A stretch of 64,000 nt of DNA from Kappaphycus alvarezii (lineage: Eukaryota > Rhodophyta > Florideophyceae > Gigartinales > Solieriaceae), in the NCBI GenBank assembly GCA_002205965.3, contig NADL03000527.1, positions 186,001-250,000 on the forward strand, written 5' to 3'. The translations under genes and the position numbers were made by a program. Positions 1 to 64,000 of this stretch are shown here, piece by piece. Within the stretch, counting starts at the first letter, position 1. Each line of letters starts with the position of its first letter. The notes under the pieces were generated by a model. That model was not told the DNA's origin, did no database searches, and saw nothing but the letters and a program-made list of their open reading frames with translations.

Positions 1-3000
1 ATCCACTGTGGAAAGCATCGAGATAGCAGTCTATGCTACAAAAAGTTCCCGAACTTCGCTCCGAAAGGTCACCCAGCTCGTTCGCATCTCGACAAATGCA
101 AGGAAAAGTAATGGAAAGGCACTTAATGCCTCAGAAATGGCGGAAACAGATATCACTCACGATGCTGCCTGTTTGTTCACAGCAAGCTCTCCTGTACAAG
201 AGATATCGCTACAGTCAATTGGAAGTATCCCTCCACTACCTAATCAGTGGATATTTGACTCAGGTTGTACATCGCACGTAACATATGACCGTTCAGCATT
301 TACCAATTACAAGCCTTTTGTCTCCCTTCAACTTTGGACTTTGGAGCTGATTCTTCTTCCTTAATCGTAGGACAAGGAGATGTCTCCTTGATGATATACA
401 GCAACGGAGCAAGCACTCAATGCAAAATACGTAATGTACGACATGTTCCAACGCTTCGATACCAGTTGCTCTCGGTGTCCGCTATGTCGAAACTTGGTAT
501 TGAGACTCGCTTCAACATTTAAGGGGCTGCACTTAATCGTCAATCCGACTCACATCCAATCCTAACCGGTAGCCTGATCAATGGCCTTTACATATTGGAC
601 ATAGTTCAAGAGAAAGTAAACAAGCAAGAAAACTCACAAATTTCCTTGGTCTCCTCTCCTGCAACATGGCACGAGCGATTAGCTCACGTGAATAATTCAG
701 CTATCAAATCAATGGTCAACAGAGGAGTTGTTACTGGAATCGATCTTGCGAAAGACGACAAAAATAACGGAACATGCGTCGGATGCATACTTGTAAAATC
801 GGCTCGTGCTCCCTTACCATCGAAAAGGCAGAGTCAGTCGACTAAACCACTTCATCTAGTCTATTCAGATGTTTTAGGGCCAATTGAAACTCCCTCATTG
901 GGAGGTGCAAGGTATTTTGTCTCATTCATTGACGATTTCTCGAAGTGGACCGTTGTGTACCCTGTATCACATAAGTCAATGGTTCTTGAATGATTTCAAA
1001 ACTACAAAAACTTTGCAGAGAAGCATAAAAGCCAGTCGCTTCAATTTCCTCACAACCATGAGTTTCCCGAATCTACCTCCACCCTGAAGAATATCAGATC
1101 CTCATCAAGGCTCTGCGGTCAGACAATGGTGGCGAGTACCTCTCAACTTACTTCAAAGACTTCTTAATCGAATAAGGTATCAAATAACATCTCACTGTAG
1201 CTCACACTTCTCAACAAAATGGAACCGCGGAGCGAATGACCCGCACTCTTCTCAACTTTGTCCGTTCCATGCTACATCACAAGTCACTCTCGAAGCACTT
1301 CTGGGCGGAAGCACTTTCAACAGCTTTCTATGTCCTTAATCGAATCATATCGAGCTCCTTGCCTGGCGATAAAACTCCTTTTCATCTTTGGAATGGTATT
1401 GCGCCCAATCTATCACATATGGGAGTATTCGGTTCTCAGTGCTGGTACGTCGTGCCGAGAAATCGACTCTAGAAATTAGATCCCAGGTCTCGTGAAGCGC
1501 TTATGATGGGATATTCTTCTCAGAGTAAAGGGTACAAACTTTGGGATATTGATCCGAAGAAAATAGTTGTTTCCCGGGATGTGCTGTTTAATGAGAAAAG
1601 TGATTTTACGTCAAAATCGGGTACAATTGACCCTCTAGAGGACTTTGCGGAACAAGATGTCAAAAATAACGACACCTCCAAGATCATTCTGATGATTATT
1701 CCTCGCAAAAATGATTGCAGAACAGCCAACAAATTGCTGATTTTACGGCTCAAGCTCAAAAACATGAGCCCGAAATTTCTGCTCCCCGTAGGTCGTCCGG
1801 AATTTCTAGAAAGCCAAGGCACTTCCGTAATTCAGAAACAGCACTTATTTCTACTAAAGTACCTGATCATATGAAGAAGCTATTTCTGCTGATAATATCG
1901 ACTCTTGGATGCCTGGAATCAAGAAGGAGGAAGATCCCATACAGGAAAATGGAACGTTTGAGCTCGTTCCGCGAAAGCAGGGAATACACGTGATCCCTTG
2001 CCGTTACATCTTTCGCGTTAAGCCCAACGTTGGGCCGAAAGTCTGAATAGTTGCTAAAGGTTTCAGACAAGTTCCAGGGTTGGAATATAACGACATATAT
2101 GCTCCTATAGTCTCTCTGCCGGTAGTGCGCTTGTTCCTGTGTTTTGCAAACTTCTTCAATTTGGAATTCGATCAGATGGACGTGGTGACTGCATTTCTCA
2201 ACGGAAAATTAGACGAAGAAATATACATGGAAGTTTCGTCTGGTTTCCGCGACCCAAACAGACCGGATTTGGTATGTAAGCTCCTGAAAGCCCTCTATGG
2301 ACTCAAGCAAGCTCCTCGTCAGTGGTATGCCAAGATCAACGAATTTCTTACTCGGGAACTTAAGCTCTCAAGCAACCCTCACGAACCTTTCATTTCCGTC
2401 TATCGCAATGACTATTTTAGTCTGCAACATAGTTCGATATGTCGATGATTTGCTGATTGCGGGAAACAACAGGTTCATGCTTGACGAAATGAAGACAGAA
2501 TTGAAAAACCGCTTCAGGATGAAGGACTTGGGAGAATTGAAGGAGTTTTGGGGTATCCAAATAAGTCGTGATCGGGCAAAACGAGCAATGCATCTTTCAC
2601 AAAATTCCTATGTGGAGAAAATATTGGACAGATTCCAAATGTCTTGGTCGAAACCCGTTAATACCACTATGGTATCAACAGAATCGCTTAATGAAAACTT
2701 CAAGGAAGAAGAAATCCAGCCAAATGTTCCCTATCGATCTGCCATTGGCAATCTCATGTACTTGATGATATGCACCCGTCCAGACATTGCTTTCGCTGTT
2801 GACAAACTACTACAACACTGCGAAATGCCTCTCGTCAGCCATTGGACAGCACTCAAAAGAGTCTATCGTTACATCAATGGAACAAGAGTTCTAGTAGTTT
2901 GCTACGTTCCCTCTTCTTCACCCGAAATTCAAGGATACAGCGACTCTGACTGGGCTGTTTGTAGGCTGACTAGAAAGTCAACAGAAAGTTTCATCTTCAT

Positions 3001-3409
3001 GGTGTCTGGAGGTCCGATTACATGGCGCGCAAAGAAACGAGGATTTGTAGCCTTGTCTGTCTGTGAGGCATAGTATATTTCGCTCTGTACAGCTTCTAAG
3101 GAGGCAGTTTGGTTGTCTAATCTTGTTGGCGGTCTAATGGGTGCGAAAGAACCAACTCCCATAACGATTATGGTTGATAACTCCGTCTCCATCAGCTCTG
3201 CGAAAAACCAATCAATTAATGAGCGTAAGAAACACATTGACATACGCTATCATTATGTAGGCGAGGCTGTGGCAGCAAAACAAGTGCATGTATCCTATTG
3301 TCGCACTGAGGAGCAAGTCTCGGATATTTTAACGAAACCTTTACTTCGTGTCAAGTTTGCTGCATTTCTTGATGCTGTGGGAATTTCAAAGGCGATTCTT
3401 CGCAAGTAG
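1..3409 (+). pseudogene. Ty1/copia pol polyprotein, 5'-truncated and broken
   Basis: Fragments in several plus frames line up in copia order. The aspartic protease motif WIFDSGCTSH lies near 250-280, followed by the flap half to 522. The GAG-pre-integrase zinc region (HERLAH...CVGC) is at 670-800. The integrase core starts at YSDV (~865) and continues through SDNGGEY (~1115) and the ERMTRTLLN region to ~1480. The RVT_2 reverse transcriptase spans ~1995-2765 with ALYGLKQAPRQW and the catalytic YVDDLLI (~2440). RNase H runs from YSDSDW (~2937) to the ADILTKP-like end at ~3335, and the last stop is at 3407-3409. In-frame stops (for example before 1180, at 2045 and at 3073) and frameshifts show it is dead. 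Gag lies outside the window. The domain order PR-INT-RT-RH separates copia from gypsy. The copia assignment is secure. Confidence 0.93.
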
Positions 3410-3472
3410 TACTTTCATAAGATTACTAATTCGAGGGGCGCAACAGGTATCAGTTTCTAGTTTAAGGGGGCG

Positions 3473-3908
3473 TGTTAGTGTAAGTACCCAGCTACTCAAA
3501 AGCTGTACTGACTTTTACTGTAGGACTACAGCAGAGCTTACAGCCATGAACAGTCTTCAATTATGTTTATCCTAGAATCTGACCGTTACAGATCTTTGAT
3601 CTGATCAGCATTGGATCAGTTCACATAGTTTAGGGTTAATCTGTCACCGTCGTCTCCTTTCTTTCTGGAAAAGTCCAGGAACATCTCTACAGCTTCGAAC
3701 AAACAGGCTCAAAGTCTATATAAGCACGGCCCTGACTTCGTTCTCGGCCTGAGTAAAAGACAACCACCTTCTCTTCCCTAAACTCTCTCTTTGGTCATTC
3801 AATCTCTCTCTGCCCTCACTCCTCTTTTCTCTGTCTGTTTCTCTTCTCCCTTGATCTCCCTCGCTCGACCTTCGACTCCTTTTCTGACAGTTCAGTCCAC
3901 TCCTAGCA
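3473..3908 (+). repeat. 3' LTR of the copia element
   Basis: A purine tract (TTTAAGGGGGCG, 3461-3472) follows the pol stop and is immediately followed by TGTTAGTG, a typical copia LTR start. A TATATAAG box at 3716-3723 fits a U3 promoter. I place the end at CTAGCA (3908), an approximate inverted match of the start. The 5' LTR is outside the window, so neither length nor target duplication can be checked. The start is better supported than the end. Confidence 0.6.
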
Positions 3909-4330
3909 AATGCGTTCACGCGATAGGTCAACTTAATTCCGGGATCCCAGTATTACGGGTATGGCCGAATGAAACGTGCCACCTTGGCGAGGGGAAGGTG
4001 TACATGACACATTCGATTCATCCTAGAAATATCGACCGTCTCAAGACCTCGCTAACCGTCACCAAGTATCGTCCCCTCCTCGAAAGGGTCACCCGACGCA
4101 CATACCCATGGGTAAGGGGGTGCCTCAAATTACGAAGTCGTGTGTGCGCAACAAATCATCATGCCTTGGGGTATTAATCGCGAGTTCGTGTCAATTCTTG
4201 GGGGAACTGACCTCCAAACCTCACAGGCAAACTGATTTCTTCACCGCTTCTCTGCGGTCAATCCTTTTGGACCATCACTCATTCTTCGCACCCGGCACCA
4301 GGCACGCAGAATCTCTCTCAGGATATCGTA
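3909..4330. other. No recognisable gene
   Basis: The stretch between the copia LTR and the decayed coding region has only short open frames and no motif I recognise. Confidence 0.4.
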
Positions 4331-5907
4331 TTGTCCTCCCCACTCGAACTATCCGGACATTCTGACGCCTTCTCTCGATTCTGCGGACACTGTGGAGCCG
4401 AAAACGGCACCCGGGACGACTTTAACGCCAAAGAACGCAGAAAAACAAACTGTTACGACTCGAGGTGCAACTCGCTATGGCAAATATACGTAGCTCCCCC
4501 AACGCAAGCCAGGGTGTTCCCGATTCCTGAGTCCTTCGCCGGAGAAACACGTTTCGTCATCGCGAATTGTTCGATGCGGCCCCCTCGTTTGACCACGCAG
4601 GTTACAACGAAACCGGGATCCTGGAGCATTATTGCGTTAACGATTTTTCCAAGGGATTCTTCCCGCGTCCGTCGCCTTTTTCCCCAAACTGGGAACTTTA
4701 TTCCGCAATGCCGTATGAGTACCTTCGTGTTCATCGCAGCGAGACTCTGGAATCCACTAAGAAGCGACTTGTCGGTCATGCGTATTCGCGTCTCCTACGC
4801 TGAATCGGGCGAGAGAGGGCTCCAAAGGACCTGAAGCTTGACCTCGGAATTTTCCACTCAGATGGAGAGATCGATTACGTACATCGCCTGGCTCGGCTTA
4901 ACTCTCGTCCAGAGTGGCGCTCACGCAGGCCTATGGATGCCCAGCAGGCCTTACTCCTTGATGTGGTTCTCCGAGCGTAGTTACGATACATTCGTAAAAG
5001 GGATAACCCGTACTGGGACATGATTCGATGGGAACATCGAGTCCGCTCTCGCTTTGGCTTCATCGTATCGTCCGGAAACTCCGAAATTGACCTCATCCGC
5101 ACAAATATGCGTCATCGCATCTGCATCGGGGTCACCCCTCAGTGGGCACGCGTGGAGACTGCGGAGGACTTCTTGTAGAGGTACCACTCGTCACTGTATA
5201 TCTCGGTTCCAAGTTCTTGAAATTTCCCGATACTGCATTTTGTTTTCCGTCTTCTACCGAGGCAACAGCGAAAGATGCGGCAATGTGGCTCCGGGAACTC
5301 CTTGATAACCAGCGTATGTGGGGACTACCGCCGTTGATTTTCTCTCGTTTATCGATAGGCTTGACCTTGAAGTTCCGTTGGATGGTCCTGAGAACGAAAA
5401 GGAGTTGCGCGATCACATTCAGCGTTATGCCACCAGCAATTGGGATAATACTGAGCAAGTACTCCTGTCAAACCGTAGGCTCACTACGCCTCCTCGCGTA
5501 AATCGCTCATTTGTATGGTGCCAGGCGACTTGTGGGGTTGGGTTTGGTACGACCCGTGGACGCGCGAGTTCATATCATCCGACCAAGCGGCACGCAACGG
5601 AAAAAATCCCCGCCCCATGCCGGAAGACAAACAGAAGGGTTACCTCTTCAAAAATCCTGACGTTGAAAACGAAAATGACAATGAGGTCGTACCCATGGAC
5701 GATGACGAAATTAAACCGGTGTACGATGGCGAGGAAGAACAGTCAATTCCGGCTAGTCCGGCAAGAGGTGCCCCAAGTGAATCCATGTCGCGATACAGGC
5801 AAAGGAGTGGCAGTTCACCGTATCTTCGTCAGCAGGGCTCACTCAGTTGGTACAGTGACAAAAATCGTCCCGTCGAGATGTGCGGCACCGGGAGAGAAGT
5901 TATGTGA
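4331..5907 (+). pseudogene. Decayed coding region, unknown protein
   Basis: I do not recognise this family. Several plus-strand frames, when followed in order, give coherent protein-like text rather than random translation. At 4331-4570 there is a cysteine-bearing part (CGHCGAE...CYDSRC). A segment with DFSKGFFPRPSPFSPNW follows at 4567-4803. At 4835-5170 a continuous frame has one stop and includes the text DNPYWDMIRWEHRVRSRFG. At 5142-5510 the text includes VTVYLGSKFLKFPDTAF and then the acidic RLDLEVPLDGPENEKELRDH. At 5515-5907 comes DLWGWVWYDPWTREF and a D/E-rich tail. At least four frameshifts and a stop interrupt it. It lies between two retrotransposons and could be an extra retroelement ORF or a captured host gene. 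Confidence 0.5.
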
Positions 5908-6900
5908 AACCGCATCAATCATATTCTGGATTTCCTGCATGACTGCTGCTTCTGTCGCGCAAATCTCGGGATGTTTGTGATCCCTTAGTTGCGCGGTTAC
6001 GTTCTTGTATTGATCACCATACGAAATTGCGATCTCCTTTGTAGCACCATGAAGATACGGGTAGGAGGCGATATTACGTAGATTCCCATCGCGATGCCGC
6101 GCAGTGCAGACCTACCATAAACATTGCCTTGCTGTGGGACCCGACGGGGTATTGTATTTATGGATAAGCCCCATAGCTAGATCGGGTATTCTCATAGTTT
6201 ATGTCGAGAGTTAATCTTGAGGTTCCAATAGAAATAAGGGTTTCCCGCATATTATGGTAGAGGTGGGAAGTCCCCAAAAGAGTTGACACACGAGGGGAGC
6301 TATATCACGATAAACGTAGCTAAAAGCCTCACAATATAAGTAAAAGAGAGAGTGCCAAAAAGGCGGGGTAGATGAAGAGCATAAAGAGGGGTTAATACCA
6401 TGAAACTCCAGGATCAGTTCCCGTATACAAGAAAAGAGGTGAATCCTGTTGCGATGATATCATAATTTAAGGCGGCAGAGCCTGCTAGATAAAATTGAAT
6501 ACATATAGGGGAACAACAATAGGAGGAGGGGCGTAAAGTCACGAATGTTGATGAATATCCGGCATTCCCGAACATTCCAGTAAACCTGCGGGAATTGCTG
6601 TCCTTAGGCCCACCAAGGGCAGTCCCTCATATTTTTAACGAGAACCTTCATGCCCGGGTCTTCTTCACGAAGAAATTTGGCCACTCGGTCTTGCGATCTC
6701 GAGAGAACTCGTAGCGGTGACTAGGTGACCTGATTCAACACGGAGGATCCCCGGTACGTACAATAACCTCCGTCTTGATTCGCCGCGTGTCGGGATAGAC
6801 GGAAAGGAGGTAACGTAATCTTATTTTTCATCCCCCCTGTTAAAATTACCGTTAAAATTACGGCAGGGGATCGAGTGATCTCGATTTCCACTTCGTTCGG
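5908..6900. other. Noncoding stretch downstream of the chromovirus
   Basis: No coding sequence seen. In minus orientation, a purine tract (AACAGGGGGGA, near 6833-6843) lies just past the chromodomain and could be a polypurine tract with a 3' LTR below it. I could not match an LTR copy elsewhere in the window. Confidence 0.35.
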
Positions 6901-6929
6901 CCAACTTGAGCATCTTCCAGACTGTCTGG

Positions 6930-9900
6930 CAACGGGGTCTTCGTCCATTTATGGAACCGCCTTACATGGCTACGCGGGATATTCCAAAAAGGCTCCTAGG
7001 TATCTGACAACAAACCATACCCATACCATCGGACTCTGTATAGCACCGCGCCGCCCTGGGCTTCACTTTTCTCGACAAGCTTGTCGATTACGTACTCCCA
7101 TCCAGATTCTCTGAACTGCCTTTCGATCGAGCCGTTTGTTGTCGGTCCCGAACTCTTGTTCTGAACCTCAAGAAGGGTGCTCCCGATTCCGAACGGATCT
7201 CCTTTGCTACCTCGTTCTCTCCGTCAGGTTTTCCCGTTCCTCCTACGGTAGTCGGAGTCGGTCCGGTGTCGGTAATAATTGTAGGCGGTAACGGGAATGA
7301 CACCTTCTTAGAGGAATTCTTCTCGGCTATTGCCTTCGACATCGCGTTCGAGTCCTCATATGAGTTCTTCTCGATCGAGTGGCCTAATGGCTGTGAGACG
7401 TCCCCCAGAGGGGCGGGTTTTATACCCTATTGGAATTATCCGGAAGTTCATCGCTATCCAGGATGGGTGGACAAGGAGAACGTATGGGAGAACCCGGGGT
7501 CTTGGGGTCACCCCAACTTGTCAAGATGGGAGCTCCCGATGAAAACGAGGGAGCACTCTGTGCCGTATCATTTACAGTGAGTGAAGAAAGAGCCACTTCG
7601 GTACCAACCGGTAGAGGCGCCTCCCTGGGAGTGCCACCCAATCCAGATCGTCTGAAAACAATTGGTGCCATCTGATTGGTCAGTCTTCCGCCTCCCTGCC
7701 TGACGTTTCCCACTAGGGTAGGTTAATCGGCGAGCCCGCGAATAATATTTTGATTAAAATTAGTGGCCAGGTTCATTGTACGCGACACGGATGGTTCCAG
7801 CTCACCCGACTTACGCGATTCCGCATTTGACTCCGCCTCCTCGCGCTCACGCGATATGTCCAATTCTGGTTCACCGGCCTTGTCATGTGATGGGCTTGGA
7901 ACCTCCTTGGAAACACCAGAGTTTACCTTTTCTCTTGACGATACATCATTCCCAGACGGGTCTCCTTCCTTCTTGTCCATCATTTTCGCGATCATTCGCA
8001 GCTGCGGGCACCGGTGCGGGACTACCCTATCTATCTAGATTCTCTCTTATTCTCCTTGTACATTCAACGCCAAAGTATCACCTCCTACAGAGACCACTCG
8101 AAACGGACCATCTGCGGTTGGCGCAATTCTGTGCTTCGGCGCGTCTGTCGCTCCGGAGGTGTTTTTTCGCACAAAAGCCTATCCACCTGACTTCAATCGC
8201 TGCCTCACCTTCCTCATTCGTGCGTTACAGTTTCACTTGTACCTCTCTTGGTCCTTCCCATATTTTGTAGAGCGGTACTCATCAATTCCCCAAACCATGT
8301 GCGCCCTTTTTGGTAGTAGGTTCCCGGGGAAGGTCCTAATGTTATTTCAGGCTCATCCTCAATAGTGAACGCGGGCTGCGGTTTCGACAAGACCAACTCA
8401 AACGGGTAAATCCCAGTCGTAGTGTACGGTTACGAGTTGTCCGCGAAAGTTAAAGCGTCTGTGAACATATCCCATTCAGTCGGGTGATCCGCGACATAAT
8501 GGCGCAGCGCTGCGAGGATATTCCGGTTGATTCGTTCGACTTGCGGCCGTTTACTTGGGGTTGATATATAGTTGTAAATAAGTTCTTAATACCCAATAAA
8601 CGACATTTGTCTTGAAACAACCGTGCATTAAACTGTTTCCCATTGTCGGATAACAGCGTTTGCGGTGGTAACGCATCAGCTTGAGTGTTACATTTCCCCT
8701 TCTTGTAGACTACGGCAAAGTCGAACTCTGAAAGGCGTAAACGCCAACGTTCAATCTTCTTGACGGGTCATTGATTTCTATAAGCCATCTTAGCAAACTT
8801 TGATCAGTGTATAGCACGAACTTTTCGTACTGTAGATTAGAACGCAAGGTCGTGACGGCATACACTAACGCCAAACACTCGTTCTCGATAACCGAATAAT
8901 TCTTCTCGTGAGTGTTAAGCGTGCGTGAGAAATACCCGATAGGTTTCGCCATCAGCGGTCTGAAATAGCGGGTAGCCAACTTGGTCGTTAGATGCATCCG
9001 TGTCCACCGAATTGGGACAGCCCGGTCTCTGGAGAGACTAAAGCGGAGACTGCGTGACGTCTTCGATCAATTCGAGGAACTCGGCAATTCGCCACGAGTT
9101 CAACTCGGATAAAACGGGCGGTTGTCCCTTCTTCAAAAGCTCATTCAAGGGGCAGCTTTTTGCTTCGGGACAAGCCGGCGATAGACATTACCCCAAGAAA
9201 GACCTGGATTCCGTCTGTGTACACGGTAGTTTGGCCTCTTTCAACAATGAGATCGCCCCGCGGTTCCTGGTCTTACAATATATCCTAAATAACTCACTGA
9301 GTCAGTAAATAAATAACACTTTTTCAAACGTAGCGACACACCAGCATTCTGTAGAACTCTCAGGATTTCTTGTACATGCGTGAGGTGTTTTTCGAATGCT
9401 TGTGAGAAAATCACGACGTTGTCAAGATACAGTAGGCATGGTTGCCACTTAAACGGCCCTAACAGTAGGTCTAACGTGCGCTGAAAAGTCGCGGGGCATT
9501 GGTCAAGCCAAATGGCATTCAGAGAAACCGTAGAAGCCACTGTGACACACGAATGTGGTCTTATCGCAATCACGCTCTGCAACCGGCACCTGCAAATATC
9601 CGCAGTTCGCGTCGAGTGTGGTGAACCGCAAGGCCTCCCCAACGGGTCAATGTACTCGTCCATGCGGGGGAGTTGGCATGTATCCTTTACGGTTCTCGTG
9701 TTTAATTTTCGGTAGTCCACACAGAAACGAATTTTTCCATCAGGCTTCGGGATCATAAGAACTGGACTTGCCCATTCCGATTGAGCGAGCTCGAAAATTC
9801 CATCTTTCAGCATCTGCGTTACTTTGTTCTTCTCGATCTCTCTCTGCTGGGGAACTGCCCGATAAGGTTGCGCTGCAAACGTGCGTGGCCCATCCACCAA

Positions 9901-10503
9901 ATCAATCCAGTACTCAATTCCGGATATCCGAACGATTTTTCCACTCCACATCGGCGAGAATTCCTCGAGCATCTCCCAAACTAAAAGCTGTTGCTCTGGC
10001 GACAACTTTTCCAGTACCACATCGTCAACAGACGGAGGCGCATTTGCTTGTTCGCTATCCACTTCCGGCTTGTCTAATCGATATGTATCGAGATTTTCCG
10101 ACTTCGGACCTTGGTCAACGGGATCAAGTCCTAACACTTCCGCCAACGTCACGTGAATTTCCATGACTTCCGTTGAATTCGGAATCGCGTCTGCAAAAAA
10201 TTGACCTTTCGACAACTTAATCTGGTAATCCCTGAAGTTAGCCATGAGAATGCGGAATTATTCATTGGCCGCCACTCGGGCAACCCAGTTTGTAGCCATT
10301 ATTCCCTGCTTTTGGAACGTCCGATCAAAGGGTTGCACAAACACCTGACCAGCTTGCAGTGTCGATACCTTAACCCAGGTCTGGGAGCTCGCGGGGATCT
10401 CCCGATTTTCAAACACCCGATAGTGGTAGAGCACTAGCGCGCTGATCGGAGAAACTCCGCGTCTGTAGAACGGAGATCCGGATTCGGGTAGTGACACGCA
10501 CAA
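6930..10503 (-). pseudogene. Ty3/gypsy chromovirus pol (RT, RNase H, INT, chromodomain)
   Basis: Read from 10503 downward. A protease-RT linker (10503-10150) leads into RT with SPVLMIPKPDGKIRFCVDY (~9760) and the catalytic site as YLDN instead of YxDD (~9430). RNase H follows (~9000-8700; YFSRTLNTHEKNY, VIENECLAL, VLYTDQS). The RNase H end NTQADAL is fused directly to integrase text LLSDNGKQF near 8650, so the integrase zinc domain and first catalytic Asp are deleted. Integrase continues with the ERINR region and a GPFRVVSV-type SH3 domain (8200-7995), then a hydrophilic tail. A chromodomain lies at about 7095-6935 (WEYVIDKLVEK...YRVRWYGYG) with its conserved Trp replaced by a stop. No gag is visible upstream. 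Multiple frameshifts; dead element. Confidence 0.92.
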
Positions 10504-10958
10504 TAAAGAAGGTCAGCCCCAGGCGTTAGTAAAGGGGGAAGAGGGGAGCCAACGATGGCGAACAGAAACGGGACTAGCCTGAAGTGGTTGAGAGCCGAAG
10601 TCGGAGGTCGAATTCTGCGCACCAAGGTTGGTACCTTTACTCTAGCATGGCTAGTCCCTTGAGATAAGGTTAAGCACTATGGGCTGATCTGCAACAATAG
10701 GCCCATAGGGTGGTAAATAAAATGGTATCTAAAAGAAGTAAATACTAGAAATAATCGGGGCAAGCCCAGGAGGCGCCGGGGGCGGACCGCTGTGCCACGC
10801 CAGCTGTAAAGCTGCGGTCCTGAAAGTGGAACAAGGGTGTCAGCACTCCCAGAAATTCTGGTTAAAAATAGGGGTATCCAAAAATAAATGAAAACATAAC
10901 TGAGGGGTTATCCCGATAGTGGGCCTTAATCAGGATCAAGTCGGGATCCCCCTTCGCA
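10504..10958. other. Possible 5' LTR/leader of the chromovirus, unproven
   Basis: In minus orientation a TGTTAGTG start at 10964 and a tRNA-3'-end-like GAATTCTGCGCACCA on the plus strand at 10610-10624 could mark an LTR of about 336 bp plus a primer binding site. No second copy is visible in the window, so this is only a suggestion. No gene seen. Confidence 0.3.
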
Positions 10959-11198
10959 CTAACATTTGTCAGTCTTACGTGAAATACCTTCTAGGTCGTT
11001 TGTCTGAACCAATCGCTTCAACTCTGCGACCGTAGACCGAGGTAGTTCTGTCATTCTTTCTATTTGCCTCAAGGAAAACACATTTTTTCGCAGATGCTCG
11101 ACCGCCCTTTGGCGCTTCCTTGCCTTATAAATTCTCCTAAGCACACTTTGCTTGTTTTTGCATGGTTGGCGTCGCATTGAAGGGGGCATAATGAACAC
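10959..11198 (-). pseudogene. Transposase-like N-terminal HTH fragment
   Basis: An 79-residue frame is rich in Arg/Lys (MRRQPCKNKQ, KARKRQRAVEHL). It contains a helix-turn-helix-like segment, SLRQIERMTELPRSTVAELKR, as found at the N terminus of Tc/mariner-pogo type transposases and related DNA-binding proteins. It stops abruptly, where sequence beginning TGTTAG on the same strand starts, which fits truncation by an LTR element. No DDE catalytic part follows. It could also be a fragment of an unrelated HTH protein. Confidence 0.45.
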
Positions 11199-12108
11199 AC
11201 CAGTTCAATGAAGGTTGGCGGGTTCATCCAATGGGGAATACCACCATTCGCTATCGGATGGGCCATTTCTGGTGTTTGGGGAGATACATCCTCCTGTGAC
11301 TCCCCAGATGCCATCTGCCAGATAGTCAGTGCCCGCTCTTGGGCATTGGCCATCCGCAGTGACGAGAGAGATTAGGGGTTTCGGTTCTGCCTTTTTTGGC
11401 GGGAACATGTCCTAAAATTGACCACATGTCCGAAATTTTGCCGCCAGGGATACGCAGTATGATTCACTCATTAAAGGAAGGCTATAGCACATCGCGTCCG
11501 CAGGCGCTTGCACAGCGTGACCGGAAAAGAAAATGGAAAGGCAACGTAATGAGGGCGGCTTCAGGGAGGAGCTTTGGCAGCGTTTTTGCCCATCCGGCCC
11601 TTCCATCTTTCACTTCCCCCTGGACTTCGACCACCTTCTCCTTACCATTCCTACTCAGCGATCCAGCACAACTCATCCCAGAAGTGGGAATTCTAGTCAA
11701 CCGTAACACGGCTATCTGTTAAACCACTCTGACTACCCCTCCAGCTGCCCGGACTTCCGCTTTCAGCCCTTCGCTCTCGACGATCTGTTTGCGGCATCCC
11801 CCGTCACCAGATCGTTTCTGGAGAACGACATACCCCGGATTCGGATGCCATTGTTCGCACAAGAATTTATCAGCGCCTCAGCTGTGTTCTGTGGTCCTCG
11901 GTGGCTACGGAATTTTTATCACGCGCCCCACTGCACGTGGCTGCTGTGCATCATCACGTGGGTACCGTGCATCATCTAGTTCCTAACCGAATGTTCAGCC
12001 AGTCATTGTATCATATTCTCAGATATTTGCTTTCATCTTTATATTTCCTTCAGGATATCCCGTTCCCACGCCTCGAGCCCTTCATGCTCTTGTTTATCAA
12101 GCTGGTCC
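11199..12108. other. No supported gene
   Basis: Short frames on both strands show no family resemblance. The right part (about 12000-12108) probably belongs to the 5' side of the RT fragment that follows. Confidence 0.35.
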
Positions 12109-13080
12109 GTGCCGCGGCGAATGCTCGCGGCGACGACGCAACGTACCGCGCTTTTCTCCACCTTAATCCGCGGTGAGGATGGTTGGCAGCATCCGAAGGG
12201 CCAACGTAAAGCGCTGAGTTCTCGCATTCGGCGGGCTCATACCAGCAACGATTGGGCCGCCCTTTGGTCTGAAGCAATGCAGGCAAATCACGCCCGAACT
12301 GAGTGGACCGAGCAGCACTGCCCCTTGCCTGCGTCCAGCAGCACGCGCCAAGCACGCCGCGCCCAAGTGCTGTGCGCCGATGCTCGCTACGCCAAGGCCA
12401 TGCGGTCCCTTCACAACGCACCGCCGGCGGATGTCAACGACCCGCGGACCATCCAATCGCTTCGCACCCTACACCCGCAGCCGCGGTGCCCTATCGCACT
12501 GCTGCCGGCTGACAGCCTCCCACCTCCTCCAGCAGTCACACCGGATGCCGTCGAGTTAGCAGTCCACCGTATCTCTCATGATACGTCTGCTGGCCCTGAC
12601 CGCACGCCGTCGCGTTGGTTTCACTTCCTAGTCAAGACACCAATCAGCCCAGAAGCTGGAGCCACGGGCAAGGGGGTCCTCACCCAGCTCGTCACACGGA
12701 TCGCCAAGGGCGACCTGCCGTGCTCTGTATTGCCGCTTGTTGCTGCCGCTACGCTGCTGCCCATCCAGCCAAAGCCTGGCAAGATCGGGCCCATCGCCGT
12801 CGGGTCGGTACTCCGTCGTCTGGTCACGAAGACGCTGCTCCCAGCTGCAATGGACGATACTCGCGCCTTCCTGGCCCCGTTCCAATTGCCAAACGGGATC
12901 AGGGCTGGAATGGACGCAATCGTCCACGACACGCGCACGCTGCTCCGTCGGTTCTCCCGCCGCTGCGACACCGCCACGGTCCTTGTTGACGAGCACAACG
13001 CCTTCAAACTCGTTGATGGCTAGTCAATGTTGGACCGATTGCCCTCGCTAGCACCGGGCCTTGCCCGGTTCGTCAGTATG
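12109..13080 (+). pseudogene. RT-RLE family C: 5' half of RT only
   Basis: A 304-residue frame carries the N-terminal part of a non-LTR RT: SAGPDRTPSRWF, then TLLPIQPKPGKIGPIAVG and LRRLVTKTLLPAAMDDTRAFLAPFQ, ending in a degraded motif A (VLVDEHNAF). After one stop the text continues to about 13080 (MLDRLPSLAPGLARF). It closely matches the minus-strand relic at 32389-34812 (LRRLVTKVLLSPALDKTREYLAPLQ), so I treat the two as one family. The catalytic half is absent. The next RT element begins directly after it, which suggests one element landed in or beside the other. Confidence 0.8.
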
Positions 13081-13084
13081 TAAA

Positions 13085-15881
13085 CGCCCGATGGACAGCT
13101 TGGGAGATCACGCAGTCGACCTGTGCCCCTCTGGATTCGGTCGCAAACACCGGCATGACTCCCTACGCAACGCACATCTGGACAACCCCAGCGAGTGCAG
13201 ACATTTGCCAAAGTATTCCTGTTTCCGGCAGTGATGTTTTCGGACATGTCCCTCCCCGGCTCCTGTTCCCTCGAACGCCGCCCGCAATCGATCGCAGAAG
13301 CAATGAAAGAGCGGGTAGAACTATGGACCTCCGGCCAATACATGACTTTGTGGGAACAGGCCGTCAGTACGTCTCCCCCACGCGCTGCGGCTACGCCGCT
13401 TATCTCCGACCAGCAACGGGTAAATATCAGCAGAGCTACTAAACTGGCCAAGGAGGGGGCATACGGAAAGGCAGCACAGGCGCTCGGCTCGTTGGGCGTC
13501 TTACCACCCACCCCCGAGGTCGTCCAGGCACTCCTCGCGAAGCACCCGCAACAAGCTCCCAACGACGAGGCAGCGCACCACACCCCACTAGACAATATAT
13601 CGCCCTTCCGCGACTTCACGGAGAAGGAGGTGCTCGATGCTGTTCGTGGGTTTAAACCAGGTTCCTCTGCGGGGGGTTCTGGTCTCAAACCTTGCCACCT
13701 CGTCGAACTTCTGCGACCCCGTCTTCATCTGGCCCGTCCGGATTTTTGGCAGCCTTGTCTAAAATGGTGAACACCCTAGCAGCCGGCAAGGCCCCAACCG
13801 CTCTTGCACCTTGGATAGCTGGAGCGCCCCTAACCCCTTTGGCCAAGAAAGACCTGACACCCAGGCCAATAGCCGTTGGAGAAACGCTGCGCAGATTGAC
13901 TGGTAGTTGCCTGATGACAAGAGCCTCCGCGAGAGCAGCTAAATACCTACAACCGCTGCAGGTTGGCATCGCTACCCGATCCGGCACTGATACCGTCGTC
14001 CATGGAGTCCGAAGGGTCGTGCAGAAGTTCGGGCACACCTCCGAATACGCATTGCTGACTGTTGACCTCAAAAATGCATTCAATTTGTGCAGTCGGACAG
14101 CTTTCCTGGCAGCAGTCAAACACCAGTTCCCCGACCTGTTCCCGTGGGTGGCATACTGCTATGCACATGAGCCCGCTTTCTTGTGGTTTGGCAGCCACAT
14201 AATCCGGAGCGTGCAAGGAACGCAACAAGGGGACAATCTCGGTGGGCTCCTTTTCGATCTTGCGCTGCACCCCGTTATCCTCAAAATCCAACGGTTATTG
14301 AAATCAGGGGATGACGAAGAGCAGCAACTCGGCAACCTGCTGTTTCAACTCTGGTACCATGATGATGGGTACATCATCGCAAAACACGACCACCTCCGCA
14401 AGGCACTGGACATCTTGTCATCGCCAGAGGCCACAGCTCGGGGTCTGCACCTAGCAGTGCCGAAATGCAGAATCTGGTGGCCAACTCCACCACTGGAGTG
14501 AGTGCAACGCCTCTATCCAAGAGAACTCACACAGGAGTACAGCGAGGGCACAGTTGTCCTGAACGCTCCGGTTGGCACCAACGGGTTTACCCAGCAGCAC
14601 TTCACAGGCCATGTGAAGTCCCTGAAGCCGTTCCTCGACACTATCATCGCCTTGGGGAACACGCATATCGCGTTCCAGCTCCTGCGCAACTGTTTCGGGG
14701 TCTGTAAGCTCGGATACCTGTTACGGGTGGTGCCACCAGCTTGCACTGCGGAAGGCGCTGCAATATTCGATGCAATGATGGAGAACTGTGTGCGCACACT
14801 GGCTGGGGGCGTCCTCGACCCCGACATATTTCGAGAACTGCAGTTGCCCATGAAACCGATCACCGCCAAGAAGCCATCACTGGGAATTGGACTCACTTCG
14901 GCGAAGTCAATTGCAGCTGCAGCCTTCCTCGCCTCCAGCGCAGCGTCCAACAGGCTGTGTGCAGCCCTCCTCCCAGCGGCAATTACGGATCTCTCAACGT
15001 ACCGAGACATCGTCGAGGCGCACCAGATTTGGTCCCTCTCTTGCTCCCAGTCCAGGATTATCCCCTTTAGTGCCCTCTGCTCAAACAAAACACCATCACA
15101 GAAGACACTATCGGACGCCATCCACGAGCGGGTGCAAGAGGAGATCGATGTGGGCGACAATAGAAGGCAGGCCTTCCGTGCCTCCGTGGGGCTCCCCGGC
15201 GCGAAAGATTGGGTGTACTGCACCCCATCTCCGGGCTTAAGACTAGCATTGAACCAAGAGAATTCTCAATATGGTTCCAATACTATTGCCAAGTCCCGCT
15301 CTTTCCTCCGGAAACACCATGCCCCAAGCGGAACTGCCCCGAAACTCTCGACTGTTTCGGCGACCATCTGTTGCACTGCCTACACGGGGGCGAAAGGACG
15401 CGAAGACACGACTGTCAGGTTCGTTTATTGGCAAGCGATCTCATGAAAGCCGCGCGACATCCAGTCTCGAGCCGCGAGAAGGGGTCCACCGCACAAGACC
15501 CGATATCCGCGCAATGGGACGAACGGGCAGAACAGACTACTTTGATGTCACCTTCGTCAACCCCCTAGCGCCCTCGAACAGGAGAGTGAGGACATTCAAC
15601 CCACTCACCTCGCTTAACGCGGCAAGAACGGCGAAACACAGAAGATACGAGTCCTTTATCGCGTCTTCCGCCGGAAGTAGGCTAGTGCCCGTCCCTATCT
15701 CTACCCTCGGGGATGGCACCCGGACGCCCACGCGTTGCTAACCGACGTCGCACGCAACGTCGCTACGAGGGCAAGGGAGACCTACGCAAAGGTCAAAGAA
15801 ATCTTATCACAGCGTCATGCCGCAGCAGCAGTAATGTCCAACGCAGCGTGCCTGTTGGCCGGCCTCCCGTCAGTTTTCTAG
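13085..15881 (+). pseudogene. RT-RLE family A retroelement ORF
   Basis: The chain of frames is 13195-13770, 13692-14501, 14502-15446 and 15209-15881. RT motifs are TPRPIAVGETLRRL, motif A LTVDLKNAFNLCSR, motif B GTQQGDNLGGLLF and motif C WYHDDGYIIA, with YHDD in place of the usual YADD. An in-frame TGA lies at 14499-14501. The C-terminal part has a cysteine/histidine cluster (CPKRNCPETLDCFGDHLLHC) and a restriction-like nuclease domain with RPDIRAMG, DVTFVNPLAPS and ISTLGDG. That layout is the R2/CRE-type plan of RT followed by a PD-(D/E)XK endonuclease used for target-primed reverse transcription. Frameshifts at about 13745 and 15240 break it. Confidence 0.85.
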
Positions 15882-16151
15882 CGTTTTGACGCCTTCCTGC
15901 CATTTCTTTACATTGTAAGCCTTTACCATCACGACATCCCTCGGGAACAGCTGACCATATTTTTCATGCATTAAAAACACCCCAAATTTCACCCCCTATA
16001 GGTCAGTAAAGTGTAAATGGGGGGTTAATTTACTGTGGTGGATATGTGGGTTGGTATCCAGTAAATTTGTACCGAAGCGTAGATATCGTATCATTGTCAA
16101 GCCAATTGCGAAACCGTACGATGCGTCGAAAGCTGTGGATGGCAATCCAAT

Positions 16152-16658
16152 CTACCAGAAGGTGGAAGGGAGGCCAGCCAGCAAACAAGCGGCATTGGAG
16201 GTTACTGTCAAAGCGGAGTGCCGCTGTAAAAGAATGGCTCTAACCTTCGAAAACCGTTCCATTGCGCGGGTGGCAACGGTTCTCGCGAGTTCCTTGACGA
16301 CGGAGAACGCCGCCGGATGCCATCCTCCAAGCGTTGAGATGGGGACAGGAACCAGCCTGTTTCTCCCAGGCAGCTCAGCAAGGAACCCTTGGTATTTCCG
16401 CTGCTTCTCTGCGTGAGCTGCGTTGAGGCTTGTGAGTGGGTTGAAAGCCCTGGCTCTTGCGTGGGAGGGAGCGAGCGGGTTGACAAAGGTTACGTCGAAG
16501 TAATCCGTGCCACTGGCGGCTCCCATCGCCCTGATATCCGGCCTCGTCCTGTTTTGGTAGTGTAGACGAGGTTCGATGAATGGACGTCGGGCGGCTCTTG
16601 CAAGGTCGTTCCCCAGTAGAGTCACCTGGTTGTTATGGGTCAGTAAATAGGGTTGCAT
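16152..16658 (-). pseudogene. RT-RLE family A: isolated nuclease domain
   Basis: A single open frame of 168 residues carries the 3' part of family A: LARAARRPFIEP, RPDIRAMG, DYFDVTFVNPLAPSHARAR, FNPLTSLNAAHAEKQRKYQ, VPISTLGGWHP and the tail SNAACLLAGLPS. It keeps the PD motif and the following K/Y-rich segment, so the nuclease core looks intact here although the RT is gone. It lies tail-to-tail with the plus-strand copy ending at 15881. 5' truncation is usual for non-LTR insertions. Confidence 0.88.
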
Positions 16659-17169
16659 TTGTAATCATTGAACATCTTCATTCCTAAGGTCGTATTTAGA
16701 TGGTGGAAATTTTCTTCTAGTCCTCCCTTTTGTCCTTGTTGGAGTGGGTGATGGTTCAGCCGTCGCCTGGAGATGTTCGGTCTTCTCTAGTGTAACCACT
16801 ATACCTGTACGGTTCAGGTTTTTGAACACATTAAAAGATTCCTTCCCGAAGGTCGTACAGTGCTTTGACTCAGCACTTTTTCGCTACTAAAACAATGACC
16901 TCGTGCAAATTACTTTTCCTTTTATTTTTTAGAAGTTCCCCAATTGTTTTAGTTCAACCACTGAAATAAATCGTTGCTTTAAAGAGAGCCTTTCTGTCGC
17001 ACTCTGTTACTTCAGGGGTTCTTTCTCTCTCTGTAGCTATGAATGCAGGCTGCGACAAGAGAGATGTAGTATTATGCAGCCACTGCTGCCGTGTTGCCGC
17101 GGTCGTTATCCTGGGATTATACCCTGCCTGTCTACTTACTGTCGTACACATGTACAGTGCTGTTTAGTA
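16659..17169. other. No gene seen
   Basis: Moderately AT-rich sequence with no coding resemblance on either strand. Confidence 0.4.
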
Positions 17170-17271
17170 CTGTACTGGACCGTTCGAGCGGTTTTAAACC
17201 AGAGATATACAGCAGCAGCAGTGATGTCCCATGCATCATACCTGCTGACAGGCTTTGAGCCAGCCATTTAG
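17170..17271 (+). pseudogene. RT-RLE family A: terminal tail remnant
   Basis: The frame ending at 17271 reads VLNQRYTAAAVMSHASYLLTG, matching the extreme C terminus of the family A copy at 15881 (ILSQRHAAAAVMSNAACLLAG). Only about 30 codons remain. Confidence 0.6.
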
Positions 17272-17574
17272 GCACACGAGTGACATTAGCCGTTATCCTG
17301 AACACGTCTAGCATACACCGGGGGAGAGCCGAACCGCACTTTTCAAACATTAAAGAACCAAATCGATTCCTCGTGTACAGTGCTATAGTACTATAGTACA
17401 AACAGCATGTGATCAGCCCACTACACCATAGATATACTGTGCAGTATGCAGGCAGGTGCAACATGCCAAGTCCTGAATACCCCACTGTAACAAGCCTAAA
17501 ACACTTCGGTAGTACAAAAAATGTCATTGAGGTACTGCTATATTTAACCCGCCACTTGCAATGCTTACAACAAC

Positions 17575-17650
17575 GCCATCATTTACCCTGACAACACAGC
17601 CCTCTAGAGAGACGGCTTTAGTCAGGAGAATAAATAAATGTTCATCACAC
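17575..17650 (+). repeat. Diverged copy of a dispersed repeat
   Basis: Shares ACCCTGACAACA...GGCTTT...GTCAGGAG...TAAATAAATGTTCA with the copies at 18256-18402 and 23078-23188/23623-23665. Confidence 0.5.
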
Positions 17651-18255
17651 CACACCACACCACTGCCTGCACCGACACCCAATTTAGGACCCGAAGAGAC
17701 AGTACGCATGCATCATAACCATGTCACAAGTCTCAAATCCTGTCGAAGCCCTTCCCGGAAAATATACGGCCACAACCTCGCGGGAACTCTGCCTGCACCA
17801 TATTGAATGGGCCAAACCTTACCGCTTTCTATTGGCCCAGCCTATTGGAAATAGTCCATTTTTTACCGCGAGCCCTTACATCAACATACTGTACCACCGA
17901 ATACGGTATTCGGAATACCCGTAACAGCCCTCCATCCCGCCGCCAACGTCGCTTCTCACCCCGCCACGCACCCGCAGTAACAGTAACACATATCGGAACA
18001 TTCCCATCCTTCCTCCCCTCCCCCATCCTCAAGGGGCACCCACGTCGCCTCCTCGCCTTACGCTGGTTCCTGCACTGGTTCCCACATCACCTAGTCCCTA
18101 CGACAACGCCCCACAGAACCGCTACCAAGACCATGGAACTCCTCCGGAACAACGCCATCACCGACAACCAACTTAAACGACTACGGGACGTCATCATTGT
18201 ACTACATTCTCATCGTTAGCGGCCATTACATTGCACCTCCCTACTATCTCTAACC
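17651..18255. other. No supported gene
   Basis: The longest frame (17803-18219, plus) is low in recognisable features and has no family match by eye. Treated as noncoding between repeat copies. Confidence 0.35.
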
Positions 18256-18402
18256 CAAAAGGGCCGCTACGATACGTACACACCTAAGTCCAACCGAACA
18301 ACATTCTCCGCATGCATTGCAGTCACCCGTAAGATTACTCTGACAACATAGGCCACTAGGCGGCTTTTTATTATTCGTCAGGAGTTTTAAGTAAACGTTC
18401 AC
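18256..18402 (+). repeat. Dispersed repeat, uninterrupted copy
   Basis: ACCCAAAAGGGCCGCTACGA through TTCGTCAGGAGTTTTAAGTAAACGTT. The same repeat occurs at 23078, where it is split by a 434-bp insertion. This copy acts as the empty-site reference. Confidence 0.7.
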
Positions 18403-18714
18403 CGCACAGTCTCTCGAGCTCCTGTCTTGCTGTGTTCCCTTTTTCGATTCACCCTACTCCTCCACTCCGCCGTCAACACCCACCGAACCGCCCTTTTCCC
18501 CACATCCACTCTAGCCGTCCAAAAGTAACCACACCACCTGACCACCAAACCCAGTAAAACACAACCAAACTTTGTCATTTATTTTCAAACAATCTCCCAC
18601 ACGGCCATTACATTCTCAACCATCCTAGCCTAGACAAAAACATAACAAAATGTAATATGCGCATCTAACATCACACCAACCACTCTCAACACCCAACGCA
18701 ACCTCTCTAACAAC

Positions 18715-19600
18715 TCATCCCTGCAGGATATCCTTCAAACTAATCGGCTGCGTCTCCCCCTCCGTCAAAGCCCCAGCTCTAACACCCTTCACCGAGTGTT
18801 CACTCTCCAAATGCACCCTCAGCCCCCCTTCTCCACGCACTTGGTATCACACAGCGGGCACGTAAAAACCCTCCCCTTCCCATGCAACGCCTTTTCATGA
18901 TTCCCCAAATGACCCTTGCGTCCGAATCGCATCGGACAAGTCGGACAACCATACGGACGTTTCTTCTCATGCACCACCCATTTATGCCTCACCAAATGGT
19001 GTCTCTGACCGAATGCAGACGGGCACAACTCACACGTGAAAGGGCGCACGCGCACGTGGATGATGAGGTCGTGTTTCTGGAGGTCGCACCGACGGGTGAA
19101 CACTGCGAGACATGAGGTGCATGCAAAGCGTTTGGGGTGAGCTTGCTTCGTGTGTTGGCGACGGGCCTGGAGGGTGGTGAAACGTATACCACAGGGGTCG
19201 CATCTATAGCGATTGTGGGAGGGGGGGCGATCGTGGGGTGGAAGATTAGGGGAGGGTTTTCAGCGGGGGTGGGGTGTAGGGGTCGAGAGTTTGGGTTGGG
19301 AGAGGGAGAGGGAGGCCGGGGGAGGGGAGTACGGGTTCTAGGGAAGTGGGGTGGGGGAATAGGTGGGGGTAGGGTGGGGAGATCGAGATTGGGTGGGTGA
19401 GGGAGGGAGGGGGGAGTGTGGGTGGAGGGCTGTCTGACGGTGAAGGTGCGGGGTGTGAGAGTGGGCGCGGATGTGGAGAGAGGAGGATGGAGCGGTTCTG
19501 GGAACGTGGGTGCAGGTTGTGGTGCAGTGCTTAGGGGAACGCCTTCATCAGGGGGGCACGAAGAATCGGCGAGGAGTGAAATGTAGGGAAGGGATCGCAT
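18715..19600 (-). CDS. C2H2 zinc-finger protein, two apparent frameshifts
   Basis: A proline/serine-rich N terminus of about 130 residues starts at the ATG at 19600 (MRSLPYISLLADSS). Five C2H2 fingers follow, starting YRCDPCGIRF, FACTSCLAVF, FTCELCPSAF, YGCPTCPMRF and FTCPLCDTKC, with C-x2-C-x12-H spacing and TGEKP-like linkers degenerate. Two single-base losses split it. One is in a 7-C run (~19211-19217); an eighth C joins the proline-rich frame to the fingers. The other is in a 6-G run (~18823); a seventh G completes the last finger (C-x2-C-x12-H-x4-H) and runs to a TGA at 18715. With both, the product is about 295 residues. The pattern suggests sequencing error rather than decay. Probably a nuclear DNA-binding regulator; target unknown. 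Confidence 0.8.
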
Positions 19601-20738
19601 CGCAGGTGGAGGTGCAATCGGGGATGAGTGGGGAAGAAACGCGTGAAGGGGGGTGATTGGGGTGTGAAGGTGGTACGCGTAGAGGGATTTTGATGGGCGT
19701 GGGAGCGCGAATTGTCAGGTTGTGGCTTCGGTGTGGTGCCGGAGAAGGGAGGGCTTTTGTAGTGTAGTGATCAACGGACGAAGTTTAATGCGTTCAGTAT
19801 CTACTGGAATGCGTTGAGGTACAGGCGGATCAACTTCGATTTGAAAGGCCCGGATGACGTGGTTGCGCAGCGTGACTCTGTATTGTTTTTCTTAAAGCCT
19901 AACCTTGTAATTGATTAGAAAAGTAAATTAATAGTGAGTACACAATTTGTCGGACTTGCTTGAACGTTTGTTTTCATTATTTGGAAACTGACAAATACTT
20001 ACGGTATGTGGAATGTACAGCTCGTATATAAGCAAAAATGATAAAAGGGTTTTGAGGGTTCCTGACAAAATCTACCCCATAACTAATGCAGTGGCCTTCC
20101 CGTAGTAGTGGCTGGGCAACACACTCAGTGATCTAGTGATGCTCAAGTAGTTTTTGGTCGAACAGTTTCGGTCAGTACGGTACTCGTATCAAAGAGAGTA
20201 GTTCCTATTCTGATTACAAAAAAATAAGGCTGTTCCTATCGATTTACGCAAAAGTTGTAATGAAATCGGCCGAGACAAGCTAGAAAACGACACTATTCGT
20301 GATCGTGAAATAACAATCAAGATGGAGTTGAAATTTGTATAAATTTATGTCGATTACCGACCTTTAAAATACAGTAATCAGGACTCGTTAGACCTTGATG
20401 AAGGGCAATCAAACTAAATATGCTCTTTGTTATCATAATGTTTGGTGCAGCGATACCAAACACCGATATCGATAGTTGCAAAGTAATGTTGTGGAGTTGG
20501 TTGGGTTGGTGGTCCGCTCGACCACCCCCGTACTGTATTTTGTTCTCGGTACCAACAGTTGCACCGCAGTTGCCTCGGCTAGTCGCTGGCTGCCCTGTAC
20601 GGCGGCGCGGATACTCACCCTAAATTTAGTGTAATGCCGCTCCTTGGATCTTGCTGGCGGTGTCATTCAGTAGGAGTCTTCGCAATAGCACAGTACAAAA
20701 AGGTGGGAGGGGTCTTTTAAACAAAACAAACATACGCC
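19601..20738. other. Intergenic, no gene seen
   Basis: Upstream of the zinc-finger gene and downstream of the minus-strand RLE relic. No coding resemblance. AT-rich around 19900-20400. Confidence 0.4.
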
Positions 20739-21970
20739 TTTATTAAATGGTCGCTAAACCGAGCTGGGTCACTCAAGCATCAGGTGATGTGAGACACAAA
20801 GCACGTCGAGATACTGTATGAGCCGTCAGCTGGAGAACGAGAGGGGCGAGGGAGGTGACCAATCGGTGGTATTCATCGGGTGGGAGTTTCCCGCGGCGAA
20901 GTGCGAAAAAGGAGGCGACTTTGGCCAGGGCCTCACGGGCAGGTTTGCCGATGGCTCCGTGAGTATCGAATCCAAGAGAATAGAATTGGGCTTGTATCGT
21001 CCCACAGAGGGCAACGTAATGCGCAGTTTTCGAGGCTTCAATAGGCACGGTAGCCCCTCCGGAGGTCTTGCGAGAGAGGGAGATGTCCCGTGCGGTGTAG
21101 GGGCTTGCAATGAAGACTTCAAATGCGGAGAGACGTGAGGAGAATTCGATGTCGTCAATGAGGATGCCCATTCGGCGGCGTTCCGAGTACGGAAGGTGGG
21201 CTTCGCAGGGGAAGATATATTCGAGCATCGAGCGCAACAGTACAGAGGGATTTCGGAGGAGAGTAAACAGTTTGTCTCGAAGGTGGTTGTGGCGTCGGAG
21301 GAATCCCTCCATCGCTGGGCAGTGGATAGCATGTCTCCCGAGTGGGTCGAGGAGGGGCGGGGGACGAGCTTGGGAGAGTGCGCACCGGGGGCAGTGGGCC
21401 CGGGCGTTGAAGAAGGGGTGACCAAGTCGAAGCAGGATCATGTATGTCCAGATTTGGGGTTCGATGCGGGTGCAGTCGCGGGAGTCCGTGAGGGTGAGAA
21501 AGGGTGAGTTGGTGGACCGTGTTCGACAGCTGAGGTTCCGGGCGAGTCTGTGAGCTGCACTTTCGTATTACGGGGGAGAGGAGAGATAGCTTTTGCGGCA
21601 TTCATGATGGATGGCGGATGTGAGTGTGGTCGGGACGCCTTGGATTTGACCGCTCTTGGGTAGGCGGGCAAGGAGAAGTTGGTCGCTCTTGGGGAGGCGG
21701 GCAAGGAGAAGTTGGAGCCGAAGATCGGGAGGAATGACATTGTGAGGGATAGATTGGTGGGTCCGTCGTATCTCGTTGGGTAGCAGATGGTGGTCGATGG
21801 GCGGCAAGAGCAAGGCAGAAGAGGGCAGTGGGTATTCAACAAGTGGGGAGATGCCAACTTGTTTGCAGACGTGTTGGATAGCATTGCACAGGACGTTGTG
21901 GCGGCGCAGAGGCGGTGCATGCGGCTTCGGTAACGTCCGTGGCGGTTTGTAAGATGAGGCCCCTTTTCGA
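20739..21970 (-). pseudogene. RT-RLE element E3: 3' part with nuclease domain
   Basis: Read downward from 21970. A degraded RT C-terminal stretch (GLSIPSHSKRGLILQTATDV) leads into a 222-residue open frame (21441-20773). That frame has the cysteine/histidine cluster CPRCALSQ...DPLGRHAIHC, then the RRHNHLRDKLF motif and a nuclease-like core (GILIDDIEFSS, FEVFIASPY). E1 and E2 carry the equivalent text (CPMC...GHHAS.C, RRHNRLRD, DVTIVSP), so it is a distant family B relative. An AATAAA lies on the same strand at 20744-20739, about 30 bases past the stop. No RT catalytic motifs remain. Confidence 0.75.
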
Positions 21971-22102
21971 GTGGGAAGGGATGCTCAGTCCCATCGCAGG
22001 AAAATGCGTGTGTTCGTGGACTATTCGGAATAGGCTAGAAGGTGACCGGTCACGCAGTGTCACCTGGATCGCGTGACACGAATAAAATAAAACCGCGACC
22101 GC

Positions 22103-22181
22103 GAGTGCAAGAATTGCACTGGTGTATCATTGATACACCGATGCAATTCTTGCACTCGATACACCGGTGCATCGGTGTATC
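22103..22181. repeat. Two adjoining palindromes
   Basis: The first palindrome (22103-22157) has arms of about 28 bases with two mismatches (GAGTGCAAGAATTGCA outward, GGTGTATCA at the centre). The second (22158-22181) is GATACACCG-6-CGGTGTATC. Both share the GGTGTATC word. Confidence 0.85.
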
Positions 22182-22894
22182 AACATTTTTCTTCAAATGG
22201 AAATCCCGCCCCAGGGCTCGGTTTGGTGGGTTCGCATTTCTGGTAATGTAGAGGCAGAGAGAAGGACATTGCACATTGCCTCGACCATCGGTACATGCAT
22301 TTAATATGACATGCAGATTTGCAACTCCAAATGGGTTCCAGCCAATCCATACATCTCAATAAAGACACCCCCTTTTTCCTCTGAGATAAGGATGATGAGA
22401 CGTCGGGGAGCGGGGAGAAGGTCGCAGACCGCTTCTATTTGTAGCGGGTCCATATTGGCTTTAGCGCGTACTGATGTAAAATAACGAAAATTTAAATACA
22501 CATTTCTACTTTCGAGCATGTTTTTCTTGGTTGGTACATTTTATCATACGGCATCGTATTTTACAATAATTTCGGCAAGAGTGTTAACTGCCCTGAACTG
22601 ACCTGTAGATTAGGCTGGCACTGCACTGTACAAACGTATTTTATTGAGAGAAAGCAAGAACTGCTGCCCATTCTAAAAATGGGTGCTCGTAGGTAGTGAT
22701 GGCCAGTACTGGTAGGCAATTTCATGGTAGTGGCAATATAATGGCGACTTTGGCAATTGTACTAACTGAAATTGCGGAAAATATAGTGCCACTGGTAGAG
22801 TACTGGCAAGGCACTGGTCAACCAGGGCATGCTATGGAGCCCTGGTGACAATTTTTCACCACCAATGCCCCTGTGTTTACTTTACCGGGTGCCA
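22182..22894. other. No gene; degenerate CACTGG/CAGTAC words
   Basis: No coding resemblance. At 22700-22855 there are scattered GGCACTGG and AGTACTGG words like those of the tandem array at 24930. Confidence 0.4.
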
Positions 22895-23075
22895 GCCTCC
22901 GAGGGTGGATATTGGGATAGGCACAAGCCCCCCTCTAGTAGCAGTCGCGAGCAGTGGTTCATACCTTCTACGTTTGGCGGAGATGGCTGCGTTGAGGGAG
23001 GTGAGTGGGTTGAAAGTACGCGCTCTCCTATTTGAGGGCGCAAGAGGACTGACGAACGTGACGTCAAAAAAGTCT
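22895..23075 (-). pseudogene. RT-RLE family A: nuclease core fragment
   Basis: The minus strand reads DFFDVTFVSPLAPSNRRAR, FNPLTSLNAA, KRRRYEPLL and VPIPISTLGGWHP in one frame, the same nuclease block seen at 15541-15715 and in 16152-16658. Neither the RT nor the PD motif is included. It abuts the dispersed repeat at 23078. Confidence 0.85.
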
Positions 23076-23077
23076 TT

Positions 23078-23188
23078 TACCCAAAAGGGCCGCTATGATA
23101 CGTACGCACCAAAGTCCAACTGAACAACATTCTCCGCATGCATTACAGTATTTCACCCGCAAGATTACCCTGACAACATAGCCCACTA
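23078..23188 (+). repeat. Dispersed repeat, left half of interrupted copy
   Basis: Matches 18256-18357 (ACCCAAAAGGGCCGCTATGA to AACATAGCCCACTA). It continues after the insertion at 23623-23665. Confidence 0.7.
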
Positions 23189-23622
23189 ATGTCTATTGGA
23201 CCATGCACTGTCCTCATATGAGGCACACTTTGTCTTCATATGAGGGCAGTTTCCGTTACTTTTTCGAAAGGTAAATGCTTTGGAAGCCCGAAAGTTTTAC
23301 TGCAAAAAAGGTATTTTTGTTAAGTTACAGTACAGTAATTCTTACTGTACATGCGCCCTCGTTTCTAAAACACCCCAAGATAATACGAACTATATTTCCT
23401 TCCAAATGAAGCCGTTTTCACGCCTTCTTGCGAAGAGCGGAAGCTGGTGAGGGAGAACTGCTCTAGCGTTCACCGTGGCCAACAATCTTGAAAAGTTTGT
23501 TTTGATCGGCCATCTGCACTCATGAACTGCGGAGGGACATGAAATGCGCTGAGGTAAAAAATTTGTATTGAAAAAAAAAGGTGCTAAAAGTTGTCCTCAT
23601 ATGAGGACAATGGTCCAATAGG
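23189..23622. mobile_element. MITE-like insertion with terminal inverted repeats
   Basis: This 434-bp block splits a repeat that is intact at 18256. Its ends are inverted copies: CTATTGGACCAT plus TGTCCTCATATGAGG on the left (23193-23223), and the reverse complement on the right (23592-23621). CACTA flanks both sides (23184-23188, 23623-23627) and occurs once in the empty site, so it may be a 5-bp target duplication. A few unpaired bases between CACTA and the inverted repeats leave the exact ends uncertain. No coding capacity, so it would need a transposase in trans. Confidence 0.65.
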
Positions 23623-23665
23623 CACTAGGCAGCTTTTTATTCGTCAGGAGTTTAAATAAATGTTT
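23623..23665 (+). repeat. Dispersed repeat, right half of interrupted copy
   Basis: CACTAGGCAGCTTTTTATTC and onward matches 18353-18395. Confidence 0.65.
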
Positions 23666-23771
23666 ACCACACCAAGATCATGGAAGAAAACGCTGTGTCA
23701 TTGCTTAGCACTATACTGTGGAGAAAGGACTCGCGCCAACCAGTAGTCGTTACATTTCTTACCGTCTTCCA

Positions 23772-24270
23772 GCTGTTTCTTCGAAGTCGGATACCATAAC
23801 TTTCCCTTTCTATGTTATCCTATACTGGGCCTGCTCTATTACATTTAGAGGGGGCAAAAACTGGAAAGCAACCGTCGGTATTTATCCACTGGCTCGCAAC
23901 TGTTGTTTTGAAGCAGTACAAAGTCAGGCCTATCCAGTTCATGCACCACTGGGCCGGCTCTACCTATCGTAGACACACAACACTCGATAGGCAACAGTAA
24001 TTGCCTATACTACCGGTCCCTACTGTTGCTCCGAAGACGAATCATAGCTCGGACCTATTTAGTGTATACTACACTGGGCCGACTCTACCTAATATAGATG
24101 CACGACTGCTGATAGCCAACAGTCGTTGTCCATCCTACTGGCTCCCGACTGTTGCGCCGAAGGCCAAATCCATGACTCGGACCTATCCGCAGTACCGCAT
24201 AATGGGCCAACTCTGGTTACACATATTTGGTGCAATAACCGATTGCATATTCCGTAGTCATAGCTTGACT
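23772..24270 (+). repeat. Degenerate tandem repeat, about 125-bp period
   Basis: The block ACTGTTG..CCGAAG recurs at 23772, 23899, 24022 and 24148 (spacing 123-127). Each copy is followed by CTCGGACCTAT-like and TGGGCC..CTCTA-like segments. Four diverged units. Confidence 0.7.
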
Positions 24271-24929
24271 AAGCTTTTGTAGAAGAGTTGTGTACAAATT
24301 AGTATTTAGGATAGCTATCTCTGGTAGACTAGCCATAATCTCTACTCAATCAATCAACTCATCAACCAAACCTCATCTAATCAACAAAATCAACAAGTGT
24401 CAGACGTAAATACGTCCTACCCACAGTACTATACTGCAAATGTACTGTACATGTTGTACAGTGTATACTGTACGAACGGTCTCGGCCAATCAAAGGCCAC
24501 GACTGATCTGACTTGGCAAATCCAATGATTTGTGCCCTGAACAGCCAAGTGGTAGTATTACTGTATTGTGCTCCCGGTAATACAGTGGATATCGTCTACT
24601 GTATCTGCTAATCTATAGCTATCGAACGGCTGTATAATGAAGCCCTCACTGCCCGATCGGGCGTGAGGAGAGAGGCAGTTTTGGGATTCAGAGAGAGAAT
24701 TGACCGTTCTAGTGAATCGAACTACTAAAGCAACCAAATACCAGACTGCAACTGCATCCCGGGGGACCTTTGTACCCGTTCACTGTGCCTTCCTTTCCCG
24801 CCCCCCCTTGCTGACACTAAGCATACTGTAGTACAGTATATTTACAGTACAGTACATTATGTTTCCAGTATAGTAATTGATCAGGAGCACTGGTCACTGC
24901 AATGTACTGTAATGTACAGTAGTGCCTAC
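24271..24929. other. CAGTAC/GTACTG-rich noncoding DNA
   Basis: No gene. Many copies of the self-complementary words TACAGTA, GTACAGTAC and TACTGTA occur, for example at 24430-24475 and 24825-24920. Confidence 0.5.
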
Positions 24930-25025
24930 CCAGGGGCACTGGGCACTGGTGCCTTGCCAGGGGCACTGGGCACTGGTGCCTTGCCAGGGGCACTTGGGAC
25001 TAGTGCTTCGGCCAGGGGCACTGGT
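24930..25025 (+). repeat. 27-bp tandem repeat
   Basis: Unit CCAGGGGCACTGGGCACTGG plus TGCCTTG. Copies at 24930-24956 and 24957-24983 are identical; 24984-25011 is diverged and a partial fourth follows. Confidence 0.9.
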
Positions 25026-25667
25026 GAGGCAATGGCAATATATTACCAAATACGGGGAAATTTTGGGGTGCTTTTAATGCATGAAAAATATGGTCCGCTA
25101 GTGCCACTATATTCTCCATTGAATTACCAGGATAGCATAATTATTGCCTGGTAACATAATTTATCCAAAATCTAGTACAGTACCAGTAACTATAATTTTT
25201 TCAAAAATAATACGGGACAACACTACAGTACACTACAGTACTGTACACTACAGTACAGTTGGGGTTGGTGCACATAGCGGTAGTTTGGTTGTTACAAATG
25301 TTTGTACTGTATGTTTTGTATTTTGTATTCAAATATTTATCTCTTTGACCGCTACTGAAAGGTAGCGAATATAGGCCCTAGGACCACCTATGAAGTCTAT
25401 ATACAGTAAACGCGTGTGCCTCCGCGGTCCTGGACCACAGAGGACATCAGATTGTGCAAACACAACTTGGCCAAACGCTTGTGGCTATCTATTTGAAGTA
25501 GCCGCAACAGTACTGTAGTGTACAGCAGGGTATTCAGCCACTTTTGCGGAGTGATTGGAATAGTCCGCCCTTCCGCCTTTTTCTGTTTGAACTTCTGTCC
25601 CTCTTCAGAACAACTCTCAAGGCTCTCCAACCTCCCTCCTTGGATCTCCCCGTATCCCTTCCCTCAA
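25026..25667. other. Noncoding; probable 5' region of E1
   Basis: CAGTAC words continue to about 25260. The last 250 bases before 25668 may be the 5' UTR of the retroelement. No other gene seen. Confidence 0.4.
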
Positions 25668-25668
25668 A

Positions 25669-26711
25669 ATGTGCTCCGCCGCGCCGGACTCGATCACCCC
25701 TCGCGTAGTGGCGCGCTCATCATCGGACCAGAAGTCGCGAGCGATGCGTCAGACCGCCCAGGCATCGCTTGACCTCACCGCCGACCTCACCGCCGACCTC
25801 ATCGCCGACCTGTCAAAGGTCACCGACCTATCGCTCACCAACGCCCCGGAAGTCCTTCTCAACACGCTGCGCAACGACCCTGCCTTGGCCTCAGCCTTCT
25901 ACTGCCTCCGCAGCACCCCCGCTGCCAAGAACGTCGTTAAGTTCCTCGCCCTTGTCGCCTCCGCCGATGACACCCCCGACCCCACAACTGCCACACCCAC
26001 CCTCAAGCAACGCCTTATCTCAACGCTGCTCGGCCTCCCCCGCCGAAACCTCCCACCCGCCTACCGATCCTCGGCCGCCGAACCGACGCCCCGCCCACCA
26101 GTCCTCCTGCCATCCATCCCTCCCTCCAGAAGAGCATCAACCGCATCGGCGCACGCCTGGTGAACAATGGCCCTAAACAGTTCGTTAAGGTCTGCACCCC
26201 ACGCGAGACCCGTCCCCTTCGTAACGCACTCTCCCTCCGGGAAGCCCTCACAGCCGGTGGGTTCCCTGGTTCCGTCACAGTGGTGCCCACGGCTGACCAG
26301 CACACATCCTTCGTCTGTGCACCCGCTGACACCCTCACGCATACTCAAACTGCGTACGACGCTTTCCGCCAGCACTGCCCTGCCACCCTTCCTCCAATCG
26401 CCGTTTCCGCACCCGCCCCTATCGTCGCCCACTGCACCTCGGACGACGATGCCCGCTCGCTCCTTCCACGCCTCCGAGCTGAAGCCGACCGCCTCAAGGA
26501 TCCCTCATGTCTGTGGAGGCCCAAACATTACTTCGTGGAAGTCCTCGAAACCTTGATCGCCGACATCCACTCCCAATTCTCGCCCGCTGCACCCTCCCCG
26601 CCCGCACCCCTCCCGATGAGTCGGAGTCGGCTGCTAAGCGACTTCGCCTTAACGGCGCAACCCCCCCCGCCTGCCGCCTCCTCCGCCACCGCCACCCCGG
26701 CCACACAATGA
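25669..26711 (+). pseudogene. E1 ORF1 (RT-RLE family B), function unknown
   Basis: Frames 25669-26163 and 26160-26711 form one ORF interrupted by one apparent single-base deletion in a C/T run near 26122. The first half is Ala/Thr/Leu-rich with LTADLTADLIADL. The second half has a block NNGPKQFVKVCTPRETRPLRN, LREALTAGGFPGSVTVVPTAD. The counterpart in E2 (49337-50334) is clearly homologous (NNGPKEFALVSTPRDQRPLRN). I do not recognise a domain; no zinc knuckle is visible. ORF1 proteins of non-LTR elements usually bind RNA, but that is inference. The stop overlaps the ORF2 start as ATGA (26708-26711), pointing to coupled termination-reinitiation. Confidence 0.8.
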
Positions 26712-29576
26712 GCGGGACCCCACTCACTCAACCGCAACATTGCCCACCTCCCTCCATTATATTCTCCCTCCCCATACCAACCCTACCATACCTCCCCAAC
26801 TCCCTGAAGGTGCCTTTTCACGACCTGTTTGCGCAGATCTGTCGCCGGTACGTTGAATCCCGGGCCTGTTCCTCCCGACGTGAATACCTCCACCGCCTGC
26901 TCGCCCTCCCCAAGCTAGTTCTTCGTAAGGATGGCCGCGGTGAACCGCGGAACCGCCACCGCCCAAGTGCTATCGCCTCCATCAAGCGACGTATCCTCCT
27001 CGCACGGGCTGGTCAATGGAGTCAATTACTGCATGAGGCGACAGACGCCTTCGCCGCAATTCAAAATCGAAACCCTACCCCTCGAGGGACCCCTGCAGAG
27101 AGATGCAGGCGCGCCCTGCTCAACGGCTCCTCCCGGAAAGCTACCCAGGCCCTGCGCTGCCCTATACCACCTGTCCCCGCAACACAGGCCAACGCTGCGA
27201 AACTCATCGCTCTCCACCCCTCACCCTCGCTCTCGGTCGAGGCCGCTCCTAGATCGCGCCTGCCTCGCGCATTCAAATTCACGGCCGCAGAAGTACGTCG
27301 CGAACTCCGTCGACTGCCTCACCATTCTAGCCCAGGACCCGACGGCCTCCGCCCTGCCATTCTGCGCTTGATCGCCCACGCTCCGGGTGGTGCCGAACCT
27401 TCCAACAGCGCCCTCGACTGGCTCACCAAACTTTTGAACTGCATCGTGGACGGCGACGCGCCGTCTGAGCTCGGGGAGTACCTTGCCGGAGCAACACTTG
27501 TAGGTCTCCCTAAAGACCCACCATGCCGTAGTTTGCGACCAATCGCTGTCGGACTCCTCATCAGGCGCCTCATCGGACGCCTCATCATGAAACGTGTGCC
27601 CCAACAAGCGGCTCTATCGGCATACCAACGCCCGGTCCAACTCGCGGTTGGGTACCCTCAGCTACCGAAGCAATCGCCCACGCCGTTCGGGAGCAAATCC
27701 GCCAGCTCGCGCCCTCCTCCACTCCACACGTCCTCATCCAGGTCGATGCCAAAAAAGCAATCAACTCCGTGGAAAGTCGCGTCAACCTCGCCGAAACAAT
27801 CACATGGCTGCCCGAGGCCTCCCGCTTAGTGCACTTCCTGTACGGTTCCGACTCGCGACTCATGTTCGGCCGCCACATCATACGCAGCCGCACCGGGACC
27901 CAACAGGGGGACCCCCTGGGAATGCTCCTGTTCGCCCTCGCGCTGCAACCTCTACTCATGGAACTCCGCAGTACCTTTCCCCACCTTCCACTTAACGCCT
28001 GGTACGCGGACGACGGTAATCTCATCGTGCCACTGGAACAAGCCAGATCCGTGCTCGTATTTCTCTCCGACCGCGGACGACACTCTGGATTCCATATTTA
28101 CCTAGCCCACCACAAGACTTCCGCATGGTGGCCGACCGCCTCGTCCCAGGACCGCCTCCATGCCGCCGCCTTGCCATGCGATTTCAAGACCGAGGAGGCG
28201 ATCACTGTGCTCGGCAGCCCAGTCGGCCGCCCCGCAGCATGCCTCCGCCTCGTTGACGATACCCTTGACACCATCCGCACGTTTTAGGCGTCTCTCGTCA
28301 TGCAGAACGACCCCCATATCGCCTTTCAGGTCCTTCGGTTCTGCGCATCCTCCTGTCGGCTCATGTATCTTTTCCGCAGTACCCCGCCGCCCTTAACCGG
28401 TGCCCTTGCCAAGCCGTTTGACGAGGGATTGCGACGGGTATTCGAAAAGATACACCGCCGCCAAACCGACACAGGCTGGACCCAAGCCACACTCCCATTC
28501 CGCCTGGGTGGGCTCGGCCTTAGCCAGACCCAAGGCGTTCACATCATCGCCTACACGGCATCCTTCCTCGGCAACTCCGCACTCGCGCAACAGGTTTTCG
28601 GCCCCACCCCTCTCCGCCCTGCCCGCCTCCTCGCTCCATCCTATGACCCCCTTGCAATCGCCCTCGACCTCCCACTCAACCTGCAACTTGAGAGCGTAAT
28701 CTCTCGAACGTCCCGACTCGGCACCTCCAAGACGAAATCACAGCATACCTCCACACCGACACCCTACATCGGCTACAAAATCTGACACCCGCATCCTCCA
28801 CCCACCACCGCGCCCGTTTGGCGGCCGCTGCCTCAACCGCCGCATCCGCTCCATTCTACACCCTACCGCTATCCGGCAACGACCTCTACATCAAAGCCGA
28901 GGTCTGGCGCACTATGGTTGATGTCCGCCTCGGGAACCCTCTATTCGATGGCTCTCGTCTCTGTCCGATGTGCTCCACAACATCCGCCCAGCACCTCCCC
29001 GTACTCGACGCACCCGGTCACCACGCCTCCGTCTGTAAGGGCGCAGTAGGTGCGGTGAGGCGGCACAACCGTTTACGAGACACTCTCTACCGCCACCTCA
29101 CCAACCCTGCCGTTGCCCTGTCTGTCTCACGAGAACGGGCTCTGGCGGCCGACCTCCACAAAAGCCCGGCCGAACAACGGAAACTTGACCTCGTCATCGA
29201 CGACCCCCTCTTCGCTCCCTCCCCGCAAGGAATCGACGTCACCATCGTCAGCCCGCACTCTCGCCCCTACCGAGACCTCGCCGATGGCGGAACATCCGCG
29301 CTGGAACGAGCCACCCTGAAGAAGCACAACTACTACGGCCCCCCTTGCCGGTCCGAGGGCATCGAACTGCGCCCCTTGGCAATCGACGTTTATGGCCAGA
29401 TCGACATCTCCGGCCTCCAGCTCCTCCAGGACATCGCCAACTGCACCGCCGCTAGGCGGGGAAAGCCTGCCTTCACGGAGCTTCGCGCGCTTCGTACAAT
29501 GATGTCAGCATTAGCGCAGCGGTATACTTCCGTCATAATCAACCAGCGCAAATTCTGTGCGGTTGAACCCCAATAG
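26708..29576 (+). pseudogene. E1 ORF2: RT with C-terminal restriction-like endonuclease
   Basis: Starts at ATG 26708 (MSGTPLTQPQHC). RT motifs in order: SSPGPDGLRPAI, RSLRPIAVGLLIRR, degraded motif A IQVDAKKAINSVE, motif B GTQQGDPLGMLLFALAL, motif C WYADDGNLIVP and LGSPVGRP. The thumb region follows (DEGLRRVFEKIHRR). The C terminus has a Cys/His cluster (CPMCSTTSAQ...GHHASVC), RRHNRLRD, and a nuclease-like core with KSPAEQRKLDLVIDD and GIDVTIVSP. Breaks: a one-G loss in GGGG near 27650, a TAG at about 28285, and a frameshift near 28705. The first and last could be sequencing errors. AATAAA lies at 29619-29624. The whole unit, 25669-29576, is 3.9 kb. Confidence 0.9.
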
Positions 29577-29618
29577 GTCCAGCCGGGGCCGTACGGTCCC
29601 CTCGTAATGCATTTTGGC

Positions 29619-29624
29619 AATAAA
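29619..29624 (+). promoter_or_regulatory. Polyadenylation signal of E1
   Basis: AATAAA, 43 bases past the ORF2 stop. Confidence 0.5.
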
Positions 29625-30275
29625 ACGCCACCATTTCCTCTGGAATAGAAGCAAGGTATTTTGAAAAGTGTGGACTCGCCGCGCCCGGCATAACCCATCC
29701 AGGGTGAGGCTTTTGCTTGTCAGCCTTTGGCAGATTAGGAGCACCATCCGAGAATCGCCCGAGTTGATCGAGTCACACGCTGGACGCACGAATTGCCTGC
29801 AAGTCCACGCACGAATTGCCTGCAAGTCGTCGACCCATTTTTCGTTGGCAAAGTGCTGGAGGAGAATTTCCTTGAATTGTTGTCTAACGTGTCCACCGCC
29901 GGAACCAACATGAACAGTTAAGAGCTAACCGGATGTAGCACGTCGGCCACGTGCAGTGGGGTGCGGGCAAGGACGGTCACGGCAATAGACGACCAGATGA
30001 TGCAGCGCTTCAGCGCTTTAGCTGATACAGGCGCCGGCGTATCACGCCTGCAATAGAAAAATACCTCTGCGCGATTCGAGGGATTAGAACAACAGTTTGG
30101 GGGTAAGGCGCATCTAGGGAGTCGAACGCAATGGGGTGGAAGTTGAAACCTTGTGGAGGGAGTTATGCTCACAGAGATCTCCATCTGTCCTGTCGTTGGA
30201 GCATTTCCTCGAAAATCTTGAAGGAATTGACTAGAAAAAACATTTTTAGTTTTGTATTGAACAGTGCAGTGTGAA
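29625..30275. other. Intergenic; upstream region of the Uma2-like gene
   Basis: No gene seen. A direct duplication of ACGCACGAATTGCCTGCAAG occurs near 29783-29828. Confidence 0.4.
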
Positions 30276-31592
30276 ATGTCATACGAGCTACGACGGCATC
30301 GAAAGCGCAGACCGCACACAGACCGCACATCGCCATCGGCAACATTCTCCTTCAACCGCGCCCATGCAGCCTCTACATCCCGACGCCTCACCGTCATCCT
30401 CCCTCAAATCCACGTCTCCGCCACCCTCACCTCCCTTGCTTCATCTCTCACACAGCTCTGCTACACCCCACCAAAGCCCGAGGACTTTCACCTCAAACCT
30501 TGCACTTGGGAGACCCTGAGCACGTTACCGTCAGAACAGCGATACGAAGTTGTCGACGGCATTCTCATCCTACCGCCCGCCATGCCAAACGGCACACGCA
30601 TCCACCAGAAGATCATCGCCAATCTCCCTACCTTGTTCAGCCTCCTCCTCTCTCACTGCAATGTCAGTGCCGGCGTCGATGTTGAGACCTCCGCCATCGA
30701 CGCAGGCCCCTCTTTCTCAGCCACCTCTCCCCTTCGACGCTCCAGCCGCATCAGAAGCAACGACCAGAGCACCAAAGCCGACAGAACACAACACCATCAT
30801 GGTCAAGATGATCTAGCCCTCAACGTTCGCGTTCCCGACATCATGATCAAGCCCGCCAACACTGAATCCTCTTCATCCCCACCCCGCAAAAGTCGAAAGC
30901 ACGTTGGCCTCAAACTTGGCGAGTGTGTCATTGTCATTGAGCTGACGAGTAATGAAACACGCAAAGTGGACATGGAAGTCAAATGGCAACAGTATTTCCA
31001 CTCTGGCATTGAAATCTACATCATCATCGATATTGCACCCCTTGGCAAACAAGGCGGTATCCCTACAGTCATCGTCGGCTCCCTCATGGAACATCATGAC
31101 AGCATTCGCGCACCAACGGGATACCCTGGCAGATATCCGCCACCAAGACAGCCAACAAAACCAAGCTACTACAAGCGCGAGTATAACGATGATGAAAGCA
31201 TCGCTTTGCATGGCATCCCTGACATTGGCTGGCCATCCCAAGTGATCACACCCAAGCTTCTCGGTGACCCAAAGGCAATAGAGCGCCTTTCCGAAAAAAC
31301 GCGCCATGATAGGGAGAAAAAGAATGAGGAGGAGAGGCAAGGGCGCTTGCAGGAAATGCGACAACGGATCGCTGTAGAAGCAAAGAATGACGCGCTGGAA
31401 GCAAAGAATGACGCGCTGGAAGCAAAGAATGACGCGCTGGAAGCAAAGAATGACGCGCTAGAAGCGGAGATTCGAAGGCTTCGTCGGGAGCGAGGATCAA
31501 GCGGCATATCAGGTACCGGTGTTGCAGAGGCGACTGGGAAGTCGAAGCCATCGATCACAAGATCACAGAAGAGAAAGCAGCGGCAGCGGTGA
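30276..31592 (+). CDS. Uma2-like PD-(D/E)XK endonuclease family protein
   Basis: An intact frame of 438 residues starts at the ATG at 30276; an upstream in-frame GTG is not needed. The N terminus is Arg/Ser-rich, possibly an organelle or nuclear signal. The Uma2 (DUF820) fold runs from about residue 75 to 265: RYEVVDGILILPPA, HQKIIANL, the catalytic VPDIM (187-188), VIVIELTSNET (Glu 222), VKWQQYF (Lys 236) and the GIEIYIIID strand. All expected PD...E...K residues are present. A basic, Ser-rich insert separates the first strands. The C terminus is a coiled coil with four exact EAKNDAL heptads, like the charged coiled-coil tails of many cyanobacterial Uma2 proteins. Uma2 is overwhelmingly bacterial, so bacterial origin is likely. 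Biological role unknown. Confidence 0.85.
   Translation: MSYELRRHRKRRPHTDRTSPSATFSFNRAHAASTSRRLTVILPQIHVSATLTSLASSLTQLCYTPPKPEDFHLKPCTWETLSTLPSEQRYEVVDGILILPPAMPNGTRIHQKIIANLPTLFSLLLSHCNVSAGVDVETSAIDAGPSFSATSPLRRSSRIRSNDQSTKADRTQHHHGQDDLALNVRVPDIMIKPANTESSSSPPRKSRKHVGLKLGECVIVIELTSNETRKVDMEVKWQQYFHSGIEIYIIIDIAPLGKQGGIPTVIVGSLMEHHDSIRAPTGYPGRYPPPRQPTKPSYYKREYNDDESIALHGIPDIGWPSQVITPKLLGDPKAIERLSEKTRHDREKKNEEERQGRLQEMRQRIAVEAKNDALEAKNDALEAKNDALEAKNDALEAEIRRLRRERGSSGISGTGVAEATGKSKPSITRSQKRKQRQR
31377..31460 (+). repeat. 21-bp minisatellite coding one coiled-coil heptad
   Basis: Four 21-bp copies of GAAGCAAAGAATGACGCGCT+G (the fourth with one change, CTA) encode EAKNDAL, exactly one heptad each, inside the Uma2-like gene. 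Confidence 0.95.
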
Positions 31593-32388
31593 GTGGAGTG
31601 CAATGATTGTCATGGTGACCTCCCTCACTCCAACAACAGAACTTGGGGTGGACTATGTCGTAGAGTGTGTTGGCGCGCCGCAAAGAGTTGCCTTGCTTTG
31701 CAAGCAGCATTACTTGCTTTCGGAGCAGAGTCGCTCTCTTCGGTGCCTGCCTGATCTCACATTTGAAACAGGCATGGATATTGGCGAGTTGATGCCAACA
31801 TCATTGTGATAAAAAACCGACACAACAATGTTCCGCAACATGGTCGGTTATCATCTCCTCCAGGGGCGCACGTATCTGCAGTGAGTAAACCACGTCATAG
31901 CTCGCCATCCCCCCGTCTGGCGCTTGACATGTACCTACTTGCCGGCCCACGAGCGGGTCGCAATGACCCGGGTGCTCTCATCGATGCCCAAAAGCCTTGA
32001 ACTGTGTTGATGGGACGATACTGCAACTGTGACCCGACTCTCGCTGCAGCTCGCAGCTCTCGGGAACTTCTGGTGTTCTAGTGTTGGAGTTTTCTTGGGA
32101 CTTTATCCAGGGTGAGTGTAGGGAGTAGCCAGGTAGGAATTGGATGACTAAACTCTGCATGTTGCGGGGCAAGGCCTTTTACAGACGCCGCATATGTCAA
32201 CCAAATCGCATAGCTAAGTTTCTTGAACTCCGCCTTGGAACAATCACTGCGGGTCGCAATGACTGCCGTGTACTCGTCAATGATCTTGGACGTCGTCTCC
32301 GATGATGATCCCAGCGAGTCGAAAGCTAGGGGTACAAAGGTTCATCTTAGTCTTGACTGTCAAGGCAACGAGTCGCCGCGGGCGGTTG
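31593..32388. other. No supported gene
   Basis: Short frames only. The right part may include the 3' UTR of the minus-strand RT-RLE relic. Confidence 0.4.
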
Positions 32389-34812
32389 CTATTTGTTTGC
32401 AAAGTCTCTCATCTGTATCTCTGGGCGCAAGAAAACCGCGGGCAGTTGCCAATGTCGTAGAGAATTCGTACTCTCCTTGAATGCTAAAGTGGCGGTGGCG
32501 TCGTAGGCCACTGGAAGAGCCGTCGGTGTGCGCATGGCATCAGACCGCGGGGACACAAAGATGTCTGCGGGTCGCACGTCCAAGTAAGGGAGTAGGTACT
32601 TCGCTTCACACTGAACACTGACACCTGCCGCCTTGAACAGCTCTCGGCCCAAGTATTCGCACCACTGCGTTATGCCGGTTGGTCCATCCGAGGCTTTTGT
32701 TGGATAGGTCTGTCGCGTGGTGGCCTAGGTGGTCCATGTGCTTATTGCATTCGGGGCACATCAACAGCGTGGTGTCGTCAAACACGCGGACTCCCTGGTG
32801 GCGATGTAGCATCACCGACCACATCGCATCGGACGTGTGGCTGACCACAGACGGATGTACTGTGAGGAAGGCTGCTGCAGACGTCTCAATTTATGCCTGA
32901 CTGCGGATCCTTCGCCGGATATCCAGTTCAGAGTGCATCGTGGGGCTTGGAAACCTCGCCCATGCTTCATCTCTCCAGAACTGTTTTGCTGCTGACTCGG
33001 CCCAGGCTCGATATAATAGAGTGTGTGTATTATCGGGCTTTGCACCAAGGCTGGCTGCTGTCGGTGACTCTGGATGACCTCCATATCCATTGGAGGACGA
33101 GGATGTGTGGAGCCGTCGGGCAAACTCAAAGAGGTGTCGGTCCGCCCCTATGTATCTATGTATGTATTTTGCGTTGGGAGTTCCGATGCACCAGGGTCGC
33201 TAAGGCTCCTCAGTTGTTCTGAGGTTATGACGCTGGCAGCAAATGCTGCAAAGTTCAGCGTTACCACAGGAGTGAAACCATGACCGCCATGGCGCTTAAA
33301 TGAAGCCTCACCTGTTTCCGGACCGCGTCAGACATTTGGACATTGTTTGATCGCGCGTACTACTCCATCTGCTCACTATCAAATCGTTGTGCAAGGTCAC
33401 TTGTCGCGCTCTGCGGGGCTAGCTTCTCCACATGTTTTAGTTTGCATGCTGAGGCACAGACGCGGTGGAGGTGAAACCGGATTCGAGCGTCACCAATCCC
33501 GTCAATCAGAGACAACGTCTTGATGCAATCGTCTAGTTTCCCCTTGCGAAAACCCTCCATGTACTGACGCGATCCAATCGGGGCACCTAGAAGGTCAATC
33601 TCTTCATCGGAGAAGTTCTCTCTTGCGAAGGAGCGCAAGAGTGGTGTTGGCCGGATGACAGGCTGACGTGGCCGGTATAGACCTATACGCGTTATGGCAG
33701 GGTTGAGAAAAAGGCCATGGTCGGGTCCTTTTGAAGAAAGGAAGTCAATCGCTTTTTCGAGCTCAGCATGTGTGCCGATAAGGGTACAGTCATCTGCATA
33801 CCCGCGGTGTAGACCAAGTTGTGTCCGCTTCGCGATTACCTTTGCTAGCGGATGTACTCTAAGGGAAAACATCAGCATACTTGCCGAATCTCCTTGCTGC
33901 ATTCCTTCCTAAATGCGGATGTCTTCCGTAGACCCCGCAGGCAAGATTAATGACGGCATCTTGCGAGTTTACACCATGTTTAGGAAACGGCAAAGCGACG
34001 GTACCCGATATGGGAGCATGTCTATCATGTGATGTCTCGAGAATATGATCAACGCGTTTTGAGCACCCAGTGACACTAGCGCATAGTTCTCGTCGTGTTT
34101 TTTGCTCTTGACTAATCCCCGGGCGTTAGGAACAATCGCATCCAACCCGCCGGATACTCCGTTTGGTACTTGAAGAGGCGCCAGGTACTCCCTCGTTTTG
34201 TCCAGTGCCGGGGATAGCAGCACCTTGGTTACCAAACGCCGCAGGGCCGTCCGAATTGCGATGGGGTGGATGTTCTCTGGCCGACGTTGAATCGGGAGCA
34301 GCGTAACTGAGGAGATAGGGGGATTGTTTCTCCTGGGAGATCTCCATGGGCCAGTCTCTTCACAACTGTGGTGATGGCCAAGATGCCTGTCGTACCTGAT
34401 TCGAGACACACCTTTGTGTTGGCTAGCAGTCGCAGAAGCCGCGGGGACATTCTGTCAGGCCCGGCGCGGGGTTTGGGTTCAGGCGTCGGACAGCGCTCAG
34501 AACCGCCGCCTCTGGAATGTCTGTGGGGAACAGAAGGTCTCTAGCGACTATGACCTTGACTGGCGACATTGGCGCTGGTTGCATCTTCCGCAGGTGTTCT
34601 CGAACCCGTTGGTCATTAACGTCGGCAATGCGGGACTGGTACAAGGTATATATCGCATACCCATATTGTGCATCTGTAGCTAAGTGGACTGCTCTGCGGA
34701 ATTTGGGGTGATGCCTGGTGTCCTTCTGCGGTGGGCGACAACGGGCAACGGCCGAGTACCGTATGGATCTCAGAAATGCAGGTGCCACTAAGGAGCCAAC
34801 GAAGGGAGTCAA
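32389..34812 (-). pseudogene. RT-RLE family C relic, RT plus nuclease
   Basis: Read downward. The N-terminal part (34812-34423) leads to NPNPAPGLTECPRGF. RT follows at 34300-33960 (HPIAIRTALRRLVTKVLL, LAPLQVPNGVSGGLDAIV), with motif A ruined (VSLGAQNALI). Motif B is MQQGDSASMLMFSL (~33900) and motif C GYADDCTLIGT (~33805), then LGAPIGSRQ. The C-terminal part (33129-32389) has CPECNKHMDHLGHHATD, a TNRHNAV motif and a PD-type nuclease core RPADIFVSPR...AYDATAT. At least five frame changes. The order matches families A and B, but the sequence is a separate family, shared with 12109-13080. Confidence 0.82.
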
Positions 34813-35863
34813 GTTTGCATTCAGGAGTTTCCTTTGAGACGATCGGCACCGTTTTCAGCATCGGCTCATGGTTTGGATGCCCCAAACTCATTGCAACAAT
34901 ATAAGCGTACTGAGATGAACACGGGACTTAATATAATCTATCGCAGGTTCTGGTCCAGAGAATTTGATAAGGGGGTTCCAGAACATGAACAAACAGGCAT
35001 TTGTAATTTCGCGATATTTGTATCTTGTGCAGAGCTTTACCTGGTAAAGCCAATAGAGAAGCCGTGCTCGGAACCCGTTTGATTTAGGTGAGAGTCAGGA
35101 TAAGCGGTCCGCCAACCCCTACACGCCCAAAAATCCCGAGGCTGCTGACCTGAACATCTTACATGATCGTATCGTATTTGTGTAGAGTCAGGATGAGAAA
35201 CCGGTTTCTCCAGCTAAGAACGATGCAGGCTCGCTTCAGTGCCGCATTGCCGGGCTGAGTGGTCAATGCCGATCACGATCACGCTCAAATTTTGTGGACA
35301 CTAAACTTAAATTTTAATTTTACACTTCCTGTAAAATATTAAATTTAAATTTTACTCTCTTCTCGAAGACGCCACATCAGCCTTTATTCATTTCATTTCA
35401 GGTTTTTTGCTGACATACAGCCGCGCCCCTCTACCCTCCTTACCACTTGCGGCTCAACTCAGTCGCCACTCCAAGCCATACCCCCCTGCTTGTCGGGATA
35501 ACAGAGCCCGTTCATCTTGAGTCGACCGGTTCAGTAGAACTTTGTAAAACCGATGGCTGATTCAGGCCGCTACTCGGCTGAACCCTGGTATTCATTTTAC
35601 TTTAGGTAGACTAGCAAAGGCAGAACTACATTGACTATAGACAACAGGGAGAGGTCTGTAGGAGACCGAAGGCCCGTGAAACAATGTAGATTCTAACGTT
35701 TCACAACCCAGCCGAGTACGGCAACAAGGGATACTCCGATAGGAAGGAGACTTCGCCCCAATAGGATGGACCTAATAGAAGAAGCGCTACCTCTAAGGGG
35801 GGCCTAAAAGGGGCATTACATTATTACGCTATTTGACTGTATATAATGTGGGTGGCTATGTCA
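34813..35863. other. No gene seen; AT-rich tract
   Basis: A strongly AT-rich patch with TTAAATTT/AAATTTAA words lies at 35285-35360. No coding resemblance. Confidence 0.4.
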
Positions 35864-35983
35864 CTCATATACAGTATTTGAAATCTTAAACTACTATTCT
35901 GACTTGAGTCGAATCGACTGGGTCACCTAGGATATGACTAAAACTCCCCGTTATTCTAGTCGTGAGACTCAGGAAATACAGGG
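35864..35983 (-). repeat. Copia LTR start with polypurine tract, copy 1
   Basis: In minus orientation, CGGGGAG then TTTTAGTCATATCC, with the LTR start near 35943. A diverged copy is at 44088-44203, where the start reads TGTTAG. Confidence 0.6.
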
Positions 35984-36804
35984 ATACATTGCTCTATAGG
36001 GAGCGAACAAGTTTGGTTCTTCAGGATGGTAGTCAAGGCGGAGCAGCGGTTTACCTTGGTGAAGGCATCGGCTGGGTTCGCAAATGTGCTCACAAACCTA
36101 CATTTGAATTGTTGTTGCGATCGTAGATATGTTTAACAGCGGTGATATCTACCATAAGCCTTTTTTCTGCCGTTGAAGACCATTTTGTAATGACTTCAAA
36201 GAGGGACTTCGAATCTGTAAGCATATTCAAAGGGATGTCTCGGCGGAGGAATGTTTGGAGATCCATTCGAAGTGTATATGCAAATTCAAAGGCATCTGCA
36301 AATGCAAGTACTTCAGCTGCTAGACCAGAGCGAACGACGCGATGAATTTTCTTGCTGGAGCAGTGTAGTATATGATACTTGTCCAGAGCGTCCAGTAATA
36401 AGATACCAAAACCTAGTTGAGAGGTAATATCAGCAATATTGGAGAAGGCGGCATCAGAGTATACGGTGATGCGGAGGGAGTTGCTATCCAGGCGAGGGTA
36501 CGAAAGAGATATGTTAAGATGTTTTTGGACGTGCGTCACTATCTTGTTAAGGTTTGTCATTTTGTCTGAATCGAATTGATTCTATGTAGCATGGGCAGCT
36601 AAGGCGGTTTTCTGTAACTTGGGCAGCTAAGGCGACGGCACAAGAAATATCTGGGCGAGTTTGAGTGGCCCAAGCAAGGTTTGCACGGAGGGAGCGGCAG
36701 TCCTCAAACAATGAGTCTTCAGCAAGGGTGGAAAGCTTAGAGATGTATGAGCTTTGTGAGAGGACGATACTGTAGTGCAATGGGCACAAATACTGTACTG
36801 CCAT
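35960..36804 (-). pseudogene. Ty1/copia pol fragment (RT end and RNase H)
   Basis: Read downward. The connection text QSSYISKLSTLAEDSLFED and SLRANLAWATQTRPDISCAV (36780-36640) is followed after a frameshift by RNase H: VYSDAAFSNIADITSQLG, SSKKIHRVVRSGLAAEVLAF, LNMLTDSKSLFEVITKWSST and AEKRLMVDI. The frame closes near 36093, and decayed FANPADAFTKV text continues to about 35960, where the polypurine tract and LTR begin. It is a different copia family from the one at 1-3409. The upstream pol is missing. Confidence 0.88.
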
Positions 36805-37985
36805 CGGCAGAGCTAGTTTTGATGATCTTTTTTTGATCTGATTCGCTGCTAAACAGCAGGCACTGTACTGTACTGTACAATAAGGTAAATTTTCTTTTGT
36901 CGCTCACTATTATTTTTGGTACTGTATCTTCACCCGATGGGGCTTGAGGGCTTGCAATCTGGACCACTAGGCCCCAAATGGGACCTGATATTTTCGCAAG
37001 TGAAAGGCACCTATTGGGCCAAGTGTCGACTTCACTTATCTCTAACTTGGATCTCCCTAACTTGGCTGACCCTAACCTCACTCACGCCGCCGTCCTAGAT
37101 AACCCTAACCTAGTTAACTAGTATTTATACCTACCTGGCCACTAGGGTCCCGGATTAAACAGCCACCCCGGTGTTGGCTCTGAACTTGACTCCCAGCTTC
37201 TGCCTTTGCAGAAACCTTGCCAACGGCAAATTTGGCTATAGCCACGTTTATCCGCCCGGGTCTCCCTTTCTATTCCCCCTATCCAATATTATACCACCCC
37301 TTTTGTTTTTTGTTTGTGATATTTACTCACACTTGGCGCCAAGGACTTCGGCGTCTATATACAAATAGGAACTTCAAGGTTGTCGTTGGTGACAACATCC
37401 TTATCTCGAAAGGAGATAATCAGCACAGCTGACCCAATACTACATCTTCTTTGTCCTGTATTACACCCCTGGTGTCTACGGTTCTTTGGAATCGACCCAT
37501 ACCAAGTTTCTAGCATTCCGCGGACCACTGTCCGGCCTTACAACCCGGAGGACAAGTATACCGTCCATCCGCCCAAGGAATTACCCTCGCTCTTCCAACC
37601 CCATGTCTCCTCGCCGTCGGTGGGCTGTGCTACTGCATCGCAGGGTGCTTAAAGAGAAAGAGGGACAGCGAACACCCTGTGGGTCTTCGTTGGTGTGTCG
37701 GGTTTCCCATTGTCTGACGGTGTTCCGTTCCTAGACGAGAAGAAATGCGCACCGCGCATTGCACTACACAAATCTGGTCTCCCGACCTAGAACTTATTGG
37801 ATCAACTCCGAAGTCGAAGAAGATTTCGAATAGTCTCACCTCTGGTAACTCTACTTCCAAGTGATAGTCTCCTCCTTTCATCGTTGAGGACTGAAGACGC
37901 CCCGTTATCAACCGTTGTTAATTTCTTGGTTTCTCGTGGTCAAGCCGCCACCGGTTGATAAGGAATATTTGGAATACGAAGTAGA
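36805..37985. other. Leader region before the plus-strand gypsy gag
   Basis: No recognised gene. It probably holds the 5' LTR and leader of the gypsy element, but I could not pair LTR copies. A CTGTACTGTACTGTAC run is at 36858-36880. Confidence 0.35.
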
Positions 37986-40325
37986 ATGTCTTCCACTTCG
38001 TATCTATTCGTCCTCGTACTCGAGCGGGCACTGCACCAAAAGGTGTAGCCTCCTCAACAGTACCCCGTACGCAGAATCGTTCCAGGTCTGTGGCCGGAGA
38101 CATACCATCGGTCACGGAAGCACCCCCGCAGGACATTGACTTCCGCTGCCTGGAGCATGATGCTTCTCTCCGGGAGGAGATTTGCACTTTGGTGCGCACG
38201 GAGATTGACACTGTTAAAGGAGAGGTAACTACAATTCAGGAATCTCTGAAGACGAGCGAATTCCGGTTTGATGTTGACTTTCGTCAGCAAGAAGCTCGTG
38301 TAAACAGCATTAGTGACTTAAAAGTTGTTTTAGGAACCCTGCGGGATGAGATTGCCACTCTGACGCAGGATGTTAACCGTTTGCTGGAAGACCTAGCCGT
38401 CTAAAAAGCTACGGGTATAGAAAGAGCCGAACGTATCAGCACCTGTCTAAGTCGTCTCGAGTGTGAGGCTGTTCCGGGTACCCAAACCCTCGATCTTCAC
38501 CCGGAACAGGGGGTTCTCGGTATTGCCGATGTTGAAGGACCTCGTACTAATGACGACGAAGATTATGGTAAGGATGGAGATCAAAGACGCCGTGACCGTT
38601 CGCAAAGAGGAAGAAAAGCGAAGTCCTTAAACAAGAGAAAGGTCAAGAAGAACAATAGGAACTTACATAAGGATTCATCTTCGTCTGACTCTTGCTCGTT
38701 CCACGGAATTGGAAAAGATTATTCCGAAGATGCGTCTACGGATTCAGATTCGGACCTCTCTCTGGATGAAACTGGACGTCCAAAACGAAGACATGAGAAG
38801 GCGCGGGTCGCGAAGAAATCCAAGAACCGCTCGTATCGAACAAAGGTACAAAGGTGCAAACTGTATCAGCAACCTCTGGTAGATCCACCAGGACCCGAGT
38901 TGAACTTCGTGAAGAACCCGACCCTGGGTGGGTAGGTCTCGAGGAGTTACAGCAAACAATTCATTTGTATCGTAGGCTGCTATCTTATCGTACGTACCGC
39001 TTGAAGCGAACTTCCCACTCACTTAATTCCTCTAAGACAGGGAAAGCTCGGACGAAAGCCAGACGCATTGCCCAAAAGATTAAGAGGAAGGACTTTTTCT
39101 CTGGTGAAGACCCTATCATGGTGTTGGCTTTCCTGGCGCTGATGGTTAGGGAGTTCAACCTCCAGGGCATGACAGAAGCTCAAGCCTTTCGGGTTCTTCC
39201 CGACTTCTTAACCGGAATTGCAGAAAGTCAATTTCGTTCTGTCGCCGAAACAACTTCCCCGGAGCAGGGAGGTATCACGAGCTGGCCGGAGGCAGTCCAG
39301 TGGATGCTTCGACCCTTCGCCACTGATGATGCCATACACAATGTGGTACTCCCTCTGAGAGATGTTCACCAGCTAACCAAAGAGGGCGAACTTGACTACT
39401 ATTTTGAGACTTTCTGACACCAGCAGCCGTTGCGGTAACGTTCATGACGCCCAAGAGCTTATTACGATGTACATAGACGGCCTGGACCGCAGAACCAAGG
39501 GAGTTGTCAGCCATTATCGACGCACAAATAAGCCAGCTACCTTCATAGCTATTGTCGAGTACGCTGAGAATCAAGGCATCTCCGTCACAGCTCGCACCCA
39601 AGCGCTCCGAAAGGTCTCGATAGAGTCCCGTCCGGTCAAACCTAGTGCCAGAATTACGGCTTCTCGATTTGATACGAAATCACCGTCAAAATACGGACTG
39701 TTGCCCTGTTATATTCTCCGTCCGCATCTCAAAATTCAACGATCGAGTATGATGCCGTTGAAAATGACTACGAGGCTCACATTATTGACCAAGCTGGTGC
39801 TTCGGATATTCCAACTTGTACGACGGAGGAAGGAATTACTTCAATATCCGAGGAGACCACTTATGATCCCTCTCTCCTACTCTCGGATCGAGGAACTACT
39901 CCCGCACCGTGAATCCCATACGCGGACCGCCATACAAACTTCAACCGCCCTGGTTGGGGAGGGCGAACTTCGGCGCCATCACCGTCACGACTTACGAAAG
40001 AACAGCAGATAAATTGCCGCCATAGCCTCAATAGCCTCATATGCCACACATGCTATGGCCGGGGAAATATTTCCCCAGAATACATTTTACCCTTGCGGGA
40101 ACTTCCGTCGATATTACGGAGCTATGAGGCTTTGACCCCTCAAGAGAAGGCCATGGTACCGCAGACAAACTATAAGCGGGTCGCCCGGATGTTGAACTCG
40201 GAAGCCCAGCATCCCACTACGGAACCTAGAAAGGTCGCTAGACCCCATGCTCCGGCGACGCCGATAGGTTTCATACCACCGGTTCCATCCCCGGCGGTCT
40301 CGGATAACCTTTCAAAAAAAGAGTA
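37986..40325 (+). pseudogene. Ty3/gypsy gag, broken
   Basis: A likely start is ATG 37986 (MSSTSYLFV) followed by a frame change. The frame at 38090-38404 is a coiled-coil stretch (LREEICTLVRTEIDTVKGEV). It continues past one stop (38402) as a Lys/Arg/Ser-rich linker to about 38860. Capsid-like text follows at 38990-39417 (FFSGEDPIMVLAFLALM, FRVLPDFLTGIAESQFRS), and after a frameshift the capsid C-terminal part (39440-39700, ELITMYIDGLDRRTKGVV). A zinc knuckle at about 40032-40080 reads CHTCYGRGN...EY: the His is changed to Asn and the last Cys to Tyr, so metal binding should be lost. Confidence 0.75.
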
Positions 40326-43300
40326 AAGGGAGCCTCCCATTGGGAAGAGATTGTCACATTGGACACAGTTGCAAACCAATCTGGAGCCCCACGGTCCCGC
40401 TCCCTTACTCACAGAATTGGTAGTACTTCAGATACCACCCCGAGTCCCGAAATACAGCGGCTGGGAATCCCAAAAATTCGATGAATCTTCTATCTTATGG
40501 CCCGCTCCCGGACATCTGTGATGCAAATAACAATCCGTTGAGAACACTTGGGACCATTAAGTTACCCATCCGGTTGGGAAGATATCTTGCACTGGTCATG
40601 TTCATCGTATCTGAGAAGCTCGCCGCACCAGTTATATTAGGAACGGATTTCTGCGACAGTTTTGTGGAATTCATTCGTCCCCGGGAGAAGCTCGTTGAGC
40701 TCAAAGGAGGAATTACGGTTCCAATAGTATGAAGGCCTTTAAAAAGGGCACCACATAAGAGACCGCTAGCAACGGAATTGGAGCCACCCTTGAAGGACGA
40801 AAGGGCATCGCCCAACATTAGGATGTCCACCCGGTTTACTTTTCCGCCACAAAGTCAATCATTTGTACCGGTTACAACAGACCGCCACGGCCTGATAGTT
40901 GTACAACTTGACTTAAGTCTCTACAACAAATTCGGATTGGCAGCTGGCAATGGTATTGCACAAGTGGAAGCCGAGGTCCCATTTCGGTTGTTGATCGCGA
41001 ACTTCACCAAATCCCCTATAACTCTCCATCGGTTGCAAATTGTTGCTCAAGCATTACCTCATCCCTCAATAACAGTACCAAGCCAGCTAAGCTTCGGAGA
41101 GGTACTCGGTGCCACCGAGGAAATATCCCCAGAGTATAGTCCTGCACCAACGCCTGGTGGACACCAGCGCGCTGTGCTTAAAGAACACGAACACAAAACT
41201 CTGAATGGAGAAGCTTTAACACCCGAAAGGTCTAGAAAAGCAGTAGAAGACCTCGATTGGAGCCACATAGATCCAACACTGGCCAGTAGATTCAAAGAAA
41301 TGCTGAACAAGTTCTCGAGTATGTGGGATGGTTCGCTGGGAGCAATCAATACTGTTGAACACCACATCGAATTAATTCCCGGGACTCGCCCTATCGCTCA
41401 ACCGCCTTACCGGGTTGGACCCAAGGCAAGGGAATTAGAAGCAACCGAGGTACAGAGAATGTTAGAAGCAGGCGTAACTGAGCCCGCACAGTCACCATGG
41501 GCTGCACCAGTGGTGTTAATTCCTAAGCCCGATGGGACGGTTCGTTTTTGCGTCGATTTGAACGCCGTAAAATTGAAGGAAACTTACCCTTTACCAAGGA
41601 TGGATGAATGTATTGACTCCTTGGGAGATGTATCAGTATTCACTGCCCTTGATTGCAACTCTGGTTACTGGAAAGTTCAAGGAGCGAAAGAGGACAGAGA
41701 AAAGACCACCTTCGTATGCAACGCAGGATTATATCGCTATAGGCGAATGCCATTCGGATTATGCAACGCACCTGCTTCCTTTCAGCGCACCCTCGACATT
41801 CTTCTCTCATCATACCGATGGCGCTCCTGCCTCTGTACCTTGGCGATGTCATCATTTTTTCCAAAAACATGGAGGAGCACATCGAACATGTCGAAGAAAT
41901 TCTGTTGGTGTTGCAACATGCTGTTGTATCCCTTAAGTTAAAGAAATGCACATTTGGGTCCGATAAGGTCAAATACCTAGGACACATCATCAAGCCAGGA
42001 AGACTAAAAATAGATTCTACCAGGGTAGCCGCACTCCGACAGGTGAAGCACCCGACTAAATTTACTGAGCTTCGGAGTTTTCTCGGCCTTTGCAATGTAT
42101 ACCGCAGATATACCAAAGACTTTTCCAGCATCGCGGCACCACTTAACAAGCTTTTGCGAAAAGGTATGCCAACCAAGATAGAACTATTTGGTGCTACCGA
42201 ATAAGTCGCTTTCCGGACTTCTATCGCCGAAATTTTTACCCAAGGTATTGGCATTGCCAAAAGCGGGACTCCCTTATTCAATAGAAACGGACGCTAGTCA
42301 ATATCAAGAAGGAGTCGCCCTTTCCAAACATACCCAATGGGGGAACAGAAAACCACAGGATTCTTCTCTAGATCACTCAAGGAAGCCGAGACACGTTATC
42401 CTGTCACAGAAAAAGAATGCCTGGCCGTGGTTTGGGCGTTAACGACATTGCGACCCTACCTACAGGGGGAGAAATTCACCATCCATACGGATCATTCCTC
42501 ACTCAGGTGGTTAATGAATGTCATGATCCATCGAAACTGATTATGCGCTGGAAGCTCCGAATTTCGGAATTAGACTTTGAAGTTGTGTATAAAAAGGGAA
42601 AAGCAAATACACAAGCAGATGTATTATCAAGACTTAGTACCATCGGTGAAACTGTTGGAGATTTTGACGAGGAAGTACCGTGATTTCTTGCAGGGGACTC
42701 TTCCGCTCTTGAGGAGGGGGAGGCTGTGGACTTGTCCGCAAAAATCGAATCAAAATACGACAATAAGGCCGGGCAGTTCACAGAGTGTGATGAAAAGAGA
42801 TTTCTTTCGACACTGCAGATCAAGTACTATCCATTCAAAACGGAAGTGAAGAAGAATTTGAATGCATTTCTCCGGAAGAGCTCTCCAGAGAACAGTACAA
42901 AGACGACTTCTGCTAGAAGATCCGTTCAAGAATAAATGCTGGACACCAGCTCCCCTTCACAATGGAAGCTCCCGGGCACGAAGGATACCTCTGCCGAACA
43001 GCATTAGAATACATTCAGATGGTCGTACGCAACTCCCTTCAACAGAGGATTTTAAGCCTAACTTGGAATGATGCAGGCATCATTCCAAGTTAGGCACTCA
43101 TCCAGATGGACAGAGACTGTATTTCCCTCTGAAAAAGTCCTACTATTGGCCGTCGATGTCGATTTATTGCTATGCCGTCGTTCGCTCGTGCCCAACTTGC
43201 GCGTAAATAGAATCAAATTGCGAAAGTCTGTGAAGGAGCTAAAAATCTTTGCACCAAGGGCCCCACTGGAGTTCGTAGCAATCGACATACTCGACGAACT

Positions 43301-43741
43301 CATCTATACCAACAGGAGGAATTGCTTCTTGCTGGTGATCACTGATCGATATTCCAAGCTCGTACGAACCGTGCCACTCAAGAAAATCTCTGCTGCAGCA
43401 GTTGTATCCGCCTTTGTAGCACACTAGGTTTTTGTGTACGGTCCACCCATTCAGTTATTGTCCGATAATGGTAGCCAGTTTGCTTCAATATTCTTCTTGA
43501 GCGTGTGCTCAATTCTGGGTATCAAGAACTTATTCATTACTACCTACCACCCGCAGGCAAATGGGCAAGCCGAACGTTTCAATCGTGCCATCCTTACGGC
43601 CCTCCGGCACTACGTAGCTGATCACCCGAAGGACTGGGACCTCTTCACGGACGAGCTAACATTGCTCCGAGCCATTTGATATGCTACTTCTCACGATACA
43701 CTAATACCCCTTGTCCTGGTTCGAAGTTCACATTAGAGGAA
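40326..43741 (+). pseudogene. Ty3/gypsy pol (PR, RT, RNase H, INT)
   Basis: The protease end (VILGTDFCDSFVEF) is at 40481-40732. RT (40778-42204) has SPWAAPVVLIPKPDG, CVDLNAVK, FTALDCNSGYWKV, MPFGLCNAPASFQR and the catalytic site as YLGD instead of YLDD (~41838), with a frameshift just before it. RNase H follows: KEAETRYPVTEKECLAVVWA, IHTDHSSLRW and EVVYKKGKANTQADVL. Integrase (42950-43741) has LEFVAIDILDEL, ITDRYSKL, LLSDNGSQFAS and HPQANGQAERFNRA. It ends near SKFTLEE, where an opposite-strand retroelement fragment begins, so the integrase tail and any chromodomain are lost. It belongs to the same clade as the minus element at 6930-10503. Confidence 0.92.
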
Positions 43742-44085
43742 AAAGGGAGGTTGGCTAGAAGAGCTTAGTATTTCGGATACGCAGCCTGGAGGTAATGGTT
43801 TCCATTTCTGCCCTAGTGAGGGATAAAGCACGCATACGTTCTGCTTGATTGGGGAGGGAAGTTTTGGCAGAAGAGAAGCGAGGGAGGGTGCCGAAGAAAA
43901 GCAGGCAAGGGACAAGACCATCTGCATTCATGGTATCGTTCATGGCTTTGACTGAAATGGAAAGAATGATATGGGGTTCTAGTTGGGGGTATTCTAGGGA
44001 GACTTTGAGGTAGATTCTGCGCAACGGGTCGTGATATTTTCGTCAACTCCAGGAGAATTATGTCTTCCAACACCTGAGAGATCAC
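43742..44085 (-). pseudogene. Retroelement integrase-end fragment
   Basis: The frame reads ILSISVKAMNDTMNADGLVP and CLLFFGTLPRF, then LPNQAERMRAL and a short tail. This resembles the stretch after the integrase core in fungal retrotransposon polyproteins (AVNDTxGPxGLVPTLLVFG-like). It truncates the gypsy integrase to its left. The family, copia or other, is not certain. Confidence 0.6.
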
Positions 44086-44087
44086 TC

Positions 44088-44203
44088 ACATACAGTATTT
44101 GACAACTTAAACTACCATACTGACTTGAGTCGATTCGACTGGGTCACCTAGGATATGACTAACACTCCCCGGTATTCTGGTCGTGAGACTCAGGAAATAC
44201 AGT
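44088..44203 (-). repeat. Copia LTR start with polypurine tract, copy 2
   Basis: Diverged copy of 35864-35983 in the same orientation. CCGGGGAG precedes TGTTAGTCATATCC (LTR start near 44164). Confidence 0.65.
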
Positions 44204-44380
44204 CTTCTTCAAATCCTACAGGGTGCGTTGAGATTCTCGGTCTGCATTGTCCGGGGAGGTAATCGCGTTTAGCGATATTTTCGATGTCGCTATTGCCGTC
44301 GAACAAGAGCAAGAGCCCGTTCTCAGCCGCCGAGTACCAGTCCATCTGCTACCCGACAGCAAAGCCGTTTTGACGTCATT

Positions 44381-45590
44381 TCAAAAGGCTAGCGCACCTC
44401 CGAAAAGCGCATAATTCTGGATATTTCCCCAGCACGTGAAGGCTTCCGCGAAAAAGTCATTTCCGACATCGGGTTCGTCCGAAGTCAGCAAAATCTCACT
44501 GACGCCCAGAGCAAGCCAATGTTCGGAGCGGAGCTTCGGAATACGATTGCAAGCGGCCAACTTCAAGTTTAAACATAAAATTTTATCCATGTAGCCCGGA
44601 CGTCACTTGAATTTACTCCAGAAAGAACTAGTTACAACACTTCAACTACTTCGAGCTTGGGCGTATTAGGACCATACAGCTCCAGAGATTCGTCCGTGAA
44701 GCGAATTGGAAACTTCTCGGCGCTATGGAAGATCAGATTCCTCTTCACGTCGACCACAACTCAGTGGTCAACACGTGGCATTTCTTACTCACTTGAGTCA
44801 ACTGAACCAGCCAGACACCATAAATTACCCAGCTAATATTGCAACCGCAATGCGATGACCGTTATTCTGGTCCCTTCGCTTCCTTTCGCGGAATTTTTCT
44901 ATTTCATGAGGCTTTCGAAAATTCAGGCCCCACTGTAGCCCAGGAAGCACCTCCGAGACTCGATCAAGCTTCCTAAAATGCGCGTTCGATCCTATGAAGT
45001 ACGAATCGACCCTTCGCGCCAACTCTTCGCCGTACAAGCACTTTGTACCGATCACAACTGCCGCGGTACGCAATCCATTTGAGTCAGGTCAGCAAGATAC
45101 GCGCCGAACGGTTGAAATAAGAATTTAGAGCTTGATTTCCATCGCGAGCGCCAGGTCCGGAGGTAGCAACTGCTAAATCAGGATTTTTTTTGGCAGAACC
45201 GCTTCATAATCACAAGATGCAAGCGCTCAATTTGTTCATCGCCCCGCACATGTGTACTAATTTCCATAGCAGGAGTAATAACGCGAATCTTTGGCGCAGC
45301 GCCCCCGTCCGGGATAGAAATCGCAAAAGTCTGAAAAGAAACTTCTCGCGACGTGCACTTTGGTGGTGATAGGGAGAATTCGAAAATCAGAAGGTACGCG
45401 TACTTTTCATTCGCATTTGTGATGTACGCGTACACTTACCACTTTGGAAGAACTTATCTTTAACCGCAATGCCGCTCCCATACGAGACCGCATCGATTTC
45501 ATACGCCATGTTGTCGTTCGCCTGATACTCTTGCCATTCTGACAGTTCCAGATCCTCTCTCCCTCCACCGTCAACCAAGGATCCTCCATT
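44381..45590 (-). other. Possible unknown, spliced or decayed gene
   Basis: Three successive minus-strand frames look protein-like but match nothing I know: 45578-45387 (DLELSEWQEYQANDNMAYEI), 45430-45178 (SREVSFQTFAISIPDGGAAP, LHLVIMKRFCQKKS) and 45073-44825 (DRVSEVLPGLQWGLNFRKP). GGTAAGTG near 45440 resembles a 5' splice site, but no acceptor that joins the frames was found. It could be a broken gene or chance. Confidence 0.25.
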
Positions 45591-46802
45591 ATCGCTTACG
45601 AGCTTCGCTTCATCCTGTAGGACTCCCTAATATACTCCATAAACGTGCTGTCACTGCTCCCGAAGTTATCCGCCAGGTGAAGTTGGACCGTATTCGTATG
45701 CCCATCAAGCAAGCCCGCAGCTATCATTATCTTCCTCCTCTCTGATGATATCCCGTCCCGCGCTGACATCTCCTCACTCGCAATTCACTGCACGCATTCA
45801 AGGAAGAAGAAAACCCCCAGTCACCCACTTTGTAGTCTGGAACTGGCAAAAGCGCTCTGACCGAAACGAAAACGATCGCACTGGCACGCACTCATCGTCC
45901 TTTTACCTTCCCGTGTCCATCCACCGTCGCAAGCCCCAATTGTTTGGTACTTTTAGTTTTATTTTTTGCCTTGGCCCATGTAGTTTAATTGCTTTTGGAC
46001 TGTGTTTTAATTTCATAACCGCACAAATATTAGGCCAACGTGGGGAGTTTTATTTAGCTACCCTAATACTGTATTTCTGTAGAGTACAACGCCACTGCAA
46101 TGTTGGCCGTAACAACCCACGCGACTACGAGGGATTAGTGTTGGGTGTGCGGGTACTAAAATAACAGTCGTTGCCCCTGACTGGGCTTGGATACACAGAC
46201 ATACAGAGGAGCATTTGCAACGTTGACCAACCCCGTTGCTACGCTGAGGATCCCGCCCCGGCCCTTCTCTAATAAACACCTCCCTTTTACTCAACTAGAG
46301 CTCTGATCTACCGCGTCGAAAACCGCCGCGCAGAACGCTGAGAGCCGAGACCGGGTCTCACGACAGTGTGACTCTAGGCACGCCTTCTACAATCGCGAGG
46401 CGCTATATAAATCATGAGTTGATTGGGGGATCGCTACAAAAAAATTAATCCCCCCTTCTAAAGGTCACTTCAGTTTCAAACATTTCCGACCCTATGTCGC
46501 TGCACGTGGACGACGTGGAACATCTTGTTAGCTCTTAGCTAGCATAATAGTGATACTCAATGCAATCAAATCTGAAAATCAAACATCAGCCATAAATCGG
46601 CAAAACTGTAGTACTGCGCAGTACTGTTGGAGTGGAATAGTGGAAGTAGGAAGGGTGGAATACTGTCGTGGAATAAATTGGAAGGAAATGGAAAGGAGCA
46701 GAAGGAAAATTGTGAAATGCTAGCTTGGCCAGGTCCAATCAGCATCAAAAAGCACCCTCAAGAAATTTTGGGGCGTGCAGAGCTTGGAACTTCATCAAAA
46801 TA
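45591..46802. other. No supported gene
   Basis: Only short frames; no family resemblance on either strand. Confidence 0.4.
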
Positions 46803-47170
46803 TTAGTTTCTGATACTGTACAGACCGATTGAGCGCGCGGGGCGTGGACTTGCGGCGCGTGCGGCGACAGCGGCATAGGTTGGGATGGTAGCGTTTCCAG
46901 AAGGCTCAGCTGTAGGAGCATCGCCACTATCTGCGAGGACCGGCGGGGTGGCGAGGTCGGGGATGAAAGTAGTCGACAGCTTGGTAGGAAGTGCGAATTC
47001 CTGTCTCATCATCGTTTCGACGGCAGGGAAGCCGGCGTCGTCATCGAGGTCGAGTGGGCTGATGCAGGAGCGGAAGACCATGGCCAGTTTGAGGAAGGAA
47101 GTGGCGAAGGTCTCCGGGTGGAGGATGGGGGAGGGTGTGTTGTTACGCATGATGTGTTGGTCGACCAACA
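46803..47170 (-). pseudogene. Possible retroelement ORF1 fragment
   Basis: A frame reads SPILHPETFATSFLKLAMVF, an acidic stretch, then PTYAAVAARAASPRP. The PTYAAVAA-type linker is common in ORF1/gag proteins of fungal retroelements. Upstream the frame runs into repeated GTACTGTAC sequence, so its true start is unclear. Could be a chance frame. Confidence 0.3.
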
Positions 47171-47270
47171 AGTGCAGATACCAATATAGCAGTAAAAATA
47201 ATGGCATCACCACATGCATCACCACATGTAACAAATCTGTTATGTGGCTCATGGTGGCCGGTGTCCTGTG

Positions 47271-47400
47271 GCCACAAATTATGGTCCCGAGAGCCATGTG
47301 CAGTACTGTACATGGCCACAAGTTTGGGATACGAGAGCCGTGTACAGTACTGTGCATGGCTCTGAGCTACAAGTTGCGAGCACTGAACAACACTACAGTA
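47271..47400. repeat. GTACAGTACTGT palindromic duplication
   Basis: Two diverged copies of GAGAGCC.TGT.CAGTACTGT.CATGGC (near 47289 and 47331), each self-complementary around CAGTACTG. Confidence 0.65.
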
Positions 47401-47555
47401 GAGGCCCCTCAAAATATGCAACTAGGGGGTCTAGGGCTACTTTTTATATTTTGCTAGGAATTTAGTACCAATTTGTGCGTTTTAGAAAATTGCGGATCTC
47501 TATATAAAGGCTGGTCGACTGGGATGTGAGCCTCGAACAACAACAACGACCACAA

Positions 47556-47862
47556 AAAGCCAACACCCCAAAACCCAAAGCATCACCACCCCCAAGCCAA
47601 CACCCCCAAACCCAAAGCCTCCCCACCCCCAAGCCAACACCCCAAAGCACCATTACCAAAACTACGCACTACCTCAACGTTGTCTTTTCCTGTCTTCTGT
47701 CCCCAAAGCAGTGGCGTCCCTTGTCTCCTTGGACTTACGGTGTGCATGCCGAAGTTCAAGGGGGCAATACCCATTATACTGCAGGTGTCCCTTGTCTCTT
47801 TGGACTTTCGGTGCTTAGCCCGAAGTTCAAGGAGGCAATACCCTCAGTGACTGCTATACTCT
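47556..47862 (+). repeat. Two short tandem duplications
   Basis: A CCAACACCCC.AAACCCAAAGC...CACCCCCAAG unit repeats about 2.5 times at 47556-47650. A unit of about 73 bp (GTCCCTTGTCTC.TTGGACTT...GTTCAAG.GGGCAATACCC) is duplicated at 47714-47862. Confidence 0.7.
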
Positions 47863-47886
47863 AAAAACCTTCCTGGAACTTCGAGG

Positions 47887-48542
47887 AATGGTTGGAGGGT
47901 TAAGGAAGCCACTACGTACCCCGGAGGATCACCAAAGGTATCAGGAACTCCGTCGGAGGGAAGAAAGGAAGGCCTCGTCAATAGATCTACCGAAGGGGAG
48001 AGCTCTGCCATCACAGCTTACCCAAGGCATCCCTTATTGACGACGAGGTCGAGGAGGGGTCCGAAGAATCCGAACAGGAGGTCTCCATCCGGGTCGGGTC
48101 TCCTTCCCAAGCTTCTAGTTACTCAAGACAACCCCCTCGCTCTGCACAGCCCTCGTCTCGTCCGTCTCACCGTACAACCGCCCTTGGGTCCTCGTCCGTG
48201 GCTACTTCCTCCCAGGCCCAGGCCCGCATTGACCTTGTCTGTACCACAGCTTTCAAAGTCGCAACAGATAGGGAGAGAAGGGAGAGGAACAAGAAAGGCA
48301 AAAAGCCCAAGTTTCACTGTCGCATCTGCGACATCGAGTTCGTCAGTTCCGGACAGAAAGCCGTCCACGAGGCTGGCGGGAGGCACCAAAGGGCAGAACA
48401 AAGTTTTAGGGAAAACAAGGATCCTCCGCGGTGTACTGATTGCGACATTACCTTCGCCCAGGAAATTGACCTAGAGACCCACCTGCGCAGCAACAAGCAC
48501 CGTAGGAGAGCTTCCTTTCTCGCCGAGAAGAGACGTAATTAG
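47887..48542 (+). CDS. Small protein with two U1/C2H2-type zinc fingers
   Basis: The finger frame runs open from about 47987 to the TAG at 48540 and contains two fingers: FHCRICDIEFVSSGQKAVHE and PRCTDCDITFAQEIDLETHL with following H-x5-H-like pairs (GGRHQR, SNKHRR). These are of the U1/matrin or JAZ type often found in RNA-binding or RNA-processing proteins. A basic segment (RERRERNKKGKKPK) precedes them, and before that an acidic run (DDEVEEGSEESEQE). A second frame from ATG 47887 (MVGGLRKPLRTPEDHQ) would join at about 48025 through a frameshift or small intron, giving about 218 residues. The start is uncertain; it could also be part of a retroelement. Confidence 0.55.
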
Positions 48543-48554
48543 AGTATCTTATTG

Positions 48555-48640
48555 AGCTAAAAAACCAAAAAAAAAAGAAAAAAAGAAGGGACAAAGAAAA
48601 AAAACAAAAGAGAGAAACAAAGAAAACAAAGAAAATTAGA
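48555..48640 (+). repeat. A-rich tract after the zinc-finger gene
   Basis: Almost pure A/G with many A runs. It may be a 3' UTR or the decayed tail of a retroposed copy. Confidence 0.6.
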
Positions 48641-48890
48641 AGCCCTCGAATAGAGGTGCGAAAAGAAAATAGAACCCCTTCCAGTGCCAAACAAAAAACA
48701 GAAAGCACTATTAAAATCCAACCTAATCTAATCTCGACATGCTGCTACCTTTGGTCACCCCCGCTGCGTACTCTGGAAACTCAATTGTACCAGGAATCTC
48801 CGTATGACGCCAAACATTGTCAATTCTACCCGCCAATTGGGGTCTACTCATACACATGCCACAATGCCCTCATTCGTCACGCCGTCAGTG

Positions 48891-48950
48891 CAAGCGACGA
48901 CTCGGATACGTCACGCCGTCAGTGCGTGCCGTATCCGAGTCGTCGGCTTG
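48891..48950. repeat. Inverted repeat (hairpin)
   Basis: CGACGACTCGGATACG (48895-48910) is exactly complementary to 48930-48945, with a 19-base loop holding a second GTCACGCCGTCAGTGC copy (the first is at 48876-48891). Extended with one gap, the stem is about 20 bp. Confidence 0.9.
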
Positions 48951-49336
48951 AAACCCCGTTTGGGACGCCCCCATGATTTCTGCTGCCGTGACAAACAACA
49001 TGCTCGCATTGCAGTACAGGTCGCGATGTCGCAATCCTTGTCACTCATGCATTCACTCGGCTAGTCGTCATCCGCTAACTGGCTACCAGCTCATGTAAAG
49101 GCAATCACCGCCTCGCAACCACGCTTCCACAACAGGGCCATCACACCCTTTTACCTACCAATTAGACGTTAGCCTCTAGTGAATTCACTCATCGTATTCA
49201 ATCACCGTACTCAAATCGTTCTCGATCTTCTTCACCCAAACTCTCCACGGAAGTACAAAAGGCATCTTCGTTTCGCTCCTCCTCCTATGTCTGCCCCCGA
49301 ACCTGCCGCGGGGGGCCTGCGCCACCGTCGCAGGAT
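48951..49336. other. Probable 5' region of E2
   Basis: No gene seen. The part next to 49337 is likely the 5' UTR of the RT-RLE element. Confidence 0.4.
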
Positions 49337-50334
49337 GTGATGCGCCAAGCAGCACACGCCTCCCTCAATTTGTTCATGGACCTCGTCCAACGTCTTTCGG
49401 CAGTTACCGATCTCGCGGCCCGCGACGCTCCTTCCACCCTCTTCGAACTGCAGCGCTCTGACTCAGCGCTATCCACGGCCTTTGGCTTCCTCCGAAGTAC
49501 CGCCGAGGCCGCCAACGTCGCCAAGTTCCTGGCCCAAATCGCCGACGTCTCTCCCCCCCCGCCATGCCGCCTGCCGCACCGGATCACGCTCCCTCGCCCT
49601 ATCTCGCCGCTGCTCTCCGCCAGCCAGCGCCGAAATCCCCGCCCATCCGTCTTCCGTTGCTAGGTCGCAACACACCCCCGCCCAATGTTGCTCCGCCGAC
49701 CCACCCGACGCTGCAGAGGAAAATAAACCGCATCTCCGTCCGGCTTGTCAACAACGGGCCAAAGGAGTTTGCCCTGGTCTCCACACCACGCGACCAGCGC
49801 CCACTCCGCAACGCCCTGTCCCTCCGTAAGGCCTTAACCGCTGGGGGCTTCCCTGGCTCCATCACCGTCGTCCCCACCGCCGATCCACACGCAACCTTCG
49901 TCTGCGCCGCCGCCGACTCCATCCAACATACGCAATCCACCTACGACGCTTTCCGTGGCCACTCAGAATCCTCCCTTCCCCCCATCACCGTTTCTCCCCC
50001 CTCCCCTATCATTTCTCATTGCCGTTCCATTGCAGCGGCCCAATCCCTCCTACCCACCCTCCAAGCCGAGGTCGCGCGCCTCTCCAACCCCGCCTGCGCC
50101 TGGAGATCCAAGCAATACCTCATAGAAGTGCTGCACTCCTCCATCACGGACATAACGGCCCGCTACCCTGAGCTCGCCCCACCCGCCAATCCCGCCAACC
50201 TCCCGCCGCCCAACCCGTCTCCTCCATCCCCTCCTCAAAATCCTGGTCCTGCCAAACGTCTACGTTCCTCTGGACCTGAACCAGACTCTAACATGGAGGA
50301 AGCCTCACCACCCGCGCCCTCTTCCTCGGAGTAA
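49337..50334 (+). pseudogene. E2 ORF1 (RT-RLE family B), one apparent frameshift
   Basis: Two frames, 49337-49580 and 49564-50334, join if the 8-C run at 49553-49560 had nine. The product matches E1 ORF1 along its length (RQAAHASLNLFMDLVQRLSA, then INRISVRLVNNGPKEFALV, LRKALTAGGFPGSITVVPTA) and ends Pro/Ser-rich. No known domain recognised. The stop TAA (50332-50334) overlaps the ORF2 ATG (50334) as TAATG, a configuration used for translational coupling in some non-LTR elements such as SART1. With one C restored the ORF would be about 333 residues. Confidence 0.82.
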
Positions 50335-51384
50335 TGGCTGCCCCAACCTCTGGACTTACCCATAGATGTCCGCCTCCCTCGATTGTCTTTCCACTCCCTG
50401 TCCCTACCCTTCCCTATCTTCCAAATTCCCTTCGCCTTCCTTTTCACTCCCTGGTGGCAAGTCTTTGCAGGCGATTCGTTGAAGCCCGCACTACACAGGC
50501 ACGCACTGACAACCTCTACAAAATCATGGCCCTTGCGAAACTGGTTCTACGCAAGAACGGCCGAGGTGAACCACGAAACCGGCATCGCCCGAGCCTAGTC
50601 GCCTCCCTCAAGCGAAGGATCAGACTAGCACAAGAGGGGCAGTGGTCCCACCTCCTTGACGAAGCCGCTGACGCCTTTGGCGCAGTCCTCCACCGCAAAG
50701 AAATTCCCATCCGATCCCAACAAGACCGCTGCAAGCGGGCATTGCTCAACGGTTCTCCACACAAAGCCGCCCAAGCCCTCACTGCTGCAGCCCCATCAGT
50801 CCCGCCCACCTTGGCAAATGCCGACAAGCTCCGGTCCCTCCATCCCGCTCCTTCCAATCCCGCAAACCGATCCGACAGAGGTACCCTGCCCCCGCCGTAC
50901 AAGTTCACCGAAGCCGAAGTCCGCCGCCAGCTGCGACGACTCCCGTACCACAGCAGTCCTGGCCCGGATGGACTTCGCCCCTCCATACTCAAGGCTCTTG
51001 TACACGCCCCTGGCGGGGCCGAGCCCTCGAACTCGGCCCTCAAGTGGCTCACTGCCTTCATCAACAGTCTGGTCGACGGGAATTGCCCCACTGAGACTAG
51101 TGAATATGTCGTAAGCGCTACCCTATTGGGCCTCCCGAAAGATGAAGCATGTCGCACCCTCCGCCCCATAGCCATTGGCCTTGCCATCCGTCGACTTGTA
51201 GGGCGCCTGGTAATGAAACGAATTCGAGGTGATCAAGAGATGGCCAACTACCTGCAGCCCCATCAACTCTGTGTAGGTGTCCCGTGTGCTACAGAAGCCA
51301 TCGTCCATGCCACTCGGGCACGCATACACGAACTGCAGAACAATTACACCGCCCACGTGCTCATTCAAGTTGATGCCCGAAACG
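50334..51384 (+). pseudogene. E2 ORF2, 5' half: RT up to motif A
   Basis: Open from ATG 50334 (MAAPTSGLTHRC). It carries SSPGPDGLRPSI, RTLRPIAIGLAIRRLVGR and HVLIQVDARN, where the second catalytic block (motif A) starts. The sequence leaves homology to E1 at 51384, in the middle of the Asn-Ala codons, and the coding text resumes in frame at 60864 as AFNSIERS. The break is the insertion of the 9.5-kb LTR element. The open frame running to 51497 beyond the junction is chance. Only this insertion disrupts the half; no internal frameshift is visible. Confidence 0.93.
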
Positions 51385-51630
51385 TGAAACAGGTGAATGA
51401 CCGTTGCAACCTCGGTACATGCTATCATACTGAATGCAATACGTTGGGACGCCCAGTGTCAGATTACTTTGAATATATGTGTCCTTTGAATATTTGAATG
51501 GCTGAAGGGTCGTGATTCGATAGGTCATTGCAGCATATAAGGCTTGAATGGATGAAGGAGATGGCATGAATAGAGGATTGGAGGTATCGGTTTTCAGATG
51601 GAGTAAAGACCATGTTCCTCTGTTGTTTCA
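51385..51630 (+). repeat. LTR 1 (5' outer)
   Basis: 246 bp, TG...CA. TATAAGG at 51536-51542 is a plausible promoter. Its left half matches LTR 4, while its right half (from about 51520) is identical to LTRs 2 and 3, so it is a recombinant. Confidence 0.85.
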
Positions 51631-51631
51631 C

Positions 51632-51643
51632 TGGTAGCATCGC
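51632..51643 (+). other. Primer-binding-site-like sequence
   Basis: TGGTAGCATCGC, one base after LTR 1. The same sequence follows LTR 2 (54743) and LTR 3 (57854) but not LTR 4. TGGTAGC is complementary to the GCTACCA 3' end of initiator tRNA-Met. Confidence 0.6.
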
Positions 51644-52170
51644 AACAAGTCTCGGCGAATGAGAGGTTGTCGGTAGGAGGAAAAGTCCAGGACCGGTCCA
51701 TGCTGCGTGGTATGGGACGCGTAGTATGTAAAAAAAGTTATGGTCTACCGAAACTGGAGTGCCAGTTTAGGTTGCCCATCAGCGTCTGTGATGGCGTTTG
51801 TATTGGGTCTTTTTCTCAGGCTGCTCGGTCGTGGAATAGACGAGGAGGCTGCGTTGAAAAGCCCAGCGTTGAGCGAAAGGCTCAAGTTTGCAAAGACGTG
51901 GGGGTTACGTTGAAAAGCACGGCTCCAGGCAAGAGGCTCGGAGAACGTGGAAGCTACGGTTAAACGCTGTGTGTTTTCTGTCGGGACAATACAGAGTCGC
52001 ATGAACCCAGCAAGTGATGAACTGCCGATTAGCAGTGGCTGGGCTGCTCAGAACAATGGCGGAGAACTTTAATTTGGCCGGATGCCATTTGAACTTGAAT
52101 TGGAATGAGCCTGTGACCGGCTTGGAATGGGTCTTCGATAGGCTCTAGAGAGCTTCTCCAGCACTTATTG

Positions 52171-54310
52171 ATGTCAACAAATCGAGTGCCCGTTGGAAGA
52201 GGCATACGTTGTGCACTACAAAAAAAAAAGAAAAAAAACCAAGGACTTGGTGCAAGATATTACAAGAAAGGTATCCACACGCCTTCCGATGTTACGATGA
52301 TAAGCCGCGAGGTCGGCCCTCACTGCCGAACTCACCAAAGCGTCACCATGTCCCGGGCGATGCCTACCGCCTTCCGTCATTCGTACAACGCTTTTGTTTG
52401 CCACTTTCGTCTGTTCACCACCATAAGTGCTCAGCCCGCGTGTTTATCAGCTTCTTCAGGCGCGCCTGTTGGTAAATCCTTTCGTTCAAATCTTCTCCGT
52501 ATTGACAAACGGCCCTTTTCGCGGTTTTGCTTGTTACCAATCAAGCGCGCGATTACGGTGTCTTGTACCGAACCACCCCGTGGGAAGCCGGATGCGCGAC
52601 AGAACGGGCGTCTACCATCTTTCGAAGGCGCCGGCGTCAGGGTTGCTCGTGAGTTTGTGAGAGACGAAGAGGTTTTAGACAGAGTGGAATGGGACCGGGA
52701 AAAAGACCTGGATTCGCTTGCGCAAGAGCTCGTAGAACTACATGAAGAACTTCAAGACGCTTTGGCCTCAAAAAGTGAAGTTAGCATAGCGCAAGGGGAA
52801 AACGTCCGCGTAGAACATCTTGGACATGGAGTTTACGTGCAGCATAACGTTATGGCCTTAGATCGCGACGGGCAAAAGGAATCACCACTTACTATTACCC
52901 GTGAGGAGAGCAGAAGTTGCGTAAGGCATGCATTAGACGCCTTGCAGAGTGAATTTGCTGTAGCTGTGACTGGTCAGCCAGGTATCGGAAAAACTCGAGG
53001 CTCTATGATGTATGCCATCCAGTGTCTTCTTTACCGCAAGAGTGCTGTGTTGTACGTTGGGTACAAGTCGGAGGAAATGCTGCTGTTTTTACCAAAAGAA
53101 GACGGTAAGTACCGGGTTTGGAGCGGAAACCCAGCAAAGTTTAGAGAATCAAGATTCATTAGGGAGGAACGTGTGGTAACTGTCATTGATCCTCCGGAGG
53201 AGGGACCCTACAGTTCAATGGGTAAGTGCCGAGTACTCAAATTTGTTTCGAACAATGCTGAAAACACTTCAGAAACTGGGAAAAGGACGGCATTCTGCTG
53301 GTAACGTCGATGCCTACGGAGGAAGAGGTCATCGCGATGACAAAAGTTTTGTGGGACGAAGAGAAGTCTGCACACCCATGGCAAATCGATACACTCAATA
53401 CGGTGGAGGAGCAAATGGCGGAAATTGAGAAACGAATTGAGCTCGTTGGAGCTATTCCTCGTCTTGTATTTGACTCGGGACTGTTTTTAGATGCAGTCTG
53501 TGAGCACGTACAAGGCGCTGCTGAGGCGGGAGAAAAAGTTTCTGATTTCGATCTGTACAAGGCCTTGCGTGGAAAGTACTCAACATTCCTCGCGAAGCAT
53601 CCTGCTACCGCTTCGTCAAGACTTTTACTTTTGAATCCAAAGACAGTGAACCACCACACATGGAAAGAACGAAGGATGCAGCGTCCCACATTCCAGCTGA
53701 CACCCATTGCGACTCTGGTTCTTCGTGACCGTCTGGAGAAAAGCATCATTGCATTGAGGACGGAAAACTTTGAGGACTTTGCTTTTGACTGGCTTTGTGA
53801 GACTGAGGGGAGAAAAGCAGAAGTTCAGTACGTTTCAGAGGGTAATCATGACACTGCGTACCAAAGAATCGCTTCAATGGACCGGAACGAGCTTCGTGTG
53901 TATCGCCCAGCTGCGGGCAACTTTCCGTTTATTGATTTTGCCACAGGTTGCAAAACTTGGTACAACGCAAGTCCATTGGGAAGGGCGTCAAAACAGTGAA
54001 AGTTGACGAAGACGGAGCGAGAAGATTCCTTGATAATCTGGAAAGGGTATTAGTGGCGAACAATTCTTCTGGTGACATCCAAAGCATTGTAAGGCACAGC
54101 AACCCTGTGCTTACCGTCCTAACCAATGGTAACACAGAGCCAACGTTACGCGACCCGACAGCCGCGTTAAACCTTTTGGGTGCGCGAGTGATTCTGAGGG
54201 TGGTGAACGTCTCTGAGATGTCTGCAATTGGAGAGCTGTTGGATCGCATTGATCGAACGCAGGTACTCCTTAGTGAATTGGAGAAACAGGTTGCAGGAGG
54301 CCTGCGTTGA
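52171..54310 (+). pseudogene. RHS/Crinkler-like P-loop NTPase, copy 1
   Basis: Starts at ATG 52171. The first 160 residues are basic and low in known motifs. After an acidic helix (DRVEWDREKDLDSLAQEL) comes a P-loop NTPase: Walker A GQPGIGKT (residues 268-275, nucleotides 52972-52995) and a Walker B-like RVVTVIDPPEE. The text that follows (LKFVSNNAE, TSMPTEEEVIAMTKVLW, RIELVGAIPRLVF) matches the order of conserved blocks in trypanosome retrotransposon-hot-spot proteins and in the NTPase of Crinkler effectors. The C terminus (FEDFAFDWLCETEGR, NFPFIDFATG.KTWYNAK) is the expected place for a nuclease-like domain. Single-base losses near 53263 and 53970 break the frame; otherwise about 713 residues. 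In other species such proteins act on DNA or chromatin; no role is proven here. Confidence 0.8.
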
Positions 54311-54482
54311 GCGCTCCCCGGTGGTGTAGTAACGAACAAGGATATGTTAACGACGTTTTGGATTTGTACTCGGTCTCGACAGGATGTGGGAATGTGATGC
54401 CCTCGAGTAGAAATGAGACTGTGCCTTTTTTTGGTGTGAGAATGAATTGACGCGGACGTCAATTGATGCGAGGTGCCTATGG

Positions 54483-54741
54483 TGAAACAGGTTTAGTGAC
54501 CATTGACCTCGTCTAATGCTAGCAGGTTGCAGCCACTGGGTTCGGACGCCCCACATCCAGATGATTGTGAATTTATCCGTTTCTAATGTCACTGTCGACA
54601 GTACTTGAACGGATGAAGGGGCGTGAGGTGATAGGTCATTGCAGCATATAAGGCTTGAATGGATGAAGGAGATGGCATGAATAGAGGATTGGAGGTATCG
54701 GTTTTCAGATGGAGTAAAGACCATGTTCCTCTGTTGTTTCA
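54483..54741 (+). repeat. LTR 2 (internal)
   Basis: 259 bp, same ends as LTR 1. Its first half is a diverged U3 variant, shared with LTR 3 but not with LTRs 1 and 4. Confidence 0.82.
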
Positions 54742-55281
54742 CTGGTAGCATCGCAACAAGTCTCGGCGAATGAGAGGTTGTCGGTAGGAGGAAAAGTCCA
54801 GGACCGGTCCATGCTGCGTGGTATGGGACGCGTAGTATGTAAAAAAAGTTATGGTCTACCGAAACTGGAGTGCCAGTTTAGGTTGCCCATCAGCGTCTGT
54901 GATGGCGTTTGTATTGGGTCTTTTTCTCAGGCTGCTCGGTCGTGGAATAGACGAGGAGGCTGCGTTGAAAAGCCCAGCGTTGAGCGAAAGGCTCAAGTTT
55001 GCAAAGACGTGGGGGTTACGTTGAAAAGCACGGCTCCAGGCAAGAGGCTCGGAGAACGTGGAAGCTACGGTTAAACGCTGTGTGTTTTCTGTCGGGACAA
55101 TACAGAGTCGCATGAACCCAGCAAGTGATGAACTGCCGATTAGCAGTGGCTGGGCTGCTCAGAACAATGGCGGAGAACTTTAATTTGGCCGGATGCCATT
55201 TGAACTTGAATTGGAATGAGCCTGTGACCGGCTTGGAATGGGTCTTCGATAGGCTCTAGAGAGCTTCTCCAGCACTTATTG

Positions 55282-57421
55282 ATGTCAACAAATCGAGTGC
55301 CCGTTGGAAGAGGCATACGTTGTGCACTACAAAAAAAAAGAAAAAAAAACCAAGGACTTGGTGCAAGATATTACAAGAAAGGTATCCACACGCCTTCCGA
55401 TGTTACGATGATAAGCCGCGAGGTCGGCCCTCACTGCCGAACTCACCAAAGCGTCACCATGTCCCGGGCGATGCCTACCGCCTTCCGTCATTCGTACAAC
55501 GCTTTTGTTTGCCACTTTCGTCTGTTCACCACCATAAGTGCTCAGCCCGCGTGTTTATCAGCTTCTTCAGGCGCGCCTGTTGGTAAATCCTTTCGTTCAA
55601 ATCTTCTCCGTATTGACAAACGGCCCTTTTCGCGGTTTTGCTTGTTACCAATCAAGCGCGCGATTACGGTGTCTTGTACCGAACCACCCCGTGGGAAGCC
55701 GGATGCGCGACAGAACGGGCGTCTACCATCTTTCGAAGGCGCCGGCGTCAGGGTTGCTCGTGAGTTTGTGAGAGACGAAGAGGTTTTAGACAGAGTGGAA
55801 TGGGACCGGGAAAAAGACCTGGATTCGCTTGCGCAAGAGCTCGTAGAACTACATGAAGAACTTCAAGACGCTTTGGCCTCAAAAAGTGAAGTTAGCATAG
55901 CGCAAGGGGAAAACGTCCGCGTAGAACATCTTGGACATGGAGTTTACGTGCAGCATAACGTTATGGCCTTAGATCGCGACGGGCAAAAGGAATCACCACT
56001 TACTATTACCCGTGAGGAGAGCAGAAGTTGCGTAAGGCATGCATTAGACGCCTTGCAGAGTGAATTTGCTGTAGCTGTGACTGGTCAGCCAGGTATCGGA
56101 AAAACTCGAGGCTCTATGATGTATGCCATCCAGTGTCTTCTTTACCGCAAGAGTGCTGTGTTGTACGTTGGGTACAAGTCGGAGGAAATGCTGCTGTTTT
56201 TACCAAAAGAAGACGGTAAGTACCGGGTTTGGAGCGGAAACCCAGCAAAGTTTAGAGAATCAAGATTCATTAGGGAGGAACGTGTGGTAACTGTCATTGA
56301 TCCTCCGGAGAGGGACCCTACAGTTCAATGGGTAAGTGCCGAGTACTCAAATTTGTTTCGAACAATGCTGAAAAGCATTTCAGAACTGGGAAAAGGACGG
56401 CATTCTGCTGGTAACGTCGATGCCTACGGAGGAAGAGGTCATCGCGATGACAAAAGTTTTGTGGGACGAAGAGAAGTCTGCACACCCATGGCAAATCGAT
56501 ACACTCAATACGGTGGAGGAGCAAATGGCGGAAATTGAGAAAAGAATTGAGCTCGTTGGAGCTATTCCTCGTCTTGTATTTGACTCGGGACTGTTTTTAG
56601 ATGCAGTCTGTGAGCACGTACAAGGCGCTGCTGAGGCGGGAGAAAAAGTTTCTGATTTCGATCTGTACAAGGCCTTGCGTGGAAAGTACTCAACATTCCT
56701 CGCGAAGCATCCTGCTTCCGCTTCGTCAAGACTTTTACTTTTGAATCCAAAGACAGTGAACCACCACACATGGAAAGAACGAAGGATGCAGCGTCCCACA
56801 TTCCAGCTGACACCCATTGCGACTCTGGTTCTTCGTGACCGTCTGGAGAAAAGCATCATTGCATTGAGGACGGAAAACTTTGAGGACTTTGCTTTTGACT
56901 GGCTTTGTGAGACTGAGGGGAGAAAAGCAGAAGTTCAGTACGTTTCAGAGGGTAATCATGACACTGCGTACCAAAGAATCGCTTCAATGGACCGGAACGA
57001 GCTTCGTGTGTATCGCCCAGCTGCGGGCAACTTTCCGTTTATTGATTTTGCCACAGGTTGCAAAACTTGGTACAACGCTAAGTCCATTGGGAAGGGCGTC
57101 AAAACAGTGAAAGTTGACGAAGACGGAGCGAGAAGATTCCTTGATAATCTGGAAAGGGTATTAGTGGCGAACAATTCTTCTGGTGACATCCAAAGCATTG
57201 TAAGGCACAGCAACCCTGTGCTTACCGTCCTAACCAATGGTAACACAGAGCCAACGTTACGCGACCCGACAGCCGCGTTAAACCTTTTGGGTGCGCGAGT
57301 GATTCTGAGGGTGGTGAACGTCTCTGAGATGTCTGCAATTGGAGAGCTGTTGGATCGCATTGATCGAACGCAGGTACTCCTTAGTGAATTGGAGAAACAG
57401 GTTGCAGGAGGCCTGCGTTGA
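55282..57421 (+). pseudogene. RHS/Crinkler-like P-loop NTPase, copy 2
   Basis: Nearly identical to copy 1 (unit spacing 3111 bp). It has its own two single-base losses: a G near 56308 (GGAGGAGGG in copy 1, GGAGAGGG here) and a G near 56381 in CAGGAACTGG. The site broken in copy 1 at 53970 is intact here (ACGCTAAGTCC), so the second half (56420-57421, 333 residues) is one continuous frame. Different breaks in otherwise identical copies imply either very recent decay or sequencing error. The Walker A and B blocks and the C-terminal region are as in copy 1. Confidence 0.8.
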
Positions 57422-57593
57422 GCGCTCCCCGGTGGTGTAGTAACGAACAAGGATATGTTAACGACGTTTTGGATTTGTACTCGGTCTCGACAGGATGTGG
57501 GAATGTGATGCCCTCGAGTAGAAATGAGACTGTGCCTTTTTTTGGTGTGAGAATGAATTGACGCGGACGTCAATTGATGCGAGGTGCCTATGG

Positions 57594-57852
57594 TGAAACA
57601 GGTTTAGTGACCATTGACCTCGTCTAATGCTAGCAGGTTGCAGCCACTGGGTTCGGACGCCCCACATCCAGATGATTGTGAATTTATCCGTTTCTAATGT
57701 CACTGTCGACAGTACTTGAACGGATGAAGGGGCGTGAGGTGATAGGTCATTGCAGCATATAAGGCTTGAATGGATGAAGGAGATGGCATGAATAGAGGAT
57801 TGGAGGTATCGGTTTTCAGATGGAGTAAAGACCATGTTCCTCTGTTGTTTCA
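57594..57852 (+). repeat. LTR 3 (internal)
   Basis: 259 bp, essentially identical to LTR 2. Confidence 0.82.
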
Positions 57853-58393
57853 CTGGTAGCATCGCAACAAGTCTCGGCGAATGAGAGGTTGTCGGTAGGA
57901 GGAAAAGTCCAGGACCGGTCCATGCTGCGTGGTATGGGACGCGTAGTATGTAAAAAAAAGTTATGGTCTACCGAAACTGGAGTGCCAGTTTAGGTTGCCC
58001 ATCAGCGTCTGTGATGGCGTTTGTATTGGGTCTTTTTCTCAGGCTGCTCGGTCGTGGAATAGACGAGGAGGCTGCGTTGAAAAGCCCAGCGTTGAGCGAA
58101 AGGCTCAAGTTTGCAAAGACGTGGGGGTTACGTTGAAAAGCACGGCTCCAGGCAAGAGGCTCGGAGAACGTGGAAGCTACGGTTAAACGCTGTGTGTTTT
58201 CTGTCGGGACAATACAGAGTCGCATGAACCCAGCAAGTGATGAACTGCCGATTAGCAGTGGCTGGGCTGCTCAGAACAATGGCGGAGAACTTTAATTTGG
58301 CCGGATGCCATTTGAACTTGAATTGGAATGAGCCTGTGACCGGCTTGGAATGGGTCTTCGATAGGCTCTAGAGAGCTTCTCCAGCACTTATTG

Positions 58394-60532
58394 ATGTCAA
58401 CAAATCGAGTGCCCGTTGGAAGAGGCATACGTTGTGCACTACAAAAAAAAAGAAAAAAAAACCAAGGACTTGGTGCAAGATATTACAAGAAAGGTATCCA
58501 CACGCCTTCCGATGTTACGATGATAAGCCGCGAGGTCGGCCCTCACTGCCGAACTCACCAAAGCGTCACCATGTCCCGGGCGATGCCTACCGCCTTCCGT
58601 CATTCGTACAACGCTTTTGTTTGCCACTTTCGTCTGTTCACCACCATAAGTGCTCAGCCCGCGTGTTTATCAGCTTCTTCAGGCGCGCCTGTTGGTAAAT
58701 CCTTTCGTTCAAATCTTCTCCGTATTGACAAACGGCCCTTTTCGCGGTTTTGCTTGTTACCAATCAAGCGCGCGATTACGGTGTCTTGTACCGAACCACC
58801 CCGTGGGAAGCCGGATGCGCGACAGAACGGGCGTCTACCATCTTTCGAAGGCGCCGGCGTCAGGGTTGCTCGTGAGTTTGTGAGAGACGAAGAGGTTTTA
58901 GACAGAGTGGAATGGGACCGGGAAAAAGACCTGGATTCGCTTGCGCAAGAGCTCGTAGAACTACATGAAGAACTTCAAGACGCTTTGGCCTCAAAAAGTG
59001 AAGTTAGCATAGCGCAAGGGGAAAACGTCCGCGTAGAACATCTTGGACATGGAGTTTACGTGCAGCATAACGTTATGGCCTTAGATCGCGACGGGCAAAA
59101 GGAATCACCACTTACTATTACCCGTGAGGAGAGCAGAAGTTGCGTAAGGCATGCATTAGACGCCTTGCAGAGTGAATTTGCTGTAGCTGTGACTGGTCAG
59201 CCAGGTATCGGAAAAACTCGAGGCTCTATGATGTATGCCATCCAGTGTCTTCTTTACCGCAAGAGTGCTGTGTTGTACGTTGGGTACAAGTCGGAGAAAT
59301 GCTGCTGTTTTTACCAAAAGAAGACGGTAAGTACCGGGTATGGAGAGGAACGACCGACGATTTCTCCCGTTCACAGTTCAAGCAGGAGCAGCGGGTAGTA
59401 GCAGTAATTGATCCTCCTGAAGAAGGGCCGTATTCGTCAATGGGTGAGTGCCGAGTACTCAAATTTGTTTCGAACAATGCTGAAAAGCATTTCAGGAACT
59501 GGGAAAAGGACGGCATTCTGCTGGTAACGTCGATGCCTACGGAGAAGAGGTCATCGCGATGACAAAAGTTTTGTGGGACGAAGAGAAGTCTGCACACCCA
59601 TGGCAAATCGATAACTCAATACGGTGGAGGAGCAAATGGCGGAAATTGAGAAAAGAATTGAGCTCGTTGGAGCTATCCCGCGCCTTGTCTTCGCATCGGA
59701 ATTGTTTGGACTAGCAATCAGAGGGTGCCTACAGGGTGCTGAAGTAAGTACCGAAAAGCTCACTGATTCGGACCTGTACAAGGCTCTCCGAGGGAAGTAC
59801 AGACCACTTCTCGAGAAGCACCCAGCATCTGCATCGTCAAGAGTTTTCTTTTTGAGCCCAAAGACGTTGACATTCAGGACATGGAAGGAAAGATCGCGGC
59901 ATCCCGCTGCTTTCCAGCTTTCCCCCATAGCAATACTTGTTCTTCGTGACCGTCTGGAGCATAGCATTGAGGTCTTGAGGAAGGACAAATTTGAAGACTT
60001 TGCGTTTGAATGGCTTTGTGAGAAACAAGGGCGGAAAGCTGAAATTCAATACGTTTCAGATGCTGATCACAGCAGTGCATACCAAAGAATTGCTTCGATG
60101 GATGAAGAAGAGCTACGAGTATATCGTCCTGCTGCAAATAACTTTCCATTTCTTGACTTTGCAACGAGCAAGACGACGTGGTACAATGCGAAGTCAATTA
60201 GTAAGGAGATCAAGACAGTGCCAATTGACGAAGACGGAGCTAGAAAATTCCTGGATAACCTGAAACGAGTTTTACTTGACAAGTATTCCTGTGATGAAGT
60301 CCAAGCCATACTAAGGCGTAGCAAGCCTGTGCTAACTGCCATAACTAATCGTGACGCTCATATAAGGTTTCGCGACTCGAAAGCGGCGTTAGACTTCTTT
60401 GGCCATCGTGTGATACTAAGGGTGGAGAACGTGTCTGATATGTCTCTAGCCGGAAATCTGTTGGAAGGTATTGATCGAACGACTGCGCTTCTTGATGAAT
60501 TCCAAAGGCAGCAAACAATAGATCTGGGTTGA
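58394..60532 (+). pseudogene. RHS/Crinkler-like P-loop NTPase, copy 3 (mosaic)
   Basis: Identical to copies 1 and 2 up to about 59338, including Walker A. It diverges at 59339-59440 (RGTTDDFSRSQFKQEQRVV), is nearly identical again at about 59441-59675, and diverges from there to the end (SELFGLAIRGCLQGAEVSTE, NFEDFAFEW equivalent KFEDFAFEW, then SCDEVQAILRRSKPVL). The second lineage keeps the same domain order, which shows the reading is real coding sequence under constraint. Single-base losses near 59296, 59541 and 59613 break the frame. Ends at 60532; LTR 4 begins 80 bases later. Confidence 0.8.
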
Positions 60533-60611
60533 AAGCCTCCTGGTTGTGCGGCTGTGCCTGTTTTTAATAGAAGCATTGACGCGGACGTCAATCGATGCGG
60601 GGTGTCTATGG

Positions 60612-60858
60612 TGAAACAGGTGAAATGACCGTTGCAACCTCGGTACATGCTATCATGCTGAATGCAATACGTTGGGACGCCCAGTGTCAGATTACTTTGA
60701 ATATATGTGTCCTTTGAATATTTGAATGGCTGAAGGGTCGTGAATCGATAGGTCATTGCACCATTTAAGGCTTGAATGGATGAAGGAGATGACATCAATA
60801 GAGGATTGGAGGTATCGGTTTTCAGATGGAGTAAAGACCATGTACCTCTAATGTTTCA
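60612..60858 (+). repeat. LTR 4 (3' outer)
   Basis: 247 bp, differing from LTR 1 at about ten positions, mostly in the right half. The TATA-like box reads ATTTAAGG here. Followed by AAACG and the resumed RT gene. Confidence 0.87.
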
Positions 60859-62688
60859 AAACGCCTTTAACTCAATCGAGCGTTCCAAAATTCTCTCTCA
60901 GGCAATCCGCCGCATCCCGGCGGCCGCACGATGGGTCCACTTCCTCTACGGGGCTCCTTCCCGCCTCTTCTTCGGCCGTCACCTCATATGGAGTCGAACT
61001 GGCACCCAACAGGGAGACCCCCTCGGCATGTTACTCTTTGCTATTGCCCTCCACCCCCTTGCACAAGGACTAGCATCCAATTTCCCTGCCCTCCCGCTTC
61101 ACACATGGTACGCTGACGATGGAACACTGATTGTTCCTACTTCACAAGCCCACGCCGTTCTCCACTACCTGCGCCTGAACGGCCCGAACTTCGGCTTCCA
61201 TGTTAACCTCAACAAAACGTCGGCCTGGTGGCCCTCTCCCTCACCACACGCTCTCCTACGTCACCTGCCATGCGACGTTCTCGCCTCTGAAGCTATCACG
61301 GTTCTTGGTAGCCCGATTGGCACCCTGGATGCATGCACTTCCCTGGCCATCAAAGCACTGCAGAAGGCCGAGTCACTCTGGACATCCCTCACAGCCATGA
61401 ACGAGCCTCGGATCTCATTCCACACTCTCCGATTCTGTGCCTCCTCATGTCTGGTTATATACTTGTTCCGCTCAACCCCGCCGCACATTACCTTCCCACT
61501 TGCCAAAGCTTTTGACAAGGGGTTGCGAAGGGTTTTCGAGCAAGTTCACCGGAAGATGTCGGACATCGCGTGGCTACAAGCCACGCTACCATTCCGCCAT
61601 GGCGGCCTCGGGCTCACCCCATGCACTTCCGTCAACGTCATCGCATACAAGGTCTCCAATCTGACGAACATGCCACTCATTCGGCGTCTACTGCACACAA
61701 ACTCCACGCATGTTGCCAGGCTTTTGGCCCCATCCTACGACACCCTGGCCACAAGTTTGAACCTCCCTGCAGAACTACGACTAGAGGCACTCTTGTCACG
61801 ATCGAACCACATCGACCACAACGCCGCTCGCTCCCTCCAGGAAGAAATCACCAGTCACTTCCACCGCTCACGCCTCTCCCTACTACGCGCTTCGGCCCCT
61901 TCCACCTCTTCATCGCATTTTTTTACGCGGCTCGCCTCGACAACCTCCTCAAAGGCTTCCGCTCCCTTCTCAACACTTCCGCTACCGTCCACTGACCTAT
62001 ACACCTCAGGGGAGCTATGGCGCACGATGGTCGACCTTCGCTTAGGTAACCCAATATTCTGCGGCCTCAGGCGCTGCCCTACCTGCCTGGAAGGTAACTA
62101 TACTGTTCCCCCGCTCCTGGATACCGTGGGCCACCACGCATCCACTTGCAAAGGGGGTGTGGGTGCGGTGCGCCGTCACAACCGTCTCGGGATATTCTTT
62201 ACCGGGAACTTACTAGCCCGGCCATCTCCCTCACCGTAATTCGGGAGCGAGTCTTTGCCGCCGACCTTCACAAGAGCCCAGCCGAGCAACGCGCACTGGA
62301 CCTCGTCATCGACGACCCCTTATTCGCGCCCACACTACAGGGTATTGACGTCACGATTGTCAGTCCTCACTCGGCATCATATCGCAACCAGGCAGATGGA
62401 GGTCTCTCAGCACTGACACGAGCCGAAAAGCGCAAAAGGGAACACGATGCGCTACCCTGTCGTGCCGAGGGTATGGAGCTTCTACCTATGGCCATCGACA
62501 TTTACGGACAAATTGGGCAACCGTACTCCAGGCGCTCGCTCCATGACATGAGTAACTTCACTGCTTACCGCCGAGGGAAGCATCCTATGTCTGAATTCCG
62601 GAAGCTCAAGACACGTGTCTCATTTGTTCTACAGTACACCGCAGTCATGATTAATCACCGAAGACGGAGAACGTACCCCACCACCTGA
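60859..62688 (+). pseudogene. E2 ORF2, 3' half: RT motif A to nuclease
   Basis: Resumes at the duplicated AAACG and reads AFNSIERSKILSQAIRRIP, then motif B GTQQGDPLGMLLFAIAL, motif C WYADDGTLIVP, LGSPIGTLDA and the thumb. The Cys/His cluster (CPTCLEGN...GHHASTC), RRHNRL and the nuclease core (KSPAEQRALDLVIDD, GIDVTIVSP) follow. The catalytic Asp pair of the RT is intact. One C is missing near 62187 (CTCGGG where E1 has an Arg-Asp pair), splitting the frame at 62239. Both halves of E2 sum to about 3.8 kb, close to the 3.9 kb of E1. Confidence 0.92.
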
Positions 62689-62732
62689 CGTCCAGACGGG
62701 GCTCTTGCCTGATCCCCCTCCAGAAGTCATGA

Positions 62733-62738
62733 AATAAA
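62733..62738 (+). promoter_or_regulatory. Polyadenylation signal of E2
   Basis: AATAAA, 45 bases past the ORF2 stop. Confidence 0.5.
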
Positions 62739-62868
62739 AGGTCTCTTTCTCTCAAACACTACCACGCACACTCTGCTGTCAACACCCACCGCATCCGGTG
62801 CACACGTTTCCACCTCTCCCATTCCGCCCGTCTGTCACAAAACTACCACATTGCAACATACCCCTTGC

Positions 62869-63909
62869 TCATGGATTCGGCGCGTCATCCAATGTCAGCA
62901 CCACCTTTCCCACGCTTGTGCCACTCTGGAAATACTTGAGCGCCTCTACGGCATCCGAAAAATGAAACTCCCGTCCCACAATCGGCTTTCCCACGTTCAT
63001 TTCATCCAACGTTTTAAACCCCTTCCGAATCAGCGCCCGCTGCCCAAACAGATCCCCGACATTGAACCCGGCCACCGACTTGTTTTCGTTAATCGAGTGC
63101 ACCAGGTCCAACCGTGGTCGCCAAAGCCTTCTCCACCCCAGCTTGACCAAATTACGCCACCCAGACAGCCTCCATAAACTAATCCCACCACTAGGCATCA
63201 TACTCGCACTCCCCATCACAATATACTTTCCACCAGGATTCAACAGCGCATACCCAGGTGCAAAATACCTCCCCAACACCGAATCCACCACGACATCGAC
63301 CCCCCAACGCCGCCCAACGCGCGCTCCCTCACAGTCCTCTCCAGCCCCAAGGCAGCATCATCCACGCCTCTCACCACAATCTGCTCCCTCCGAACCCCCA
63401 TCTGCTCCACCAACAACCTGGCCTTATCCTCATTACCAACCGTACAAATCGGAATGCCACCAATCTCCTTCACCATAGCCACCAACTTACTGCCCACCCC
63501 CCGCAGCCGAATGAATCAACACAGCCCTCCTCTCCGACGTCAACAAGCCAGCACTCCCTTCAACCACACTCGGCATACCCCCCAACTCACAAAGCGCATA
63601 CCACGCCGTAAACGCCTGTACAGGATACGCGGCACCCTCCGCAAAGGTCCAACCGTCAGGAATGCGACGTACATACTCACCATCAATGTTCACAGCAGTG
63701 GCATAACAGCCGAATCGACGTATAGCCCATACACGATGACCAGGGCGAAAATCAGCGACCTCATTACCGACGGCATCAATGACACCAGAGACTTCGAAAC
63801 CAGGGGTGAATGGAGGCTGCCCTGCAAGGTCGTATAGGCCGAGCAGGGCGAAACAGTCTGCGAAATTCATACCGATGGCGCGGGTGTGGATGCGCACCTC
63901 GTGTGGTTT
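62869..63909 (-). CDS. MDR-family quinone oxidoreductase, VAT1-like (5' exon outside)
   Basis: Medium-chain dehydrogenase/reductase without structural zinc. From the 5' side: IGMNFADCFALLGLY, the PGFEVSGVIDAVG strand, GHRVWAI, then the Rossmann NADPH loop (HSAAGG, KLVAMVKEIGG) and VVDSVLGRYF. The VAT1-type C terminus follows (GGKYIVMGSASM, KSVAGFNVG, FSDAVEALKYFQSGTSVGKV), ending LTLDDAPNP. The family reduces quinones or enones with NADPH. Two apparent losses in G runs break it: near 63500 (inside the GGVG loop) and near 63328 (GGG GGG before the VDVVVDS strand). A 3' splice site precedes it at 63910. The catalytic domains are otherwise complete, so I read it as a real host gene with sequence errors. 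Confidence 0.85.
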
Positions 63910-63946
63910 CTGAGGGTGTGGATGGGTGGAATGGTGGGTTGGTTAG
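63910..63946 (-). other. 3' splice site and branch point
   Basis: In minus orientation, CTAAC (63946-63942) is followed by a C/T-rich stretch and CAG (63912-63910), and the MDR reading frame starts immediately after. An in-frame stop lies just upstream, so the gene must be spliced or start outside the window. Confidence 0.6.
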
Positions 63947-64000
63947 GGTAGAAATGTTGGATCGGGGTGCGTGGGGAAAGTGGGGTGTGATGGTTTGGAC

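Follow-up and report, generated by a model that had tools for sequence, protein, structure and literature searches.

A putative non-autonomous LTR retrotransposon carrying an RHS-type NTPase gene in the red seaweed Kappaphycus alvarezii

Introduction

RHS- and Crinkler-type genes form large families with links to transposons, and their multiplication has so far been argued mostly from neighbourhood. The RHS genes of trypanosomes are places where retroelements insert, the gene being interrupted by ingi/RIME-type elements at a fixed hot spot. A stretch of 64,000 nucleotides from Kappaphycus alvarezii (hereafter, the window) raises the question of whether a gene of this type can instead be carried inside a retroelement. 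A sequence-only reading of the window had proposed that positions 51380–60863 are an LTR-bounded element without retroviral enzymes, that its only genes are three copies of a P-loop protein resembling RHS proteins and Crinkler NTPases, and that mobilisation of this gene would explain how such families expand. Here, we follow up the insertion site, the repeats, the gene and their relatives throughout the 336-Mb assembly (884 contigs); labels of the form L021 denote the stretches of this genome that were inspected.

Results

The 5-bp sequence AAACG stands on both sides of the element, at 51380–51384 on the left and at 60859–60863 on the right, as the sequence-only reading had described. Beyond these copies lie the two parts of an interrupted reverse-transcriptase gene on the plus strand: the 5′ part of the frame (50292–51379), recognised through the join of the flanks and having no Pfam match by itself, and the 3′ part (60864–62239), which matches Pfam RVT_1 (E = 1.4e-7). 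When the flanks are joined with one AAACG, the result, VDARNAFNSIER, is a single open frame without a stop, so that the claimed restoration of the reverse-transcriptase frame by excision holds. A pattern search with the joined 32 nt found 14 matches elsewhere in the genome at 1–3 mismatches, with none for the reversed-pattern control. These 14 places are natural uninterrupted relatives of the insertion site, and the element at 51380–60863 is a true insertion into a reverse-transcriptase gene.

The element is made of three tandem units of about 3.1 kb with LTRs in common between neighbours, all on the plus strand. Its outer repeats, LTR1 (51385–51630, 246 bp) and LTR4 (60612–60858, 247 bp), are of type A and match at 237 of 246 aligned positions, and the direct repeats with TGAAACA at the start and TGTTTCA at the end that had been read here, both seen in LTR1, are therefore real. 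Sequence comparison showed that LTR2 (54483–54741, 259 bp), common to units 1 and 2, and LTR3 (57594–57852), common to units 2 and 3, are identical to each other and have a 5′ half of type B; they match LTR1 at 203 of 244 positions and LTR4 at 197 of 245, with the differences mainly in the 5′ half. The proposed TATAAGG box is present in LTR1–3, but LTR4 has TTTAAGG in its place. One base after LTR1, LTR2 and LTR3 stands the primer-site-like TGGTAGC, as had been noted for this element, and TGGTAGCATCGC likewise lies one base downstream of each of these three LTRs. The LTR end and primer site together form the block TGTTTCACTGGTAGCATCGC (51624–51643, plus strand), which repeats from 54735 and 57846. 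The leader of unit 1 (51631–52360), whose first part we took as non-coding, is repeated in units 2 and 3. A further block on the plus strand, ATTGACGCGGACGTCAAT, which is common to the Ty3/gypsy family described below, lies 19 nt upstream of LTR2 (54446–54463), of LTR3 (57557–57574) and of LTR4 (60575–60592). An Rfam scan of the window at gathering thresholds and a bacterial-mode tRNA scan gave no matches.

All three gene copies that had been read in the interior are present on the plus strand, each with a broken frame. Copy 1 (52117–53999) is composed of the overlapping open pieces 52117–53304 and 53262–53999, copy 2 (55228–57421) of 55228–56538 and 56372–57421, and copy 3 (58340–60532) of 58340–59398 and 59615–60532. 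Copies 1 and 2 are near-identical, and copy 3 has the same 5′ half and a 3′ half of a different subtype, about 72% alike. Since LTR2 equals LTR3 with a 5′ half unlike that of LTR1 and LTR4, and since the gene changes subtype within copy 3, subtypes A and B appear to have recombined. Pfam scans of five interior gene pieces returned RHSP matches along with weak ones to NTPases, and none to gag, reverse transcriptase or integrase; inspection of the open-frame list by eye found no other pol-like frame in the element, in agreement with the reported lack of retroviral enzymes.

With regard to the protein family, the window's own gene pieces stay under the gathering score of Pfam RHSP (PF07999), which is 25 bits, the best being the second piece of copy 2 at 23.7 bits. 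All six long open copies of the gene exceed it, mostly narrowly (25.3, 26.2, 26.3, 26.4, 27.1 and 31.4 bits). When these six copies were scanned together with five relatives and four additional N-terminal pieces, no Crinkler family matched at E values up to 0.1. The suggested resemblance to RHS proteins is thus borne out by profile; no Crinkler header was found, and what would tie the gene to Crinklers is its domain plan. Judged by sequence, the gene encodes a P-loop NTPase, and a nuclease-like C-terminus on it is plausible, which would imply nuclease activity. A Foldseek search with the predicted C-terminal model gave no match at E values up to 0.001, a PDB sequence search with the protein gave at best an E value of 0.14, mostly to antibodies, and none of the pattern matches in the viral_contigs (12) and genome_contigs (40) collections was confirmed as a relative of the protein. 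The gene is under coding constraint, with dN/dS values of 0.18–0.48 in 15 pairs among 6 open ORFs and of 0.31 between gene copies 2 and 3 of the window.

A genome search with LTR1 gave 153 candidates, 40 of which were scored and listed, LTR1 itself counted. Around these matches we inspected 20 stretches; 17 contain the gene, L022 overlapping with L023, whereas L026, L039 and L040 hold LTR sequence only. Both outer ends could be read in ten copies (the window, L024, L031, L037, L041, L042, L043, L044, L047 and L049), a count that leaves aside L033, whose 5′ LTR is truncated, one-sided copies, arrays inspected short of their far edge and copies at the same AAACG site. Exact 5-bp duplications flank eight of the ten, and all eight differ: AAACG, CAGTT, GTGGG, CTCGG, GATGT, ACAGA, CACCC and TGTGG. 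The duplication of L049 agrees in 4 of 5 bases, and L044 has none. The copy on contig C619 (L037) is a single unit whose two LTRs are identical over 247 of 247 bases, a sign of recency, so this insertion is probably a recent one. L040 is a solo LTR, 81% identical to LTR1, with GGGCT on either side. This stretch also holds a V-ATPase subunit E gene; among the 120 listed of 172 hits, its top matches with an organism name are red-algal (Agarophyton chilense at 78% and Chondrus crispus at 77%), and two entries lacking such a name reach 92%. Dispersed LTR-gene-LTR units with their own duplications, as well as a solo LTR with its own, therefore exist in this genome, and they support the proposal that the gene is mobilised within a non-autonomous LTR retrotransposon.

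Additionally, the genome was searched with the protein, which gave 122 listed matches from 116 scored among 296 candidates. We picked ten copies by their gene match, not at random and with distant ones included (the contig of L050 also bears an AAACG copy), and every one of them is matched by LTR sequence on one side or both, partially in L048 (about 77 bases), which indicates that the association of LTR and gene does not arise solely from having searched with the LTR. No LTR-free gene was present among these ten of the 122 listed matches. These copies bear on the idea that a host RHS-like gene was recently, and by chance, retroduplicated into an LTR element without a lasting association. Capture of retrogenes by LTR elements is indeed common in plants (PMC5664825), but six gene copies at only 35–55% identity to the query are also LTR-associated (L048 partially), so the association is not recent and we regard a chance capture as improbable.

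We then consider what could move an element without gag and pol. The 20-nt block of LTR end and primer site, TGTTTCANTGGTAGCATCGC, has 388 sites in the genome at up to 1 mismatch, and the 18-nt block ATTGACGNGGACGTCAAT has 247, both with no match for the control. Sites of the first kind without the gene were sampled three times (L051–L053), and in all three they belong to elements whose paired LTRs measure about 420 bp and whose frames are of Ty3/gypsy type, broken in each copy. These frames were scanned in pieces with Pfam. Above the cut-off, L053 matches gag and L052 matches reverse transcriptase and RNase H, both with the integrase zinc domain in addition, and L051 matches reverse transcriptase; matches to protease, integrase core and chromodomain fall under the cut-off. 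All three have exact duplications (CATTA, GGGCC and ACAAG). In both families ATTGACGNGGACGTCAAT lies 18–19 nt upstream of the 3′ LTR, and the exact block is absent in L035, L038, L044, L045, L046 and L048.

The two families are also separated by the spacing of these blocks. On contigs up to C513, we set 77 listed primer sites against 100 listed blocks; 30 of these primer sites pair with a block and 47 are unpaired. Seventeen pairs are 5.04–5.37 kb apart, with A as the variable base in 16 and G in 1, and 13 pairs are 2.71–2.88 kb apart, with C in all; for the 77 listed sites, no pair falls at any other distance below 7 kb. Families distinct in length and in a diagnostic base, with cis signals in common, fit a non-autonomous element and its helper, and the Ty3/gypsy family is probably that helper, transfer in trans being suggested by the common cis sequences. 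Of the autonomous partner that had been expected to share LTR and primer site, the Ty3/gypsy family thus shows the common LTR end, primer site and block before the 3′ LTR, but not the rest of the LTR, and the frames of its three sampled copies are broken. In a shuffle test of the two common blocks, the best of 500 shuffles scored 44 against a real 44 in one case and 47 against 44 in the other, equalling or exceeding the real scores, and we therefore base the comparison on how often the patterns and their controls occur throughout the genome.

Some features of the two families speak against a helper relationship. The stretch before the 3′ LTR is G-rich and interrupted by pyrimidines in the window element, where the Ty3/gypsy partner has a clean polypurine tract; two initiator-tRNA patterns gave no hit for a matching primer tRNA; and the LTRs of the two families have no match outside the LTR end.

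The common signals also weigh on a different explanation, in which the NTPase, with a possible nuclease, would be the element's own mobility enzyme and would need no Ty3/gypsy partner. A gene that stays coding across divergent copies, at the dN/dS values given above, would suit such a role, as would the origin of the NTPase-REase modules of Crinkler and RHS proteins, for which a descent from transposases has reportedly been proposed. The terminal repeats, however, are direct and not inverted and have TG...CA ends, a primer site is present, and the block before the 3′ LTR is positioned as in Ty3/gypsy elements, which makes an element moved by its own NTPase quite improbable.

Finally, the AAACG insertion of the window recurs in seven stretches (L021, L022, L028, L030, L032, L034 and L036), with a varying number of units and, in L028 and L034, without a recognisable 5′ LTR. 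Their right flank is 98.8–99.8% alike; in five of them the likeness runs to position 64000, in L021 as far as the inspected sequence goes, and in L022 up to 61734. For this reason we do not count them as independent insertions, and we read the seven as segmental or allelic duplicates that would go back to one event. Copy number at this site thus grew in place or with the region, and retrotransposition is not the sole route by which the family expanded; mobilisation accounts for the dispersed units, as had been proposed, but not for the growth at the AAACG site. Subtelomeric spread was rejected, no TTAGGG array being found in the last 1 kb at one end each of 8 contigs. The view that the repeats are no LTRs but the unit boundaries of a tandem gene family, spread by unequal crossing-over and segmental duplication, draws on the tandem units of the window and on the seven recurrences, in which unit number varies and the right flanks are almost the same. 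Such duplication is the likely source of copy number at the AAACG site, but as the sole explanation it is refuted, and we give it hardly any weight: eight copies have exact 5-bp duplications that all differ, the solo LTR is flanked by a duplication of its own, the two LTRs of one single-unit copy are identical, uninterrupted sites exist, and cis blocks are in common with a Ty3/gypsy family.

Discussion

We put the probability at roughly 0.87 that a Ty3/gypsy family is the source or the host of this element, a non-autonomous LTR retrotransposon in which an RHS-type gene replaces gag-pol. In this model, transcription would start from the LTR, a tRNA would prime at TGGTAGCATCGC, and Gag, reverse transcriptase and integrase would be supplied in trans by the Ty3/gypsy partner. 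Integrase would then insert the copy and produce the 5-bp duplication, and one copy would have landed in the reverse-transcriptase gene of a non-LTR element. There, unequal exchange or template switching may have built the array with its common LTRs, with subtype B recombined in. The protein carried along would be a P-loop NTPase of STAND/AAA-like type with, in all probability, a nuclease-like domain behind it.

LTR elements bearing host genes are already known, and the closest precedent comes from pepper and other plants, where retroduplicated NLR genes lie inside non-autonomous LTR retrotransposons (Kim et al. 2017, PMC5664825). In pepper, about 72% of the retroduplicated NLRs are in LTR elements that have no potential to encode gag or pol. 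By the same account, both cases have a multicopy NTPase-type family inside LTR elements, most of them without gag/pol and evidently moved in trans, and captured genes under purifying selection. Capture of plant NLRs is described there as a recent event, specific to lineages, that often started from multi-exon parents and concerns a minority of the family (5–18%; PMC5664825), whereas here ten of ten gene-chosen copies, divergent ones included, are LTR-associated, the gene is of RHS type and the partner has cis blocks in common with the element.

The likeness to trypanosome RHS (PF07999) lies in the NTPase region, RHSP-positive in six of six long open copies, and in the multigene family; the difference is that the trypanosome gene is the target of retroelements and the gene described here lies inside one. 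Crinkler and RHS proteins have been grouped together, many with NTPase and REase domains, and the CR effector plan, reported by Zhang et al. (2016) and summarised in a review, is NTPase, HTH and REase (PMC5289972). Compared with that plan, our protein is alike in its NTPase, possibly followed by a REase-like C-terminus, and in its varied N-termini, but differs in that no Crinkler header was found, in its seaweed host and in its carriage by an LTR element. For Phytophthora sojae, another report describes Polinton, Gypsy and Copia elements near Crinkler genes and suggests them as possible carriers of gene copies (PMC3726527). The literature searched, some of it available in part, yielded no description of LTR elements that contain RHS or Crinkler genes, nor of a dispersed LTR element that carries an RHS-type gene and has a Ty3/gypsy partner identified for it. 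That partner (L051–L053) resembles the element in LTR end, primer site, block before the 3′ LTR and 5-bp duplication, and differs in its longer LTRs and in having gag-pol frames.

In this genome, the vehicle itself is visible, in the structure of the LTRs, the duplications and uninterrupted sites, the dispersed units with one copy having identical LTRs, and a gag-pol family with the same cis signals. It provides one direct route by which such gene families can multiply and places an RHS-type family in a red seaweed. The question of what makes an LTR element keep a non-structural gene coding also gains a natural system here. We tentatively raise a further idea, against which we think the odds lie, that the RHS-type NTPase, probably with a nuclease, is no passenger and has long been the business gene of a lineage of LTR retroelements. 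It would be an enzyme like those of toxins or defence, kept under selection, which a Ty3/gypsy helper spreads in trans and whose N-terminal parts recombination has swapped. If so, RHS-like families elsewhere could descend from such elements, beyond being neighbours or targets of retroelements. "Cargo", the word used in the sequence-only reading, may then be wrong, if the gene serves the element.

Target sites and flanking sequence

Two copies of the element's RHS-like NTPase gene elsewhere in the assembly (loci L045 and L046) lie on separate contigs and share near-identical sequence to the right of the 3' LTR, and the open reading frame (ORF) adjoining the L046 copy resembles, by eye, the RT of the non-LTR element interrupted in the window. 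Taken together, this common right flank and the RT-like ORF therefore suggest that non-LTR elements of this type may be frequent insertion targets of the LTR/NTPase-gene element.

Within the window, inspection by eye indicated several copies of one related non-LTR element, at about 12000-15400, 26000-29600, 33360-34450 (minus strand) and 49100-62700. One RT piece from these copies scored just under the RVT_1 cut-off (29.3 versus 29.6), and motifs resembling that at the main element's insertion site were found at positions 14064 and 27745. Adjoining the interrupted copy, inside the duplicated right flank of the AAACG insertion, is a quinone-oxidoreductase-like gene in two open pieces (window 62869-63942, minus strand), the C-terminal piece of which matches ADH_zinc_N_2 (46.1 bits).

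Variant copies of the element

A 5' LTR match ending at about position 177-182 recurred in loci L021 and L032 and in contig C204. At the AAACG site in L021 and L032, this shortened match passes into a different leader, an arrangement that looks like an internal deletion passed on through the duplicates. Two further gene copies, L028 and L034, have no recognisable 5' LTR, and in both the gene carries a different N-terminal stretch; upstream of the L028 copy is an extra ORF of 362 aa (L028 31-1119), for which no Pfam match was obtained at E up to 0.01.

A Uma2-like open frame

Uma2-family genes are unusual in eukaryotic genomes. On the plus strand of the window, a 443-aa ORF (30261-31592) with a repetitive, coiled-coil-like C-terminal tail scored 33.7 bits, above the cut-off of 27, against the profile of Uma2, a family of putative restriction endonucleases.
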